From the NCBI GenBank assembly GCA_959347345.1, contig OY365738.1:248001-312000 (forward strand): DNA of 64,000 bases, in the 5' to 3' direction. Source of the DNA: an uncultured Amylibacter sp. GTDB lineage: Bacteria > Pseudomonadota > Alphaproteobacteria > Rhodobacterales > Rhodobacteraceae. The position numbers and the translations under genes were made by a program. The notes beneath the pieces were generated by a model, which ran no database searches, was not told the DNA's origin, and worked only from the letters and a program-made list of their open reading frames with translations. Positions 1-64,000 of the stretch are shown in pieces (positions within the stretch are counted from its first letter, which is position 1; each line of letters starts with the position of its first letter).

Positions 1-497
1 TGAAAGGCGACACGATTGAGGTGATAAACACCGATGCAGAGGGGCGCATGGTTCTGGCGGATGTTTTGTGGTACGCGCAGAAGACTTTTGCCCCGTCTGG
101 GATGATTGATTTGGCGACTTTGACGGGCGCGATTCTGGTTGGCTTGGGGCATGATTATGCGGGTGCTTTTGCCAATGATGATGCTCTGTGCGATGCGTTT
201 TTGCGGGCGGCGGGTGCGGAATCAGAGGGCGCGTGGCGGCTGCCCATGGGCGCGTGCTATGACAAAATGATAAACAGCCACATTGCCGATATGAAAAATG
301 TAGGGCGGCGGGTCGCGGGTTCCATCACCGCCGCGCAGTTTCTGCTGCGGTTTGTGGAAAAGGATACGCCGTGGATTCATCTGGATATCGCGGGGGTTGC
401 GCGGACGGATTATGCGACGGATTTCGCGCCCAAAGGGGCGACTGGCTGGGGTGTTCTGGCGTTAAATCGCCTGATAGCCGATGGATATGAAAAATAG
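1..497 (+). CDS. pepA: Leucyl aminopeptidase (M17), C-terminal part
   Basis: Cytosolic M17 aminopeptidase, which removes N-terminal residues from peptides using two metal ions. The frame is open from base 3, so the true start lies upstream of the window; about 165 C-terminal residues are present. The family signature NTDAEGRMVLAD is at the very start and supplies metal-binding Asp/Glu and the catalytic Arg. The rest matches the catalytic domain (LATLTGAILVGLG, then SITAAQFLLRF and a W-I-H-L-D-I-A-G segment near the end). holC follows after 6 nt, the usual pepA-holC order in proteobacteria. The identification rests on the signature and the neighbour and is secure; only the 5' part is missing. 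Confidence 0.95.
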   Translation, partial: KGDTIEVINTDAEGRMVLADVLWYAQKTFAPSGMIDLATLTGAILVGLGHDYAGAFANDDALCDAFLRAAGAESEGAWRLPMGACYDKMINSHIADMKNVGRRVAGSITAAQFLLRFVEKDTPWIHLDIAGVARTDYATDFAPKGATGWGVLALNRLIADGYEK

Positions 498-503
498 GCG
501 CGT

Positions 504-950
504 ATGGGTGAGGTTTATTTTTATCATCTGACTCGTACGCCGTTGGCGGCGACTCTGCCCGTTATTGTGGGGAAATCTCTGGATAAAGGCTGGCGGGTTT
601 TGCTGGCAAGCAGTGATGCCGAGCGGTTGGCGGTGCTGGATGAAATGCTGTGGCGTGATGGGTTTATACCGCACGGGATATCGGGGGGTGTTGCGGATGC
701 GGATCAGCCTGTTTTATTGACGATTGATGGGGTTTCTGTGAATGCGAATAAGGCGGATATCTTGGTTTTAGTGGATGGAGTGGCGTTGAATATTGCTTTG
801 GTTTCTAATTTTCAACGGGTGTGTTTGTTGTTTAATGGCGATGATGCGGACGCTTTGGGGCAGGCACGGGCCGACTGGAAAACTCTGGTAGCAGAGGGTA
901 TGACCGCGCGGTATTATGCCCAAGAGGCGCGGGGGTGGGTCGCAAAATAG
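504..950 (+). CDS. holC: DNA polymerase III subunit chi
   Basis: 148-residue chi subunit of the DNA polymerase III clamp loader, which links the holoenzyme to single-strand binding protein. It opens with the family's typical EVYFYHLTRTPLAATLP stretch, followed by a K-x2-DKGWRVLL segment and the HGISGG region; length is normal for the family. It starts 6 nt after pepA and is probably co-transcribed. The stop codon TAG is immediately followed by a heptad array (TTGTTAGTTATTAG), so the gene ends inside the repeat. Confidence 0.9.
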   Translation: MGEVYFYHLTRTPLAATLPVIVGKSLDKGWRVLLASSDAERLAVLDEMLWRDGFIPHGISGGVADADQPVLLTIDGVSVNANKADILVLVDGVALNIALVSNFQRVCLLFNGDDADALGQARADWKTLVAEGMTARYYAQEARGWVAK

Positions 951-1219
951 TTGTTAGTTATTAGTTGTTAGTTGTTAGTGGGGTTTGCAGTGAGTTTTTT
1001 CCTAAAATAATTAACACCTATTTACTCATTAATTATTCACTAATTCATCATTAATTTATCATTAATTATTAATAACCAATAAATAATCACTAATAACTAA
1101 TCGTTAATAACTAATCGTTAATAACTAATCGTTAATAACTAATAACTAATAACTAATAACTAATAACTAATAACTAACAACTAATAACTAATAACTAATA
1201 ACTAACAACTAATAACTAA
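948..1219. repeat. Inverted pair of heptanucleotide repeat arrays
   Basis: Left arm 948-980 reads TTAGTTATTAGTTG-like heptads. The right arm, about 1015-1219, reads TAATAAC heptads, at 1095-1140 alternating as 14-mers (AATCGTTAATAACT). The arms are complementary and could form an AT-rich stem between the convergent genes holC and the aspartic protease. The stop codons of both genes lie in the first heptad of their arm. No gene is visible between. Confidence 0.9.
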
Positions 1220-1809
1220 CGTACCAGCGTCAATAAATCGCCTTTGATGTTTATCTCCCCGAACCTCGCCAAATAATCCATCCCCAACAAGGACACGCCC
1301 AAATCGCCTTCATTGACGGAGGCACGGACTTCCGTATCCTTTATTCCGCCCAATTCCACCGTCCGCAAAACCACCCGAGCCGACCGCACAACCCCATTCG
1401 CAGTATAGCTCCGCCCGTTAAAAACCAGCGAATCCATATCAATCCCGACGGCCCGCGCGGCCGCTTTATTCAGCACCAGAGCCGTCGCCCCCGTGTCAAT
1501 TAAAAAATGAACCGCCTCGCCATTTATGATGACTCGGGCGTGGAAATGCCCGTCCCTCGCCTTTTGAAACGTGACGGATTGGCCGTTTTCATCCAGCGCG
1601 ATTTTGGGGTAGTAAAACGGCGCGAGCTGCTCGCGCAGGGTATCTTTAAAGCCGTAGGCGATGATTAACCCAAGGAACAAAAGCAGCCAAATCCCCGCCT
1701 GTTGCGCGGTTTTGTTCCAATTGACTTTGCGCCCGTAGAACAGCGAGCCACCGATGAAAAACAGCAAAATCAGCATATAAATAAGGTTGGCCGTTTGATT
1801 GCCGCTCAT
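1216..1809 (-). CDS. Membrane-anchored retroviral-type (clan AA) aspartic protease, TIGR02281-like
   Basis: 197-residue protein with two predicted membrane segments (about residues 8-25 and 39-53) followed by a periplasmic pepsin/retropepsin-like domain. The active-site motif LIDTGATALVLN is at residues 103-114 (D105-T-G-A-T), and the C-terminal LLGMDYL motif is typical of these single-domain proteases, which act as dimers. Family members are common in alphaproteobacteria; their substrates are poorly known. The stop codon TAG (1216-1218) is the first heptad of the downstream array. No neighbour suggests a specific partner. Confidence 0.85.
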   Translation of the reverse strand: MSGNQTANLIYMLILLFFIGGSLFYGRKVNWNKTAQQAGIWLLLFLGLIIAYGFKDTLREQLAPFYYPKIALDENGQSVTFQKARDGHFHARVIINGEAVHFLIDTGATALVLNKAAARAVGIDMDSLVFNGRSYTANGVVRSARVVLRTVELGGIKDTEVRASVNEGDLGVSLLGMDYLARFGEINIKGDLLTLVR

Positions 1810-1957
1810 GGGGGTCGTCCGTTTGGGTTGTCGGGTTGTCGGGGTTTGTGTGGGGTTTTTAGCCGATATCGCGGGGAATTGCTAGTTTTTTTATCGCGGG
1901 TCGCGCGGGGGAGGTTGCGTTTGGTCGGATAATCGGGTAATGAGGGGCAAAACATAA

Positions 1958-2047
1958 GGACAGGTGGCCGAGTGGTCGAAGGCGCACGCTTGGAAAGCGT
2001 GTAGGCAGGAGACTGTCTCCAGGGTTCGAATCCCTGTCTGTCCGCCA
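1958..2047 (+). tRNA. tRNA-Ser (GGA)
   Basis: Class II tRNA with a 7-bp acceptor stem (GGACAGG with TCTGTCC), anticodon stem CACGC/GCGTG around loop TTGGAAA (anticodon GGA), a long variable arm, T-loop TTCGAAT, discriminator G and an encoded CCA at 2045-2047. Confidence 0.95.
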
Positions 2048-2060
2048 AGTTTTTTAGTTG

Positions 2061-4373
2061 TTAGCGGGGTGGTGGTGCAGATATATCAAGTGCTAACTTG
2101 CAGATATGCATTAACTCGTCATCTGTGGTATTTTCAAGATGGTTTGCGTTAGCATCAACACTACCGTGGTTTTCATTGACAATTGCATCATTGACAATTG
2201 ATAAATTGCGAATGTCATCTTCGCACATAGTCCCTTCGGTTCTTAAATGTCCAATTATCTTACCAAGACTTAACGATGCCCAATCAGGGCGGTCTTTTTT
2301 AAGAGTTGTTTCAACATAAGGACGAATGCTTCGCATCACATCAATGCGTTCAACTGAAGCAGGTTCTGTAATATATTCTGTAATATGTTTATAGTTACGG
2401 CTGTGCGTATCAATGCCCATTTCAGAAAATTTATTGTGGGGGATATAAGATAATCCACTTGTTGAGTGATTTTTTCTAATCCATACAAAGTGTTTACTGT
2501 CTTTACATTCATCTTTAATAACCTTGATTGATTTAAACGATTCTGCAAAGTTTATTGAGTGTGTCAGTACAATAACTTGGGCAGCAACTTTAGTAAATTG
2601 TTCAATAATTTTTTGCGTTTGGGTCTTTCTAAAAAAATCTAAACTAGTAATTGGGTCATCAAAAACTAATATCTGATTGCTAAGGTCTTTTTCGCGGTAT
2701 TTGGCAATAAAGAATGCAAAGGCAAGCGTAGATTTATCGCCACTGCTGAGCGTATTGGATAACCTGTATGGACTGCCAGCCGAGCCATTTGGGTCAAAAC
2801 TTTTACCCCTTAAGCAAATATTGAAATACACGCTTTCTTTACGGGAAACGTCAGACCTTCTTTTTACCCCTTTAATTGAAAAATTAACACCAAAGTTTTC
2901 TAATTCCTTATTGATGCTGTCTTGATATTGTTCTAATATGATTAGAGATTCTTGATCTATCTCTACGCGAAGTTCTTTGATTCTGTTTTCGGCATTCTTT
3001 TTTTGCAACCTATGTTGTTCCAAATTTTTATATAGATTGGCGGTTTCTTGATTACGGTATCTTACATCATTACAGGCAACTATTTTGCGATCTTGTTCAT
3101 TTTTGGGGGTCAGTGCGACAACGTTCTGAATGGAATTTTTTATAGCGTGTATAAGATTATTGTTGTTATCAATAGCTTTATTGTAGTCAATAATAGCCTG
3201 TCTAAACCTTGCCTCCTCACCAAGCCCTAGTTCTTCGGTTTGATTGGGCAGGGTTGCCTCTAATAAGTTGCCTTTTTTTCTTTGTAATAGGTTTTCTAGC
3301 GCAATTTTAAACGCCATAATGCTTTGTTCAAGAGATATGTTGGGGGAGAGAGATTCTGGTATTTCTTTATTGTGCTTTTGCCAAAAAACAAAACGTTCAT
3401 TGTTTTGTTCTATCACACTTATGGCGTTCTTGATGGCAGCATCACTATAAATATTTTTGACAGATGCAAGATATTGCTCTACCCGCTTGCGGAGCGCACT
3501 GTATTCTTCCGAAAAAACTGTTGTATAAATTTTAAACGCGTCCGTGTTTTCAAGACTTTGAAAGCAAAATGGGCATGATTTGCTATCTTCACCTTGTACT
3601 ATGTCCACCCCATCTTTAAGCCATGCATTGTGTAATTTAATATGCGCTTTATATTCCGCAGCAAGGGATAAAGTGCCAAGGTTTTCAGAAATAGATTCTG
3701 TGTACAGAATAGGGTCAAAGTCGGGAATTTTATCTAATATAGGTGATGCTGTAATAAGTTTTGCATCTTCAATTCTTATATTGATTTGTTTTACCTGCGC
3801 CCTTAAAGCTTCTAATGCATCATCTGGCATCTCTGTTGTATTATCTAAATCTGCAATGTCTGAAATATTTGCTTTTATTTTTAATGTTGATTCGGCCGTA
3901 TCAATTGCATTTTTTAATTCCCCTTTAAGTTGGCTATCTAGAGCTTGAATTTCGTTAACCTTGTTTACAGTTTTTTCATCAAATACGATGTAGTTAAAAA
4001 GTTCACGACGGTTTTCTACATCTACGCCTTTTGGGGAAAATACATTTTTTTCTACAAATTCCTCATCAAAAATTTCAAAGTCTATTTTAGGGTTTTTATT
4101 CCATTGATTATTTTCAAATTTGTAAGTTTCATCATCAACATTTAACTCCACAAAACTTTCACCTATGGCACCAATTGTTCGTTTCTCAATCAATTTTTGC
4201 GGATCATTTTTCCATAGAGATTTTAAAATTGTGGTGATCGTGCTTTTACCAGTGCCGTTGTCCGCATATATCAGATTAAATTTTTTGAAAGTGGCAGCAC
4301 AAGTGTCTGTACCTCCAATAGACACATCATAAAATCTGCCAATATTTTTTACTTTTTTAAAGTTGTTTAACAT
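2061..4373 (-). CDS. AAA_13-family ATPase with zinc-hook-like CPFC motif (RloC/PrrC-like)
   Basis: 770-residue SMC/Rad50-like ATPase. Walker A ADNGTGKS is at residues 37-44. A long coiled-coil region is interrupted by CPFC at 267-270, a possible zinc hook. The ABC signature LSSGDKS is at 542-548, Walker B ILVFDDP at 568-574 and the switch His in LTHS near 605. AAA_13 proteins include the anticodon nucleases PrrC and RloC, which cut tRNA during phage infection. The C-terminus here ([10 protein letters not shown], later NENHGS) resembles the C-terminal region of that group, but I cannot establish the nuclease residues. The gene is AT-rich and stands alone, suggesting horizontal transfer and a defence role. 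It begins TTTAAAAAAG-like only 12 codons in, with no obvious alternative start. Confidence 0.75.
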
Positions 4374-4505
4374 GATTTGTTCTCCTTTTTATCCCTAACA
4401 TTTAGTTAAATATAGACATGTATTTTACATACTTATATTCTAAATAGGGGATTGTTTTGCGGATGTCAAGGGGATTAGTGAAAATAAAATTAATAATACG
4501 CCCGC

Positions 4506-4536
4506 TAATCACTAATAACTAACCCCTAATCCCTAA
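4506..4536. repeat. Short heptad array
   Basis: AATCACTAATAACTAA-type heptads just downstream of the ankyrin gene. The remainder of 4374-4505 is AT-rich leader of the ATPase gene with no visible gene. Confidence 0.7.
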
Positions 4537-5330
4537 AACCGCGCATCATTCAACGCCCAATAGGCGGGGGTATTTTTAAAGTTGTTTCTATGTTCTTGTA
4601 AAATGTCAAAAGGGATATAGTCATCTGTATCTCTTATTTTGCTATCCGCCCCCGCATTTAATAAAGTTATAAATATTTCAGAGGTTTTACTATACCAAGC
4701 GGCCAAATGAAGTGGGGTTTGCTTATACTTATTTTGTGCATTAACATCTAATCCAGATTCCAGCAACATCGTAACCACTTCAGGATTTGTATTGTTTTGT
4801 GCCGCCCAATGAAGCAGTGTATTTTCCTTCACGCCTAATATATGTAAATCTACCCCAGCGTTTAATAGAGTTGTAATTATTTCAGATTTTGTATTATATC
4901 GTGCTGCTAATTCGATAGAGCTATGGCGAAAAGTCGTTTTAGCATTTATATCTGCGCCTGCGTCTAATAGAGCCGTAATGACTTTGGGATTTTCATTATT
5001 TATTGCCGCAAAGTGAAGTGGTGTATGTCCGTTTATAGTCCGTGCATGCACATCTGCTCCAGCTTCTATCAATGTCATTGCTAGTTCGGGATTTGTATTA
5101 TATCTTGCTACAAAATGAAGCGGTGTCCGACCATCATCAGTACGCCCTTTTACCTTTGCCCCGTTATTTAGGCAAATTTGAACTTGTTCCGGGGTTATTG
5201 CTTGCCAATAATCTTTAGTCTCGCTTTCCCATCCCTCGCAACCTTGGGCGGTTGCGGGCAGGGCGGTTAGGCAGGTTAAAACTATCACGGCTAGGGTCGT
5301 GCGAACCATATTCACTATTTTATTTTGCAT
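4533..5330 (-). CDS. Secreted ankyrin-repeat protein
   Basis: 265 residues. A signal peptide (TLAVIVLTCLTALPATAQ) precedes a mature region containing five full ankyrin repeats of 33-35 residues (about 68-235), each with a TPLHxAA-type helix and an LLxAGAD-type end. A degenerate N-terminal repeat (QICLNNGAKVKGRT) and a capping segment flank them. The repeats share an NTNPE-like insertion between helices, so they have probably been duplicated within the gene. Ankyrin arrays bind proteins, and the export signal puts this one in the periplasm or outside. Met8 is an alternative start that would leave a more standard signal peptide. No partner is suggested by the neighbours. Confidence 0.85.
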   Translation of the reverse strand: MQNKIVNMVRTTLAVIVLTCLTALPATAQGCEGWESETKDYWQAITPEQVQICLNNGAKVKGRTDDGRTPLHFVARYNTNPELAMTLIEAGADVHARTINGHTPLHFAAINNENPKVITALLDAGADINAKTTFRHSSIELAARYNTKSEIITTLLNAGVDLHILGVKENTLLHWAAQNNTNPEVVTMLLESGLDVNAQNKYKQTPLHLAAWYSKTSEIFITLLNAGADSKIRDTDDYIPFDILQEHRNNFKNTPAYWALNDARF

Positions 5331-5396
5331 GTCCCTTATCCTCGTTTAATTAGTAACAGAATCATAAATACGCCAAAGCCTATGTGTTGTCAATTC

Positions 5397-5432
5397 CACT
5401 AATCACTAATCACTAATCACTAATCGTTAACA
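5397..5432. repeat. Heptad array at TRAP receptor 3' end
   Basis: Five copies of CACTAAT-type heptads followed by CACTAATCGTTAA. It ends two bases before the stop codon of the TRAP receptor gene on the minus strand. Confidence 0.85.
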
Positions 5433-5433
5433 C

Positions 5434-6444
5434 CTACCGCCCAATACTCCCCTCCCACGTATCGGCACATTCCACACCCGCGGCACTACACCGCGCTAAC
5501 CAACCGCCCATAACATCATCGCGGGACACACGCGAGGCCTCTGCTTTATCCGCCGAAGAAACCGACACCAAAGACATATTAGCCGCCTCACCAACACACC
5601 CAGAACCGCCCGTTACACAGGCCAGCCCCAAAGCTTCACCAGCTATGTAATCCGTCCATACCCGCGATTCCCACGCGCGCACCGCGTCCGTCATCGCATT
5701 GCGCACCCCAGATTCTAACCCATTCCACGTGGATAAATTGGCAAATAACCCCGATAACGCCATATTCAAAGGCAACGCATAAACATAATCAAACACCCCA
5801 GCCCAATCGGCATCATAGGCCGCCACCGCCGAAGTCACCGCGCAATCCGCCTGCCCAGCCCGAACCGCAGGCAGAACCTTATCAAACGACAACGTTACAT
5901 TCACCGCCCCGACTCCCGCCAGAAAATCCGCGTGAGTCGCACTGGAAGACCGCACCCTCCGCCCGCGTAAATCCGCTAAACCGCCCAGCTCATCCTTACA
6001 AAACACGAATTGCGGCCCGAAAGAATAATGCGCCAGCATGATTAAATCCTGCTTTGCCAATTCCGCATTCACCACGGCGCGATAGGCATCGGCATTGGCG
6101 CGCGCGTCCGTTAGATCGGCGGATACGCCCGCAAGGTCTATCCCTTCAATAATGGGGAAAGCCGCGCTGATATAGCCGACCACGGCATAGCCGAAATCAA
6201 AATCCCCGCTTTGCAGTAAATCCAGCACTTCATAGCCTTGGTATTTTGTCTGTGACACGGAGGTGATGTCGCCTTTGACCTTGTTATTCGTGAGAGCGGG
6301 CAGGGTAGTCGTCCAGAACGGCGCTTCGTATTCGCCGTGCAGAGTTATCGTGTCCCAAGTGCCAAGCACGCGGAATGGGTGGTCGGTTGCGAGTGCGGGG
6401 GTTGCTATGGTCGCGATAATGGCGAGGGTTATTGGTTTGAACAT
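5434..6444 (-). CDS. TRAP transporter solute-binding protein (DctP family), orphan
   Basis: 336-residue periplasmic substrate receptor. The signal peptide is MFKPITLAIIATIATPALA. It is followed by the DctP-type fold with the conserved GLADLRGRRVRSSSATHADF segment, which carries the substrate-anchoring Arg region, and a VRAGQADCAVTSA segment. I chose the ATG at 6444 over a longer frame because AAGGAGACACCC lies just upstream. No TRAP membrane subunits are nearby, so the receptor must use permeases encoded elsewhere or be a sensor component. A good sigma-70 promoter precedes it, overlapping a scar of the Type ISP gene. Two pairs of C-terminal cysteines (CVTGGSGC, CSAAGVEC) are unusual and may form disulfides. 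Confidence 0.8.
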   Translation of the reverse strand: MFKPITLAIIATIATPALATDHPFRVLGTWDTITLHGEYEAPFWTTTLPALTNNKVKGDITSVSQTKYQGYEVLDLLQSGDFDFGYAVVGYISAAFPIIEGIDLAGVSADLTDARANADAYRAVVNAELAKQDLIMLAHYSFGPQFVFCKDELGGLADLRGRRVRSSSATHADFLAGVGAVNVTLSFDKVLPAVRAGQADCAVTSAVAAYDADWAGVFDYVYALPLNMALSGLFANLSTWNGLESGVRNAMTDAVRAWESRVWTDYIAGEALGLACVTGGSGCVGEAANMSLVSVSSADKAEASRVSRDDVMGGWLARCSAAGVECADTWEGSIGR

Positions 6445-6472
6445 GGGTGTCTCCTTTTTTTCATGTGGGGGG

Positions 6473-6501
6473 ATTATAGCGGATAATTTTGCGGGTGGCA
6501 A
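6473..6501 (-). promoter_or_regulatory. Sigma-70 promoter of the orphan TRAP receptor
   Basis: On the minus strand, -35 TTGCCA (6496-6501), 17-nt spacer, -10 TATAAT (6473-6478). The -35 box overlaps the edge of the duplicated Type ISP 3' fragment. Confidence 0.65.
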
Positions 6502-6546
6502 TATCCAAATCGGGCAAGTTGCCAATAATTTTTATTGTTTTTAAAC
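6499..6546 (-). pseudogene. Remnant of the Type ISP gene 3' end (copy 3)
   Basis: Minus-strand translation gives LKTIKIIGNLPDLDI, matching the last residues of the Type ISP protein (LKTMEIITNLPDLDID) and of copy 2 (LKTTEIIGKLPDLDID). The stop codon has been lost and the segment runs straight into the promoter of the TRAP receptor. It lies immediately downstream of the 1037-residue lipoprotein gene. Confidence 0.75.
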
Positions 6547-6571
6547 CGATGAACCCGCCCTAGGTCGCGCC

Positions 6572-9500
6572 CTAGTTATTGGGATTATCCGCGACAAACC
6601 CGCCAAAGTAAACGCCGGTATTTTCCGCTTGACTCGGGCTTTCCTGCACGTAAACTCCGACCAGTCCCGCCTCCCCAATCAAACCGCGTGCTGTTGCGCT
6701 AACACCAACGCCATTGGTCACATTGCCAGTGATAACGCCCGTGGCAGGGGTAAATCTAAGGGCAAAAGTCGTGGTGCGGAAAACACCAGTTAAAATCTCT
6801 ACACTAGGAGTTGCGGTAATGGCTGTTCCGTTAAAATCAATCTCAAAATTAACATTTTGGGTATCCTCAATGCTTGTATGGTAAAACTTGCCAGGCCAAG
6901 TTGTTATCGCGGGCGGACTTGCCAAAGGCGCCCCCAGATTCGTGGTGGGTAAAACAGCGACAAAGGCTTGGGTAAAATTCTCGGTACTCCTTCCCGTAAG
7001 ATAGGTAACGCCATGCCTACCATTCGTCTCATCGCCATCAAGGGTGAGGTGGGTGTTTGTATTCCTGTGCGTCAAGCCCGCCTCAGAAATATCTCGCACC
7101 CCATCAGCAAGGTTTAAAAAGCTACCGACAGCAGCTGTACCTACGTTTGCTGCCGCTCTTGTCGCGGGTGGGGGGCTTGCGCCAAAAATACCCAACCAAT
7201 TGGCGTGATTCACACAATTATCCGCCAAGACGCAAGGGGGGGACACGGCAACAAACCCGCCAGCGAAAGAAAACTCCAAGTTGTTATCGCTGTGAAACAC
7301 ACCAACCGCACCTTCCGCCCCGATAAGCCCTGCCAAATTCCCCGTGATATCCCCGCGATTTACAAAGCCTCGAAGCACCCCGTTAGCGCTGCCAAAACTA
7401 GTGTTTACAAAAGAATAGAGCGTGTTTGTGACTGTGGCATCTATACTTCGGCTAGCAAAATCAATCGTAAGTTTAAATGGCGTTGTCGTGGCGACTCCGT
7501 TTTCATAAACCACAAACGACCCGTCCCAAGCAGCAGCAGGGGCACTCGCCAAAGCCACCCCCAAACTGGTTGTGGATGAAAGCCCGACAAGATAATCATT
7601 CGTTGCGGTAACGTAATGAACATTAAACCCATCGGCAGGGTCGCCGTCCAAACTGCCAAGATTAACATTGAAACGCTCCCCGGCATGAGCCGCGTTAATC
7701 ACATCATTCCTTATGGTTTGAACAAATTGGTTTAGGTTATCGCCCGACGGAGCTGCGGCAGGTGTTGCAGGTGGGCTACTAGAGGTCACCCAATCGCTAT
7801 AGGACACATTGCCCTCAAACGGGTTGGCGACAAACCCGCCAGCAAAGCCAGTCGCTATGCCTGTCCCACCCGTTATATTGTCCTTATTAGCACCCGTGCC
7901 AGAAACAAACACGCCAACCGCACCCTGTCTGCCAATCAACCCTGTTAGGATTCCCTTACGGGTAGCATCGCTATTCGTTGGCACAGTACGGTCGTCATCG
8001 GTAAATGCTCCAAAATTAACCGTGCCAGAGATGACTCCGTTCTCATCATAAGTGCCGTCTAGAAGAAAGTGATTCGCACCCGATGGAACAAACGCCGCTA
8101 TTGATCCCGCGACATCGCCCGTACCGCCAAAAGTAATCTCTAATTCAAATTCGGTTGCTTGGTCTAATTTGGTTGCATTAAATCTGCCCTTCCAAATCGC
8201 CGTGCCAGTTTCTTGGAAGCTGGGTGCACCCAAATCTGTCTGCGAATCAAGCCCAGCGTAGTGATACAGTTGCCCCGAATCCTCAAAAATAAAGTAAGCC
8301 ACACCATCGGTCGCATCCCCGCCTTTCAGTTCGCCAAGGTGCAAAGTCGTAGCAGTCTCCGCGTGTTCGTCTGGGAAAACCTCATCTAGTGCCGCGTCCA
8401 GAGCATCAGTCCCCGCGTTCAAGAATTCATTTCGGCGGGTTGTTGTGTTCGGCGTGAGTTCTGGGGCTTTGCCCGTGCCAAAACTGGCTTCCCAATCGTC
8501 ATAATTCACCGTGCATATATCCTTGGCAAAGTTTGCCGCTGTGCCACAATAAACCTCTTTAATGCTTATGATAGTATCAAGATTCTCACACCCCGTATTT
8601 GTCGTATTAAACGGATTCATCTGGCAAGCCGTAATAACCCCTGGGCGGTCTGTGCAACTGGGATGCTGAGGACTACCTTTTGCGTTGCTCAAACACGCGG
8701 TATCGCGGTCGCCATCATGGTCGCCAAGGCCATTGTCTAAACAATCTTGATTAAACAGATTCGTGGGTAATATATCACAAAAGGTGTCTCTTTCATTATC
8801 GCCAAGATCGCGGTCTATACACTCTTGATCAAACAGATTCGCGGGCATTTCGCAAAAGGTCATTCTTATATTGTTGATATTACTTATGTTCATACACTCT
8901 GCATGGGTGAATATATTCGCGGGCATCTCGCAAAAAGTCGTCCGTCCGCCCCCGCCGAGGTTATTGGCTATACAATCCGCATTAAACCGATTATCGGGCA
9001 TTTCGCAAAAGGTCGTCCGTCCGCCCCCGCCGAGGTTATTGGCTATACAATCCGCATTAAACCGATTCGTGGGCATGTCACAAAAGGTCGTCCGTCCACC
9101 CCCGCCGAGGTTATTGGTTATACAATCCGCATTAAACCGATTATCGGGCATTTCGCAAAAGGTCATTCTTATATCGTTGATATTCCCCAAATCCATACAC
9201 TTTGCATGGGTGAATATATTCGCGGGCATCTCACAAAAGGTCGTCCGTCCGCCCCCGCCGAGGTTATTGGCTATACAATCCGCATTAAACCGATTATCGG
9301 GCATTTCACAAAAGGTCATCCGTCCATCCCCGCCGAGGTTATTGGTTATACAACCCGCATTAAACCGATTATCGGGCAATGCGCAAAAATTGTTCCGTAT
9401 CGCATCATCCAGAGTATCGCACCCGTTATAAACAAACGGATCCTCCGTGCAAGCCATATTAATACGGTCATCGCAACTGGCATGCCCGCCCGCTTCCACA

Positions 9501-9685
9501 TTTGTGCCGTGCATTTGACAGGCGGTGTTTTTTTCATCCTCGCACATATTGACCGAATCAAACGGAGCTTCCGTGCAATCAACGGCGGTTTCTTCGGCGG
9601 GCGTTGCGCCTCCTCCGCAAGCGGTTAATAATGCAAGCCCAGCAATGATAATCAGGGGGGCAGTTAGGGTTTTAATATAAGTCAT
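6572..9685 (-). CDS. Cys-rich repeat surface lipoprotein with three TbpB-like barrel domains
   Basis: 1037 residues. The lipoprotein signal MTYIKTLTAPLIIIAGLALL ends in lipobox LTAC (Cys about 23). Residues about 60-380 carry roughly ten 25-residue repeats of the form TTFCEMPDNRFNADCIANN, each with two cysteines. From about 440 there are three copies of the transferrin-binding-protein-like barrel module, each with a W-x-G strand, an I-x-G-x-V strand, LTGLIGxxGAVGVF and a closing FAGGFVA (ends near 630, 830 and 1035). In Neisseria and relatives such barrels are carried by Slam-dependent surface lipoproteins that bind host proteins or haem. Surface display here is inference; no Slam gene is in the window. 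It is a paralogue of the next gene upstream and of the one at 63095, with near-identical signal peptides. Confidence 0.8.
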   Translation of the reverse strand: MTYIKTLTAPLIIIAGLALLTACGGGATPAEETAVDCTEAPFDSVNMCEDEKNTACQMHGTNVEAGGHASCDDRINMACTEDPFVYNGCDTLDDAIRNNFCALPDNRFNAGCITNNLGGDGRMTFCEMPDNRFNADCIANNLGGGGRTTFCEMPANIFTHAKCMDLGNINDIRMTFCEMPDNRFNADCITNNLGGGGRTTFCDMPTNRFNADCIANNLGGGGRTTFCEMPDNRFNADCIANNLGGGGRTTFCEMPANIFTHAECMNISNINNIRMTFCEMPANLFDQECIDRDLGDNERDTFCDILPTNLFNQDCLDNGLGDHDGDRDTACLSNAKGSPQHPSCTDRPGVITACQMNPFNTTNTGCENLDTIISIKEVYCGTAANFAKDICTVNYDDWEASFGTGKAPELTPNTTTRRNEFLNAGTDALDAALDEVFPDEHAETATTLHLGELKGGDATDGVAYFIFEDSGQLYHYAGLDSQTDLGAPSFQETGTAIWKGRFNATKLDQATEFELEITFGGTGDVAGSIAAFVPSGANHFLLDGTYDENGVISGTVNFGAFTDDDRTVPTNSDATRKGILTGLIGRQGAVGVFVSGTGANKDNITGGTGIATGFAGGFVANPFEGNVSYSDWVTSSSPPATPAAAPSGDNLNQFVQTIRNDVINAAHAGERFNVNLGSLDGDPADGFNVHYVTATNDYLVGLSSTTSLGVALASAPAAAWDGSFVVYENGVATTTPFKLTIDFASRSIDATVTNTLYSFVNTSFGSANGVLRGFVNRGDITGNLAGLIGAEGAVGVFHSDNNLEFSFAGGFVAVSPPCVLADNCVNHANWLGIFGASPPPATRAAANVGTAAVGSFLNLADGVRDISEAGLTHRNTNTHLTLDGDETNGRHGVTYLTGRSTENFTQAFVAVLPTTNLGAPLASPPAITTWPGKFYHTSIEDTQNVNFEIDFNGTAITATPSVEILTGVFRTTTFALRFTPATGVITGNVTNGVGVSATARGLIGEAGLVGVYVQESPSQAENTGVYFGGFVADNPNN
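8690..9405. repeat. 75-bp tandem repeats inside lipoprotein gene
   Basis: About ten in-frame 75-bp units encoding 25-residue Cys-x(10-11)-Cys modules. Several adjacent copies are nearly identical at base level (AACCGATTATCGGGCATTTC recurs), showing recent expansion or gene conversion. Two units have a divergent FTHAKC/FTHAEC form. Confidence 0.85.
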
Positions 9686-9723
9686 AAGCGTGTCCTTTTT
9701 GTTTGATTGAATGTAATAATTTT

Positions 9724-9753
9724 ACTATAAACAAAAGTTTGTGTGGATTGCAA
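9724..9753 (-). promoter_or_regulatory. Sigma-70 promoter of the 1037-residue lipoprotein
   Basis: Minus strand: -35 TTGCAA (9748-9753), 18-nt spacer, -10 TATAGT (9724-9729). The same 18-nt spacing and -10 are seen before the two paralogous lipoprotein genes. Confidence 0.6.
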
Positions 9754-9808
9754 GCCCTAAAAACCACCCCCTAACACCCCAAAACAAATAAAATGGGATA
9801 ATTTTGCA

Positions 9809-9940
9809 CTAATCAATATCCAAATCGGGTAATTTGCCGATAATTTCGGTTGTTTTTAAACTGACGGTTATGACGCGCTGGAATAACTGCAAGGGATAGG
9901 CGGGCAGGGGGATTCCCTTGATAGTGATATTGGGGTTGTA
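9809..9940 (-). pseudogene. Remnant of the Type ISP gene 3' end (copy 2), internally deleted
   Basis: The minus strand encodes a segment starting YNPNITIKGIPLPAY, continuing PLQLFQRVITVSLKT and ending EIIGKLPDLDID-stop. Compared with the intact gene it lacks exactly 44 codons between two PAY-encoding direct repeats (CCCGCCTAT), so the frame is kept. It sits directly between the stop of the 1481-residue lipoprotein and the promoter of the 1037-residue lipoprotein, the same place the intact 3' end occupies relative to the 1481-residue gene. Confidence 0.9.
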
Positions 9941-9954
9941 AATCGCGGGTGTTA

Positions 9955-12900
9955 TTACGGGCGTGTAGACCGCGCTATAAACCCACCAGCAAATCCGGCT
10001 CTCGTAGCAGGATGTTTAAAATTGTTTAGATTTGCATCCACTTGTCTAGGCTTATCATCATAATTCGTAAAATCCTGACCAATAAACACGCCAACAGCCT
10101 CTGTCTGCCCGATAAGACCGGTTAAAGGCCCAACGACTCTCCTTTGGAAACTGTAAGTAGTTGTTGTCGTAGCGTTACTATCTCCTATGAAGGTCCGCCT
10201 CGTGTACGTGTCTATTTTAGATCTTGTCACATTGCCACCCATAATACCTTTAGAATCAAAAGTTCCATTAACAGTATATTCGTCATAACTCCCGCGGATT
10301 GTCCCGTTGTTGTCTCCGTCATAATTAACAGTAAGGTCAATATCGCCATATATTTTACCAGCACGAGTGAGATACCAATCCCGATTTTGTAGAACTACAA
10401 TCCGTCCATACCACGTTGCATTTGTCACTGCTTCGGTCAAAGGCGGTCCCAAATCTGTGCCTGATAAAAGCCCAGCATAAAAATAACGCTTGCCCCCGAT
10501 ATTGCCATATTGAAATGCCACGCCGTTAGTTGCACTCCCGCCAAACAACATGCCATTGTAGGTGGCAGTTTGAAAGTTAAAACTGTCAGCCGTAAAGTCG
10601 CCCAAACCCGTTGTATTCAGCCCTGTTTCCTTGCCTTGCAAAAATTTGTTTCCCGCGGTGGGGGCAAGATTGGAAGCAAGCAGCGGGGCATTGTCGGGAA
10701 AACTAGCCACCCAAGCGTCATAGGTTGCGGTCGGGCAACCTGTCACATGGCTAGCCTTGCAATAGGTTCTTACAATCATTTCAAATTTCGTAAGAATGGC
10801 ACAGCCCGGATTTGCAGAGTCAAACGGATTTGATGCACAGGACGACTCGGCAAGCGTATTGCTAACGCAACTGCGATGCCCGCCCTTGGTTGTATCAGTG
10901 CCAAACTCTAAACAAGCATCACCCCGCGTAGCCGTCACCGTGCCATGCGTTGTATCCATGCATTTCGGATTCCAAGCGTTCGCGGACATTTGGCAATACA
11001 TCGTTCGCACCCCCGCGTCTATACCCGCCACATCATCACAGCCCGCATGGATAAACGGGTTGGCTATATCATTACACACGGAGGCAAGGCTGGTCGCGCA
11101 ACTATTATCACCGCCCGTGCCCGTGCCAAACATTTGGCAAGCCGTCACTCGCGTGGCATTCACCGCACCATGCGTTGTATCCATACATTTCGGATTCCAA
11201 GCATTCGCGGGGGTTTCGCAAAAGGTTTTTCGCAACCCCGCGTCAATCCCCACCACATCATTACACCCCTCATGAATAAACGGATTGGCTAGCAGACACA
11301 CGGAAATAAGACTGGTCGCGCAACTATCATCACCGCCCATGCCCGTGCCAAACATTTCACAAGCCGTCATTCGCGTGGTAGTCACCGCACCATGCGTTGT
11401 ATCCATACATTTCGGATTCCAAGCATTGGCGGGCATTTCACAAAACATCGTTCGCACTCCAGAGTCTATATCCGTCACATCATCACACCCCGCATGGGCA
11501 AACGGGTTGGCTATAAGACACACGGAAATAAGACTGGTCGCGCAACTGGTATCACCGCCCATGTTTGTATCCGTGCCAAACATTTCACAAGCCGTCATTC
11601 GCGTGGCATTCACAGTGCCATGCGTTGTCTCCATGCATTTCGGATTCCAAGCGTTCGCGGGCATTTCACAAAACATCGTTCGCACCCCATCGTCAATCCC
11701 CGCCACATCATCACAGCCCGCATGGATAAACGGGTTGGCTAGCAGGCACACGGAAATAAGGCTGGTCGCGCAACTATCATCACCGCCCATGCCTGTATCC
11801 GTGCCAAACATTTCACAAGCCGTCATTCGCGTGGCATTCACAGTGCCATGCGTTGTATCCATGCATTTCGGATTCCAAGCATTGGCGGGCATTTCACAAA
11901 ACATCGTTCGCACCCCTGCGTTTATACCCACCACATCATCACACCCCTCATGGATAAACGGATTGGCTAGCAGACACACGGAAATAAGGCTATTCGCGCA
12001 ACTATCATCACCGCCCGTGTCCGTATTCGTACCAAACATTTCACAAGCCGTCACTCGCGTGGCATCAACCGCACCATGCGTTGTATCCATGCATTTCGGA
12101 TTCCAAGCCGTGGCGGGGGTTTCACAAAAGATTTTTCGCACCCCTGCGTCAATCCCCACTATATCATCACACCCCTCATGGATAAACGGATTGGCTAGCA
12201 GACACACGGAAATAAGACTGGTCGCGCAACTGGTATCACCGCCCATGCCCGTGCCAAACATTTGGCAAGCGGTCATTCGCGTGGCAATCACAGTGCCATG
12301 CGTTGTATCCATACATTTCGGATTCCAAGCGTTCGCGGGCATTTCACAAAACATCGTTCGCACCCCCGCGTCAATCCCCGCCACATCATCACAGCCCGCA
12401 TGGATAAACGGGTTGGCTAGCAGGCACACGGAAATAAGGCTGGTCGCGCAACTATCATCACCGCCCATGCCCGTGCCAAACATTTCACAAGCCGTCATTC
12501 GCGTAGCATTCACAGTGCCATGCGTTGTATCCATACATTTCGGATTCCAAGCATTGGCGGGCATTTCACAAAACATTGTTCGCACCCCAGAGTCTATATC
12601 CGTCACATCATCACACCCCGCATGGATAAACGGGTTGGTTATAGTACAAGAAGAGGCAAGGCTATCGGCGCAACTGGTATCACCGCCCATGCCCGTGCCA
12701 AACATTTGGCAAGCGGTCATTCGCGTGGCAATCACAGTGCCATGCGTTGTATCCATACATTTCGGATTCCAAGCGTTCGCGGGCATTTCACAAAACATCG
12801 TTCGTACCCCCGCGTCAATCCCCACTACATCATCACAGCCCTCATGGATAAACGGGTTGGTTATAGTACAAGAAGAGGCAAGGCTGGTCGCGCAACTATC

Positions 12901-14400
12901 ATCACCGCCCATGCCTGTATCCGTGCCAAACATTTCACAAGCCATCACTCGCGTAGCATTCACCGCACCATGCGTTGTTTGCATACATTTCGGATTCCAA
13001 GCGTTCGCGGGCATTTCACAAAACATCGTTCGCACCCCATCGTCAATCCCCGCCACATCATCACACCCCGCATGGATAAACGGGTTGGCTAGCAGGCACA
13101 CGGAAATAAGGCTGGTCGCGCAACTATCATCACCGCCCATGCCTGTATCCGTGCCAAACATTTGGCAAGCCGTCACTCGCGTGGCACTCACAGTGCCATG
13201 CGTTGTCTCCATGCATTTCGGATTCCAAGCATTGGCGGGCATTTCACAAAACATCGTTCGCACCCCTGCGTTTATACCCACCACATCATCACACCCCGCA
13301 TGGATAAACGGGTTGGCTAGCAGACACACGGAAATAAGACTGGTCGCGCAACTGGTATCACCGCCCATGTCCGTATCCGTGCCAAACATTTCACAAGCCG
13401 TCACTCGCGTGGCATCAACCGCACCATGCGTTGTATCCATGCATTTCGGATTCCAAGCCGTGGCGGGGGTTTCACAAAAGATTTTTCGTACCCCTGCGTT
13501 TATACCCGCCACATCATCACAGCCCTCATAGATAAACGGGTTGGCTATATCATTACACACGATGGCAAGGCTGGTCGCGCAACTATCATCACCGCCCATG
13601 CCTGTATCCGTGCCAAACATTTGGCAAGCCGTCACTCGCGTGGTATTCACCGCACCATGCGTTGTCTCCATGCATTTAGGATTCCAAGCCGTGGCAGGGG
13701 TTTCACAATACATCATTCGCACCCCTGCAATCCCCTCCACATCCTTGCACCCCGCATAGATAAACGGGTCGGTTATAGTGCAAGAAGAGGCAAGGCTGGC
13801 CGCGCAACTATCATCACCGCCCGCATCCGTGCCATGCGTTTGGCAAGCATTCGCTCGCATAGTGTCTGTATCTGTCAAACCCGTGCAGAAGTCATCAAAA
13901 ATATCGCCATCCGCCCCGCAAATCAGATCAACAGTCGGCATGCACCGCGTGGAGGTTTTGTCGCTCGTGCAAGTCATCCTGCGTTTATCAACGTATTTTT
14001 GCTCTGCGCAATCGGAGGCAAACTCGTTTGCATCGCATGCCGTTATTCGGTCTTCCTCATCACACGCCGCTTGCGTTTTGGTATCGGTGCATTGTTCCAT
14101 AACAACCTCGCGCTGGTCTACGTATTCCGTAATGTCATCGCAAAGCATATCATCAAAATTCTTATCGCAAACAAATGTGGTCGCATCATCGCAAAGCGCC
14201 CCCGAGTCATCCGTGCGACAACCGCTGGCAATAGTTTGGCGAGGCGTTTCAAATTCCTCCCCACAATTCGCGCCATAGGGATTCGTATCGCAGAGCGCGC
14301 CATTATTGATATTAACCTCGCCGATATTAACGGTTGGCGACCCGCAAGCGGTTAATAAAGCAAGGGCGGTTAGGGCGGTTAGGATTTTGATATAAGTCAT
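9955..14400 (-). CDS. Giant Cys-rich repeat lipoprotein with C-terminal TbpB-like barrel
   Basis: 1481 residues from the ATG at 14400, chosen because it begins a clean lipoprotein signal (MTYIKILTALTALALLTACG, Cys about 19); a longer frame adds 34 unlikely residues. A short Cys-rich region is followed by 13 units of about 75 residues. Each unit holds three sub-modules of about 25 residues with two cysteines: FCEMPANAWNPKC, then ACEMFGTDTGMGGDDSC, then CLLANPFIHAGC. The C-terminal ~190 residues form one TbpB-like barrel with VVGPLTGLIGQTEAVGVF and AGFAGGFIA. A lipid-anchored, disulfide-stapled stalk carrying a binding barrel is the likely architecture. The ligand is unknown. The gene lies 134 nt downstream of the Type ISP gene with its own promoter. 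Confidence 0.8.
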   Translation of the reverse strand: MTYIKILTALTALALLTACGSPTVNIGEVNINNGALCDTNPYGANCGEEFETPRQTIASGCRTDDSGALCDDATTFVCDKNFDDMLCDDITEYVDQREVVMEQCTDTKTQAACDEEDRITACDANEFASDCAEQKYVDKRRMTCTSDKTSTRCMPTVDLICGADGDIFDDFCTGLTDTDTMRANACQTHGTDAGGDDSCAASLASSCTITDPFIYAGCKDVEGIAGVRMMYCETPATAWNPKCMETTHGAVNTTRVTACQMFGTDTGMGGDDSCATSLAIVCNDIANPFIYEGCDDVAGINAGVRKIFCETPATAWNPKCMDTTHGAVDATRVTACEMFGTDTDMGGDTSCATSLISVCLLANPFIHAGCDDVVGINAGVRTMFCEMPANAWNPKCMETTHGTVSATRVTACQMFGTDTGMGGDDSCATSLISVCLLANPFIHAGCDDVAGIDDGVRTMFCEMPANAWNPKCMQTTHGAVNATRVMACEMFGTDTGMGGDDSCATSLASSCTITNPFIHEGCDDVVGIDAGVRTMFCEMPANAWNPKCMDTTHGTVIATRMTACQMFGTGMGGDTSCADSLASSCTITNPFIHAGCDDVTDIDSGVRTMFCEMPANAWNPKCMDTTHGTVNATRMTACEMFGTGMGGDDSCATSLISVCLLANPFIHAGCDDVAGIDAGVRTMFCEMPANAWNPKCMDTTHGTVIATRMTACQMFGTGMGGDTSCATSLISVCLLANPFIHEGCDDIVGIDAGVRKIFCETPATAWNPKCMDTTHGAVDATRVTACEMFGTNTDTGGDDSCANSLISVCLLANPFIHEGCDDVVGINAGVRTMFCEMPANAWNPKCMDTTHGTVNATRMTACEMFGTDTGMGGDDSCATSLISVCLLANPFIHAGCDDVAGIDDGVRTMFCEMPANAWNPKCMETTHGTVNATRMTACEMFGTDTNMGGDTSCATSLISVCLIANPFAHAGCDDVTDIDSGVRTMFCEMPANAWNPKCMDTTHGAVTTTRMTACEMFGTGMGGDDSCATSLISVCLLANPFIHEGCNDVVGIDAGLRKTFCETPANAWNPKCMDTTHGAVNATRVTACQMFGTGTGGDNSCATSLASVCNDIANPFIHAGCDDVAGIDAGVRTMYCQMSANAWNPKCMDTTHGTVTATRGDACLEFGTDTTKGGHRSCVSNTLAESSCASNPFDSANPGCAILTKFEMIVRTYCKASHVTGCPTATYDAWVASFPDNAPLLASNLAPTAGNKFLQGKETGLNTTGLGDFTADSFNFQTATYNGMLFGGSATNGVAFQYGNIGGKRYFYAGLLSGTDLGPPLTEAVTNATWYGRIVVLQNRDWYLTRAGKIYGDIDLTVNYDGDNNGTIRGSYDEYTVNGTFDSKGIMGGNVTRSKIDTYTRRTFIGDSNATTTTTYSFQRRVVGPLTGLIGQTEAVGVFIGQDFTNYDDKPRQVDANLNNFKHPATRAGFAGGFIARSTRP
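10930..13720. repeat. Thirteen ~225-bp tandem repeats inside lipoprotein gene
   Basis: The landmark CATTTCGGATTCCAAGC recurs 12 times, with one more copy changed to CATTTAGG, at spacings of 222, 225, 228 or 231 bp, always multiples of three. Neighbouring copies are near-identical over long blocks and mosaic with respect to each other, which implies unequal crossover or conversion. The long open frame on the opposite strand here is a by-product of the repeat. Confidence 0.9.
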
Positions 14401-14472
14401 GGTGTGTTCTTTTGGGGTCAGGTTCTTTGTTTGTCGAGCAGGTTCAGCTGCCCTTCTGGTGATAACACTTCC

Positions 14473-14502
14473 ACTATAGTTCCATTTTTTTGTGAATTTC
14501 AA
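14473..14502 (-). promoter_or_regulatory. Sigma-70 promoter of the 1481-residue lipoprotein
   Basis: Minus strand: -35 TTGAAA (14497-14502), 18-nt spacer, -10 TATAGT (14473-14478), lying between the stop of the Type ISP gene and the lipoprotein start. Confidence 0.6.
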
Positions 14503-14534
14503 GCCGAAAACAAATGAAATGGGGTGAATTTGGG

Positions 14535-17500
14535 TTAATCAATATCCAAATCGGGCAGGTTGGTGATGATTTCCATTGTTTTTAAACTGACGGTTATGAC
14601 GCGCTGGAATAACTGCAAGGGATAGGCGGGGTTTTGCATGGTTTCATTGGCGTAGTCATTGGCATCGTTTATAATCCCACTGGCTTTGTCGGTTTTCACA
14701 ATCTGGCGGTTCATCACCCATTCCAACGCTGATTGTCCATTGATTATGTATTCATAGGCGGGCAGGGGGATTCCCTTGATAGTGATATTGGCGTTGTAAC
14801 GAACGATTGTTTTATCTTTGCTTGCCCCCGTGCCATTAAAACTCATCTTTGTAACGCGATAGAATTTGGCATTTTCGGCGGGGTCTTCTATTAAACCCTC
14901 TGGCTGGGTTTTATAGTCAATAGTCACACCATCATACATCGGGGCGTTTTCATAATTGACATGGAGGTCGCCAAGTTCGCGTCCCGCTCGGCTAAACGCC
15001 TGAAAGTCGGCAAAGGTTTTGACCGCAGGAATACGGGGCAGTTCTTTGGATAGGTTATTTTTGAACTTGTTGCGATATTGGGGCGAATGGAGCAATCCGT
15101 AAATGTAATAAAACAAATCTTCTTTGGTGATATTTTTGTTTGGATAGGCGACTTGGAAATGGGCAAGCCCTTCGTTGGTGATACCGTCACGCTCGGTATA
15201 GGCAGTTTTGCCAGAGGGTAAGAATCCTTTTTCCGTTGACGTAGCTTCGTATAGTTTGAGGGGGAAGTTTTGCCCCGCCTGAATTAAATTCAAATCTGGA
15301 ACGTGAGAACTCATTAGACAAGAAAAACTATTTTGCGCACTTACACCGCAGATTGTGATTACAAGGTTATCTGTTGTCTTCTGTGGAAAAATTTTATCTA
15401 TTTGGCCGGGTCTATCAATAAGGAAAGGGTCAAAATAAAGATTAGATTTTTGAAAGGGTCTATACATGGCAGTTCTAAAATAGTCTTGTGAAAATTCTGT
15501 TGTCAGTCCGCGTTTAAAACTGCTTTCCAAACTGCTTGACCATTTAATTTTTTTGTCGTCTTTGATAACTTTTTTATAATCGCTTTGCCGTTCAGCCTCT
15601 TCATTATAGACATCAATCATGGAAGAAATTTTATTTCCAAGTTTTTTCTTTGACGCATTGTAATTCCAAGAATCTCGATTTGTTGAAACCCCTAGAGAAA
15701 AGTTTGCAAAGATAGATAAGGCTTTTTTGTCTTTTTTATTGCCTGTTGCGATATGATTGGCAAAGCTCGGGTCGCGCTGATTTATCCAATCATTATTTTC
15801 ATTGGGCTTGATGATTTGCCAGCCGTCTTCTGCCGTAATTCCATCAATGGATTTAAAATTGCTTATGGTTTCCAGTTTTTTTTCTGTTTTCCAATCATCG
15901 CCAATATCATGGAAATGGATTTTGCCTTGCTCTTTTGCATCGGGATTCCTTACCAGAACAGTGATTGCAATTCCTGCTTTACTGCCAGAGCCAAAGATAT
16001 TGCCGCCCTCTTTTGCTTGTCCGCTAGACATTATGTTTTTATTAATATCCCCGCGTAGATTAAAAACATAAAGGCTACTAAATTCCTCTGCTAAACATTT
16101 GCGCAAACCATCGGTAGAGCTACTTTCCAGCCAACCCGAGTTTGAAACATAGGCAACGATGCCTCGGTCATTGCCCTTTTCGGTTATCCTATCACTCGCC
16201 CAGCGAATTGCCCGAATATAACTATCATAAAGATTTCTTTGCAGTGTTGCTGTTGAATGTTTAGCATAGCTATTCTCTATTGCTTTATCCAAATTTGGAT
16301 AGGCAACATTAGCAGCGTTATCATTTGCGCTAGTCTGTCCTCTTGAATAGGGCGGATTTCCCATAATTACCCGAATATCAAGTTTTCTTTGTTTTGTCCT
16401 GCGCCCTGCATTATCGTCTTCTTCTTTGGCGACCAAATCCTCGTCTTCCTCGTACAGATAAAAAGTATCTGTCAAAACCACGCCATCAAAAGGAGTATAG
16501 GGAACTTCCGCCCCGCTCGCGTGCTTTCTTGCCTTATCATGATAAACTGATTCGATATTTATCGCGGCGATGTAATATGCCAGCAAAACAATCTCATTCG
16601 CGTGGATTTCGTTTTTATATTTGTATTCCATCTGTTCGGGTTCTATCAAACCAGATTCCAACAACTGCGTGATAAATGTACCTGTGCCAGTGAAGGGGTC
16701 AAGGATATGAACACCCTCGTCTCCTAATGTTTTTTGGAATTCCGATTTTAACACGTCATTAACGGAATGAATAATGAAATCCACAACCTCGGGCGGGGTA
16801 TAAACGATGCCTAATTTTTTTGTTGTCTTATTAAAGGCTTTATTAAAAAACTGCCCATAAAGTCTTTTTACCAATGTTTGGCGACCCTCTGCTGTTTTAA
16901 TCTCGCTGGCACTGCTTTTAACGGAGTCGTAAAATCCTTGCAGGCTTTTGGTTTCTTTATCTAAATTATGCTGGTAAAGTTGGTTCAGCACACCCTCCAT
17001 CGCTATGGATACAGAGTTATTAGTGGTGAATTCATTATCCTTAAACAAGGTATCAAACACAGGTTTTGTAACCAAATGTTGCGCCAACATCTCAATCGCA
17101 TCTTCTTGATTAATTTTATCGTTCAGGTCGGCTTGGATTTTTTCTAAAAATACATCAAACGCCTTTTTAGCATCACCACCATTTCCGATGATTCCACGAA
17201 TGCGGGTGATATGGATATTGGCAATATCTCTAACCTTATCCGCCCAAACATCCCAGTATTCATTCGTGCCACAATTTTTAAGTATTTTAGCAAGGATAGC
17301 CTCGTGGAATTCATCAAATTTAAAAGCAGTCTGTTTGCTAAAGGCGTTGCTAATATCAACGGTTACCGCCTCGCTTTCGCCTCCGCCAACATCTCTTACA
17401 ACACCAAGAATTTCAATTTTATCAGATACGTCTTGTTTTAGGCGAATCTGGTTAATTATGGCATTAAAACGTTCATCATGGGTGCGTAGGGCGTTTAGGA

Positions 17501-19403
17501 TTTGCCAAACAACCTTATAGCTACTATCATTATTCAAGGCTTCTGCTGGGTCTGCACCCTCTGTCACAACAACGGGTAGAATGACATAGCCCATTTCTTT
17601 GCCCTCAGCCTTTCGCATCACGCGCCCCACGGATTGAACAACATCAATCTGGCTTTTGCGCGGGTGCATGAACATAATAGAATCTAGGGCAGGGACATCC
17701 ACACCCTCCGACAAGCACCGCACATTGGTTAAAAGACGGCAGGTGTCCTCTTCGGTTTCTTCTAGCTCTTCATCAAGCCATTTAATAAGTCTGGTGCGTT
17801 CTTTACCGCTAAACGTGCCATCCACATGTGCGGCTTCAATCCGTAGCCTTTCCTGCTCATTATTATTATTTTTTTCATATTTAAGATAGTCATCAACAGT
17901 ATCGTCAAAGTACTTGGCAATACTTTTTGAAATGTCAATACTTTGACAAAATGCAACCGCCCGTTTCATGGGATTCAGTTCGTATTCGTCCGCTGAATTC
18001 TCCGTATCTTTTGGGGTTAGCCCGCTTTTGGTAAGAGCCTTATAGCACCCAATAATTTTGGTTGCCTCATCCAGTTTAATAAGGCTGTCTGTTGCTAAAC
18101 GAGTTTGCAAGCTGGCACTGATTAAATCTTCATCAACCGCCAAAATTATGACTTTATAATCCGTTAAAAGGTCGGCTTTAACCGCGTCATTAAAATCCAG
18201 ACGGTGAATTTCTGTGCCAAATACGTCTTCATCATCCATAGTTGCTATTATAATATCGTTTGCATCGGCGGTTGCCTTTGCTTTTTCACCAAATATCTTG
18301 GGCGTGGCTGTCATATACAGGCGTTTTTTACCCTTTACATATTCATCTTTATGAATACGGACAAAGTGGCTTTCTTCCTTATCTGTGCCTTTGGGAGTCG
18401 CACCTGTGGTGCGGTGGGCTTCATCACAAATAATCAAATCAAACGCGGGCATGTCATGGGTTTTTTGGGCTTTGGTTAAAACTTCAATAGACTGATAGGT
18501 CGCAAATATTACAATCATTTTATCTTTGGGGGCGTTTTTCACCTGCTCCGCCAACGTTTTCGCGTTTGTTGTCGCTGGAAAGGCAAGCTCATGTATCGGT
18601 AATTGCAGGCTATCATCATTTATTTTGCCAACGTTACTATCCGAGCATACCGAAAACGCGTGAAAGTCATTTTTGGCATCGTATTTCCACTCCCGCACGG
18701 TTTGCGACATCAAAGCCAAGGACGGCACCATGTATAAAACCATTTCACCTTTACCAACCATATCCTCAGCAATACGCAGGGACGTAAAAGTTTTCCCCGT
18801 ACCGCAAGCCATAATCATTTGACCACGGGTTTTGTCGGTTTTAAAATGTGCTTTAACCGCTTCTATAGCCTCTATCTGGTGTGGTCGCCGTTTTTTTGGG
18901 GGTGCGGGTTTTTTAAAATCCCCCTCCCTGTCTTTGATATGGATATTCCAATCAACACTGCTATCGTCAAGGTCGGCAAGGGTGATGCGATGCCAGCTTT
19001 TACGTTTTTCATTCAACGCGGTTTCTAAATTTTTGCTAAATTTGGGTGTTGTTGTATCCGCGATGATAACGCGGGTAATATCGGGATTGTCGACTTTGCC
19101 AAGAAACGAATCAAGCATTTTTTTGGTGAGGCTGATGTCTTTATCAAAAAACTTGCATTGAATCGCGCAGAACCCCGACCCATCGCTAATTTTAGCAATC
19201 AAATCAATCCCCGTGTCGGTTGGGTCTAGGTCGTGGTCTTTCGCCCAATCCTTATAGTGCCAAACCTTATCATAGTGTTGCATTTGGATTTTATCCTCTT
19301 CCAGATAAATCTTTACAACTTTTTCAAAAACCGTGCCTTGATCGGTTTTAGATTCTGCGTTGTCTCTAATCTTTTCAAGATGTTTGGATAATATATTTTG
19401 CAT
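14535..19403 (-). CDS. Type ISP restriction-modification enzyme (LlaGI/LlaBIII-like)
   Basis: 1622-residue single-chain enzyme that both methylates and, after translocation, cuts DNA. Domains in order: Mrr-like nuclease (TGID with D67, QCK at 82-84); superfamily 2 translocase with Walker A ACGTGKT at 199-205, DEAH at 327-330 and the QSVGRVMR motif VI; a coupler; gamma-type N6-adenine methyltransferase with motif I DPFTGTGTF near 900 and NPPY near 1016; and a C-terminal target-recognition region. Known Type ISP enzymes are about 1570 residues, so length and order fit. No separate specificity or methylase gene is needed. Its final 3' segment exists twice more at 6499 and 9809. All core motifs look intact. 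It stands alone, with its own leader of about 200 nt. Confidence 0.93.
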   Translation of the reverse strand: MQNILSKHLEKIRDNAESKTDQGTVFEKVVKIYLEEDKIQMQHYDKVWHYKDWAKDHDLDPTDTGIDLIAKISDGSGFCAIQCKFFDKDISLTKKMLDSFLGKVDNPDITRVIIADTTTPKFSKNLETALNEKRKSWHRITLADLDDSSVDWNIHIKDREGDFKKPAPPKKRRPHQIEAIEAVKAHFKTDKTRGQMIMACGTGKTFTSLRIAEDMVGKGEMVLYMVPSLALMSQTVREWKYDAKNDFHAFSVCSDSNVGKINDDSLQLPIHELAFPATTNAKTLAEQVKNAPKDKMIVIFATYQSIEVLTKAQKTHDMPAFDLIICDEAHRTTGATPKGTDKEESHFVRIHKDEYVKGKKRLYMTATPKIFGEKAKATADANDIIIATMDDEDVFGTEIHRLDFNDAVKADLLTDYKVIILAVDEDLISASLQTRLATDSLIKLDEATKIIGCYKALTKSGLTPKDTENSADEYELNPMKRAVAFCQSIDISKSIAKYFDDTVDDYLKYEKNNNNEQERLRIEAAHVDGTFSGKERTRLIKWLDEELEETEEDTCRLLTNVRCLSEGVDVPALDSIMFMHPRKSQIDVVQSVGRVMRKAEGKEMGYVILPVVVTEGADPAEALNNDSSYKVVWQILNALRTHDERFNAIINQIRLKQDVSDKIEILGVVRDVGGGESEAVTVDISNAFSKQTAFKFDEFHEAILAKILKNCGTNEYWDVWADKVRDIANIHITRIRGIIGNGGDAKKAFDVFLEKIQADLNDKINQEDAIEMLAQHLVTKPVFDTLFKDNEFTTNNSVSIAMEGVLNQLYQHNLDKETKSLQGFYDSVKSSASEIKTAEGRQTLVKRLYGQFFNKAFNKTTKKLGIVYTPPEVVDFIIHSVNDVLKSEFQKTLGDEGVHILDPFTGTGTFITQLLESGLIEPEQMEYKYKNEIHANEIVLLAYYIAAINIESVYHDKARKHASGAEVPYTPFDGVVLTDTFYLYEEDEDLVAKEEDDNAGRRTKQRKLDIRVIMGNPPYSRGQTSANDNAANVAYPNLDKAIENSYAKHSTATLQRNLYDSYIRAIRWASDRITEKGNDRGIVAYVSNSGWLESSSTDGLRKCLAEEFSSLYVFNLRGDINKNIMSSGQAKEGGNIFGSGSKAGIAITVLVRNPDAKEQGKIHFHDIGDDWKTEKKLETISNFKSIDGITAEDGWQIIKPNENNDWINQRDPSFANHIATGNKKDKKALSIFANFSLGVSTNRDSWNYNASKKKLGNKISSMIDVYNEEAERQSDYKKVIKDDKKIKWSSSLESSFKRGLTTEFSQDYFRTAMYRPFQKSNLYFDPFLIDRPGQIDKIFPQKTTDNLVITICGVSAQNSFSCLMSSHVPDLNLIQAGQNFPLKLYEATSTEKGFLPSGKTAYTERDGITNEGLAHFQVAYPNKNITKEDLFYYIYGLLHSPQYRNKFKNNLSKELPRIPAVKTFADFQAFSRAGRELGDLHVNYENAPMYDGVTIDYKTQPEGLIEDPAENAKFYRVTKMSFNGTGASKDKTIVRYNANITIKGIPLPAYEYIINGQSALEWVMNRQIVKTDKASGIINDANDYANETMQNPAYPLQLFQRVITVSLKTMEIITNLPDLDID

Positions 19404-19540
19404 AAGAGCCCTTATAGTCTTGCGTTTGGGGTTGGGTTATTCACGTTTTACCGCCTTTATACCCATTCGCCCAAAACTATACAACCTCTAATCCCTAATC
19501 CCCCCCAAACAAATAAAATTAACAAATCGTAAAAAAACGC

Positions 19541-19569
19541 TTGACTTTCCCCTAAACCCCCGCCATCCT
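19541..19569 (+). promoter_or_regulatory. Promoter of peptide-type ABC importer
   Basis: -35 TTGACT (19541-19546), 17-nt C-rich spacer, weak -10 CATCCT (19564-19569); the SBP start follows a strong AAAGGAG ribosome site. Confidence 0.4.
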
Positions 19570-19602
19570 TCACAAACACAGTTATTAACAAAGGAGAACA
19601 TA

Positions 19603-21246
19603 ATGACTTACAAAAACCGAAACGGCGAACCATTACCCCCACGGGTAACCGACGCTATCCCCAGTGCCAAAAACGGCACGGATGTTAATCGGCGGGAATT
19701 CCTCGCCATAGCAACGGCGTTTGGCGCGACAGCGACCACCGCCTATTCCATGCTCGGCATGGCAAAGCCCGCCTTTGCCCAAGCCGCTCGCAAAATGGGT
19801 GGCACCTTTCGCATGCAGCTCAATTTGAACGCGTTGAAAGACCCGCGCACTTTTGACTGGACAGAAATGGCCTATCAGGCACAATGGCTGGAAAACCTTA
19901 TCAAATACAACAATGACGGCACTTTTGACCCGTATTTGTTGCGCAAATGGTCGGTGAATAACGATGCTACGGTCTTTACGCTGGACGTCCGCAAGGGTGT
20001 GAAGTGGAGCAATGGCGACGATTTCACAGCCGAAGATGTGGCGTTCAATATCAACCGTTGGTGTGAAGCCGAGGCGGAAGGCAATTCTATGGCCGCCCGT
20101 ATGTCTTCGCTGGTTGATCCTGATACGAAACGCGCGCGTGAAGGCGCGATTACCGTCAAAGGCAAGTACAGAGTCATTCTGCGTACCGATCGCCCCGATA
20201 TTACTATCATCCCTGGCATGGCAGATTATCCAGCCGTCATCGTTCATCCGTCCTTCACGGCGGAGACTATGACGACCAATCCAGTCGGCACCGGTCCTTA
20301 TACATTGGAGAGTTACTCTGTCGGTGAAAAGGTTGTGCTGGTTCGCGCTCCACAAAAATGGTGGAATGAGGGCAACGGCGCGTTCTTTGATCGTGTTGAA
20401 CTGATTGATTACGGGACCGATCCTGCTGCTTGGGTTGCCGCCGTTGAAGCGGATGAGATTGACGCCGTTTATGAAGGCACAGGTGAATTCACTGGCATCA
20501 TCAGTGGGCTTGGCTTTGATACGCATGAAATTGCGTCTGGGGCTACGATTGTCATTCGTCCAAATCAGGAAAGCGAAATATACAAAGACGTGCGCGTGCG
20601 CCGTGCTTTGGCTATGGCGGTTGATAACTCGGTTGTTTTGTCGCTGGGTTTTTCCAGTTTTGGAATACTTGCGCATAACCACCATGTTGCCCCTGTGCAT
20701 CCCGAATACGCGGATATTGGACAGCCTGTCTATGACCCCGCGGGTGCGCTTGCCTTGATGAAAGAGGCAGGAGCAGAGGATTACGAGCATGAACTCCATT
20801 CCATTGATAGCGGCTGGCGCAAGGATGTAACCGATGTGGTTGCTGACCAATTGCGCTCTGCTGGTATCAAAGTGAAACGGACGGTTTTGCCTGGGTCTAC
20901 CTTCTGGAACAACTGGACAAAGTACCCGTTTTCCTCCACAAACTGGAACCACCGCCCCTTGGGGACGCAGATTTTGGGCTTGGCGTATCGCACGGGTGCG
21001 GATTGGAACGAGTCTGCGTTTAGCAACGCCAAATTTGACGAGTTGCTGGATAAGGCGAATTCCATTGCCGATGCCGATAAACGGCGCGAAGTCATGGCAG
21101 AGTTGGAACAAATCATGGTGGATGAGGGTGTGACTATTCAGCCATTCTGGAAATCCATCTATCGTTTGTACAATCCAAAATTGGTTGGGGTTGAGGCACA
21201 TATTGCCAATTTACCCCGTTTGACCGATTGGGGTTGGGCTGCCTAG
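19603..21246 (+). CDS. ABC transporter substrate-binding protein, family 5 (peptide/opine type), Tat-exported
   Basis: 547-residue periplasmic receptor of the SBP family 5 (DppA/OppA fold). The N-terminus holds a twin-arginine signal, NRREFL at about 30-35, followed by a hydrophobic stretch and a PAFAQA cleavage region, so it is exported folded. The core has the conserved [20 protein letters not shown] and [11 protein letters not shown] segments. It heads an operon with two permeases and a fused ATPase. The substrate cannot be read from the sequence: peptides, opines or sugars are all possible in this family. Confidence 0.9.
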
Positions 21247-21257
21247 TTTGATACAAT

Positions 21258-21292
21258 AAAGGGCTATGGGGTGCGCCTCATAGCCCTTATTT
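21258..21292 (+). terminator. Intercistronic hairpin after the substrate-binding gene
   Basis: AAGGGCTATG (21259-21268) pairs with CATAGCCCTT (21279-21288), followed by ATTTAAA rather than a clean T run. Such a hairpin would protect the upstream mRNA or attenuate read-through, giving more receptor than permease. Confidence 0.65.
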
Positions 21293-21308
21293 AAACGCAC
21301 TTTACACT

Positions 21309-22394
21309 ATGGGTTATTTTATTATCAAACGATTGGGTTTAATGCTTTTGACAGCATTATGCTTGACCTTTGTTGTCTTCTTCTTAACGAACATCCGCCC
21401 GAATTTGGAAAAACTAGCCAAAACGGAGGCGAATAATCGTATGACCGATGAACAGGTTGAATCGTGGCTGGATGACCGCGGTTATAGCCAGAATGTTTTT
21501 AAGAAATACGGCGAATGGCTGGGCATTGCGCCCAGTTTGAAAACCACCACCGATACGGGGGAGATTTATACCCGTTGCTCGCGTCCGTCTATCCCGCCCG
21601 CAGATGCCCCGTATTATTGCGGGCTATTACAGGGGAATTGGGGTTGGTCAAGCACGTTTAAGGAGGATGTTGGCGGTATTATTACGAAAAGATTGGCTTT
21701 AACGGGGTGGCTGGCTCTGGCGGTTCTTTTAACCATGGTACCGATGGCGTTGTTAATAGGGGTGTTGGCGGGAATGCGAGAGGGCTCGCGTACCGACCGT
21801 TCGCTATCCACAGTTTCCATTATCACCACGGCAACACCCGAATATGTGTCGGGTGTTATTTTGATAGTTCTGTTTGCCTCCACCAAAGTCGGGCTATCCC
21901 CGTTATTCGCCGAATGGGGGCTGATAAGCGGTAAAACCATAGTCAAAGGCAGCTCCACCTCCGCCATGACGGATATAACTTTTGCCAATTTCACCTTGCC
22001 CGTGGCGGCCTTGGCGATTTACGGAATGGGCTATATCGCGCGGATGACGCGGGCGAGTATGGCGGAAGTCATGACCGCCCAATATATCCGCACGGCACGA
22101 TTAAAGGGCGTTGGCTTTTTTAATATCGTTATGAAACACGCCTTGCGCAATGCGTTAATCGCGCCCTTTACCGTTATTATGTTGCAAATCCCATGGTTGC
22201 TGACGGGTGTTGCGATTGTGGAGACTCTGTTTAATTACAAAGGCTTTGGCTGGACTCTGGTTCGCTCCGCACTATCCAACGATGTGCAACTTTTGCTGGG
22301 CGCGTCCGTGGTTGCCGTGGTCGTAGTCCTTTTCACCCAGTTAATATCCGATATTGGCTATGTCTTTCTAAACCCCCGCATCCGCGTTACTTGA
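21309..22394 (+). CDS. ABC importer permease, DppB-like
   Basis: 361-residue inner-membrane permease. An N-terminal membrane helix (LMLLTALCLTFVVFFLTNIRP) is followed by a long periplasmic region of about 100 residues and then five more helices, with the EAA loop around ARMTRASMAEV and ARLKGVG. The periplasmic region (about 30-130) contains two cysteines (TRCSRPS, YYCG) and is longer than in E. coli DppB. The stop overlaps the start region of the next permease. Membrane partner of the receptor at 19603. Confidence 0.88.
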   Translation: MGYFIIKRLGLMLLTALCLTFVVFFLTNIRPNLEKLAKTEANNRMTDEQVESWLDDRGYSQNVFKKYGEWLGIAPSLKTTTDTGEIYTRCSRPSIPPADAPYYCGLLQGNWGWSSTFKEDVGGIITKRLALTGWLALAVLLTMVPMALLIGVLAGMREGSRTDRSLSTVSIITTATPEYVSGVILIVLFASTKVGLSPLFAEWGLISGKTIVKGSSTSAMTDITFANFTLPVAALAIYGMGYIARMTRASMAEVMTAQYIRTARLKGVGFFNIVMKHALRNALIAPFTVIMLQIPWLLTGVAIVETLFNYKGFGWTLVRSALSNDVQLLLGASVVAVVVVLFTQLISDIGYVFLNPRIRVT

Positions 22395-22405
22395 TAGAGG
22401 ATATT

Positions 22406-23611
22406 ATGGAACCATTAACCAGTTTGGGCATTATTACAGGGCTATTGGCGCGGTTTATACCGGTCTTTGCCGCGCTTGTGGTTTTGTTTGCGGTCTCTAT
22501 CGCGACAAAACGCAAAACCGCACTGTATGGGAAATTATTTGATAGCCCCATTGGTATGGCGGGCTTTGCTCTGGTGATGTTTTGGGTTTTCACTGCCCTG
22601 TTTGCCGATATTATTATGACGCACGACCCGTTAAGCCAAGTCTCTGGGATGAAAAACAAACTGCCCGGTACCGCCCTGCCGATTGCCGATACGGGTGCGT
22701 ATAGCTGGTATTTATTGGGCGGGGATAACCTCGCCAGGGATATATTTAGCCGAATGATAGCGGGTTCGCAAATCGTGCTTATCATCGCGCCTTTGGCAAC
22801 GACCTTCGCGTTTCTGGTGGGGATTACCTTGGGCTTGCCCGCAGGGTATTATGTGGGGCGGACGGATACGGTGCTGAGTTTCCTATCAAACCTAGTCCTT
22901 GCTTTCCCCGTTATTTTGCTGTTCTTCCTGCTGGTGACCCCCGAAATCAGAGCGGCGGGCTATGTCCTGCCAATATGGGGGGGCAAGGTTTGGATAACCT
23001 CCGTTCCCAACGTGATGGCGGCGGTGCTGTTTCTGTTTCCGATTTTGTTCTTTGTTATTCTGGTGCAATCCAAATACTATGTCCGCCCCGCGTTGCGTAA
23101 TGTTTTGATAGCGGTGACTTTGCTGATAGGCTTCTGGACGTATTCGGGCTTGGCATTTAATAACGACCCTTTGGGGATTTTGCGGATGGACCCGAATACT
23201 TTGAATATTTTTGTATCCGTGGTTTTCGTTAATTCCCCCACGGTTTTTCGGATTGTACGCGGGTTGACCTTGGATATTAAAAGCCGAGATTATGTCGCCT
23301 CTGCCCAAACGCGGGGCGAGGGCGCGTGGTACATTATGCTCTGGGAAATACTGCCAAACGCGCGGGGGCCGTTGATTGTGGATTTTTGCTTGCGGATTGG
23401 TTATACCACTATTTTATTGGGGACGCTGGGGTTTTTCGGTCTGGGGTTAAGCCCTGAAAGCCCCGATTGGGGGTCAACCATTAACGAAGGGCGCAAATTG
23501 CTGACGATATACGCGCATCCTGCCTTGCCACCCGCCTTGGCTTTGATGAGCCTTGTTTTGGGGTTAAACCTGCTGGCGGATGGTTTGCGAGAGCAGAGTT
23601 TGAAGGATTAA
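22406..23611 (+). CDS. ABC importer permease, DppC-like with extra membrane segments
   Basis: About 401 residues from the ATG at 22406, which has AGAGGA upstream; a TTG at 22391 is less likely. Besides the normal DppC helices and the EAA loop (DYVASAQTRGEGAWYIM), it carries an insertion around residues 190-255 with two additional hydrophobic helices (VMAAVLFLFPILFFVILV and NVLIAVTLLIGFWTYSGLA). That makes it roughly 100 residues longer than typical DppC (about 300). It pairs with the DppB-like subunit and is 4 nt from the ATPase gene. Confidence 0.87.
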   Translation: MEPLTSLGIITGLLARFIPVFAALVVLFAVSIATKRKTALYGKLFDSPIGMAGFALVMFWVFTALFADIIMTHDPLSQVSGMKNKLPGTALPIADTGAYSWYLLGGDNLARDIFSRMIAGSQIVLIIAPLATTFAFLVGITLGLPAGYYVGRTDTVLSFLSNLVLAFPVILLFFLLVTPEIRAAGYVLPIWGGKVWITSVPNVMAAVLFLFPILFFVILVQSKYYVRPALRNVLIAVTLLIGFWTYSGLAFNNDPLGILRMDPNTLNIFVSVVFVNSPTVFRIVRGLTLDIKSRDYVASAQTRGEGAWYIMLWEILPNARGPLIVDFCLRIGYTTILLGTLGFFGLGLSPESPDWGSTINEGRKLLTIYAHPALPPALALMSLVLGLNLLADGLREQSLKD

Positions 23612-23615
23612 AGAT

Positions 23616-25709
23616 ATGAAAAAAGATATGAAAAACGAAGTCCCAATCCTAGAAATAAACAATTTATCCATCAGTTTTTTCACCCGATTGTTTGAAATCC
23701 CTGCGGTCATGGATTTCTCATGCAAGGTCATGGCGGGCGAGGCTATGGGGCTGGTCGGTGAATCTGGTTGCGGTAAATCCACGGTTGCGCTGGGCGTGAT
23801 GCAGGATTTGGGGGTGAATGGCAAATGCGTGGCGGGGTCGATTAAATTCAAAGGGCGAGAGCTGACGACTATGTCCTATGAAGAACTGCGCCAGCTACGC
23901 GGGCGCGAAATCGCTATGATTTATCAAGAGCCGATGGCTTCGTTAAACCCCGCGATGAAAATCGGCAAGCAACTGATGGAAGTGCCAATGGTACACGAGG
24001 GCGTTTCGCGCAAGGCCGCCTATGATATGGCGATTGATGTCGTGGAATCCGTGCGGTTGCCTGACCCAGAGCGGATTTTGGGCAGTTTCCCCCATCAATT
24101 ATCGGGCGGACAACAGCAAAGAATAGTCATTGCTATGGCGTTAATGTCAAAGCCTTCGCTGTTGATATTGGACGAGCCAACCACCGCCTTGGATGTAACG
24201 GTGGAGGCTGGGATAGTCGATTTGGTCAAGGATTTGGGTAAGAAATATGGCACCTCCATGTTGTTTATCAGCCATAATCTGGGGCTGGTTTTGGAAACCT
24301 GCGATAGAATTACCGTGATGTATTCGGGCGAGGCTGTGGAAACGGGTGCGATAACCGATGTATTTGATAAAATGCGCCATCCTTACACGCAGGCGTTATT
24401 TCGCTCTATCCCCTTGCCTGGTGCCGATAAAAACGCCCATCCATTGGTTGCGATACGGGGGAATTTCCCCTTGCCCCATGAACGCCCAAACGGGTGTAAT
24501 TTCGCCCCGCGGTGTGATTATTTTGAACGCGGACTGTGCGATGCGGGCGATATAGCGATGCAGCCCGTTGGCAAAGGGGCAGAGAAAACCCGCCATAACA
24601 GCCGATGTTTGCGCTTTAATGATATTGATTGGCACGCCCCGATTGCGGCCGCGAAAACCGTGGAAAGCAGGAAGCAGGGTAAGGTTGTTTTAGAGGTAAA
24701 AGACCTAAAGAAATACTATGAAGTCGCCGCCAACGCGGTTTTCGGAGGCGGTGAAAAACGGCTGGTGAAGGCGAACGAAACGCTCAGTTTTATCGCGCAT
24801 GAGTCCGAAACGCTGGCTATTGTCGGGGAATCTGGGTGCGGTAAATCCACACTGGCAAAGGTTCTAATGGGGCTGGAGACAGCAACCGATGGACAGGTGA
24901 CTCTGCTGGGGCAGGAGGTGCAGGATATAGAGATTGGTGATAGGGACGCGAAGACTATTTCCTCCGTGCAGATGGTGTTTCAAAACCCGTTTGATACGTT
25001 AAATCCCTCCATGACCGTGGGCAGCCAGATTAAACGCGCGTTAGAGATTTTTCAAATCGGCTCGGGCGATAAAGACCGTGAAGAGCGGATGTTAAAACTG
25101 CTGGATTTGGTGAAACTACCGCGTGAGTTTGCTGGGCGTATGCCTCGGCAATTATCGGGCGGGCAAAAGCAGAGGATTGGGATTGCCCGTGCCTTTGCTG
25201 GTAACGCGCAGATAGTCGTGGCGGATGAACCAGTGTCGGCGTTGGATGTGTCCGTGCAGGCGGCCGTGACCGATTTGTTAATGGAAATCCAGCGTGAGAA
25301 TAAGACGACTTTGATTTTTATCAGCCATGATTTGTCTATTGTGCGGTATTTATCCGATAGGGTGTTGGTGATGTATTTGGGGCATGTGGTGGAAATGGGA
25401 ACGACAGAGCAGATATTTTCTCCCCCATATCATCCTTATACGGAAGCGTTGTTGTCCGCCGTGCCTATCGCCGATACCTCGGTAAAGAAAAAGAGGGTGG
25501 TGTTGGATGGGGATATTCCATCCGCATTAAACCCGCCGTCTGGTTGCCCTTTCCAAACCCGTTGTCGGTTTAAGGATCAAGTGGCGGGCGGGTTGTGTGA
25601 GCGCGAGGTGCCGCCTGTGCAGGAGGTTGCGGGCGGGCATAGTGTGAAGTGTCATTTGCCAAAGGATGTGTTGGCGAAGATGGAACCTGTGATAACGGTT
25701 AACGATTAA
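23616..25709 (+). CDS. Fused dipeptide-type ABC ATPase (DppD-DppF fusion)
   Basis: 697 residues with two complete ABC cassettes in one chain. The first has Walker A GESGCGKST at 48-56, signature LSGGQQQR near 160 and Walker B LLILDEPTT near 182. The second has GESGCGKST near 405, LSGGQKQR near 511 and VVADEPVSALD near 533. Each is followed by the oligopeptide-transporter C-terminal Cys-containing motif (CNFAPRC; CPFQTRC), consistent with peptide-family importers. It would power both permeases of this operon. The last residues VND and the stop lie in a heptad array. Confidence 0.93.
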   Translation: MKKDMKNEVPILEINNLSISFFTRLFEIPAVMDFSCKVMAGEAMGLVGESGCGKSTVALGVMQDLGVNGKCVAGSIKFKGRELTTMSYEELRQLRGREIAMIYQEPMASLNPAMKIGKQLMEVPMVHEGVSRKAAYDMAIDVVESVRLPDPERILGSFPHQLSGGQQQRIVIAMALMSKPSLLILDEPTTALDVTVEAGIVDLVKDLGKKYGTSMLFISHNLGLVLETCDRITVMYSGEAVETGAITDVFDKMRHPYTQALFRSIPLPGADKNAHPLVAIRGNFPLPHERPNGCNFAPRCDYFERGLCDAGDIAMQPVGKGAEKTRHNSRCLRFNDIDWHAPIAAAKTVESRKQGKVVLEVKDLKKYYEVAANAVFGGGEKRLVKANETLSFIAHESETLAIVGESGCGKSTLAKVLMGLETATDGQVTLLGQEVQDIEIGDRDAKTISSVQMVFQNPFDTLNPSMTVGSQIKRALEIFQIGSGDKDREERMLKLLDLVKLPREFAGRMPRQLSGGQKQRIGIARAFAGNAQIVVADEPVSALDVSVQAAVTDLLMEIQRENKTTLIFISHDLSIVRYLSDRVLVMYLGHVVEMGTTEQIFSPPYHPYTEALLSAVPIADTSVKKKRVVLDGDIPSALNPPSGCPFQTRCRFKDQVAGGLCEREVPPVQEVAGGHSVKCHLPKDVLAKMEPVITVND

Positions 25710-25731
25710 CGATTAATGATTAATGATTAAC
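25698..25731. repeat. Heptad array at ABC ATPase 3' end
   Basis: Five ATTAACG/ATTAATG heptads; the first encodes the last residues and stop (GTTAACGATTAA) of the fused ATPase. Confidence 0.85.
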
Positions 25732-25843
25732 GGGGTTTTGTGGCAAAGTATAAATAATACATAAAAAACTATTTAAAAAATAAACCTTTCATTTACTTTT
25801 GGAATGTAGTAAATGTGTGTGGATTATTGAAAAAGAGGAAACC

Positions 25844-26911
25844 ATGGCTAAATCAAAAATACATTCTAACCTTCATAGTGCAAAAAAGGCAAAAAACAAC
25901 GATGAGTTTTACACGCAACGGACGGATATAGAAAACGAGTTAAGGCACTATAAACACCACTTTAAGGGTAAAGCGGTTTATTGTAATTGTGATGACCCAA
26001 CGGAAAGCCAATTTTTCTTCTACTTTTCACGCAACTTTGAACATTTGGTTTTGAAAAAACTGATTGCGACTTGCTACAAAAGCCAAGATAAAGATTTTTT
26101 TAAACCCGAAGATCACGAAAGTCCTGCTACCGCAATTTATTTAGAATATGACGGCGATAAAAATGGTAATCGTGTGCCAGACCCTGAGGAAATTGGCGTT
26201 AAACCCCTAAAAGGCGATGGTGATTTTCGCAATGAAGAAATGATTGAACTGCTAAAACAGGTTGATATTGTTGTGACAAATCCCCCCTTTTCATTGTTCC
26301 GTGAATATGTCGCGCAACTTATTAAACATGATAAAAAGTTTTTAATTATTGGCAGTTATAACGCTATAACCTATAAAGAGATATTTAAGTTTATACAAGA
26401 AAACAAACTTTGGCTTGGCTATGGGTTTAAATCTGGTAATGCCTATTTCAAAACACCACATTCAAAAGATTTTGCTAAAGGTGTGTATAATGAAGAAACG
26501 GGGCTTGTAAAGTTTAGAAATGTTGGTTGGTACACGAATCTTGATATTAAAAAACGCCACGATAATTTAGACCTTTACAGAAAATATACCCCCGAAAAGT
26601 ATCCAAAATATGAAAATTATGATGCAATTAACGTGGATAAAGTTGCTGAAATTCCAATGGACTATAAAGGTGCAATGGGTGTTCCAATTACATTTATGAA
26701 TAGCTATAATCCAGCACAATTTGAGATTATAGGCTTGGGAATATCTAATTCAGGTTTGGAGGCTGGTGTTCAACCATATAAAAAAGAACATAAAAAATAC
26801 CGCAAAGAAATTCAAAAAAGGGGAGCTGTGGATGGCGACCTCTATATGATGATTAAAGAGGAAGTTACGGTTCCTTACGCCCGAATTCTAATAAGGAATA
26901 AAACACTATGA
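25844..26911 (+). CDS. EcoRI-family adenine-specific DNA methyltransferase
   Basis: 355 residues from the ATG at 25844, which has an AAGAGGAAACC ribosome site; the frame continues 15 codons upstream without one. The sequence matches the EcoRI-type methyltransferase family: an N-terminal SAKKAKNNDEFYTQ segment, then AVYCNCDDPTESQF, the catalytic VVTNPPFSLF (NPPF near 144) and GNAYFKTP. These enzymes methylate adenine in a short target. The gene is AT-rich compared with its neighbours and overlaps the DUF262-HNH gene by 4 nt, so the two are almost certainly one restriction-modification unit acquired by transfer. Confidence 0.88.
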   Translation: MAKSKIHSNLHSAKKAKNNDEFYTQRTDIENELRHYKHHFKGKAVYCNCDDPTESQFFFYFSRNFEHLVLKKLIATCYKSQDKDFFKPEDHESPATAIYLEYDGDKNGNRVPDPEEIGVKPLKGDGDFRNEEMIELLKQVDIVVTNPPFSLFREYVAQLIKHDKKFLIIGSYNAITYKEIFKFIQENKLWLGYGFKSGNAYFKTPHSKDFAKGVYNEETGLVKFRNVGWYTNLDIKKRHDNLDLYRKYTPEKYPKYENYDAINVDKVAEIPMDYKGAMGVPITFMNSYNPAQFEIIGLGISNSGLEAGVQPYKKEHKKYRKEIQKRGAVDGDLYMMIKEEVTVPYARILIRNKTL

Positions 26912-27996
26912 TACCTACACTTACAAAAATTACAATCCGTCAACTATCCAAAGGCTATGACGACCAGAGCGAACACGGAGGCGGGATTGTTGGCTTTGGC
27001 GGAAAGCTGGATATTCGCCCACCCTACCAACGCGAGTTTGTCTATAAACCACCACAAAGGGACGCGGTGATTGATACTGTTATGAAAAACCGCCCCTTAA
27101 ATGTTATGTATTGGGCGGTGCGCGATGATGGCAATTTTGAAGTGATTGACGGACAACAACGGACAATATCAATATGTGAATATATAGACAATCAGTTTTC
27201 GTTAAATGACAGATTTTTTCATAGCTATGTAAATGGTGAAGAAGACCCAATTTTGGATTACGAGCTTATGGTTTATCTTTGCGAAGGCACAGATAAAGAG
27301 AGACTGGAATGGTTTAAAACCATTAACATTGCAGGGGAAAAACTTTATGACCAAGAATTATTAAATGCAGTATATTTTGGTCCATGGCTTTCGGATGCAA
27401 AAATACGTTTTAGTAAAAAAGGATGTGCTGCTTCTAAGATAGGCGGTAAGTATTTGGACTGCATAACAGAACGACAAGATTATTTAGAAACCGCTATAAA
27501 GTGGATAAGCAATGGTAAGATAGAGCGTTATATGTCTAAACACCACCATGACCCAGATGCCAAGGAATTATGGAATTATTTTGAAAAAGTCATAAATTGG
27601 GTAGAGGCGACTTTCACAGAAAACCGCACAGAAATGAAAAGGGTAGATTGGAATGGGCTTTACAAAAAGTTTAGCAGTAAAACATATGACCCTGTAAAAA
27701 TAGAGGCAGAGGTTGCCAAATTAATGGCAGATTATGATGTTAAAACAAAACCCGGAATTTACACCTATGTTTTAACAAGAGACTTAAGAGATTTGGAAAT
27801 CCGCGGTTTTAACCCAAATCAAAGACGCGAGGCATTTGAGCGACAAAAGGGCGTTTGCGTTCATTGTGGCAAAAAGTTTAAACTTGACGAAATGCACGCA
27901 GACCATATTAAACCTTGGAGCAAGGGTGGAAAAACTGTATCAGAAAATTGCCAAATGCTTTGTCAAAAAGACAATGCAATAAAATCAAATAAATAA
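26908..27996 (+). CDS. DUF262-HNH nuclease, probable restriction partner
   Basis: 362 residues. The N-terminal DUF262 (ParB/Srx-like) domain has PPYQREFVYKPPQRDAVIDT and FEVIDGQQRTISI (about 35-90). DUF262 proteins such as GmrSD use nucleotide hydrolysis in restriction of modified DNA. The C-terminus (about 310-360) is an HNH nuclease with CVHCGKKF, HADHIKPWSKGG and CQMLC, giving two CxxC zinc knuckles around the His-Asn-His active site. It starts at ATGA inside the methyltransferase stop (4-nt overlap), which implies translational coupling. Role as the cutting subunit that is blocked by the adjacent methylase is inference; a Type IV-like role is also possible. Confidence 0.85.
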   Translation: MIPTLTKITIRQLSKGYDDQSEHGGGIVGFGGKLDIRPPYQREFVYKPPQRDAVIDTVMKNRPLNVMYWAVRDDGNFEVIDGQQRTISICEYIDNQFSLNDRFFHSYVNGEEDPILDYELMVYLCEGTDKERLEWFKTINIAGEKLYDQELLNAVYFGPWLSDAKIRFSKKGCAASKIGGKYLDCITERQDYLETAIKWISNGKIERYMSKHHHDPDAKELWNYFEKVINWVEATFTENRTEMKRVDWNGLYKKFSSKTYDPVKIEAEVAKLMADYDVKTKPGIYTYVLTRDLRDLEIRGFNPNQRREAFERQKGVCVHCGKKFKLDEMHADHIKPWSKGGKTVSENCQMLCQKDNAIKSNK

Positions 27997-28036
27997 CAAC
28001 CAATCACTAATCATTCATCACTAATCACTAATCGCT
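27996..28036. repeat. Heptad array between DUF262-HNH and kdgK
   Basis: Heptads of the CACTAAT/CATTCAT type. The kdgK stop codon (TAG, minus strand) and its last three codons (Ile-Ser-Asp) are encoded by the array. Confidence 0.85.
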
Positions 28037-28941
28037 AAAATCGCGCCCGCCTTCTGCACCACCTGCATGGCTAAATTATGCCCAGCCATCATAGCCTCAT
28101 CAACCGACCCGCCATTGATAATCACGCTTAAAAAACCAGCGTTAAAACTATCACCAGCCGCGGTCGTATCGACAACCACGGGGGCAGGGGCAAAAACCGC
28201 ACCGCCCGTAGCCCTAGACAACCCAAGCGGCCCCAGCCCACCGCGTTTCATCGCGCCAACCCGTGCCGAAATCCCCGCCGAAACCCCCGCCCCAAACCGC
28301 GCATAAACCGCCGCTTCATCCTGCCCAAACAACGCCATTTCATCATCCAAGGACGGCAGGCAAATATCCGCCCGTGCCCAGAACTCGGCGGTAACCGCCC
28401 GCGCCTCCCCCGCATCCGCCCACAAACGCGGGCGATAGTTGCTATCAAACGCAACCAGCCCGCCGTTCGCGCGAAACGCGTCAATCTGCGCCAGCAGAGC
28501 CTTACGGGTATCGCTCGGCAAAACGGCTATGGAAATACCCGTTAAAAACAGCAGGTCAAAATCCAGCAAACACGGCAATTCCACCTGACATGGCGGTTGA
28601 AACAAACTACGCACGGCGGCGGAATCGCGCCAATAGCTGAAAGCCCGCTCGCCCTCCGCGTCCGTTTCAATCGCATAAAGCCCGGGCATCGCGCCCGCAC
28701 GGATTTCCACATAGGACGGGTCAATTTCGTGCCGTGCCATATCATCGGTAATCCGTGCGGAAAACCCATCATCGCCCAAGGCGGTGATGTAAGACACGGT
28801 TTCACCCTTATTTAACAGGCGTTTCAGATAAACGGCGGTGTTATAGCTATCCCCCGCAACGGATAGTTTGGCGGTTGTCGGCGCGGCGATAAGTTCAATC
28901 ATAACCTCGCCCATACAGGCTATTTTGGTGATTTTGCGCAT
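28021..28941 (-). CDS. kdgK: 2-dehydro-3-deoxygluconate kinase (PfkB family)
   Basis: 306-residue PfkB-type sugar kinase that phosphorylates 2-keto-3-deoxygluconate in uronate degradation. The C-terminal PfkB signature DTTAAGDSFNAGF (258-270) holds the catalytic Asp264 and the anion hole; the N-terminal GEVMIEL and AGDSYNTAVYLKRL are those of KdgK. It is divergent from the dehydrogenase-kduD pair, supporting a uronate role. The start is uncertain: no clear ribosome site precedes the ATG at 28941, and Met11 is an alternative. Other PfkB sugars are possible. Confidence 0.8.
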   Translation of the reverse strand: MRKITKIACMGEVMIELIAAPTTAKLSVAGDSYNTAVYLKRLLNKGETVSYITALGDDGFSARITDDMARHEIDPSYVEIRAGAMPGLYAIETDAEGERAFSYWRDSAAVRSLFQPPCQVELPCLLDFDLLFLTGISIAVLPSDTRKALLAQIDAFRANGGLVAFDSNYRPRLWADAGEARAVTAEFWARADICLPSLDDEMALFGQDEAAVYARFGAGVSAGISARVGAMKRGGLGPLGLSRATGGAVFAPAPVVVDTTAAGDSFNAGFLSVIINGGSVDEAMMAGHNLAMQVVQKAGAILAISD

Positions 28942-29028
28942 TTTAAATGTCAGGTTAAGTGTCAGGGGTTCGTGTTAATGTCAGGCATCCTTTTTAAATA
29001 TCGGGCGTGAATTGTCAATAGCTACCAC

Positions 29029-29058
29029 TTGACACTTCACCCCCCACCTTGCTATACC
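29029..29058 (+). promoter_or_regulatory. Promoter of the dehydrogenase-kduD operon
   Basis: -35 TTGACA (29029-29034), 18-nt spacer, -10 TATACC (29053-29058), about 31 nt before the GTG start of the Zn-dehydrogenase gene. Confidence 0.5.
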
Positions 29059-29088
29059 AAATCAAAACCCTAACCAAAAGGACACCCC

Positions 29089-30120
29089 GTGCCAAATTCC
29101 ATCACCGCCGCCGCCTACAAAGGCAACAAAACCTTCACCATCCAAACCCGCCAATCGCTCCCACCGAAAGCGGGCGAAGCCTCTGTTAAAATAGCATTCT
29201 GCGGGATTTGCGGTACGGATATGCACGTGTTCCACGGTAATATGGACGGGCGCGTCGGGCTGAACCGCGTCCTGGGGCATGAGAGTTCTGGCACGATAGC
29301 CGCCCTTGGCGCGGGGGTTACCGATTTGAAAATAGGGCAGAAAGTCACCGTCCGCCCGCTTGATCCGTGTAACGATTGCCCCGCTTGCACGGCGGGTCAT
29401 CCGCATATTTGCCACAACCTCAAATTCCTTGGGTTGGATACGGACGGCGCGATGCAGGAGATTTGGAACGTGCCTGCCCACACTATCCACGCCTTGCCTG
29501 ATGATATCCGTATGGATCACGCCGCCCTGATTGAACCAGTGGCCGTGGCGTGCCACGATGTGCGCATGTCTGGTTTGAAAACCGATGAAAATGTGCTGGT
29601 TATCGGCGGCGGTCCTATCGGTGTTTTGGTTGCCATGGTTGCACGAGATTCGGGGGGTAAGGTATTGATTTCAGAAGTTAATCCCAATCGGTTGGCTATT
29701 GCCCAAACCCTCGGCTTTGACACCGTCAATCCCATCCAAACCGATTTGCCCGCCTTTGTTCGTGACCGCACGGATGGTGCGGGGATGGCGGTTGTGTTTG
29801 AAGTTTCTGGCACACAGGCGGGGGTTGATGCTATGACCGCTTGCGCGGGGACTCGGGCGCGGATTGTGATGGTTGCCATTCACGGACAGAAACCACAAAT
29901 AGACCTGTTTCAGTTCTTTTGGCGCGAATTGCAGATGACGGGTGTTCGGGTTTATGAACCTTGTGACTATGAAAAAGCGATCGCTATCATAGCTTCTGGC
30001 GGTGTTGATGCCGACAGCGTGATTACCGATATTACCGATTTGCGCGATATACAGGCGGCGTTTGAATCGCTGGATTCCAGCCCGACTGCTCTGAAAAGTT
30101 TGATTAAGGTCGCGGGCTAG
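29089..30120 (+). CDS. Zinc-dependent sugar alcohol/acid dehydrogenase (MDR superfamily)
   Basis: 343 residues beginning with GTG, supported by AAAAGGACACCCC upstream. Catalytic zinc residues are Cys41 (CGICGTD), His64-Glu65 (GHE) and a later Glu. The structural zinc site is Cys94, 97, 100 and 108 (CNDCPACTAGHPHIC). A Rossmann GGGPIGVL follows near 173. The closest known roles are oxidation of L-idonate/L-gulonate, sorbitol or galactitol derivatives. It is 23 nt upstream of kduD, so a hexuronate-type substrate is likely but not proven. Confidence 0.85.
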   Translation: MPNSITAAAYKGNKTFTIQTRQSLPPKAGEASVKIAFCGICGTDMHVFHGNMDGRVGLNRVLGHESSGTIAALGAGVTDLKIGQKVTVRPLDPCNDCPACTAGHPHICHNLKFLGLDTDGAMQEIWNVPAHTIHALPDDIRMDHAALIEPVAVACHDVRMSGLKTDENVLVIGGGPIGVLVAMVARDSGGKVLISEVNPNRLAIAQTLGFDTVNPIQTDLPAFVRDRTDGAGMAVVFEVSGTQAGVDAMTACAGTRARIVMVAIHGQKPQIDLFQFFWRELQMTGVRVYEPCDYEKAIAIIASGGVDADSVITDITDLRDIQAAFESLDSSPTALKSLIKVAG

Positions 30121-30143
30121 CGTATTGATAAGAAAGGATTATT

Positions 30144-30896
30144 ATGTTTGATTTATCTGGAAAGACGGCTCTGGTCAGCGGATGCAAACGCGGTATAGGG
30201 CGCGGTATGGCAGAGGCCTTGGCGATGGCAGGTGCTGATATTATCGGGGTCAGTGCGTCCCTCGCGGCGGGTAGTGAGGTGGAACAGGCGGTTATCGCGA
30301 TGGGGCGGCGATTCACCCCGTATCAATGCGATTTCGCCGATAAACAGGCGGTTACCGATTTTGCTTTGCAGGTGGAAAATGACGGGCATATCGTTGATAT
30401 ATTGGTGAATAACGCTGGCACGATAAAACGGGCGGCGGCGGCCGAACACCCCACAGATTGGTGGGAGGAAGTTTTGGCGGTCAACCTAACCGCGCAGTTT
30501 ATTTTGGCGAGGGAATTCGGGCGGGCTATGGTCGCGCGGGGTTCGGGGAAAATTATTTTCACCGCGTCATTGCTGACGTATCAGGGTGGGATTACCGTGC
30601 CTGGCTATGCGGCCTCTAAGGGGGGGATTGGGCAGTTGACTAAGGCTTTGGCGAATGAATGGGCTGGGTCTGGGGTGAATGTGAATGCGATAGCCCCGGG
30701 CTATGTCGCGACGGATAACACGCAGGCGTTGCAGGATGATCCCGTGCGGTATCGCGCGATATTAGAGCGGATTCCCCAAGGGCGATGGGGTGTGCCTGCC
30801 GATTTCGGCGGGCCAGTGGTGTTTTTGGCGAGCGCGGCGGCGGACTATGTCAATGGTGAGGTGTTGGTGGTGGATGGTGGCTGGATGGGGCGGTGA
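30144..30896 (+). CDS. kduD: 2-dehydro-3-deoxy-D-gluconate 5-dehydrogenase (SDR)
   Basis: 250-residue short-chain dehydrogenase closely resembling KduD, which makes 2-keto-3-deoxygluconate from the pectin/alginate product 2,5-diketo-3-deoxygluconate. The cofactor loop GCKRGIGRGMAEALA, NNAG, the catalytic Ser (FTASLLTYQGG), YAASK and the family ending FLASAAADYVNGEVLVVDGG are all present. Its product would be the substrate of KdgK, encoded divergently. It has an AAGAAAGGATT ribosome site. The stop lies at the start of a heptad array. Confidence 0.87.
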   Translation: MFDLSGKTALVSGCKRGIGRGMAEALAMAGADIIGVSASLAAGSEVEQAVIAMGRRFTPYQCDFADKQAVTDFALQVENDGHIVDILVNNAGTIKRAAAAEHPTDWWEEVLAVNLTAQFILAREFGRAMVARGSGKIIFTASLLTYQGGITVPGYAASKGGIGQLTKALANEWAGSGVNVNAIAPGYVATDNTQALQDDPVRYRAILERIPQGRWGVPADFGGPVVFLASAAADYVNGEVLVVDGGWMGR

Positions 30897-30962
30897 TTAG
30901 TTATTAGTTATTAGTGATTAGTGATTAGTGATTAGTGATTAGTGATGAATGATTGGTTGTTA
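30893..30962. repeat. Heptad array (left arm of repeat A)
   Basis: About nine TTAGTTA/TTAGTGA heptads from the kduD stop codon onwards; complementary to the array at 31146-31185 across element A. Confidence 0.9.
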
Positions 30963-30980
30963 GGAATTGTGGGTTTGTTA

Positions 30981-31143
30981 TTAGAAGTTGGGGATAGAGG
31001 TTTTTTGTTGCGCCATTTCTTCGAAATGCCGCCCGCCCGCCCACCCCTCCTGCGGAGTGCGGGCGGGTTTTATTTGCTGGGGTTTGGCTCAGCGTCTTGC
31101 ATATAGTCTAAATAAATTTAAGAAATACCTATCGTCTTGTAGC
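30981..31143. repeat. Dispersed modular element, copy A (short form)
   Basis: Contains the shared start GAGGTTTTTTGTTGCGCC, a GC-rich hairpin (CGCCCGCC...GGGCGGG around CTCCTGCGGAG) and the conserved GGCTCAGCGTCTTGCATATA plus AGTCTAAATAAATTT segment, ending at ATCGTCTTGTAGCC. It lacks the long hairpin and the 3' module of copies B, C, E and F. Confidence 0.85.
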
Positions 31144-31145
31144 CC

Positions 31146-31185
31146 CCACTAATCACTAATCACTCACCACTAATCACTCATCTCA
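31146..31185. repeat. Heptad array (right arm of repeat A)
   Basis: CACTAAT heptads running into the 3' end of the hydroxyacid dehydrogenase gene, where they encode the terminal Met-Ser-Asp-stop. Confidence 0.85.
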
Positions 31186-32117
31186 GGTACAGGCGTAATC
31201 ACCGCCCGTCCCGCGACATGGGCAAGCAAATTATCAATCGTTAATTGCCCCATAGCTTGGCGGGTCTCCACCGTGCCACTGGCTATATGCGGGGTTAAAA
31301 CCGTATTTGGCAATATCCGCAAGGCCTCTGGCACTCGCGGTTCATCGGCAAACACATCCAGCCCAGCCCAGCCCAGCCCGCCATCACGCAAAGCCGCAAT
31401 CAGCGCGGGTTCATCCACGACAGACCCACGCGATACATTGATTAAAACTCCATCCGCGCCCAACGCCCTAATCACCGTATCATTGATAAGATTCGCCGTA
31501 TCCGCCCCGCCTTGCGCACAGCAAATCAGCACATCCGCCCGCCCCGCCATATCCGCCAAATCCGCGCAATAGGTATAAGGCACATCCTTTGCCCCCCGCC
31601 CGTGGTACAATATCCGCGCATCAAACGCGCATAATTTCGCGGCAATAGCCATTCCTATCCGCCCAAGCCCAAGGATACCCACCGTTCGCCCGTCCGCCGT
31701 GTGGGTCAGGGGAGTGTTGCCCTCCGACTCCCATTTGCCACTGCGCAGGTGAGCTTCGTTCATCCCCAGTTGCCTATAACACGCCAGCATCAGCATAACG
31801 GCAGTGGTTGCGACCTCGGCGCTCAGCACGCCTGGCGTGTGGGTGACGATAATGTTTTGGGCTTTGGCGGCGGTCGTGTCAATCGCATCATAGCCGACTC
31901 CATAATTGGAAATCAGGGCTAGGTTTGGCATTTTCACCATTAAATCGGTGGGCAACCCGTCGTGCCCGTTGGTGATAACATAGTCTATCTGGTCGCCATT
32001 ATCGTCCAGCCAAGCGGCAGGGTCGGGCAGAGAGTCCTTATGAATAAGGGTAAAGTGCGGGGTAAGCGCGGTTTGCATGTCAGGTGTGATGCCACCGACG
32101 ACGAATAGGGTTTTCAT
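31170..32117 (-). CDS. D-2-hydroxyacid dehydrogenase (glyoxylate/hydroxypyruvate reductase type)
   Basis: 315-residue NAD(P)-dependent dehydrogenase. The Rossmann motif GILGLGRIGMAIA is near 150; the active-site Arg is in NVSRGSVVDE, the Glu in FADEPRVPEAL and the His in TPHIASGT. GhrB-like enzymes reduce glyoxylate, hydroxypyruvate or 2-ketogluconate. The sugar-acid cluster suggests 2-ketogluconate or hydroxypyruvate, but the substrate is not readable. AAGGAACTTAAA precedes the ATG. Terminal residues MSD come from the heptad array. Confidence 0.85.
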   Translation of the reverse strand: MKTLFVVGGITPDMQTALTPHFTLIHKDSLPDPAAWLDDNGDQIDYVITNGHDGLPTDLMVKMPNLALISNYGVGYDAIDTTAAKAQNIIVTHTPGVLSAEVATTAVMLMLACYRQLGMNEAHLRSGKWESEGNTPLTHTADGRTVGILGLGRIGMAIAAKLCAFDARILYHGRGAKDVPYTYCADLADMAGRADVLICCAQGGADTANLINDTVIRALGADGVLINVSRGSVVDEPALIAALRDGGLGWAGLDVFADEPRVPEALRILPNTVLTPHIASGTVETRQAMGQLTIDNLLAHVAGRAVITPVPEMSD

Positions 32118-32162
32118 TTTAAGTTCCTTTTTAGATTATGAATTATTGGGGGTGAAGTGTCA

Positions 32163-32192
32163 ATCACTCGTTAATGATTAATGGTTAATGAT
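32163..32192. repeat. Heptad array at dehydratase 3' end
   Basis: GTTAATGATTAATGG-type heptads that provide the His-Asn-His-stop end of the dehydratase. Confidence 0.75.
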
Positions 32193-33987
32193 TATGTCTT
32201 GGCAAGCTCTTCCTTGCCACATCGCGATAGCCATCCGCATCACGCAGAGTCATCCCTTTATCAAACGGCTGTACCAATTCGCGGAAATACTGTTGCCACG
32301 GGGTTTGGCTGTCTGGCACGGGGAAACCCGCCGACTCTAACTCCGCCCGCCGCGCCGATAATTCCTCATCAGAAATCAAAATATCCGCCGTGCAGGTGTT
32401 CAAATCAAACCGCACACGATCGCCCGTGCGTAATAACGCCAATCCCCCGCCACTCGCCGCCTCTGGCGACGCATTAAGAATAGACGGAGACCCCGATGTC
32501 CCCGATTGCCGACCATCACCGACACAAGGCAACGCCTCCACCCCCTGTTTTAATAAATAGGAGGGCGGGCGCATATTCACAACCTCCGCCCCGCCAGGAT
32601 AGCCCTTTGGCCCAGTCCCACGCATAAACAAAACGCAATCTTTGTCAATCGCCTCATCCGCGTTATCTATCCGTGCGTGGTAATCCTCGGGCCCATCAAA
32701 CACCACGGCACGTCCTTCAAACGCATTCATATCGTCGGGATTGGACAGATAGGTGGCGCGAAAACTCTCATTAATAACGCTGGTTTTCATAATCGCACTA
32801 TCAAACAAATTGCCCGATAAATTGATAAAGCCCGCATGGGCGCACAACGGGTCGCGCACCGTTTTTATCACTTTACCATTGGTCGTCATCCGCCCCGTGC
32901 AATTATCACCGATAGTGCGCCCATTAACAGTAATCGCCTTAGGATAAGGCAGTAAATCATTCGCCAATAATTCCGCCACGACAGCAGGGACGCCACCCGC
33001 GCGGTGAAAATCCTCGCCCAAATACGCGCCCGCGGGCTGCATATTCACCAGCAGGGGGATTTTATGACCGATAGCCTGCCAGTCATCATTCGTTAGCGCA
33101 ACCCCCAAATGCCGCGCTATACCATTTAGGTGAATCGGCGCGTTGGTAGAGCCTCCTATGGCGGAATTAACGACTATCGCATTGGCAAAAGCCGCCCGCG
33201 TCATAATATCACTGGGGCGCAAATCATCCCACACCATATCAACAATCCGCTTGCCGACCATATAACTCATCTGTCCGCGTTCGCGGTAGGGCGCGGGAAT
33301 AGCGGCAGAACCGGGTAGTTGCATCCCCAAGGCCTCTGCCAGTGCGTTCATCGTGCTGGCCGTTCCCATCGTATTGCAAAACCCGACAGAGGGCGCGCTG
33401 GACGCGGCAATATCCATAAAGCCTTCATCGTCAATATCACCCGTAGCGTGCAACTCCCGCGCTTTCCAAATCGCCGTGCCAGAGCCAGCCCGCGTGTTAT
33501 TATACCAGCCGTTCAGCATAGGGCCGACCGAAAGGGCTATCGCAGGGATATTCACCGTGGCGGCGGCCATCAGCAGGGCAGGGGTGGTTTTATCACAGCC
33601 GATATTCAGGACGATTCCGTCAATCGGATAGCCGAACAGGGTTTCCACCAGCGACAGATAGGCGAGGTTGCGGTCCAGCATAGCCGTCGGGCGTTTGCCC
33701 GTTTCTTGGATAGGATGGACGGGGATTTCCATAGCAACCCCGCCCGCCGCGTGGATACCGTCGCGGACGCGTTTGGTGAGCTCTATGTGGTGGCGGTTGC
33801 AGGGCGACAGGTCGCTGCCCGTTTGGGCTATACCGATAATCGGCTTGCCTGCTTGGAGTTCATCACGGGTCAGCCCGTAATTCAGGTAACGTTCCAGATA
33901 AAGAGCGGTCATTTCTGGGTCGCTTGGGTCGTTAAACCATTTGGTGGAACGCAGGTTTTCGGGGGTCATTTTTTTGGGTTTGGTCAT
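32185..33987 (-). CDS. IlvD/Edd-family sugar-acid dehydratase (arabonate/xylonate type)
   Basis: 600 residues. Cys63, Cys131 (GCDKTTP) and Cys204 ([10 protein letters not shown]) have the spacing of the iron-sulfur ligands of pentonate dehydratases, which dehydrate aldonic acids to 2-keto-3-deoxy acids. [13 protein letters not shown] and [13 protein letters not shown] are family segments. I favour a sugar-acid dehydratase over the amino-acid enzyme IlvD because of length and the surrounding KdgK, KduD, Gci and TRAP genes. It shares direction with the hydroxyacid dehydrogenase 68 nt downstream. AAGGACACCAC precedes the ATG. Confidence 0.85.
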
Positions 33988-34016
33988 TTTGTGGTGTCCT
34001 TATGGGTTGGGGGTTA

Positions 34017-36422
34017 TTAGCGCGGCAAAAACCCAAGGTCAAAGACCATAGGGCGGAGTTTATCGCTGAGGGTTTGATAGCTTTCATTAAAATCGGTAAA
34101 TCTTACACGCCCTGTATCGCGTTCTTTGTTGTATTCTTTAATGGCTTGGCGGATTTGATACCAGCCCACATCGGGGCGGTCTAATTTATACTGGTCGCGG
34201 ACTTTGGGAGAGTATTTTTTGGAAAAATAGGTTTGCCATAATATCTGTCCTTGTTCCATTACGGATTCAGCTTCGGCGGATAGTTTTTTGCCTTTTAAAT
34301 ATTGCACCATAAAATCGGATTCAAAACGAGCAGGGGCATTTACTTGGGGCTCAACAAACGGAATAAAATGATTAACCAGAGACCATTTTTTATTATCCCA
34401 TTTTAACCCATCCGCACCAGCCGTAAGATTTCTACCACTAAACAGCATCCAGATGAGGCAATCATTTTTAAATTTATCTGTTATTTTCCCCGTTGGCATT
34501 AAAAACTGGTCGCGGTCATTAATCCAAGTGTGCTTTATGATAAGGCGGGCGGTAAAAGTCATGGCAGCCTTATCCAAATTATCAGGCGTTACATAAAAAC
34601 CATGACCACGGCTAAAACAAGATGAAGCAAGCGCTGTCAGAGTGCTGGCATTTTGTAAATCATTACTATTACACATCATATAAGCAATCGCATCATCAGA
34701 CCAATGTTTAACATACGCCTTTGATGTGGCAGGGGAAATTGCATTTTTTAAGGGAAGGGCAGGGGTGTTGTTTGCCCTTGGGCGGTCAATCCAGTTGTTC
34801 AGCATCCTTTCGCTTGGCAGATTGTAAAAATCTTTGTGTCTTATAGGTTCTGCAAAACCATTTAATATTTCGGTGGAAATCTTATCAATCGTATAATTTT
34901 TCTTTGTCCCATGATAGGTTTGCCAAATCAAAAACCCAATCGGGAAATCACCCTTTAATCCGTCAAAGGTCTTGCTATGGACAATAAACCCATCCAAATA
35001 TTTTGCATTCCAATTCTGGCGAAATGTTTCAAAATTGGGGGCATTGATATGTTTTAATTTGCTAAACATTGCAATAGTGGCGGTTGGCATTTCCTTGGCA
35101 ATTCGTGCCAAAAATTGGACAAAAAGCTCGTTACGGGATGCGCCAAAATCCTGCATGGCGGTTTGGGCGAATCGGGTTTGGGCAACACCTGCTTTATTGG
35201 CGGCATCGTCGCCTTTACTTGTATTTGCAGAATTTGTTGCCTCGGCATAGGGCGGATTCATTAAGACTAGAATTTTTTTACCCGCCTTGATTGCTGCTTG
35301 CAAGTCCTTTGGGATTTTATTGGTGAGAGTATAATCTATTTCGCCATCATGGGTAATATCATCGTTCAAATAGTCATATTGAAACCGCCCGCCTGATGCA
35401 ACGCAGATTCCTGTAGATTCCATAATATTTACGTCCGCTTCATCCAAGGTGCTCATAAAAATTTTACGATGGTTGCTATGTTTGACCTCTAAATTACCCA
35501 CTCCGCAACACATATCCCAGACAAAATAGTCTTTCTGCCAATCCTCCCCCAAGGTTCTGTCTAATATATCGTATGCCTTATCCACAATCTCTAATGGTGT
35601 GAAAAACGCCCCCTTAAACATACGCTCATCAAGCGGGATAAGGCTGTCGCGCCGCGCCAACAGGTCATTATAAAACTTTTCTTCGGGCGGGCGATTGTAA
35701 ATATCCCAAAACGCGCGATAGCGTTCTACATTGCCCAATTCATACAATTTACCCCCAAGAAAAAAGGCGGGTTCGTCATCTTTGAATATTAATTTTCCAG
35801 CTAATTTGGCATGAGTGGCTATTTTACCATCGCTCATAATATCGGCAAAAAACAGCTCTGCATATTTGGATTCATCACTCGTGATTTCACGTCCAACCAT
35901 ATCCACCCATACATCAAATACTTGTTTTAGATTATTTGGGCGAATCGGTTTGCGAGGAAATTCATTGTGTTGTCTGGCGTGTCTGACCGCGTTTCTAAAT
36001 TCATAGGTGTGGGTTTTAATGTTATATCTTACAAAATGAACACCAATAAATTTTGAAACTTCATCCACGGTTTCTGGGGTGGGTTTGCTGGCAGATTTCC
36101 CCCATTTGATAGTGTCTTTTCTAAGGAACTCTATAACATCAGAGGTTAGCATCACCCCCGCTTTTTGCTGGTCAATAACTGCCAGCAATATCGGCAGAGT
36201 CTGTTTGCCCTTTTTATCCGCAACATAGATATAATGCAAAAGCTGGGTGAACATTTCATAATACGAAACATCCCCGCCCATTTTTGCCTCAAACCAAACC
36301 TCGTCGGTTAGGATATCAACTTTCCCTTTGTTATATCTTGTTAGACCAAGCTCGCGAATATAAGCGTCTTTAACGTCTTCCTCGCTTGTTGCAAGTTTTA
36401 ACTGGTCATAAAATTTTATCAT
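34017..36422 (-). CDS. Single-chain restriction-modification enzyme / N6-adenine methyltransferase (Type IIG-like)
   Basis: 801 residues. The N-terminus has a PD-(D/E)xK-like motif, VDILTDEVWFEAKMG, about 34-48, which may be a nuclease. A helical linker is followed by a gamma-class adenine methyltransferase: motif I DMCCGVGN near 304, catalytic NPPY near 389, then a C-terminal target-recognition-like region. No separate nuclease or specificity gene is adjacent. It is more AT-rich than the sugar-acid genes on both sides, so it looks like an insertion splitting the cluster. The nuclease assignment is inference; it could be an orphan methylase. Confidence 0.75.
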   Translation of the reverse strand: MIKFYDQLKLATSEEDVKDAYIRELGLTRYNKGKVDILTDEVWFEAKMGGDVSYYEMFTQLLHYIYVADKKGKQTLPILLAVIDQQKAGVMLTSDVIEFLRKDTIKWGKSASKPTPETVDEVSKFIGVHFVRYNIKTHTYEFRNAVRHARQHNEFPRKPIRPNNLKQVFDVWVDMVGREITSDESKYAELFFADIMSDGKIATHAKLAGKLIFKDDEPAFFLGGKLYELGNVERYRAFWDIYNRPPEEKFYNDLLARRDSLIPLDERMFKGAFFTPLEIVDKAYDILDRTLGEDWQKDYFVWDMCCGVGNLEVKHSNHRKIFMSTLDEADVNIMESTGICVASGGRFQYDYLNDDITHDGEIDYTLTNKIPKDLQAAIKAGKKILVLMNPPYAEATNSANTSKGDDAANKAGVAQTRFAQTAMQDFGASRNELFVQFLARIAKEMPTATIAMFSKLKHINAPNFETFRQNWNAKYLDGFIVHSKTFDGLKGDFPIGFLIWQTYHGTKKNYTIDKISTEILNGFAEPIRHKDFYNLPSERMLNNWIDRPRANNTPALPLKNAISPATSKAYVKHWSDDAIAYMMCNSNDLQNASTLTALASSCFSRGHGFYVTPDNLDKAAMTFTARLIIKHTWINDRDQFLMPTGKITDKFKNDCLIWMLFSGRNLTAGADGLKWDNKKWSLVNHFIPFVEPQVNAPARFESDFMVQYLKGKKLSAEAESVMEQGQILWQTYFSKKYSPKVRDQYKLDRPDVGWYQIRQAIKEYNKERDTGRVRFTDFNESYQTLSDKLRPMVFDLGFLPR

Positions 36423-36601
36423 GGAGGGGTGTTCCTGTGATGCGCCCGTTTTGCAAATGTTTTATTTGTGTTTTATTTGATTATAGCGATATGGTTTGAA
36501 TAGGCAAGTGTATTTTGCCCTCTTGTATTTTGCCTCCTGTATTTTCTCTTGTGCAAAATCATCATTTACAATCGCCCTGCTATGTTTTATCATCAATCCC
36601 C

Positions 36602-37504
36602 ATGACGGATACAAAGACAGACACAAAGACAGATACCAAGATAGCATTCCTAGGGATTGGGCTGATGGGGCTACCCATGGCGAAAAACCTATGCACAGCA
36701 GGGCTAAACATAACTGTTTGGAATCGCAGTGCGGACAAAACCAAACCACTGGTAAAGCACGGGGCAGGGGTTGCCACAACTCCCATGGACGCAGTCCAAG
36801 GTGCGAGTATTATTATCTCTATGGTCTCTGACGGGGCGGTTTTGGCAGGGCTAACCCGCGATAAATCGGTGCAAAACGCCCTGTCGCACACCCCGATTTG
36901 GATTGATATGTCCAGCACCAAACCCGATGAAGCCCGCCAAACCGCCGACCGACTCGCCCCCTTCGCCCATTTCCTAGACGCGCCCGTATCAGGCGGCACG
37001 ATTGGCGCACAAAACGCCACGCTCGCCATTATGGCAGGGGGCGAGTCCGACCACTTCACCACCGCCAAACCCGTTTTATCCCACCTTGGCAACCCCGTCC
37101 ATGTCGGACCCGTCGGCGCGGGACAACTGGCAAAACTGGCAAACCAATTGATAGTTGCCAGCACCATCGGCGCAGTGGCAGAGGCTATGTTACTATTGGA
37201 ACGCGGGGGTGCCGATTGCCACGCCGTTCGCACCGCATTAAAAGGCGGATTCGCCGATAGCACCATTTTGCAACAGCACGGCGCACGGATGCAGGCGCGC
37301 GATTTCACCCCTGGCGGGCTATCCCACCTGCAATTAAAAGACCTTGATAACATCACAACCGTGGCAAACGCATTAAACCTATCCCTGCCCATGACCGCGC
37401 AAACTCGCAACCGATTCGCCCGCTATGTATCCGAGATGAACGGCGCGATGAAAGACCATTCTGGCCTGTTTGAAGAGCTTTTAAACACAAATAACCTGCC
37501 CTAA
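36602..37504 (+). CDS. 3-hydroxyisobutyrate dehydrogenase-family reductase (GarR/tartronate semialdehyde reductase-like)
   Basis: 300 residues from the ATG at 36602. Rossmann motif IAFLGIGLMGLPMAKNL, substrate motif DAPVSGGTIGA, catalytic Lys in GAGQLAKLANQL. In aldarate catabolism this family reduces tartronate semialdehyde to glycerate; it precedes a TRAP-Gci operon, which fits. The N-terminus carries an odd 12-bp tandem repeat encoding TDTK three times before the Rossmann fold; a start after it is not visible, so I keep the ATG. Confidence 0.8.
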   Translation: MTDTKTDTKTDTKIAFLGIGLMGLPMAKNLCTAGLNITVWNRSADKTKPLVKHGAGVATTPMDAVQGASIIISMVSDGAVLAGLTRDKSVQNALSHTPIWIDMSSTKPDEARQTADRLAPFAHFLDAPVSGGTIGAQNATLAIMAGGESDHFTTAKPVLSHLGNPVHVGPVGAGQLAKLANQLIVASTIGAVAEAMLLLERGGADCHAVRTALKGGFADSTILQQHGARMQARDFTPGGLSHLQLKDLDNITTVANALNLSLPMTAQTRNRFARYVSEMNGAMKDHSGLFEELLNTNNLP

Positions 37505-37622
37505 ACCCGCAAAAAGGCTTTTTTTTCAAAAAAAATCAAAAAAAAGTGCCCAAAAAAAGTCGGCATATAAAGGGTATAGCCGCCTGCGCCACCATTTCCT
37601 TTAAAAAAACGCTAAAAAGCCG

Positions 37623-37661
37623 TTGCATTTTTATTTTTTTAGGTGTTATCCTTGTTATATT
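37623..37661 (+). promoter_or_regulatory. Possible promoter of the TRAP-Gci operon
   Basis: TTGCAT (37623-37628), 17-nt spacer, TTATCC (37646-37651); an alternative -10 TATATT lies at 37656-37661. The preceding ~110 nt are A- and T-rich with no gene. Confidence 0.3.
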
Positions 37662-37717
37662 CTACGAAAGGTAATTCCGCCTGAGTATATTAAACAGAGA
37701 AAAAGGAGAATTCTCAA

Positions 37718-38734
37718 ATGAAACTTAAGAACCTATTAATAGCAACCAGTGCGGTTGCTTTAACATCGCTGGCATTGCCCGCGATGGCACAAACCACAAC
37801 CCTGCGGATTCAAACGCACTTTCCACCTGAAACCCTATCGGGGCAGATGGCGGCAGAGTTTATTGAAGACGTAACGGCTATGTCCAACGGCGAAATCGTC
37901 ATTGAAATGTTCTATTCTGGTTCCGTTGTGAAAGCGGTGGAAACCTTTGATGCGGCAGTTAATGGCGTGCTTGATTGCGATATGACAGGCGGGGCGTATC
38001 AAACAGGTAAAAACCCTGCGTTCCAATTTGCTGGTGATTTGACGGGCGGTTATGCCAACCCCTATCAGCAGTATTCATGGATGTTGCATGGTGGCGGGTA
38101 TGAGCAGTTAAACAAGCTCTATAACGCCTATGATATGGAGTTTGTCGGCTGGTGGATTCCCGGTCCAGAATCGCTGGCTTCCACAAGACCAATCGGCAAA
38201 GTGGCAGACCTGAAGGATTGGAAATTCCGCTCGCCTCCCGGTATGTTAACGCAAATCTTTGCAGATTTGGGCGCGTCGCCAATCGTGATGGATTTTAACG
38301 AGGTTTTCACCGCGTTGGAAACTGGACTGATTGATGGTGCGGATGCTGCGAACTTGACCAATAACATTGGTTTGGGGCTGTATGATATTGGCAAACATAC
38401 AAACTATCCTGGTTTTCACTCTATGCCCGCCGATCACTTGGCGTGTAACAAAGGTGTCTGGGACGCAATGCCCGCGCATCATAAGGCGATTATGAAAGTC
38501 GGTATGCAAGCCTTGGGTTTGAAGAACTCAACGATTAACGAAGTTCGCAATGCGCAATCTGCTAAGGATTTACGCGCCAAAGGTGTGACTTTGTATCAGT
38601 GGGATGAGGCTGAATTGCTGAAGTTCCGTGCGGCTGTGAAAAGAGCATGGGAAAGCTATGCTGACACACCCGAAGCCACAGAATTGTTGAACAGTCACCT
38701 TGACTTTTTGACAGATCTTGGCGCGATTAAGTAA
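37718..38734 (+). CDS. TRAP transporter solute-binding protein (DctP family)
   Basis: 338-residue periplasmic receptor with signal peptide MKLKNLLIATSAVALTSLA and PAMAQ cleavage. The conserved LKDWKFRSPPGMLTQIFADLG and ALETGLIDGAD segments are those of TRAP receptors. AAAAGGAGAA precedes the ATG. It heads an operon with a Gci-like enzyme and both TRAP membrane subunits, so the ligand is probably an aldarate or uronate. A strong hairpin just after the gene would raise receptor levels relative to downstream genes. Confidence 0.92.
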   Translation: MKLKNLLIATSAVALTSLALPAMAQTTTLRIQTHFPPETLSGQMAAEFIEDVTAMSNGEIVIEMFYSGSVVKAVETFDAAVNGVLDCDMTGGAYQTGKNPAFQFAGDLTGGYANPYQQYSWMLHGGGYEQLNKLYNAYDMEFVGWWIPGPESLASTRPIGKVADLKDWKFRSPPGMLTQIFADLGASPIVMDFNEVFTALETGLIDGADAANLTNNIGLGLYDIGKHTNYPGFHSMPADHLACNKGVWDAMPAHHKAIMKVGMQALGLKNSTINEVRNAQSAKDLRAKGVTLYQWDEAELLKFRAAVKRAWESYADTPEATELLNSHLDFLTDLGAIK

Positions 38735-38750
38735 TCAATGATTTACGATT

Positions 38751-38783
38751 TGGTGGGGGCGTTTTTGTCCCCACCACTTTTTT
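38751..38783 (+). terminator. Intercistronic terminator/attenuator after TRAP receptor gene
   Basis: TGGTGGGG (38751-38758) pairs with CCCCACCA (38769-38776) and is followed by CTTTTTT. Partial read-through would favour the receptor. Confidence 0.75.
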
Positions 38784-38794
38784 AAGATATTATT

Positions 38795-39961
38795 ATGAAA
38801 ATCACCCGTATTACCAGCCATGTTTTACGCTATGAATTGCCTGAATTGCTGGGCTATTCCCAGCAGTATTACACCCACCGTACCGCCCATTTGGTTGAGG
38901 TGGAAACGGATGAGGGTATAACGGGATGGGGTGAATGTTTTGGACCGGGGAACATAGCCCTTGCCAATAAGGCTATTGTGGAAAAGGTCATTGCCCCGAT
39001 GTTAATTGATACCAACCCTATGGATAGGGATGTCGCGTGGCATAAGGTGTATAATTTACTACGCGACCACGGGCAGAAGGGCATGCCCATGCAGGCCTTG
39101 TCAGGTGTGGATATAGCCCTGTGGGATATTGCGGGGAAAGTCGCGGGTTTGCCTATTCACACGTTAATAGGCGGGTTGCACCGCGTGGATGTTCCGGTTT
39201 ATGGCTATGGTATGATGTTAAAACCCGAACCCGTCGGCGAATTGGCACGGCGTTTCAAGGACGAGGCGGGTGCGATTAAAGACGCAGGTTTTGTTGCCAC
39301 AAAGATGAAGGTCGGGCATGGCGTGAAATCCGATATCATATTGGCAGAGGCTGTTCGGGCGGGTGTAGGCGATGATTATCCTTATATGGTTGATGCAAAT
39401 CATTGTTATACGACCAGTGATGCGATGACCGTCGGGCGGGCGTTGGGCGATTTGGGGGTGTATTGGTTTGAAGAGCCGATAGCACCAGAAGACCGCGATG
39501 GCTATCGCGAATTGCGGGCGACTCTGAGTGTTAATATATCGGGGGGCGAGGCTGAATTTAACCGTTGGGGTTGGCGTGAATTGCTGGAATGTCGCGGGCT
39601 GGATATCGCGCAACCCGAAGTTTGCGCCCTTGGCGGTATCAGCGAATACCTGCGCGTTTTGGCGTTGTGCCACGCGCATTTCACCCCTGTGGTTAATCAC
39701 GTTTGGGGCTCTGCGATTGCCACCGCGACTAATCTGCATCTATTGGCGGCAATGCCCCCGTTGCCCGGCGGTTTGCACCCGTGGGAGCCTATGTTGGAGT
39801 TTGATACTACCCATAACCTGTTCCGCGATGAATTGCTGGAAGAGCCGCTTAATATCCAAGCGCAGGTTGCCAAAGGCGGGCGGTGTGCCGTGCCGATGGG
39901 GGCAGGGCTGGGCGTGACTCCTGACCGCGCATTTATTGATAAATACAGATGGGACGGGTAA
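38795..39961 (+). CDS. gci: D-galactarolactone cycloisomerase-like enolase-superfamily enzyme
   Basis: 388-residue mandelate racemase/muconate-lactonizing-type enzyme. It strongly resembles Agrobacterium D-galactarolactone cycloisomerase: WGECFGPG, NLLRDHGQKG, LSGVDIALWDI, the acid/base Lys segment KMKVGHG, metal ligands in MVDANHCYT, FEEPI and SGGEAE, and the NHVWGSAIA His motif. Gci opens galactarolactone made from galacturonate by uronate dehydrogenase. It lies between the TRAP receptor and TRAP permeases, linking uptake to catabolism. A different aldarate reaction remains possible. The ribosome site is weak. Confidence 0.78.
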   Translation: MKITRITSHVLRYELPELLGYSQQYYTHRTAHLVEVETDEGITGWGECFGPGNIALANKAIVEKVIAPMLIDTNPMDRDVAWHKVYNLLRDHGQKGMPMQALSGVDIALWDIAGKVAGLPIHTLIGGLHRVDVPVYGYGMMLKPEPVGELARRFKDEAGAIKDAGFVATKMKVGHGVKSDIILAEAVRAGVGDDYPYMVDANHCYTTSDAMTVGRALGDLGVYWFEEPIAPEDRDGYRELRATLSVNISGGEAEFNRWGWRELLECRGLDIAQPEVCALGGISEYLRVLALCHAHFTPVVNHVWGSAIATATNLHLLAAMPPLPGGLHPWEPMLEFDTTHNLFRDELLEEPLNIQAQVAKGGRCAVPMGAGLGVTPDRAFIDKYRWDG

Positions 39962-39962
39962 G

Positions 39963-40586
39963 ATGATTGAGCACGAAAGACGCGGTTGGGTTGATGCCTT
40001 TACTTGGCGATTGGGGCGTGTGGCAATGATATTGCCCGCCGTGATTGTTTGCATTATGCTTTATGAGGTGTTCATGCGCTATGTCCTTGAAAAACCCACG
40101 ATTTGGGTGAATGAGATGTCGTTATGGATGGCGGGCTGGGCGTATCTTACCGCAGGGATTTACGCGATGCAGCAACGCAGCCATATCCGCATTACGATGC
40201 TTTATGATATTTGCCCGCTTTGGCTTCGCCGTGTGTTCAAATGCACCAGTGTGGCGTTTGTCGCGGTTTGGGTGCTTGCCACGATTTACGGCGGGTTTAA
40301 CGCGGCGTTCCGCGCGTTTATGCGCTGGGATGTTTTGGACAGCGCGTGGGCACCGCCTATCCCCGCGATTACAAAGCCTATGGTGCTTATTATTATGGCG
40401 TTAATGCTGATACAAGTGGTGTCTAATTTGATTATGGACTGGCGGAATATGGACGATGATTTGGTCGTGGAAAACGAATTCTTGGCGGAAATTGAGGAAT
40501 TAAAACGCGCGAATAAAATCGCGGAAGAAAAAGAATTGGCGAATAAAGCACTAAAAGAAAATAAAACACTGCGAGAAAAAGGATAA
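39963..40586 (+). CDS. TRAP transporter small permease (DctQ)
   Basis: 207 residues from the ATG at 39963, which overlaps the Gci stop region by the GTAAGATG junction. Four membrane helices (about 19-39, 52-72, 88-108, 131-152) and the WVNEMSLWMAGW motif are typical of DctQ. An unusual highly charged tail of about 50 residues (VENEFLAEIEELKRANKI onwards) is predicted coiled coil, longer than in most DctQ proteins. It is followed after 4 nt by DctM. Confidence 0.9.
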   Translation: MIEHERRGWVDAFTWRLGRVAMILPAVIVCIMLYEVFMRYVLEKPTIWVNEMSLWMAGWAYLTAGIYAMQQRSHIRITMLYDICPLWLRRVFKCTSVAFVAVWVLATIYGGFNAAFRAFMRWDVLDSAWAPPIPAITKPMVLIIMALMLIQVVSNLIMDWRNMDDDLVVENEFLAEIEELKRANKIAEEKELANKALKENKTLREKG

Positions 40587-40590
40587 AACA

Positions 40591-42180
40591 ATGGATATAG
40601 GCACGCTTTCGATAATCGTCCTGCTGGGCATGCTGTTTTTACTGGCTATCGGCATGCATCTGGGCTTTGCCTCTGGGTTTCTGGCGTTTGTGGTGCTGTA
40701 TTTGAAATTCGGACCCGATGTATTATTTCGCACACACGGGCAGGGGCCTTTGAACATTTTATCCACGCGAATGTACGATTTAACAACCGATTATGTGCTG
40801 ATATCGGTGCCGTTATTTATCTTTATGGCAACGTTATTAGAGCGATCGGGAATCGCGCGGGATATGTATACCACCTTGGCTCTCTGGCTGAGTCGCACAC
40901 GCGGAGGCGTGGCGATTGTCACCTCTATCATGGCGGTAGTCATGGCGGCGATGTCTGGCATAGTCGGTGGGGAAATCGTGTTATTGGGGCTGATAGCCCT
41001 GCCACAAATGCTCCGTTTGGGCTATGACCAGAATTTGGCGATTGGCACGATTTGTGCGTCTGGGTCTCTGGGAACGATGATCCCGCCGTCTATTGTTTTG
41101 ATTATTTATGGGCTGATTACGGAAACCTCCATCCACGCGTTGTTTCGCGGGGCGTTTATTCCGGGGTTCATTTTGGCCAGCTGTTATATCCTTTACATTA
41201 TTATCAGGACGAATTTGAATCCGTCACTCGCGCCCTTACCCGTGGCGAAAGAGGGCGATATGACAGGGCGTGAAAAACTGCTGTATGGCTCGGCTTTGCT
41301 GGCGGGTTTGGCGGTGGTGTTTTTGACACTGACGGTTTTGCGCAGTCAATATATCATCGCGCTGGATAGAGTGGATGCGGATACGGCAGTTCTAACGGGC
41401 GGACAAATGATAACGCGATTGGGGATTATCGCGGGGTTGGTTTTGTATATGGCGGGGTTTGTCGGGCGTGAGAATATGCGCCGTGCGTGGTTGCAGGGCA
41501 AGGGCATGGTCGTGCCGATTTTGATTGTCGGGGTGGTGCTGGGCTCTATTTACGGCGGTATTACGGGCATTACAGAGGCAGCAGGGATGGGTGCCGCCGC
41601 CGTTATGCTGGCGATTGTGTTGCGTGGTGAGTACTCGCATACTTTGTTAAAAGAGGCGTTAATGCGTACCTTCAAATCCACGGGTGTGATTATCTGGGTG
41701 ACTTTCGGGGCGACCGCGCTGGCGGGTGCTTATACGATAGCGGGCGGTCCGACCTATATTGCCAACCTGATTATCCAGTATGATCTGCCAACCTTGGGCG
41801 TGTTGCTGATGATGATGGTGATATTCTTGTTTCTGGGTGCGTTTATGGATTGGGTCGGAATTGTGTTGCTGGTGATGCCCGTGTTTCTGCCGATTGTACT
41901 GCATTTGCCAGTGGATGAAATCGGGCTTTTATCGCCGTTTGTCAGTGATCCTCGGTTTATTCCCGTGTGGTTTGGGATATTGTTTTGTGTGAATATGCAG
42001 GTGAGCTTTTTGTCTCCGCCGTTTGGACCTGCGGCGTTTTATTTGAAATCGGTCGCGCCTCCGCATATTAGCTTGCCTGATATCTTTCGCGGGTTTTTGC
42101 CGTTTATTGGGATACAGTTGATCGTGCTGATGCTGATTTTGTTTTTCCCTGAATTGACGATGTTTTTTAGCGATGGATAA
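40591..42180 (+). CDS. TRAP transporter large permease (DctM)
   Basis: 529-residue membrane transporter of the DctM/ion-transporter superfamily with about 14 hydrophobic segments. GASGSLGTMIPPSIVLIIYG-like and GPAAFYLKSVAP segments are hallmarks. It is longer than the ~430-residue DctM of Rhodobacter and belongs to the extended group with an extra helix pair in the middle (around 215-310). It completes a receptor-DctQ-DctM system. AAAAAGGATAAAAC precedes the ATG. Confidence 0.93.
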   Translation: MDIGTLSIIVLLGMLFLLAIGMHLGFASGFLAFVVLYLKFGPDVLFRTHGQGPLNILSTRMYDLTTDYVLISVPLFIFMATLLERSGIARDMYTTLALWLSRTRGGVAIVTSIMAVVMAAMSGIVGGEIVLLGLIALPQMLRLGYDQNLAIGTICASGSLGTMIPPSIVLIIYGLITETSIHALFRGAFIPGFILASCYILYIIIRTNLNPSLAPLPVAKEGDMTGREKLLYGSALLAGLAVVFLTLTVLRSQYIIALDRVDADTAVLTGGQMITRLGIIAGLVLYMAGFVGRENMRRAWLQGKGMVVPILIVGVVLGSIYGGITGITEAAGMGAAAVMLAIVLRGEYSHTLLKEALMRTFKSTGVIIWVTFGATALAGAYTIAGGPTYIANLIIQYDLPTLGVLLMMMVIFLFLGAFMDWVGIVLLVMPVFLPIVLHLPVDEIGLLSPFVSDPRFIPVWFGILFCVNMQVSFLSPPFGPAAFYLKSVAPPHISLPDIFRGFLPFIGIQLIVLMLILFFPELTMFFSDG

Positions 42181-42213
42181 TTAACGATTAGTGATTAGTG
42201 ATTAACTAGCAAC
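42178..42213. repeat. Heptad array after dctM
   Basis: TAATTAACGATTAGTGATTA-type heptads directly from the dctM stop codon. Confidence 0.85.
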
Positions 42214-42257
42214 TAATAACCATTTACAATTTTCCAAAAACCAGCCAAAATCCCCCC

Positions 42258-43352
42258 ATGTCCGCCATAAAATCCATAAAAACCCAACTTTTCAAAATCC
42301 CCTTGGCCGAGGTTTTAAGTGATGCAAAACACGGCGACCACACGCATTTTGAGCTGATTACCGCGACCACGACCCTTGCCAATGGCGATAGAGGCACGGG
42401 TTATACCTATACCGGCGGGCGGGGCGGCCGTGCGATTAAGGCTATGATTGATTATGATTTAACCCCGCTTTTGCTGGGGAAAGACGGGCGCGAGATTGCT
42501 ACGCTTTATGACGCGATGCAGTGGCATATTCATTATGTTGGGCGCGGGGGGATTGCGTCTTTCGCCATATCTGCCGTGGATATTTCGCTGTGGGATATTG
42601 CTGGGCGGCAACGCAACGCGCCCTTGTGGCAAATGGCGGGAGGCGAGAGCAACTGCGCCCGTGCCTATGCTGGCGGGATTGATTTGAACTTTCCCTTGCC
42701 AAAGCTGCTGGACAGCATCCGCGCCTATATTGCGCAGGGGTTTAATGCGGTGAAAATCAAAATCGGGCAGCCCGATTTGCAGACGGATATAGAACGCATT
42801 GCCGCCGTGCGCGATTTAATCGGGGCGGGCGCGGTTTTTATGGTGGATGCGAATTATTCGTTCAGTGTAAAGCAGGCGATTGCGGCGGCACGGGCGTTTG
42901 CTCCGTATGATATTTATTGGTTTGAAGAACCGACTATCCCCGATGACTACAAGGGGTTTGCGCGGATTTTTGATGAAACGGGGGTGGCGTTGGCGATGGG
43001 CGAGAACCTGCATACTATTTATGAGTTTGAATACGCTTTTGAGCAGGCCAAGCTGGGGTTTATTCAGCCAGATGCGTCAAATTGTGGAGGCATTACGGGC
43101 TGGTTGCAGGTGGCGGAGCGGGCGCGGCATTACGGCTTGCCCGTGTGTAGCCATGGGATGCAGGAATTGCACATATCGTTGGTGGCGGGGCAGGCAAATG
43201 CGGGCTGGGTCGAGGTTCATTCGTTCCCGATTGACGCATATACGCACCGCCCGTTGGTTGTGGCGGATGGGTTGGCGGTTGCCCCGAATACCGCAGGGAT
43301 AGGGGTTGAGTTTGATTGGGAGAAGTTGGGGGAGTTTTTGGTGAGCGATTAG
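42258..43352 (+). CDS. Mandelate racemase/muconate lactonizing family sugar-acid dehydratase
   Basis: 364-residue enolase-superfamily enzyme. Capping domain, then a barrel with AVKIKIG (Lys acid/base), [17 protein letters not shown] and MGENLHT metal-ligand strands and a CSHGMQELH His segment. This combination fits an acid-sugar dehydratase rather than a muconate cycloisomerase. It follows the TRAP operon and precedes a reductase, so a galactarate/glucarate-type substrate is plausible. Terminal Val-Ser-Asp-stop is encoded by the heptad array. No ribosome site is evident. Confidence 0.8.
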
Positions 43353-43408
43353 TGATTAGTTATTAGTGATTAGTTGTTAGTTATTAGTTATTGGTTACTA
43401 GAGATTAG
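43348..43408. repeat. Heptad array (left arm of element B)
   Basis: TTAGTGATTAGTTATTAG-type heptads beginning inside the stop region of the dehydratase gene. Confidence 0.88.
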
Positions 43409-43420
43409 GCGTTCGTTTTT

Positions 43421-43696
43421 AGGGATTAAGGGCAGAGGTTTTTTGTTGCGCCCTCACTGCGTTCGGTTGCCCACCCGCCCACCCCTCCTGCGGAGAGCTG
43501 GACGGGGTTTTGTGGCTTTTGCCTGTCCTAGTATCTAGGCAAAGCCTAAGTAAATTTATAGAATCACTATCATCTTGTAACCAAAGGCTTTTGTGTATGG
43601 GCTTTACGCAAGTAAAGCTCTATATGCACAAAAGCCCCGCCCTCGCTTGGGGCTGGTCGGCATTCGCGTAGCGATGACGAAGACCCGAAGGGCATC
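43421..43696. repeat. Dispersed modular element, copy B
   Basis: Modules in order: CAGAGGTTTTTTGTTGCGCC; GC-rich hairpin with CTCCTGCGGAG; an AAGTAAATTTATAGAATCAC segment; a long hairpin in which GGCTTTTGTG and CACAAAAGCC enclose the inner stem GGCTTTAC/GTAAAGCTC; and the end module TGGTCGGCATTCGCGTAGCG up to GGGCATCAC. No gene is present in 43353-43790. Confidence 0.9.
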
Positions 43697-43730
43697 ACTA
43701 ACAACTAATAACTAATAACTAACAACTATT
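43693..43730. repeat. Heptad array (right arm of element B)
   Basis: CACTAACAACTAATAACTAA-type heptads, inverted relative to the left arm. Confidence 0.85.
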
Positions 43731-43790
43731 GACACTTTCCCAAAAACCAGCCAAACTCCCCATTTACTCCATTAACAAAAGGACACTCTA

Positions 43791-44684
43791 ATGACACAAT
43801 CCCTCCCCAAAATCGGCTTCATAGGCCTTGGACTTATGGGTGCAGCCATGGCTAACCGCCTGCAAGACAAAGGCTACCCCCTGACCATAACCGCCAACAA
43901 AACCCGCGCCCCGATTGACGCGGCCGTGGCACGTGGCGCAACCGAAGCCGCAACCGCCCGCGATGTTGCCTCCGCCAGCGATATTATTATGCTTTGCATG
44001 GATACCTCCGCCAGTGTTGAATCGCGGATGCGCGGGGCGGATGGGGTGATTGCTGGGCTTGCCCCGAACGCTGTTGTGATAGATTTCGGCACCTCCTTAC
44101 CCGCCAGCACCCGCAGCCTATCCGCCGAGGTCGCCGCCAAAAACGCCCATTATTTGGATGGTCCTTTGGGGCGGACTCCGCAACATGCCACGCAAGGGCA
44201 GTTGAATATCATGGTCGCGGGGGAGCGTGCCGCCTTTGATAAAATCCACGCGGTTTTGCAGGATTTGGGCGAGAATGTGTTCTACCTTGGTGCGTCTGGC
44301 GCGGGGCATACTTTGAAACTGCTGAATAACTTTTTCGGAATGACGATAGCCAACGCGATGTCCGAGGTTTTCGCCATGGCGGATAAAACCGGACTGGAAC
44401 GCCAAGCCGTTTATGATGTTATGTCGGCGGGGCCTGCTGGCTCTGTGATGATGGAGCTTATCCGTGCCTACGCGGTTGATGGCAACCCTGCGCAACTGGC
44501 GTTTGCCATTAAAAACGCGTCCAAAGACGTGGGCTATTATACCCAAATGTGCGCAGATGCAGGGGTGAAAACCCGCATGGCGGGTTGCGCCGATAGCGCT
44601 ATGAAACAGGCCGTGGCAGATGGCTATGGTGAGCGTATGGTGTCAGAGCTGGTGGATTTTTATGCCGATAAATTCAATGAATAG
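43791..44684 (+). CDS. 3-hydroxyisobutyrate dehydrogenase-family reductase (GlxR/GarR-like)
   Basis: 297 residues. IGFIGLGLMGAAMANRL Rossmann motif, LDGPLGRTPQHATQG substrate segment and catalytic Lys in GAGHTLKLLNNFF. It is a second member of the family also seen at 36602 and 60706. A tartronate-semialdehyde or other beta-hydroxyacid substrate is likely. CAAAAGGACACTCTA precedes the ATG. It is followed after 32 nt by a DMT-family permease. Confidence 0.83.
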   Translation: MTQSLPKIGFIGLGLMGAAMANRLQDKGYPLTITANKTRAPIDAAVARGATEAATARDVASASDIIMLCMDTSASVESRMRGADGVIAGLAPNAVVIDFGTSLPASTRSLSAEVAAKNAHYLDGPLGRTPQHATQGQLNIMVAGERAAFDKIHAVLQDLGENVFYLGASGAGHTLKLLNNFFGMTIANAMSEVFAMADKTGLERQAVYDVMSAGPAGSVMMELIRAYAVDGNPAQLAFAIKNASKDVGYYTQMCADAGVKTRMAGCADSAMKQAVADGYGERMVSELVDFYADKFNE

Positions 44685-44716
44685 CCATAAAAACCCCCTA
44701 TAAAAAAGCATAAACA

Positions 44717-45643
44717 ATGCCAATCCCTGCGGAAACCCACGCCAATACGCGCCCCGATTCGCCCCCCAGTATGGGCGATAAAATCAATATCAGTATTGCC
44801 CTAATGCTGGCCGCCTATTTGTGTTTTGCTCTGTCCGATACCACGACCAAAGCCATGGTTTTATACGGAATGCCCGTGTTTCAGCTGGCGTTCGTGCGCT
44901 ATGTCGTGCAATTCACCATCACGCTGGGCGAGGTTTCCGTCCGCGGCATTCGGCGCGAGGAAATCACGCAAAACTGGGCGTTATTATTACTACGCGGAGT
45001 GGTTCTGGCGATTGGCACGGTTTTGACCTTCATCTCATTCCGATACCTGTCTTTAACGATGATTTCCGCTATTTTATTCCTTGCACCGACTTATGTCAGC
45101 CTGCTATCGTGGCCTTTATTGGGCGAGCGGGTCGGTCCATGGCGGCGGTTCGCTATTATATTTGGCTTTGCGGGTGTTCTGGTGATTATCCGCCCGTTCA
45201 ATCAGGATTATCATTGGGCGGCGATATTACCGATGATTGTCGCCCTGTGCCTTGCGATGTATTCGATATTGACGCGCAAGCTGGCACACAGAGTCCGCCC
45301 GCATGTCATGCAATTCGTGGTCGGCGCGTTTGGCTCGGTTGTGCTGTTGCCCTTGGCGGTTTTGGTCTGGCAACCCGTGGAATGGCGGATAGCGGTGGGG
45401 ATGGTGTTTGTCGGATGTGCCGCGTGGTTCGGGCATGAGATGCTGACCCGTGCGCATAAGATGACCCCCGCCAGTGTTTTGATGCCCTATTCCTATAGTT
45501 TTATAGTGTATATGAGCGTGACTGGGTTTATAGTTTTCGGCGAAGTGCCGGATATTTGGGTGCTGGTTGGCACGGGTATTATCGTGGCATCGGGGCTGAT
45601 TATTTGGCAGAGGGAGCGGATAAAACCCGCACGCCCATCGTAA
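44717..45643 (+). CDS. EamA/DMT-superfamily transporter
   Basis: 308-residue inner-membrane protein with ten predicted helices in two EamA repeats (for example GMPVFQLAFVRYVVQF and TMISAILFLAPTYVSLLSWP in the first half). Typical roles are export of amino acids or metabolites. The start is uncertain because no ribosome site is seen; Met19 is possible. It converges on the BASS transporter and their coding regions overlap by 44 bp (45600-45643). Confidence 0.82.
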   Translation: MPIPAETHANTRPDSPPSMGDKINISIALMLAAYLCFALSDTTTKAMVLYGMPVFQLAFVRYVVQFTITLGEVSVRGIRREEITQNWALLLLRGVVLAIGTVLTFISFRYLSLTMISAILFLAPTYVSLLSWPLLGERVGPWRRFAIIFGFAGVLVIIRPFNQDYHWAAILPMIVALCLAMYSILTRKLAHRVRPHVMQFVVGAFGSVVLLPLAVLVWQPVEWRIAVGMVFVGCAAWFGHEMLTRAHKMTPASVLMPYSYSFIVYMSVTGFIVFGEVPDIWVLVGTGIIVASGLIIWQRERIKPARPS

Positions 45644-46469
45644 CCAGCACCGATAACAGCACCACCAGAACCGCATAAAACGCGGGTATTACCAGCATAT
45701 CCTGCACGACATTGCTAGGGAAGCTCAGCACAATAACCGCGATAGTCAATGGCGTATTCTGTATCCCCGTTTCCAAAAACACAGTCCGCGCGGCGGTTGC
45801 AGACAACCCAAACGCCCTCGCCACAATCCAGCCGAATAAAAACCCAAACACCGTCAAACACGCGGGCGCGATGAAATAGCTGGCAGGATATTCACCCAAA
45901 ATCCCATAATTCCGCCCGAACCAACTGACCAGCAAAAACGCGATAAACGCGATACCTATCCCTGCGCCAATCCGCTCTGTTATATGCCCGATTCGCTCCC
46001 CTCGAGAGCGCAAAAACATCCCAATACTAACCGCCGTGATAAGAATAACCAGCACGGCAACGATATTCGTATAGGGAATTTGCAGCCCCGACAGGTCTAT
46101 ATCCGTCGCCCAAACCCGTATCATTAACGGCATCAAGGCGACCGCCATAATCGTAGAGCAAACCGTCATAGTCACCGACAGGGCGACATTGCCCCGCGCT
46201 AAATAGGTGAATAAATTGGAAGTCGTGCCGCCCGGCGTTGCCCCTATAAATAACAACGATAGCGCGAATAACGCAGGCAGGGCGAACAGTTGCCCGAGCA
46301 TGAAGGCTATCGCGGGCATCAGCCCGAACTGGCAGAGCATGCCGACTAATAAAGCCTTTGGCTGGGTCATTGCGGTTTTGAAATCCGCCAGTCGTAGGGT
46401 TGCCCCCATGCCGATCATGATGATGAAGGTCATTAGGACTAGGGCGATTTGTTCGGTGGAGCTGATCAT
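45600..46469 (-). CDS. Bile acid:sodium symporter (BASS) family transporter
   Basis: 289-residue membrane protein with about nine helices. The GATPGGTTSNLFTYLARGN motif and ETGIQNTPLTIAVIVLSFP segment are signature BASS sodium-site regions. Bacterial members carry organic acids such as pantoate or 2-keto acids. AAAAAGGAAACCC precedes the ATG. Its last 15 codons overlap the DMT gene on the opposite strand. Confidence 0.88.
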   Translation of the reverse strand: MISSTEQIALVLMTFIIMIGMGATLRLADFKTAMTQPKALLVGMLCQFGLMPAIAFMLGQLFALPALFALSLLFIGATPGGTTSNLFTYLARGNVALSVTMTVCSTIMAVALMPLMIRVWATDIDLSGLQIPYTNIVAVLVILITAVSIGMFLRSRGERIGHITERIGAGIGIAFIAFLLVSWFGRNYGILGEYPASYFIAPACLTVFGFLFGWIVARAFGLSATAARTVFLETGIQNTPLTIAVIVLSFPSNVVQDMLVIPAFYAVLVVLLSVLVTMGVRVLSAPSAK

Positions 46470-46557
46470 TGGGTTTCCTTTTTGTTATGGGTTTAGGGGG
46501 ATTTTATAGCGGGGACGGGCGGTTGTCAAGAGCTTTTTGGGGGCTTTTTGGGGGCAA

Positions 46558-47199
46558 TTACCCGCCTAAAACTCCATAAAACACGCGCAACCCATAGCCG
46601 ATAAACAACACCCCAAATACCACCGAAAACACGGGCTTATACTTGATATAGCCCGCCCGTAACGGCCCTGTTGAAAACGCAAACGCCAGCAAACAATGCC
46701 ATATAATCGCTAATATCAAGCACCCTGCGACCAGAGCCACAACGACTATTGCGGGTGTGTTCGGCCGTATGGCTATCGAGGTCAAAGCCAGCCAAAACAA
46801 CGCGGTTTTCGGGTTTGTTAATTGAATAGCCAGCCCGGGCACGATGCTTTTTAGGAAACCAGTAGCCTTTGTGTCAATCGCTTTGGGTTGGAATTTCTGC
46901 CCTGCCAGAACCGATTTGAACGCGTTATAGCCCAGCCACATAAGGTATAATCCGCCAAAGATGCTGATAATCGTGGCGACATAGGCGAATGACGACAACA
47001 CCGCCGTCAGCCCCGTTGCCGCGAACAACGCCCAGATAGCCGTGCCGACGCTGATACCTATCGCCACGCCATAGCCCGCCGTGCGCGATTTCACCGAATA
47101 GGAGGTTATGGCAACGAAATTCGGTCCAGGGCTGGTGAAGGCGACAAAACACGCGATATATACGGTTAATAATTGGGTCCATTGGTCGGGGGTAATCAT
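46558..47199 (-). CDS. LysE-family amino-acid/homoserine exporter
   Basis: 213 residues from the ATG at 47199, which begins the usual ITPDQWTQLLTVYIACF start; an extension of 35 residues upstream is not supported. Contains FTSPGPNFVAITSYSV, a family hallmark, and five to six helices. Exporters of this family remove lysine, arginine, homoserine or threonine. No context narrows the substrate. Confidence 0.85.
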   Translation of the reverse strand: MITPDQWTQLLTVYIACFVAFTSPGPNFVAITSYSVKSRTAGYGVAIGISVGTAIWALFAATGLTAVLSSFAYVATIISIFGGLYLMWLGYNAFKSVLAGQKFQPKAIDTKATGFLKSIVPGLAIQLTNPKTALFWLALTSIAIRPNTPAIVVVALVAGCLILAIIWHCLLAFAFSTGPLRAGYIKYKPVFSVVFGVLFIGYGLRVFYGVLGG

Positions 47200-47288
47200 T
47201 GGGGGGGCTTTCTTTGGGTGTGGGTTTGTTGGAGGGTTATAGTGGGGACGGGTGATTGTCAAGGGTATTGATGAGGTCATTGTCAAAT

Positions 47289-48296
47289 CTACGGTTTTCC
47301 CCAAATATCGTAAGGCGAAAGCGTGAATGAACGATTTCGTTGTAAATCATCTACAAAAACTTTCCAAATGGTTTTACCCATGCGACGCGAGCAAAAGATA
47401 CCTGCTAAACGCACAAAAGCATCTAATACTACGCATAAATCATTAATATGGTCGGTTAGTATTCCCTCAGTTCTTGAATCATACCCAAGAAAAAGAGCAT
47501 CACGATAGTTGGCTTTACCCCGATATCGAATCGCTTGATGTAAAAAGCAAACTGTTTTTTTATTTAAATGCATGTCCCTCATCTCTCGTGCCTCTCGTTT
47601 ATGAAAAGTACTTACGCCCAAGTCTTTAAATTCTTTAGAGTTTTTTACCATCTTTTCGGTTTCGTCCCTCGCCCATGTAACGCTTCCAGATAAATATTCC
47701 TTACAAGCCCCTTTTGCCTCACTAGCAGTTGTTGGAGTATGAATTAAACGAAATTCGGGTTTTATTAAAAGATTTTGTAGTTCTATATCGGCAGAGTTTT
47801 TAACCAAGGTGGTAATACGAGTATCAAATGGAGGTGTAATTAGCTTGTTGTTTCTTACTAATATGCGGCTGTCCCATGCTCTAGCTGTGCCTGCATGATT
47901 CTGTTGCACAGAACCATCTTGCGCAGCAATCATCGCGGAAGCCGCATTATAAATGCCGTAATACCATCCCACAATAGCGATTCTAGCCACATCAGACTTA
48001 CAAGGAATATTTTGTAATGCGTGTAGTGCCGAAGATTGATGCAGTGCAATAATAAGCATTTCAAAAATAGTATTAACCTCTTTAGTAGGTATTGTTCTAG
48101 AATTAACTGAAGAGTAAAAATATTTAGCAAAAGCTATATCAATTCTTTGATCGCAAACAAGAATTGATAAGGCACGCATCCAATTTGCAGTGCATAGACG
48201 TGCAAAATCTGGATCTGATACTTTTTTAGGCTCTGATAGTGTGCCTTGTTCTTTAAAGCGGTTGTAAATAGTTTTATTATTAAATTGCATGCTCAT
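47289..48296 (-). CDS. Protein of unknown function, HEPN-like features
   Basis: About 335 residues from Met at 48296 (Met at 48290 also possible); neither has a good ribosome site. Not recognised with certainty. The helical segment GWYYGIYNAASAMIAAQD followed by QQNHAGTARAWDSRIL recalls HEPN-type domains, in which a Y-Y-x-x-Y-N-A helix precedes a conserved His. A later RYRGKANYRDALFLGYD segment is also a distinctive block. No signal peptide or membrane helix. It is more AT-rich than the flanking transporter genes, suggesting transfer, and is unpaired. Role unknown; defence is only a guess. Confidence 0.65.
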   Translation of the reverse strand: MSMQFNNKTIYNRFKEQGTLSEPKKVSDPDFARLCTANWMRALSILVCDQRIDIAFAKYFYSSVNSRTIPTKEVNTIFEMLIIALHQSSALHALQNIPCKSDVARIAIVGWYYGIYNAASAMIAAQDGSVQQNHAGTARAWDSRILVRNNKLITPPFDTRITTLVKNSADIELQNLLIKPEFRLIHTPTTASEAKGACKEYLSGSVTWARDETEKMVKNSKEFKDLGVSTFHKREAREMRDMHLNKKTVCFLHQAIRYRGKANYRDALFLGYDSRTEGILTDHINDLCVVLDAFVRLAGIFCSRRMGKTIWKVFVDDLQRNRSFTLSPYDIWGKP

Positions 48297-48333
48297 ACCG
48301 CTAGAAATACACCCAAGCCTACATTTTGTCAAG

Positions 48334-49134
48334 CTACCCCCTCCGACTACTAAAAACCCCAAAAAACACAATAAAAAACAACGCACTAGCCACCACTATT
48401 GATGGACCAGACGGGGTGTCAAACGCCAGCGACCCTGCCAGCCCAAACCCCACCGCGACCACACCCAAAACCCCCGCGTACACGGCCATAGCCTCTGGCG
48501 ACCGTGCCACTTGCCGTGCGGTAGCGGCGGGGATTATCAGCAACGAACTGATAAGCAAAATCCCAACAATACGGATGGAAACCGCCACGACTACCGCGAT
48601 TAAAAACATCAATAATAGCTGTATCCAAAATGTGCGGATACCCTCGGCGCGGGCTAAATCCTCGCTGACACTCATCAGCAAAAATGCCCGCCAATTCCAC
48701 GCCAATAACGCTAAAACAAACGCGCCCCCGCCGTAAATCCACCACAATTCGCGCGCCGATACCGTTAAAATATCCCCGAAAAGATAGGCGTAGAGGTCGG
48801 CGCGTTGTTCCAACAAGCTCATCGTTATGAGCCCGAACGACAACGCCCCGTGCGCCAATATCCCCAGCAAAGTATCGCTGGCAAGCAATTTTTTCTGTTG
48901 CAACCAGACCAGTAATAACGCGAAAACCGAGCAAACCGCGATGGTTGCAAGGGTCGTGCTGATGCCGACGGCTAGCCCCAAAGCGATGCCCAGCAACGCG
49001 CTATGTGCCAGTGAATCGCCGAAATATGCCATCCGCCTCCATACCACAAAACAGCCCATTGGGCCGGCGATAAAGGCCACGCCTATGCCCGCTAATAACG
49101 CGCGGATAAGGAAAGGTTCAAGGGTGAGGTTCAT
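48334..49134 (-). CDS. znuB: Zinc/manganese ABC importer permease
   Basis: 266-residue membrane permease of the metal ABC-3 family, about eight helices (MNLTLEPFLIRALLAGIGVA at the start, GPMGCFVVWRRMAYFGDSLA, and GILLISSLLIIPAATARQVA in the last third). It is 8 nt downstream of the ATPase gene and co-transcribed. Zinc rather than manganese is favoured by the His-rich ATPase tail. Confidence 0.88.
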   Translation of the reverse strand: MNLTLEPFLIRALLAGIGVAFIAGPMGCFVVWRRMAYFGDSLAHSALLGIALGLAVGISTTLATIAVCSVFALLLVWLQQKKLLASDTLLGILAHGALSFGLITMSLLEQRADLYAYLFGDILTVSARELWWIYGGGAFVLALLAWNWRAFLLMSVSEDLARAEGIRTFWIQLLLMFLIAVVVAVSIRIVGILLISSLLIIPAATARQVARSPEAMAVYAGVLGVVAVGFGLAGSLAFDTPSGPSIVVASALFFIVFFGVFSSRRG

Positions 49135-49142
49135 TGGCTATC

Positions 49143-49883
49143 CTATTGATTATGTTTATGATTATGGTCGTGTGAGTGGTCATGTGTGTGGTCGTGTTCA
49201 TGCTGATAAACCGCCATCATCCGCGCCATATCATCACCGAATAACGAGATGAATTCAGGCTCTTTGGTAACGCTCTGCGGTGCGCCAGAACAGCAAATAT
49301 GGTGGTATAGGCAGATGACTTGTTTCGTCCGCGCCATCACCATGTGCAGGTCGTGCGATACCATTAAAATCGCCAAATCGCGGGTTTTGTAAATGTCTTC
49401 CAGCAGGCGATAAAACGCCAGTTGCCCCGCGATATCTAGGTTTTGCGCGGGTTCATCCAGTATCAAAATATGCGGGTCATTCATCAAGGCGCGGGCGAGC
49501 AGAACTCGTTGCAACTCCCCCCCTGATAGCGCGGATAGCGGGCGGTCAAGCAAGGCGGTTATGTTTGTTTCGCTTGCGGTTTGGTCTATGGGAGTGGCGG
49601 TTTTCTGCGTCAATCGTAAGAACCGCGCGACCGAAATCGGGATGGTTTGGTCAAGGTGGATATGCTGGGGCATATAGCCTATGGACAGGTTTGCCGTGCG
49701 TGTTATCCGACCCGATGTTGGCTTGTAAAACCCCATCAATGTTTTGAGCAGCATGGATTTGCCCGCCCCATTCGGCCCTATAACCGTGATGAAATCCCCC
49801 GTTTTTATGGTGAGGCTGATGTCACGCAGGATATGGTTTTTCTGGCGGACTAGGCTGATGGAATCAAGGGATATGAGATGCAT
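49143..49883 (-). CDS. znuC: Zinc ABC importer ATPase with His-rich tail
   Basis: 246-residue ABC ATPase. Walker A GPNGAGKSML near 35, signature LSGGELQRV near 120, Walker B ILILDEPAQNLD near 140, switch His in VSHDLHMV. The C-terminal ~20 residues alternate His with other residues (nine His, H-x-H-x pattern), a likely zinc-binding sensor or chaperone. It precedes znuB; the periplasmic ZnuA is not in the window. The ATG sits directly after heptads (ACTAATG), with no ribosome site. Confidence 0.88.
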   Translation of the reverse strand: MHLISLDSISLVRQKNHILRDISLTIKTGDFITVIGPNGAGKSMLLKTLMGFYKPTSGRITRTANLSIGYMPQHIHLDQTIPISVARFLRLTQKTATPIDQTASETNITALLDRPLSALSGGELQRVLLARALMNDPHILILDEPAQNLDIAGQLAFYRLLEDIYKTRDLAILMVSHDLHMVMARTKQVICLYHHICCSGAPQSVTKEPEFISLFGDDMARMMAVYQHEHDHTHDHSHDHNHKHNQ

Positions 49884-50083
49884 TAGTTGTTAGTTGTTAG
49901 TTATTAGTTATTAGTGATTATTAGGTATTAGTGGCGGATTGTCAAGGTTTTGATTGGTTATTAGTTGTGAGCTATTTTAACCACGATTAACCATTATTAA
50001 CCACCTGTGGTTATTTTTGGCTATGGTAGTTATGAATAACCAATTAACTAACAACTAATAACTAACAACTAACAACTAAACTG
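49884..50083. repeat. Inverted heptad arrays around a 16-bp palindrome
   Basis: Left heptads from 49884 to 49930 (TTAGTTGTTAGTT type) and right heptads 50036-50083 (AACTAATAACTAAC type) flank the perfect palindrome TAACCACCTGTGGTTA (49998-50013), next to two further ATTAACC heptads. The palindrome could be an operator for znuCB or a product of the repeats. No gene is present. Confidence 0.7.
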
Positions 50084-51850
50084 CAATTTTGCCAACTTCG
50101 CATACAACCCACCTTGCGCCATCAGCTCTGCATGCGTGCCACTAGCAACAATCCGCCCGCCGTCCATAACGATAATCCTATCCGCCTGTTGAACGGTCGC
50201 CAACCGATGCGCTATTATCAAAGTCGTGCGCGATTTGGCTAACTGCGCCACGGCCTCTTGTATCTTTGCCTCGCTTTGTGCGTCCAACGCCGAAGTCGCC
50301 TCGTCCAACAGCAATATCGGCGCATCGCGCAATATCGCCCGCGCTATCGCCAGCCGTTGCTTCTGCCCACCCGACAGCATCACGCCGCGTTCGCCCACAG
50401 GACTGGTATAGCCATCAGGCAAAGCCGATAAAAACTCATCCGCGGCGGCCGCCTTTGCTGCCACAATCACCTCTGCATCCGTCGCATCCCGCCGACCGAA
50501 ACGGATATTTTCCATCGCCGAGGTCGCAAATATCACCGCATCCTGCGGCACTAACGCAATATGGGCGCGGAAATCATCGCGTTTGACGGAATCAATCGCG
50601 ACTCCGTCAATGCTTATCCGCCCCGATTCGGGGTCGTAAAACCGCAATAGCATTTGGAAAACCGTGGTTTTGCCCGCGCCCGATGGTCCAACCAACGCCA
50701 CGGTCTCCCCCGCCTTTATATCCAAAGAAAAATCCGATAAAACCGCGATTTGCTGGCGCGAGGGATAACGGAAATTCACCGCCTCAAACCTTATCGCGCC
50801 CTTCATCTGGGCGGGCAGAGCCACAGGATTATCAGGGTCTTTCACCGTATCATCGCAATGCAGCAGATCAATCAAACGCTCGGTCGCACCCGCGGCGCGT
50901 TGGATTTCACCCCAAAATTCGGCAAACGCACTGATAGAGCCCGCAACCATCACCGCGTAAATCACAAACTGCACCAGAAGGCCAGGGGTCATATCACCAC
51001 TGCGCACATCCCTTGCGCCAATCCATATCACCGCCGCTGTCCCCGTGAAAATAAGGAAAATAACGATGCAAGTCATCCATGCTCGCAAATGTATCCGTTG
51101 TTTCGCCGCGTTAAAAGCAGCCTCGGTAAAGCCGCCGAAAATCGCACGGGACGCGGATTCGTGGGTGAAAGCCTGCACGGTTTGCACGGCCAGCAGGGTT
51201 TCTGACGCGTTGCCAGAGCTGGCGGCGATTTTATCTTGGTTTAATTTGGAGGACACACGGACTTTCCCCGATAAGAAAAATATCGGCAGCAGGACAAACG
51301 GCACGATTAGCAATACCAGCCCCGTTAATTTCGGCGCAGTCCATAATAATAAGCCCATTCCGCCGAAGAATATAATCGCGTTGCGCATGGCAAAGGATAG
51401 GTAAGAGCCGATGACCGATAGCACCAGAGTCGTATCCGTTGTGATACGCGATAGGATTTCCCCGGTTAGCATGCGTTCAAAGAACTCTGGGCTCATGGAT
51501 ATCATTTTGTCATAGGTGGCACGGCGGATGTCCGATACGACCCGCTCGCCCAATCGCGTGACCAGTGCGTAGCGGATGGCAGACCCGATTGCCAGTGCGC
51601 CCGCGATGATGATGGATATGATGAAATAGCGGTCTAATTGTTCGATGGATTGGTTAAATCCGTCTATCAATCCGCGTACCGCGAGGGGCAGGGCAAGCGA
51701 TATAAGTGCGGTGAAAATAAGGGCGGCGAGGGCGGCGACGCTCATCAGTTTATACGGTGCGAAGAAGGGTAATAAGCCGCGGAGCGCGCCTATGTTTTTA
51801 CTTTTGGCTCGGTCGTGGGAGACGGCGGCGGTGGATTCGGGAGTGGACAT
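50069..51850 (-). CDS. ABC exporter, fused membrane and ATPase domains (MsbA-like)
   Basis: 593-residue half-transporter that would work as a homodimer. Six-helix membrane domain (residues ~35-320) with FFERMLTGEILSRITTDTT coupling region, then an ATPase with GPSGAGKTT near 380, LSGGQKQRLAIARA near 490 and LLLLDEATSALD. Such proteins export lipids or hydrophobic compounds. The start codon is preceded within 4 nt by a heptad array, so there is no normal ribosome site. The substrate is not readable. Confidence 0.88.
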   Translation of the reverse strand: MSTPESTAAVSHDRAKSKNIGALRGLLPFFAPYKLMSVAALAALIFTALISLALPLAVRGLIDGFNQSIEQLDRYFIISIIIAGALAIGSAIRYALVTRLGERVVSDIRRATYDKMISMSPEFFERMLTGEILSRITTDTTLVLSVIGSYLSFAMRNAIIFFGGMGLLLWTAPKLTGLVLLIVPFVLLPIFFLSGKVRVSSKLNQDKIAASSGNASETLLAVQTVQAFTHESASRAIFGGFTEAAFNAAKQRIHLRAWMTCIVIFLIFTGTAAVIWIGARDVRSGDMTPGLLVQFVIYAVMVAGSISAFAEFWGEIQRAAGATERLIDLLHCDDTVKDPDNPVALPAQMKGAIRFEAVNFRYPSRQQIAVLSDFSLDIKAGETVALVGPSGAGKTTVFQMLLRFYDPESGRISIDGVAIDSVKRDDFRAHIALVPQDAVIFATSAMENIRFGRRDATDAEVIVAAKAAAADEFLSALPDGYTSPVGERGVMLSGGQKQRLAIARAILRDAPILLLDEATSALDAQSEAKIQEAVAQLAKSRTTLIIAHRLATVQQADRIIVMDGGRIVASGTHAELMAQGGLYAKLAKLQFSC

Positions 51851-51853
51851 TTT

Positions 51854-51885
51854 TAGTTGTTAGTTATTAGTTATTAGTTGTTAGT
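51854..51885. repeat. Heptad array at the ABC exporter start (left arm of element C)
   Basis: TTAGTTGTTAGTTATTAG-type heptads; on the minus strand they run up to the exporter's ATG. Confidence 0.88.
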
Positions 51886-52165
51886 GATGCCCTTGCGGGT
51901 TTTGTTATTGCTTATGCGATACCGACTCGTTTGTAAAGGGGCGGGGCTTTTGTGTATATAGAGCTTTACTTGCGTAAAGCCCATACACAAAAGCCTTTGG
52001 TTACTAGACTATAAGATTATCATAAATTTATTTAGACTATATACAAGACGCTGAGCCAAACCCCAGCCAAAAAAAATCCGTCCAGCTCTCCGCAGGAGGG
52101 GTGGGCGGGTGGGCAACCGAACGAAGTGAGGGCGCAACAAAAAATCTCTACCCTTAACTTCTAAT
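51886..52165. repeat. Dispersed modular element, copy C (reverse orientation)
   Basis: Same modules as copy B in inverse order: the end module GATGCCCTTGCGGGT, the long hairpin (GGCTTTTGTGTATATAGAGC with GCCCATACACAAAAGCC), the AAATTTATTTAGACTATATA segment, AAGACGCTGAGCC, GC-rich hairpin and GCAACAAAAAATCTC. Together with its heptad borders it fills most of 51851-52210; no gene is seen. Confidence 0.9.
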
Positions 52166-52207
52166 AACCAATCACTAACAACTAATAACTAACAACTAAT
52201 AACTAAA
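52166..52207. repeat. Heptad array (right arm of element C)
   Basis: CACTAACAACTAATAACTAA-type heptads, inverted relative to 51854-51885. Confidence 0.85.
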
Positions 52208-52210
52208 ACT

Positions 52211-52284
52211 TGGAGCGGGTGATGGGAATCGAACCCACGTATTCAGCTTGGAAGGCTGCTGCTCTACCATTGAGCTACACCCGC
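52211..52284 (-). tRNA. tRNA-Gly (TCC)
   Basis: Minus strand: acceptor stem GCGGGTG/CACCCGC, D-arm GCTCAATGGTAGAGC, anticodon loop CTTCCAA (TCC), T-loop TTCGATT and encoded CCA. Confidence 0.95.
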
Positions 52285-52409
52285 ATTTACCGCCCCTTCT
52301 GTCAAAATTCCCCGCGAAAGGCAACGGGGATTTTGCCAATCCAACAGGCTATATTTCATAAATAACAACTTTTTGATGCAAATTGACAGGGCAATGGCAA
52401 AGATAACCC

Positions 52410-52436
52410 TTGCAATTCGTGCGATTGGGCTATAAA
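52410..52436 (+). promoter_or_regulatory. Possible promoter of the TbpB-like lipoprotein
   Basis: TTGCAA (52410-52415) and TATAAA (52431-52436) with a short 15-nt spacer. Confidence 0.35.
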
Positions 52437-52505
52437 AGCCCCATAAAAACACGACACCCTTTGCCCCGCGCAGATACACCCATAAAATAAACAGATAAAC
52501 CCACA

Positions 52506-53486
52506 ATGAACGAAATCAGTAAAACAATGCAAAATGCGAATCGGATAGGCAGATTTGTCCCCTTAATGCCCCTTTTTATTCTGGGGGCCTGTGCTTATAG
52601 TTTTCCAGAGCCACGAACTGTTCAGCAAGCCCCCCCTGGTCCACCTGTTACATATGCGCCTGATAATGGCACCTTGGAAGAGATAGTATTAAACAATGTG
52701 CAGGACGCCACCACAGGGTTTTTGACACAGACAGAGGGTGATAACCTTAACGCGGGTATTGATTTTGACGCGATTAATAACGAGGCTGGCAGGAGCGGTA
52801 TCGTAGGTCGCTTGCAAGAAATCTTTACACCAGATGCGCCGAGCGAAGGGTCTCCTATCATATTCCGTCCCCGCGTTGGGCAAGGCTCTGTTTCAAAAGG
52901 CGTGGATTTTAATATTGTTCTGGTGGATCCTGTTTCGGCGACAGAATCACTTAATGATCAAGATTTTGCATTTATGGGGTATGGCTATGACGGGTATCAA
53001 ACGGTTAGTAATAATGCACTTGTCGCAGCGGGGTTTCGGCTTGTTGGCTATGCTGGTTATAACCTTAACAGCGATGCGCCGTCCGTGCCTATAACCGCGA
53101 ACGCCACTTATAACGGGAGTTTGGGTGTGATTGCAGTGTCCGATAATACCGCGACAGAGGGGTTGCTGAATGCAGAAAATCAGTTGAATATATCTACGGA
53201 TATTGTGCTGACGGCGAATTTTACGGATGGGACATTGACATCGCCAGTGACTAATTTCGCCAATGATCTGGGTTCGGCCCAGGTGAAGGGTACTTTTACT
53301 GGCGGTGCGACTGTGCTGGGTGGGACGGTGGATTTTATCTTGCCGAGAATTTTCACAAGAGATAATAATGCGGCGATTAGTACCGAGTTGCAAGGGGTTG
53401 TTAATCAGGGGTTAGCGATTGGTGCGTTCCACGGGTCGGATGCTTCCGTGGCGATTGTCGGTGGGTTTGTGGCGCGACCACAATAA
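52506..53486 (+). CDS. Surface lipoprotein with TbpB-like barrel
   Basis: 326 residues (Met8 is an alternative start). Lipoprotein signal with lipobox LGAC near 28-31, then a linker and one transferrin-binding-protein-like barrel: VGYAGYNLNS, ANATYNGSLGV, LTANFTDGT, VKGTFTGGATVLGGTVDF and the closing LAIGAFHGSDASVAIVGGFVA. The ending is the same as in the giant lipoproteins at 6572 and 9955, but there is no Cys-rich stalk. Ligand unknown; surface location is inferred from the family. Confidence 0.75.
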   Translation: MNEISKTMQNANRIGRFVPLMPLFILGACAYSFPEPRTVQQAPPGPPVTYAPDNGTLEEIVLNNVQDATTGFLTQTEGDNLNAGIDFDAINNEAGRSGIVGRLQEIFTPDAPSEGSPIIFRPRVGQGSVSKGVDFNIVLVDPVSATESLNDQDFAFMGYGYDGYQTVSNNALVAAGFRLVGYAGYNLNSDAPSVPITANATYNGSLGVIAVSDNTATEGLLNAENQLNISTDIVLTANFTDGTLTSPVTNFANDLGSAQVKGTFTGGATVLGGTVDFILPRIFTRDNNAAISTELQGVVNQGLAIGAFHGSDASVAIVGGFVARPQ

Positions 53487-53556
53487 CGATTAACGATTAA
53501 CGATTAACGATTAACGATTAGTGATTAGTGATTAGTGATTAGTGATTAGTGATTAA
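53484..53556. repeat. Heptad array at lipoprotein 3' end
   Basis: Five ATTAACG heptads followed by about five ATTAGTG heptads, starting with the stop codon (CAATAACGATTAACG). The switch from ATTAACG to ATTAGTG inside one array shows block-wise expansion. Confidence 0.92.
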
Positions 53557-53571
53557 TTTTTTGCCACTTCT

Positions 53572-53921
53572 TGGCTGGTCGGCATTGCGTAGCAATGACG
53601 AAGACCCGCAAGGGCATTCATTATTATTCTAGGGCAGTTCTATAATTCTAGGAAACGACCGCCCGAATGGGTGGTCGCGCGCACCCTCACCCCCACGGGT
53701 GCGCGTCAGCTTATCGGTTGTACTGGGTCAGTGTATTTTAGAGTCGCAGGTGACGCAAATTCCCTAACACCTAACAACCAAGACGCACACCCTTCGGGTT
53801 CGCGCGACCCGTGCCAAACATGACCTTTGGTTATTTTATTTGAAAATAGTTTGCCAAGCATAACCAAAGGCTTTTGTGTATGGGCTTTACGCAAGTAAAG
53901 CTCTATATGCACAAAAGCCCC
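53572..53921. repeat. Dispersed element, copy D (scrambled fragments)
   Basis: The end module (CTGGTCGGCATTGCGTAGCA to AGGGCATTC, 53572-53621) comes before, not after, the long hairpin module (ACCAAAGGCTTTTGTGTATG to GCACAAAAGCCCC, 53861-53921). The GC-rich module is absent. The ~240 nt between them are unrelated to the other copies and hold two hairpins but no gene. Confidence 0.8.
53656..53706. other. Two adjacent GC-rich hairpins
   Basis: CGACCGCCC/GGGTGGTCG (53656-53677) and CGCGCACCC/GGGTGCGCG (about 53678-53705). They could be a structured RNA, a bidirectional terminator or another repeat type. Confidence 0.5.
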
Positions 53922-53958
53922 CATTAATCGTTAATCGTTAATCATTAATCGTTAAATA
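53921..53958. repeat. Heptad array (right arm of element D)
   Basis: ATTAATCGTTAATCGTTAAT-type heptads, inverted relative to 53484-53556. Confidence 0.85.
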
Positions 53959-53999
53959 CCCTTGCAAATCCCCCCCTTTTACACTAAACAGCGATTTAT

Positions 54000-54084
54000 G
54001 CGGGTGTGGCGGAACTGGTAGACGCACCAGATTTAGGTTCTGGCGCCGTGAGGCGTGGGGGTTCGAGTCCCTTCACCCGCACCA
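54000..54084 (+). tRNA. tRNA-Leu (TAG)
   Basis: Acceptor stem GCGGGTG/CACCCGC, anticodon stem CCAGA/TCTGG with loop TTTAGGT (TAG), long variable arm, T-loop TTCGAGT, discriminator A and encoded CCA. TTGCAA-N17-TAAACA about 10 nt upstream is a possible promoter. Confidence 0.95.
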
Positions 54085-54125
54085 ATATTCTTTATAGACT
54101 CTTTACAATACACCAGTATTGCCCC

Positions 54126-54190
54126 TAAAAATTCACAATTCACAATTCACAATTCACAATTCATAATTCACCATTCATAATTCACAATTC
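54126..54190. repeat. Heptad array of the ATTCACA type at metA 3' end
   Basis: About eight ATTCACA/ATTCATA heptads (GTGAATT on the metA strand). The metA stop TGA is formed by the first unit. A distinct sequence family with the same 7-nt period. Confidence 0.9.
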
Positions 54191-55106
54191 ACTCGCCAAT
54201 CCGTCCAATATCAAACGGAGTCGTCTGATATATCTGCCCAATCCAGTTGCCATAGAGCAAATGCCCATGCCCGCGCCACCGATTAAACGGCGCACAGGCT
54301 GGGTCATCATTGGGATAATAATTCTGCGGTACATTTATCGGGGTGCCATTGGCTATGTCCCTATCATATTCCTGCTTTAACGTGTCATCATCGTATTCAA
54401 AATGATTGAAAACATACAACGCCCGCCGCCCCGCATCCTCCACCAAACACGGCCCTACCTCCGCCGAATCAATCAAAGTCCGCAACCCCGCATTCGCGGT
54501 TATATCTTCGGGCGCGACTTGCGTCCAACGGCTCACCGGTATCACCAAATCATCGCTAAACCCGCGCAAATAGGGCGAGGCTTTATCCACAGTTTGATGC
54601 CGAAAACAGCCGAACGCCTTGGCCGCCAATCGCACTTTATCAATACCGTAAAAATGCTGTAACATCGCCATAGCCCCCCAGCACACGCCGAAAGTGGAAT
54701 GCACATGGCTCTGCGTCCAGTCAAAAACCTGCTGGATTTCGCGCCAATAGGTGACCGCGTCAAAATCCAGATGCTCTATCGGTGCGCCCGTGATAATCAG
54801 CCCGTCAAATTTGCGATCGCGAACCTTGTCAAAACTTGTGTAAAACGCCTCCATATGGTCGGTGCTGGTGTTTTTAGATTGATGTTCTGTCATACGAATA
54901 AGGGTTAAATCTATCTGCAACGGGGTCGCCCCAATCAGCCGAGCAAACTGCGTTTCGGTTTGGATTTTCTTTGGCATCAGGTTGAGCATGCCGATTTGCA
55001 AGGGGCGGATATCTTGGCGGTTTGCGGCGGTTTGGGACATGACATTCACACCCTCGTTTTGCAAAACGCGGTAGGCGGGCAGTTTGGAGGGAATTCTAAT
55101 TGGCAT
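54189..55106 (-). CDS. metA: Homoserine O-acyltransferase (MetA family)
   Basis: 305-residue enzyme that acylates homoserine in methionine synthesis; MetA proteins use succinyl- or acetyl-CoA, and the choice cannot be read safely here. Segments [53 protein letters not shown], the nucleophile GVCWGAMA (Cys near 142) and [10 protein letters not shown] (catalytic His/Glu) are all present. Its ATG overlaps the stop of the upstream ATPase gene (TAATG), so they form an operon. No SAM riboswitch is seen. Confidence 0.93.
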
Positions 55107-55990
55107 TATTTGTTCCCCTTTTTCGCATTAGTTTTCGTATCAATCGCCCGCCCAACCAACGCGTAAAACCCGTCAGCCGATTTGATTTTGCCGACATCAT
55201 CCGCGTCAATCGTAACCCCCCAATTTTCCGCAATCGCGCGATAACGGGGCAGGCGGTCGGCCAGCAAAGCCCGATAGCCCCAAAGGATAAAATCATCGGG
55301 GTCAACGCGTTCGGGCGCAACAGATTTTTCCGCCAAATACTGCGCCCATCGCGCCGCCAGAAAATCGGGACTATAATACATGGGCTTTGGCGCGGCGGAA
55401 AACCGCGTGATGAGCTGTTGCGTATCCGCTTCCGACCCGCGAATCCAAACGGGCAGCAGGTGCTGGCAAAGCTGCGACAAAACTTCGTCCGCGGGATTAT
55501 CCGCATCGCAAACCTCAACCAGCGAGCCTGATGTATCGCAAACAAAATCATCATAGCCGTATATCCGTTTTGCCCGTTCGATAAACTCCACGGTATCCTT
55601 CATCGCGTTAATTTCGGCGTGGCGGTGCAGTCGTTGACGGCGGGTATATTCCTCAAACGGAATACCGCCTTTGTCCGTATCCCCGGGTTTGCCCAGAAAG
55701 CTGGACAGGGGCGATAGGTCAGAAAACCGCAGATTAGAGGCGATATATATAGAATCAGAGCGCAGTAATTCCGCCAAAAACGGGTTGCGCATAGCCTCTG
55801 CTTTGAAGTTATCAACGATGTGTTCGCCCATATAACGCGTGCCAATACGGTAATCCACGCTGTAATGAAACGCCCCGCCGCTATCGCGTAGGATGTTGGA
55901 AATATGGGTTTTGCCGAGACCAGACATGCCGAAAAGCATCACTCGTTTATTGTCGGATTTGATAAAATTATCTGCGCTGGAATAAATCAT
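55106..55990 (-). CDS. P-loop ATPase of unknown role, metA operon
   Basis: 294 residues from the ATG at 55990, the first plausible start; a longer frame upstream reads through AT-rich leader. P-loop [11 protein letters not shown] near 21-31, then [21 protein letters not shown], a switch-like [15 protein letters not shown] and a helical C-terminus. It resembles small nucleotide kinases/ATPases annotated simply as ATPase in alphaproteobacteria. Fixed coupling to metA (1-nt overlap) suggests a link with methionine or SAM metabolism, but the activity is unknown. Confidence 0.7.
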
Positions 55991-56118
55991 GGGGTGTTGC
56001 CTTTTGTGTGCTTTGTGTGCGGTTTTAGAGGTCTTATGGATAATTGGCGGTGAAAAATCAAGGCTTCGGCGGATTCGCAGGTGAAAAAACCGTGCGAATT
56101 CATAAAAAAAATTTGAAA

Positions 56119-56148
56119 TGTTGGAAAATGTTGGAAAATGTTGGAAAA
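56119..56148. repeat. Three perfect 10-bp repeats in divergent promoter region
   Basis: TGTTGGAAAA occurs three times head to tail (56119, 56129, 56139), so its A-tracts are in phase with the DNA helix. It lies between the ATPase-metA operon and the small lipoprotein gene and may bend DNA or bind a regulator. Confidence 0.7.
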
Positions 56149-56214
56149 ATTGCGAAAAAAAGTGAAAAAAATGAATAAAAAGCGTGATTTTTGCGAAATA
56201 ATGGATAAAAGCAT

Positions 56215-56242
56215 TTGACAGATGGGAAAAATACACTAAAAG
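56215..56242 (+). promoter_or_regulatory. Promoter of the small lipoprotein
   Basis: -35 TTGACA (56215-56220), 16-nt spacer, -10 TAAAAG (56237-56242), 36 nt before the ATG. Confidence 0.5.
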
Positions 56243-56278
56243 GGAGGCACTTGAACTAGTTCTGAGATAGGAAAAATT

Positions 56279-56413
56279 ATGACTAAAACGTTAACACTTA
56301 TTGTTGCGGTTGCTGCTTTCGCTGCGTTATCTGCTTGTAAAAAAGAAGAGCCACCAGTGGTTAAAGTAGAGCCGGTTCAGGTTACACCTGATCCTGTATC
56401 CAACAAACTGTAA
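56279..56413 (+). CDS. Small lipoprotein, 44 residues
   Basis: Starts at ATG 56279 after GATAGGAAAAATT. MTKTLTLIVAVAAFAALSAC is a textbook lipoprotein signal (lipobox LSAC), followed by a mature part of only 25 residues rich in Lys, Glu, Pro and Val (KKEEPPVVKVEPVQV). Similar minimal lipoproteins are common in Rhodobacterales and unassigned. It has its own promoter and a strong terminator, so it is a single-gene unit that could be highly expressed. Confidence 0.8.
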   Translation: MTKTLTLIVAVAAFAALSACKKEEPPVVKVEPVQVTPDPVSNKL

Positions 56414-56439
56414 GCGAGTGGTAACACTCTGTTTGCTTT

Positions 56440-56477
56440 AAAGGCACGGCAACTTCGGTTGGCGTGCCTTTTTTTTG
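56440..56477 (+). terminator. Strong intrinsic terminator of the small lipoprotein gene
   Basis: AAAGGCACGGCAAC pairs with GTTGGCGTGCCTTT (one mismatch) across a TTCG tetraloop, followed by seven or more T. Confidence 0.92.
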
Positions 56478-56483
56478 TTTTAG

Positions 56484-56532
56484 GATTAACGGTGAATTAT
56501 GAATTGTGAATTGTGAATTATAAATTATGAAT
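56484..56532. repeat. Heptad array (left of element E)
   Basis: GTGAATT/ATGAATT heptads (TGAATTATGAATTGTGAATT type) with one ATTAACG unit at the start. Confidence 0.85.
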
Positions 56533-56561
56533 GATTGGTTATTCTGGATTAGGAGTTGGTT

Positions 56562-56921
56562 ATTAGAAGTTAAGAGCGGAGGTTTTTTGTTTCGCCCTCA
56601 CTTCGTTCGGTCGCCCACCCGCCCACCCCTCCTGCGGAGAGCTGGACGGGATTTTTTTGGCTGGAGTTTGGTTCAGCGTCTTGTATATAGTCTAAATAAA
56701 TTTAGAAATTGCCTATCACCAATTCCCAAGTATTCTTTGCAAGAGTTATAACCCCTTGGCCAAATCTATCGTCTTGTTATTCCAGATAGTAAATTTATAG
56801 AATCATTATCATCTTGTAACCAAAGGGCTTTTGGCATGCCCTCACAACGTGAGGGCTACGCACAAAAGACCACGCTGGTCGGCACTCGCGTAAGCGATGA
56901 CGAAGACCCGAAGGGCATCAC
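56562..56921. repeat. Dispersed modular element, copy E (long form)
   Basis: As copy B but with an additional ~110-nt module (ATCACCAATTCCCAAGTATT to TATTCCAGATAGTAAATTT) and a variant hairpin (GGCTTTTGGCATGCCCTCAC / GTGAGGGCTACGCACAAAAG). Ends with the TGGTCGGCACTCGCGTAAGC module and GGGCATCAC, then short heptads to 56939. Fills the gap between the small lipoprotein and fabF. Confidence 0.9.
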
Positions 56922-56940
56922 TAATCGCTAATCACTAAAC

Positions 56941-56968
56941 TTGACTCCCCCCAAAAATCTGCTACTCT
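56941..56968 (+). promoter_or_regulatory. Promoter of fabF-mltG
   Basis: -35 TTGACT (56941-56946), 16-nt spacer, -10 TACTCT (56963-56968), immediately after the heptads that border element E. Confidence 0.45.
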
Positions 56969-57016
56969 TCCCCGCACACTATACTAAACGGACTAAACAG
57001 CGAAAAGGAAACACTT

Positions 57017-58291
57017 ATGCGTCGTGTTGTTGTAACTGGATTGGGGATGGTTTCCCCTTTGGCCTGCGGGGTAGAGCAAACTTGGACTCGTTTGCTGGCA
57101 TCGCAATCCGCCGCCGCCCCTATCACAGGCTTTGATACAGAGGGCTTGGTGACAAACTATGCCTGCCAAATCCCGCGAGGGGACGGCACGGACGGCACTT
57201 TCAATCCCGATGATTGGATGTCGCCGAAAGACCAGCGTAAGATTGATGATTTCATCCTTTACGCCTGCGCCGCCGCGTCCCAAGCCATGACGGATTCGGG
57301 CTATAACCCCCAAACCGAGGACGAACGATGTCGCGCAGGAGTCATGGTCGGTGCGGGCATTGGCGGGCTGAATACCATCGCCGAAACCGCCGTTATATTA
57401 AAGGAAAAGGGCGCGAAACGGGTATCCCCGTTTTTCATTCCATCGGCCCTGATTAACCTAGCCTCTGGGCATATTTCCATTCGCCATGGGCTCAAAGGAC
57501 CGAACCACGCCAGCGTCACGGCTTGCGCTTCAGGGGCGCATGCGATAGGCGATGCCGCACGGATAATAGCCTATGACCACGCCGATGTGATGGTCGCGGG
57601 TGGCGCGGAAAACCCGATTTGCCCGATTGGAATTGCTGGGTTTAACGCGTGTAAGGCTCTATCCACGAAATTCGCGGATAATCCCGCGTTGGCTTCGCGT
57701 CCATACAGCCCCGACCGTGATGGTTTCGTTATGGGTGAGGGTGCAGGGGTGCTGATTTTGGAAGAATACAATCACGCACAGGCTCGCGGGGCAAAGATTT
57801 ACGGCGAAGTTCTGGGCTATGGTATGTCGGGCGATGCGTACCATATTACCGCGCCGTCTGAGGACGGAGACGGGGGCTATCGCGCCATGGTCGCGGCGTT
57901 AAAGGACGCGGGGATTGGTGCGGATAAAATCGATTATATTAACGCGCATGGCACGTCTACTATGGCGGATACGATAGAATTGGGGGCGGTTATTCGCCTG
58001 CTGGGGGAACAGGCAAAACACGCGACTCTGTCTTCCACAAAATCGTCTATCGGGCATCTTTTGGGGGCGGCGGGCGCGGTTGAGGCTATCTTTTGCATTC
58101 TGGCGTTGCGTGACCAAATCGTGCCACCGACTCTGAATTTGACCGACCCGCCTGATTCCGTGCTGGATTTGGCACCTTTAACTGCGGTAAAACGCAAAAT
58201 TGATGTGGCTCTGTCCAATTCCTTTGGCTTTGGCGGTACCAATGTGTGTTTGATTTTTGGTAAGGGCGATTCAAAAGAGGCATCAGCATAA
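57017..58291 (+). CDS. fabF: 3-oxoacyl-ACP synthase II
   Basis: 424-residue condensing enzyme that elongates acyl-ACP in fatty acid synthesis. The nucleophile Cys is in SVTACASGAHA, the two catalytic His in NAHGTST and SSIGHLLGAAG, and the GFGGTN loop is near the C-terminus. AAAAGGAAACA precedes the ATG. mltG starts inside the stop (TAATG). In most alphaproteobacteria acpP sits just upstream; here that place is taken by element E and the heptads. Confidence 0.96.
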   Translation: MRRVVVTGLGMVSPLACGVEQTWTRLLASQSAAAPITGFDTEGLVTNYACQIPRGDGTDGTFNPDDWMSPKDQRKIDDFILYACAAASQAMTDSGYNPQTEDERCRAGVMVGAGIGGLNTIAETAVILKEKGAKRVSPFFIPSALINLASGHISIRHGLKGPNHASVTACASGAHAIGDAARIIAYDHADVMVAGGAENPICPIGIAGFNACKALSTKFADNPALASRPYSPDRDGFVMGEGAGVLILEEYNHAQARGAKIYGEVLGYGMSGDAYHITAPSEDGDGGYRAMVAALKDAGIGADKIDYINAHGTSTMADTIELGAVIRLLGEQAKHATLSSTKSSIGHLLGAAGAVEAIFCILALRDQIVPPTLNLTDPPDSVLDLAPLTAVKRKIDVALSNSFGFGGTNVCLIFGKGDSKEASA

Positions 58292-59304
58292 TGGCAATCA
58301 AGCTACACCGCGATTTGGCGGCTAACGTCTTGAATGGATTGATTATTGTCCTGCTGGTTATCGGTGCTATCGTTTTCTGGGGGCAGCATCAATTCCAAAC
58401 GGAGGGTCCCACGCCCGCCCCCGTTATCGTGGAAATTAACCCCAATGATAAGCTGATTACCACCTCCCGCGCCGTTGGCGTGGCGGATAGGTTGGCAGAG
58501 CAAGGTGTCATTCGCTATCCGTGGATTTTTCGGCTGGGGGCGCGGTATTTGCGCGTGGAATCGGATTTGAAAATCGGCGAGTACGAAATCCCCGCGGGTG
58601 CGTCCATGAAACAGGTTCTGAATATCATCAATTCGGGCGTTGGAGTGACGCGGAATGTGACTTTCCCCGAAGGATTCAGCGTGTTTCAAATCATCGCCCG
58701 CCTGAATGGAGTTGCCGATTTGACGGGGGAGGTGGGGGATGTTCCCCCCGAAGGCAGCCTTGCGCCCAATACTTATAGCTATCGCAAAGGCGAGCCACGC
58801 GGTGATGTCATAGCCCGTATGGCAAGGGCGCAAACCGATTTGCTGGACGCATTGTGGGACGCTCGCACCCCCGATTTGCCGTTAAAAACCAAGCAGGAGG
58901 CGTTGGTGCTGGCGTCTATTGTAGAAAAAGAAACGGGCGTGGGGGCGGAACGCGGGGTTGTTGCCAGCGTGTTTATCAATCGGTTGCGCAAGGGGATGCG
59001 GTTGCAGACCGACCCCACGGTGATTTATGGGCTGACGGGCGGTGAAAAACCGCTGGGGCGCGGGTTATATCGGTCGGAATTGCAGAAGGCTACGCCCTAT
59101 AATACATACGTGATTGATGGGTTGCCGCCGACTCCGATTGCCAATCCAGGGGTGGCGGCCTTGGCGGCGGTTTTGATGCCCGATGAGACGGATTATATCT
59201 ATTTTGTAGCGAATGGGGAGGGCGGGCATGCTTTCGCCAAGACGCTGGAAGAGCATAATCGCAATGTCGCGAAGTGGCGGGCGATTGAACGTTCGCGGCA
59301 ATAG
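58291..59304 (+). CDS. mltG: Endolytic murein transglycosylase
   Basis: 337-residue inner-membrane enzyme (one helix, about 13-32) that cuts nascent peptidoglycan strands. A LysM-like subdomain is followed by the catalytic domain with LVLASIVEKETGV (catalytic Glu), VFINRLRKGMRLQTDPTVIYG and NTYVIDGLPPTPIANPG. It overlaps fabF by 1 nt. Its stop codon directly abuts that of the DUF1801 gene on the other strand. Confidence 0.95.
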   Translation: MAIKLHRDLAANVLNGLIIVLLVIGAIVFWGQHQFQTEGPTPAPVIVEINPNDKLITTSRAVGVADRLAEQGVIRYPWIFRLGARYLRVESDLKIGEYEIPAGASMKQVLNIINSGVGVTRNVTFPEGFSVFQIIARLNGVADLTGEVGDVPPEGSLAPNTYSYRKGEPRGDVIARMARAQTDLLDALWDARTPDLPLKTKQEALVLASIVEKETGVGAERGVVASVFINRLRKGMRLQTDPTVIYGLTGGEKPLGRGLYRSELQKATPYNTYVIDGLPPTPIANPGVAALAAVLMPDETDYIYFVANGEGGHAFAKTLEEHNRNVAKWRAIERSRQ

Positions 59305-59745
59305 TTATTCGGGATAAAGCCGTGCCATAATGGCCAACCCTTTTGCCACGATTTCTTCCAATACCGCCATATCTACATCGCTTAACCGCTTGATATACAG
59401 GCAAGATTTGCCCATTTTGTGTTTGCCCAATCGCGCCAATTCCTCGCCGAAATCCTGATACCCGGGCATCACATAAATCGTGATATTAGCCGCCCGCGCG
59501 GCAAAACCCGTGCGCATAAAATCGCCCTCGCGACCAGTGGCATAGCGATAATGATACTGCCCATAACCGACAATAGCGGTGGGCAATTTCGCGCCCCACA
59601 GAACGGCTTCCTCGCCCGAAACCCGCCGCATCATATCGTGCAAAATATGGCAATCGGCACGTTTATCGGCGGGCTCAACCGCGTTCAAATAGTCCGTTAT
59701 TTGCAACCCCTCGGGGCGTGTTTTGTTGTCATTCTTTTTGGTCAT
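59305..59745 (-). CDS. DUF1801 domain protein
   Basis: 146-residue cytosolic protein of the DUF1801/YdhG-like family. Segments ILHDMMRRVSGEEAVLWGAKL, GYGQYHYRYATGREGDF and ITIYVMPGYQDFGEELARLG match the conserved fold. The family is related to a phage-T4-like or iron-chaperone-like fold, but its function is not established. It is convergent with mltG with no gap. Confidence 0.82.
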   Translation of the reverse strand: MTKKNDNKTRPEGLQITDYLNAVEPADKRADCHILHDMMRRVSGEEAVLWGAKLPTAIVGYGQYHYRYATGREGDFMRTGFAARAANITIYVMPGYQDFGEELARLGKHKMGKSCLYIKRLSDVDMAVLEEIVAKGLAIMARLYPE

Positions 59746-59791
59746 AACAGCCTGATTTTACCGAAATCGGCGGGTTTGTCAAGAAAAAGCT

Positions 59792-60132
59792 GCAAGCCCT
59801 TGCGGGTCTTCGTCATCGCTTACGCGATACCGACCAGCGTGGTCTTTTGTGCGTAGCCCTCACGTTGTGAGGGCATGCCAAAAGCCCTTGGGTTACAAGA
59901 CGATAGATTCTCTATAAATTTACTATCTGGAATAACAAGATTATAGAGTGGATTATTTGCAAAGAATACTTGGGAATTGGTGATAGGGTTGCTCTAAATT
60001 TATTTAGACTATATACAAGACGCTGAGCCAAACCCCAGCCAAAAAAATCCCGCCCGCACTCCGCAGGAGGGGCGGGCGGGCGACATTTCGAAGAAATGGC
60101 GCAACAAAAAACCTCTGCTCTTAACTTCTAAT
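59792..60132. repeat. Dispersed modular element, copy F (long form, inverted relative to E)
   Basis: Module by module the reverse complement of copy E, including the extra ATACTTGGGAATTGGTGAT module and the CCCTCACGTTGTGAGGGCAT hairpin. GC-rich module matches copy A more closely than E (GCGCCATTTCTTCGAAATG). No gene lies in 59746-60204. Confidence 0.92.
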
Positions 60133-60195
60133 ACCTAGCCCCTAATCCAGAATAACCAATCATTCACCATTCATAATTCACAATTCACAATTCAC
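60133..60195. repeat. Heptad array (right of element F)
   Basis: Degenerate CTAATAC units, then ATTCACA/ATTCATA heptads, inverted relative to the array at 56484. Confidence 0.8.
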
Positions 60196-60204
60196 CGTTA
60201 AACC

Positions 60205-60648
60205 CTACCACTCCCCGATATTGGGAGCGGAAGCCCACGGCTCTGCCACCGCCAAGGACTCGCCTTCCTGTATCAGCTCCACCGACACACCGTCGGGGGA
60301 TACCACAAACGCCATCCGCCCATCGCGGGGCGGGCGGTTTATCACCACCCCAGCCGCCATCAACCGCGCACAAAACGCATAGATATCATCCACGCGGTAC
60401 GCCAAATGCCCCCAACTGCGCCCCGTCTCATAAACCTCTTCACTGCCCCAATTATAGGTCAATTCCAGCTCTGGTGCGTGGGTTGCGATAGCGCGGTCTT
60501 TGTCCGCAGGGGCGGCCAGAAAAATCAGGGTAAAGCGACCCTGTTCGTTGTCCACTCGGCGGGTCTCAACCAGCCCCATTTTATCGCACCAGAAGTCCAG
60601 AGACTCGGCGATATCGCGCACCCGTATCATCGTATGTATAAATCGCAT
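60205..60648 (-). CDS. gloA: Lactoylglutathione lyase (glyoxalase I)
   Basis: 147-residue VOC-fold enzyme that isomerises the glutathione-methylglyoxal adduct. FIHTMIRVRDIAESLDFWCDKMG opens the first motif (metal His), followed by LELTYNWGSEEVYETGRSWGHLAYRV (Glu and His ligands) and GVSVELIQ (Glu). The FIHTM and WGHLA spacing matches GloA. No clear ribosome site. No operon partner. Confidence 0.9.
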   Translation of the reverse strand: MRFIHTMIRVRDIAESLDFWCDKMGLVETRRVDNEQGRFTLIFLAAPADKDRAIATHAPELELTYNWGSEEVYETGRSWGHLAYRVDDIYAFCARLMAAGVVINRPPRDGRMAFVVSPDGVSVELIQEGESLAVAEPWASAPNIGEW

Positions 60649-60705
60649 TTATTTAATCCTTTCAATGTCTTATAGCACAAAACTAATGCAAAACTAACGC
60701 AAAAA

Positions 60706-61674
60706 TCACGCACTCTTACCACGGTTTTTTGGTACGATTTCATAGCCCGCCTCTTCAGGCTCATCATCGGTCATTTCAGCAGGGAAACCATCGGCGCGGA
60801 TATCCAAACCAGTCGCCTCTTCCAGCCGTCTTATGATATTCGGCGACAGCTCTCGTTCGCCAAAACGCGCGATTCCATCCTTGAAAATATCCACCAACAT
60901 CGGGCTGATTTCCAACGGCACACCCGCGCGGTCGGCTATCGTTTGGAACAGACCTATGTCCTTTAAAACCAAATCCATCGTAAAGCTAATATCGCGGGAG
61001 CCGTTTAAAATCACCTGCGATTCGGTCTCATGAACAAAGCTGGTGCCAGAGGAAATCGCCATAGCTTCATAGGCTGTGCCAAGGTCCATCCCAGCGGCCT
61101 TTGCCACCACCAGAGCCTCTGCACAGGTTACCAAATTCGCCGTCGCCAGATAGTTGGTAAGCACTTTCAAAATGCTCGCGCTGCCCAAATCGCCCGTGTG
61201 CAGAACCCGCCGACCCATAGTCGTCAGCAACGGCAAAATCACCTCAAAAGTCGCACGGTCGCAACCCGCGAAAATACTGATATTGCCCGTGTCGGCGCGA
61301 TGACACCCGCCAGAAACGGGGCAATCCACCGCCAAACCGCCTGCGGCTATGACTTTTGCGCCGAGACGTTTGACCTCTGCCTCGTCCGTTGTTGACATTT
61401 CCATCCATATTTTGCCTGCGGTTATTTCCGCCAGCATGCCGTCCGTGCCCTCCATCACCGCCGCGCTGGCGGCTGGGCTGGGTAGGCAGGTGATGACGGC
61501 ATCGCAAGTGCGCATCAGGTTGGCGGGCGATTTGCCATCGCTCGCGCCCTTGTTTATAGCGGTTTGCACCAGTGTTGGGTCGAGGTCATGCACCGCGACC
61601 GTGTGTCCATTGCGCAGCAAACTGCCCGATAATTTTCCCCCGACATTGCCGAGCCCGATAAATCCTATTTTCAT
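60706..61674 (-). CDS. 3-hydroxyisobutyrate dehydrogenase-family oxidoreductase
   Basis: 322 residues. KIGFIGLGNVGGKLSGSLL Rossmann motif, DCPVSGGCHRADTGNIS substrate motif and catalytic Lys in LGSASILKVLTNYL. Its C-terminal ~30 residues are an extension beyond the usual ~295-residue family members. Third paralogue in the window. AAAAAGGAACACAACC precedes the ATG. It is divergent from the TakP-like receptor, hinting at a beta-hydroxyacid or 2-oxoacid pathway. Confidence 0.8.
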   Translation of the reverse strand: MKIGFIGLGNVGGKLSGSLLRNGHTVAVHDLDPTLVQTAINKGASDGKSPANLMRTCDAVITCLPSPAASAAVMEGTDGMLAEITAGKIWMEMSTTDEAEVKRLGAKVIAAGGLAVDCPVSGGCHRADTGNISIFAGCDRATFEVILPLLTTMGRRVLHTGDLGSASILKVLTNYLATANLVTCAEALVVAKAAGMDLGTAYEAMAISSGTSFVHETESQVILNGSRDISFTMDLVLKDIGLFQTIADRAGVPLEISPMLVDIFKDGIARFGERELSPNIIRRLEEATGLDIRADGFPAEMTDDEPEEAGYEIVPKNRGKSA

Positions 61675-61794
61675 GGTTGTGTTCCTTTTTGTGTTTGTAG
61701 GTTTATTTGCGGGTATTATGCGGAATTTTGCGGAATTTACAAGCTATTTTTTTTAATAATGAAGAACTAAAACCACTAATCACTAAAAAAACCC

Positions 61795-61822
61795 TTGCAT
61801 CCCCGCCAAATTATGCTAGCCT
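61795..61822 (+). promoter_or_regulatory. Possible promoter of the TakP-like receptor
   Basis: TTGCAT (61795-61800), 16-nt spacer, TAGCCT (61817-61822). Confidence 0.35.
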
Positions 61823-61880
61823 TTACCCATAAGGTACATAAAAACCTTAAAAACAGACTAAACATTACAAGGAGAAAACA

Positions 61881-62963
61881 ATGGAACGTCGTAAATTTTT
61901 AACAGGTGCTGCCCTCGCGGGTACTGCCACAACTTTAGCTGCCCCCGCACTTGCGCAATCGCGGGTGGAGATGGCTATCGTATCCACTTGGCCTCGGGAT
62001 TTTCCGGGTTTGGGCTTGCCAGCGCAACGCTTGGCGGCACGGATACAAGAGCTGACCGATGGTGAAATCCAAGTCACTTATTTTGCCGCGGGTGAGCGGG
62101 TCGGCGCGTTTGATTCGTTTGATAACGTGGCAAACGGCGATTCGCAGGGCTATGTCGGGGCAGAGTATTATTGGCGCGGCAAACATCCGGGATTCGCGCC
62201 CTTTACTGCCATTCCTTTTGGCTTGACGGCGGGTGAGATTGACGCATGGATTAAATTCGGTGGCGGGCAGGAGCTTTGGGACGAATTGTCCGATGGTTTC
62301 GGCATCAAAGCGGTAGCCATGGGCAACACAGGCGTGCAAATGGGCGGTTGGTTTAACAAAGAAATCAACTCTGCCGATGATTTGAAGGGGCTGAAAATGC
62401 GTATTCCGGGGCTTGGCGGGGACGTTATGGCTAAATTGGGAGCGTCGCCCGTATCTTTGCCCGGCGGGCAGATTTATGAAAACCTAGTTTCTGGCGCGAT
62501 TGACGCGACAGAGTGGGTTGGCCCGTTCAACGATTATTTCATGAAGTTTTATGAAGCCGCGAAGTATTATTACTATCCCGGTATGCATGAGCCAGGTGCG
62601 CAGTTGGCACTGGGCATGAATGCGTCGTTCTGGAATGGGTTGTCAAAGACTCACCAAGAAATCATCAAGGCCGCATCGGCGGAAGAAAACGCGGCTACGC
62701 TGGCGGAGACTAACGCCAATAACGGGCAGTTTTTGAACCGTTTGGTTAATGACCATGGTGTGGAATTGCGTGAGTTTAACGATGATATCTATGATTCGTT
62801 TGGCGAGGCTGCGGCAGAAGTGATTGAAGAAGCACGGACGCATGATGAACTGGCTACGCGGATTTATGATAGCCATCTGCAAGCGCGGTCGGAAATCGGT
62901 GCGTGGACGGCATTGTCGGATACCGCCTATGTTATCAAGCGGAATGGCGTGTTGAATCGCTAG
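61881..62963 (+). CDS. TRAP solute-binding protein, TakP-like (2-oxo acid), Tat-exported, orphan
   Basis: 360-residue periplasmic receptor. Twin-arginine signal MERRKFLTGAALAGTATTLA with APALAQ cleavage. The TRAP-receptor core includes GLKMRIPGLGGDVMAKLGA and ENLVSGAIDATEWVGPFND, the latter characteristic of the TakP group that binds 2-oxo acids. AAGGAGAAAACA precedes the ATG. No TRAP membrane genes follow; a terminator closes the unit. Confidence 0.88.
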   Translation: MERRKFLTGAALAGTATTLAAPALAQSRVEMAIVSTWPRDFPGLGLPAQRLAARIQELTDGEIQVTYFAAGERVGAFDSFDNVANGDSQGYVGAEYYWRGKHPGFAPFTAIPFGLTAGEIDAWIKFGGGQELWDELSDGFGIKAVAMGNTGVQMGGWFNKEINSADDLKGLKMRIPGLGGDVMAKLGASPVSLPGGQIYENLVSGAIDATEWVGPFNDYFMKFYEAAKYYYYPGMHEPGAQLALGMNASFWNGLSKTHQEIIKAASAEENAATLAETNANNGQFLNRLVNDHGVELREFNDDIYDSFGEAAAEVIEEARTHDELATRIYDSHLQARSEIGAWTALSDTAYVIKRNGVLNR

Positions 62964-62987
62964 ATTTGCGTGAATAAGAATAAGAAT

Positions 62988-63018
62988 AAGGTTAGCCCTG
63001 CGGGGCTGACCTTTTTTT
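62988..63018 (+). terminator. Intrinsic terminator after the TakP-like gene
   Basis: AAGGTTAGCCC pairs with GGGCTGACCTT (one G-U) and is followed by TTTTTTT. Confidence 0.92.
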
Positions 63019-63024
63019 ATGGGC

Positions 63025-63054
63025 TTGACATACGCCAAAAATTGTGTTTATAGT
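63025..63054 (+). promoter_or_regulatory. Sigma-70 promoter of the third Cys-rich lipoprotein
   Basis: -35 TTGACA (63025-63030), 18-nt spacer, -10 TATAGT (63049-63054); same design as the promoters at 9724 and 14473. Confidence 0.7.
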
Positions 63055-63094
63055 GGGATTGTTAATGAATTCTTAACCATCAAAGGACACCCCA

Positions 63095-64000
63095 ATGACT
63101 TATCTTAAAACCCTAATCGCCCTAACCACCCTTGCTCTGCTAACCGCTTGCGCTGGGGGTGTTACTATTAATCCCGTTGTGAATAACAATAACGGACCCA
63201 CAGCCGCGACTTGCACGGCGAATCCGTTTGCCACGGGTTGCACGACCACGCCAACCCAGCAGGCGACTTTCTGCCGAGATAAGTCCAAAACCACCGATAC
63301 AAAGGACAGCGACTGCGCCCCAACAGTGATTCGCCTTTGCGGTGAAAATCCGTTTGAAACGGGGCTTTGCACCGAGCCAACGCCAACGGAGGCAGAGGCT
63401 TTTTGCAGTGATGACACCAAATCCACCGCGACAAAGGCAAACGATTGCATCCCGACTATCAGCCGCGTTTGCGGGGAAAACCCGTTTGAGGCAGGGCTTT
63501 GCTTTGATGATAATACCTATGAACCCACACGGGTTCAGATTCGGGCGACATGTGACAATGCCGATGGTGCGAACACGCCGCGACACGCGCTCTGCCCTGA
63601 TATAGTTGTCACGGAATGCACGGCTGACCCGTTTTTGGCGGTTTGCAGGTTAGGCACGGCGGGTGCGGATGATGGAACGTATGGGCTGGAACGGACGAAA
63701 CAGATTGCCGCGACCTGCCCAAATAATGTGCATGATATAAGATGCCATGGGGAAGAGCCTTATGAAACCACCAGACAAGGAATCCTCAGTAATTGTGAAA
63801 CCAATGTAGGCACGGGTAATGCTTGCCCCGCTGATGTGGTTATGCAGGTTTGCATAGGCAATCCGTATAATACAATTCTTTGCAATGACTCCGCCATTGA
63901 TTATACCGCCCAACGCTTGATACGCCTTAACGAATGCAAAGCTAATAACGGGCTTGACGGCTGTGCGGCGGCGGCCGCGACCACTTGCCCCGCGAATCCG
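63095..64000 (+). CDS. Cys-rich repeat lipoprotein, N-terminal part
   Basis: 302 residues in the window; the frame is open to the end and continues beyond. Lipoprotein signal MTYLKTLIALTTLALLTAC is nearly identical to those at 6572 and 9955. The mature part has irregular two-Cys modules such as CTANPFATGC, CGENPFETGLC, CGENPFEAGLC and CIGNPYNTILC (the C-x3-NPF-x(3-5)-C form), more degenerate than in the two paralogues. ATCAAAGGACACCCC precedes the ATG. A C-terminal TbpB-like barrel is expected beyond the window but not seen. Confidence 0.8.
   Translation, partial: MTYLKTLIALTTLALLTACAGGVTINPVVNNNNGPTAATCTANPFATGCTTTPTQQATFCRDKSKTTDTKDSDCAPTVIRLCGENPFETGLCTEPTPTEAEAFCSDDTKSTATKANDCIPTISRVCGENPFEAGLCFDDNTYEPTRVQIRATCDNADGANTPRHALCPDIVVTECTADPFLAVCRLGTAGADDGTYGLERTKQIAATCPNNVHDIRCHGEEPYETTRQGILSNCETNVGTGNACPADVVMQVCIGNPYNTILCNDSAIDYTAQRLIRLNECKANNGLDGCAAAAATTCPANP

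Follow-up and report, generated by a model that had tools for sequence, protein, structure and literature searches.

In passages of three reports, cargo proteins of the T11SS are divided into an effector region at the N-terminus, a pedestal and, at the C-terminus, a barrel thought of as the putative signal for export (PMC12282271, PMC5449769, PMC8406197). Periscope Proteins, a second point of reference, were selected for repeats of more than 50 residues at 80% identity, according to part of one report (PMC8201768). Here, we analysed a 64,000-nucleotide stretch of DNA, hereafter the window, that encodes two lipoproteins, B and S, whose predicted architecture fits the T11SS cargo layout by analogy, with a stalk occupying the position of the effector region. 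We put at roughly 0.6 the probability that B and S are surface lipoproteins with a Slam/T11SS cargo fold, in which a disulfide-stapled stalk presents barrels of the TbpB/hemophilin fold and the gain or loss of stalk units sets the reach.

Two lipoprotein genes and their surroundings

Both genes are encoded by the minus strand, with a Type ISP restriction-modification (R-M) gene upstream of them, within the following set of features:

9955-14400 (-): gene B, 1481-aa lipoprotein with signal peptide, cysteine-rich stalk and one C-terminal barrel (ORF, translation, homologues)
14344-14400 (-): B signal peptide and lipobox, lipid Cys19 (LLTAC; sequence read directly, lipobox by motif)
13852-14292 (-): B irregular N-terminal part of the cysteine-rich stalk, aa 37-183 (Cys positions and spacings)
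10930-13851 (-): B array of 13 full units of ~75 aa with six Cys each, aa 184-1157 (unit HMM; TRF 10891-13822)
10735-10929 (-): B stalk end with the last Cys cluster, aa 1158-1222 (Cys positions; short helices in the predicted model)
9964-10671 (-): B barrel domain, TbpB/hemophilin fold, aa 1244-1479
9778-9941 (-): remnant of a copied Type ISP R-M 3' end, lying upstream of S (blastn)
6572-9685 (-): gene S, 1037-aa lipoprotein with signal peptide, cysteine-rich stalk and three barrels (ORF, translation, homologues)
9617-9685 (-): S signal peptide and lipobox, lipid Cys23 (LLTAC; sequence read directly, lipobox by motif)
8513-9577 (-): S cysteine-rich stalk, aa 37-391 (Cys positions, unit model; short helices in the predicted model)
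7817-8455 (-): S barrel 1, aa 411-623 (barrel HMM; strand-rich in the model)
7238-7747 (-): S barrel 2, aa 647-816
6581-7138 (-): S barrel 3, aa 850-1035 (barrel HMM; strand-rich in the model)
14535-19403 (-): Type ISP restriction-modification enzyme gene, neighbour and source of the remnant (Pfam)

The first-pass annotation had proposed two large cysteine-rich lipoproteins at this site, which was confirmed, and had counted one barrel in the first and three in the second, which agrees with the barrel HMM if "first" denotes the upstream gene, B, and "second" denotes S. The start of B was placed at the ATG at position 14400; an alternative longer TTG start (14502) falls upstream of the signal peptide. 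Both proteins begin with MTYIK, and both signal peptides end in LLTAC, a lipobox that was called by motif. A signal peptide (SPII or SPI) is a property of Slam/T11SS cargo that S and B share, as judged from this motif. B contains 99 cysteines, and its 98 non-lipid cysteines all precede residue 1223; S contains 33, with 30 in the stalk and two between barrels 2 and 3.

The remnant upstream of S matched the 3' end region of the Type ISP gene over 127 nt at 87.4% and 46 nt at 97.8% identity. Given this remnant, the B-S pair probably originated from a duplication that carried the end of the neighbouring gene, or from an insertion beside such a duplication. The Pfam-annotated neighbours of the two genes are the Type ISP enzyme, a DctP solute-binding protein and an ankyrin protein, none of them related to iron uptake.

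Several further observations concern the window at large. A 748-codon open frame antisense to the B repeat array (11285-13531, plus strand) is probably an artefact of the codon composition of the repeats. Tandem arrays of 7 bp (TAATAAC, TAACGAT, ATTAGTT and GTGATTA types) occur across the window, apparently mostly between genes, at 1070-1219, 25693-25732, 30893-30954, 43348-43401, 53484-53556, 54130-54192 and other positions. Together with the Type ISP gene, an EcoRI-methylase-like gene adjoining a GmrSD_N/HNH gene (25799-27996) and an 801-aa ORF that lacks a Pfam match and resembles an R-M methylase by eye (34017-36422) perhaps make up three restriction-type loci. The permease and ATPase of an ABC-3-type metal importer are encoded at 47289-49883 on the minus strand, ~33 kb from the lipoprotein genes, beside a 365-aa ORF with no Pfam match at E<=1e-5.

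Stalk repeats and putative cysteine pairing

Tandem repeat stalks, as originally annotated, were recovered at the DNA level in both genes, with 13.0 copies of 228 bp in B (TRF score 3672) and 6.2 copies of 75 bp plus 3.2 copies of 153 bp in S, all far above chance. The common spacing of the 13 full B units assigned by the unit HMM was C-x14-C-x7-C-x10-C-x14-C-x10-C. Among the 11 units delimited by a motif rule, DNA identity ranged from 79 to 97% (mean 88%), and amino acid identity averaged 83.6%, with 42/55 pairs at 80% or above and a minimum of 73.7%. The pooled dN/dS of 0.30 in same-length pairs of these units indicates that they are maintained as protein.

S had been described as built from a single 25-residue module, a description that the unit model contradicted, in that a complete six-Cys unit stands on either side (aa 53-119 and 328-401) of the run of two-Cys modules. 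The further proposal that both stalks derive from one ancestral two-Cys module held in part. The 25-aa repeat of S corresponds to module 3 of the B unit (z 7.6; a score reached by 0/500 shuffles with fixed cysteines), and two S matches cover the module 2-3 columns of the unit model. Modules 2 and 3 of the B unit showed weak profile similarity (P 0.011 by hhalign, uncorrected for the three comparisons made), and no relation of module 1 to the other two was detected by the same method (P 0.5 and 0.62). Pairwise consensus tests among the B-unit modules were negative for m1-m2, m1-m3 and m2-m3 alike. A common origin of all three modules was thus not retained, the consensus test being negative throughout and the profile test weakly positive for m2-m3 alone.

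The AlphaFold2 models depict the stalk as a string of short helices with moderate confidence (pLDDT in 10-residue blocks, 55-83 for the modelled piece of B and 58-88 across aa 41-400 of S). A match of B to the antimicrobial-peptide family PF09117 (MiAMP1) was dismissed as spurious, because weak scores are summed over the repeats, with 35.7 bits for the whole protein and 16 bits, under the cut-off of 26, for a 110-aa piece containing the matched stretch; moreover, the stalk is modelled as helix. B also gave a weak match (21.8 bits) to a PHROG family of unknown function.

Six cysteines were kept in 248 of 257 full-length unit matches, the other nine having gaps at the edges rather than substitutions, in a unit model that was seeded with stretches picked for the six-Cys pattern and is therefore biased toward constancy. 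These matches came from 61/172 proteins, after exclusion of 286 shorter or weaker matches from a total of 543. Partners could not be assigned from paired losses, since zero substituted cysteines among the unit matches left nothing to correlate. We further classified the 135 proteins P0002-P0136, a set in which P0042 is B itself, into 80 with a lipobox by motif, 35 secreted-looking without a lipobox (MF or MY followed by K or N at the start) and 20 with neither. Excluding 23 proteins with fewer than 10 non-lipid cysteines, the number of non-lipid cysteines was even in 69/75 lipobox proteins, 31/31 secreted-looking proteins and 3/6 of the remainder; as these proteins are kin and not independent, the counts are quoted without a probability. 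A narrower lipobox motif, widened after its result was seen, had given 66/72. In five of the six odd-count lipobox proteins the stalk cluster is even and the odd cysteines lie elsewhere; in the sixth, P0033, the cluster itself is odd. Parity thus tracks the lipid cysteine, in that lipoprotein totals are mostly odd and secreted totals even, as full pairing predicts. We infer from these sequence patterns that the stalk cysteines form disulfides, and the earlier idea of a disulfide-stapled stalk gains indirect support from the even counts and, subject to the seed bias, from cysteine constancy.

The secreted-looking branch (P0026, P0027, P0046, P0068 and others), at 35/135 relatives, indicates that anchoring is not general across the family; it parallels the lipidated/soluble split of T11SS cargo.

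Barrel fold and variation among relatives

Structure prediction had been suggested as the check on the TbpB-type barrels, and the outcome supports them by fold. In the B AlphaFold2 model, 73-331 superposes on the TbpB C-lobe and 76-328 on HphA, and the S model likewise superposes on TbpB-type PDB entries. The match was judged by this superposition on PDB entries, and it places in S and B, as predicted models, the C-terminal eight-stranded barrel and preceding handle/pedestal strands characteristic of the cargo. Among Foldseek results, in which VIA re-aligns only the top 1000 matches, the best for S were TbpB with low TM-scores (0.16-0.25 by target length), and those for B were weak, the single match at E<=0.001 being an unrelated protein and the first fHbp appearing at 0.028.

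Sequence profiles did not support the assignment. S and B had no match to PF01298 (TbpB_B_D) at E<=1, nor did single barrels at E<=10, and 29/30 proteins of family alignment A5 had none at E<=0.01. The relative P0157 scored 16 bits inside the family barrel, under the cut-off of 26; P0106 exceeded the cut-off (33 bits), though through a distinct barrel at its C-terminus, and it also partially matched the NCBIfam model for Slam-dependent lipoproteins (36 bits, cut-off 80). A sequence link between the family barrel and TbpB through this P0106 barrel was rejected (hhalign P 0.47, reversed control 0.15), and PDB sequence searches with S, B and family profiles A3, A5 and A6 retrieved no TbpB chain. 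The sequence searches of this analysis fail to detect these barrels, so the number of such cargo proteins may be underestimated.

A search with S returned 256 proteins, B being included among the 120 matches listed. The B stalk alone retrieved 39 proteins, B included, and the family barrel was present in 39/39; the stalk was therefore not found on other heads, within the range of roughly 0.55 to 1.75 times the length of B that this search considers. Barrel HMM matches, tallied unmerged over 122 sequences (the 120 matches listed plus S and B, with B counted twice), numbered one in 8 sequences, two in 13, three in 43, four in 20, five in 18, six in 18 and seven in 2. When a stalk was defined by cysteine density, as 10 or more Cys within 200 aa, it was present in 111/135 of P0002-P0136 and in four of 37 short relatives. 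S-like and B-like proteins apparently share a contig in four cases, for which equal contig size (949386, 119592, 181733 and 238022 bases) is the sole evidence. Scans of genome contigs (with B and with family alignment A1) and of viral contigs yielded no confirmed relative.

Orthologues of B differ mostly by whole units. According to the unit model, ten relatives contain 6, 7, 7, 8, 8, 9, 9, 10, 10 and 12 full units against 13 in B; the more remote B-like sequences P0126-P0128 are outside this count. Identity to B is 96-97% across aa 20-195 and 92-99% across the final 240 residues in nine of these relatives, and 49% and 79%, respectively, in the tenth, P0124. Barrel mosaicism was evident among the 18 S relatives compared, with barrels 1, 2 and 3 at 57, 68 and 95% identity to S in P0009 and at 88, 76 and 38% in P0005. 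Four of the 18 carry a fourth barrel in front. That the barrels do not always diverge together points to the exchange of whole barrels.

Two relatives, P0021 and P0163, are proteins of the alphaproteobacterium Candidatus Halichondribacter symbioticus, which is treated, in the portions of the literature consulted, together with the sponge Halichondria panicea. P0021 is only 42% identical to S. The window may belong to this lineage, and the bacterium carrying B and S is probably a sponge symbiont.

Proposed mechanism, alternatives and relation to known systems

In the mechanism that we propose, the acylated N-terminus would anchor S and B in the outer membrane, and the disulfide-stapled helical stalk would keep the C-terminal TbpB/hemophilin-fold handle-barrel domains off the membrane. 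The C-terminal barrel is probably the signal for the Slam (DUF560) translocon. The stalk may be oxidized while periplasmic or once exported; a chain so rich in disulfides would have to cross the outer membrane either before oxidation or as folded pieces. Loops of the barrels would engage a ligand, for example heme, a host glycan or a metal carrier; addition or removal of near-identical stalk units would set the reach, and recombination between paralogues would change the heads. A broader reading, to which we give somewhat less than an even chance, is that the family represents surface diversification in symbionts, combining interchangeable TbpB-fold heads, adjustable disulfide-stapled rods, Slam export and paralogue recombination of barrels and units.

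The predicted barrels may capture metal carriers or host ligands, and both heme/metal-carrier capture and adhesion to the sponge are possible roles. Because fHbp and NHBA share the TbpB-type fold, the fold itself cannot choose between adhesion and nutrient capture. That S and B are primarily adhesins or host-recognition factors, whose barrels bind sponge glycans or matrix with no nutrient capture, is a sizeable minority prospect; it would accord with the multiple barrels per protein (1-7 HMM matches), the variation in stalk length, the barrel mosaicism, the annotated neighbours outside iron uptake and the adhesins named among known cargo in part of the T11SS atlas (PMC12282271), and is countered by the heme and transferrin binders included among the closest folds. 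Less probable is a purely periplasmic location in which the lipoproteins never reach the surface. Neither DUF560/Slam nor a TonB-dependent receptor was found among the 42 window ORFs scanned with Pfam (81 ORFs are at least 120 aa), a result that, for Slam, would suit that location; the fold, by contrast, is that of surface or secreted cargo, and P0106 combines a barrel passing PF01298 with its partial Slam-dependent lipoprotein match.

It is similarly improbable that assembly errors account for the unequal lengths of B orthologues. Metagenome contigs with near-identical repeats are liable to collapse, but the differences comprise mostly whole units, the units have distinct sequences, six aligned relatives retain an intact barrel, and the B units are imperfect at the DNA level, as their identities show. 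Least probable is that the stalk stores metal or thiols and the barrels serve export only. The 98 non-lipid cysteines of B might suggest such a store; against it, CxxC, CC and CxxCH are absent from S and B, histidine makes up 1-2% of residues 31-390, and the C-x(10-14)-C modules are unlike metallothionein. The even cysteine count fits pairing, yet is compatible with metal sites. On the absence of CxxC and CxxCH, we set aside both the metal-store and the heme-motif readings.

If the preferred reading of stalked surface cargo is true, the range of Slam/T11SS cargo, as far as the published portions consulted cover it, would extend from one to three barrel lobes to about seven on long, apparently disulfide-paired stalks, and would do so in an animal-symbiont setting. 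On the broader reading of surface diversification, the family would constitute, to our knowledge, the first lipid-anchored Gram-negative family of periscope-type receptors and would supply sponge-symbiont proteins that are candidates for host recognition or nutrient capture. The family offers concrete candidates for how uncultured sponge symbionts contact the host or catch nutrients, and allows a test of whether Gram-negative surface reach is tuned through repeat number.

The architecture appears to be undescribed, as the first-pass annotation had supposed. No paper on such a protein was found by title or start of abstract in the open-licence literature, and the main text of the T11SS cargo atlas, in the part consulted, uses "cysteine" once, for the lipid anchor, does not use "stalk", and describes no cargo with a cysteine-rich stalk (PMC12282271). 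TbpB and LbpB share with S and B lipidation, handle and barrel lobes and the presence of several lobes in one chain; S and B differ in lacking a PF01298 sequence match, in their long cysteine-rich stalk and in lobe number, which is one or three in the window proteins and up to seven HMM matches in relatives. Compared with hemophilin/HphA, which are soluble T11SS heme carriers, S and B have a lipobox and a stalk. Sphingomonas and Psychrobacter surface proteins in the same part of the atlas also place several TbpB-type barrels behind N-terminal repeats, although those repeats are proline-threonine or PTD, whereas the units of S and B are helical-looking and cysteine-rich (PMC12282271).

The Periscope Proteins, in the sections consulted, resemble B in their tandem units of more than 50 aa, high identity, variable unit number and stalked ligand domain (PMC8201768, PMC9704523). 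B units exceed 80% identity on average (83.6%), though not in every pair (42/55), among the 11 units compared, and unit number ranges from 6 to 13 across B and its ten relatives. B differs from these proteins in its predicted lipid anchor and in a stalk built of six-Cys units; neither "lipoprotein" nor "disulfide" occurs in the consulted review text (PMC8201768/PMC9704523). Collectively, B resembles a periscope protein with TbpB-type heads, and its predicted fold assigns it to Slam/T11SS-type cargo.
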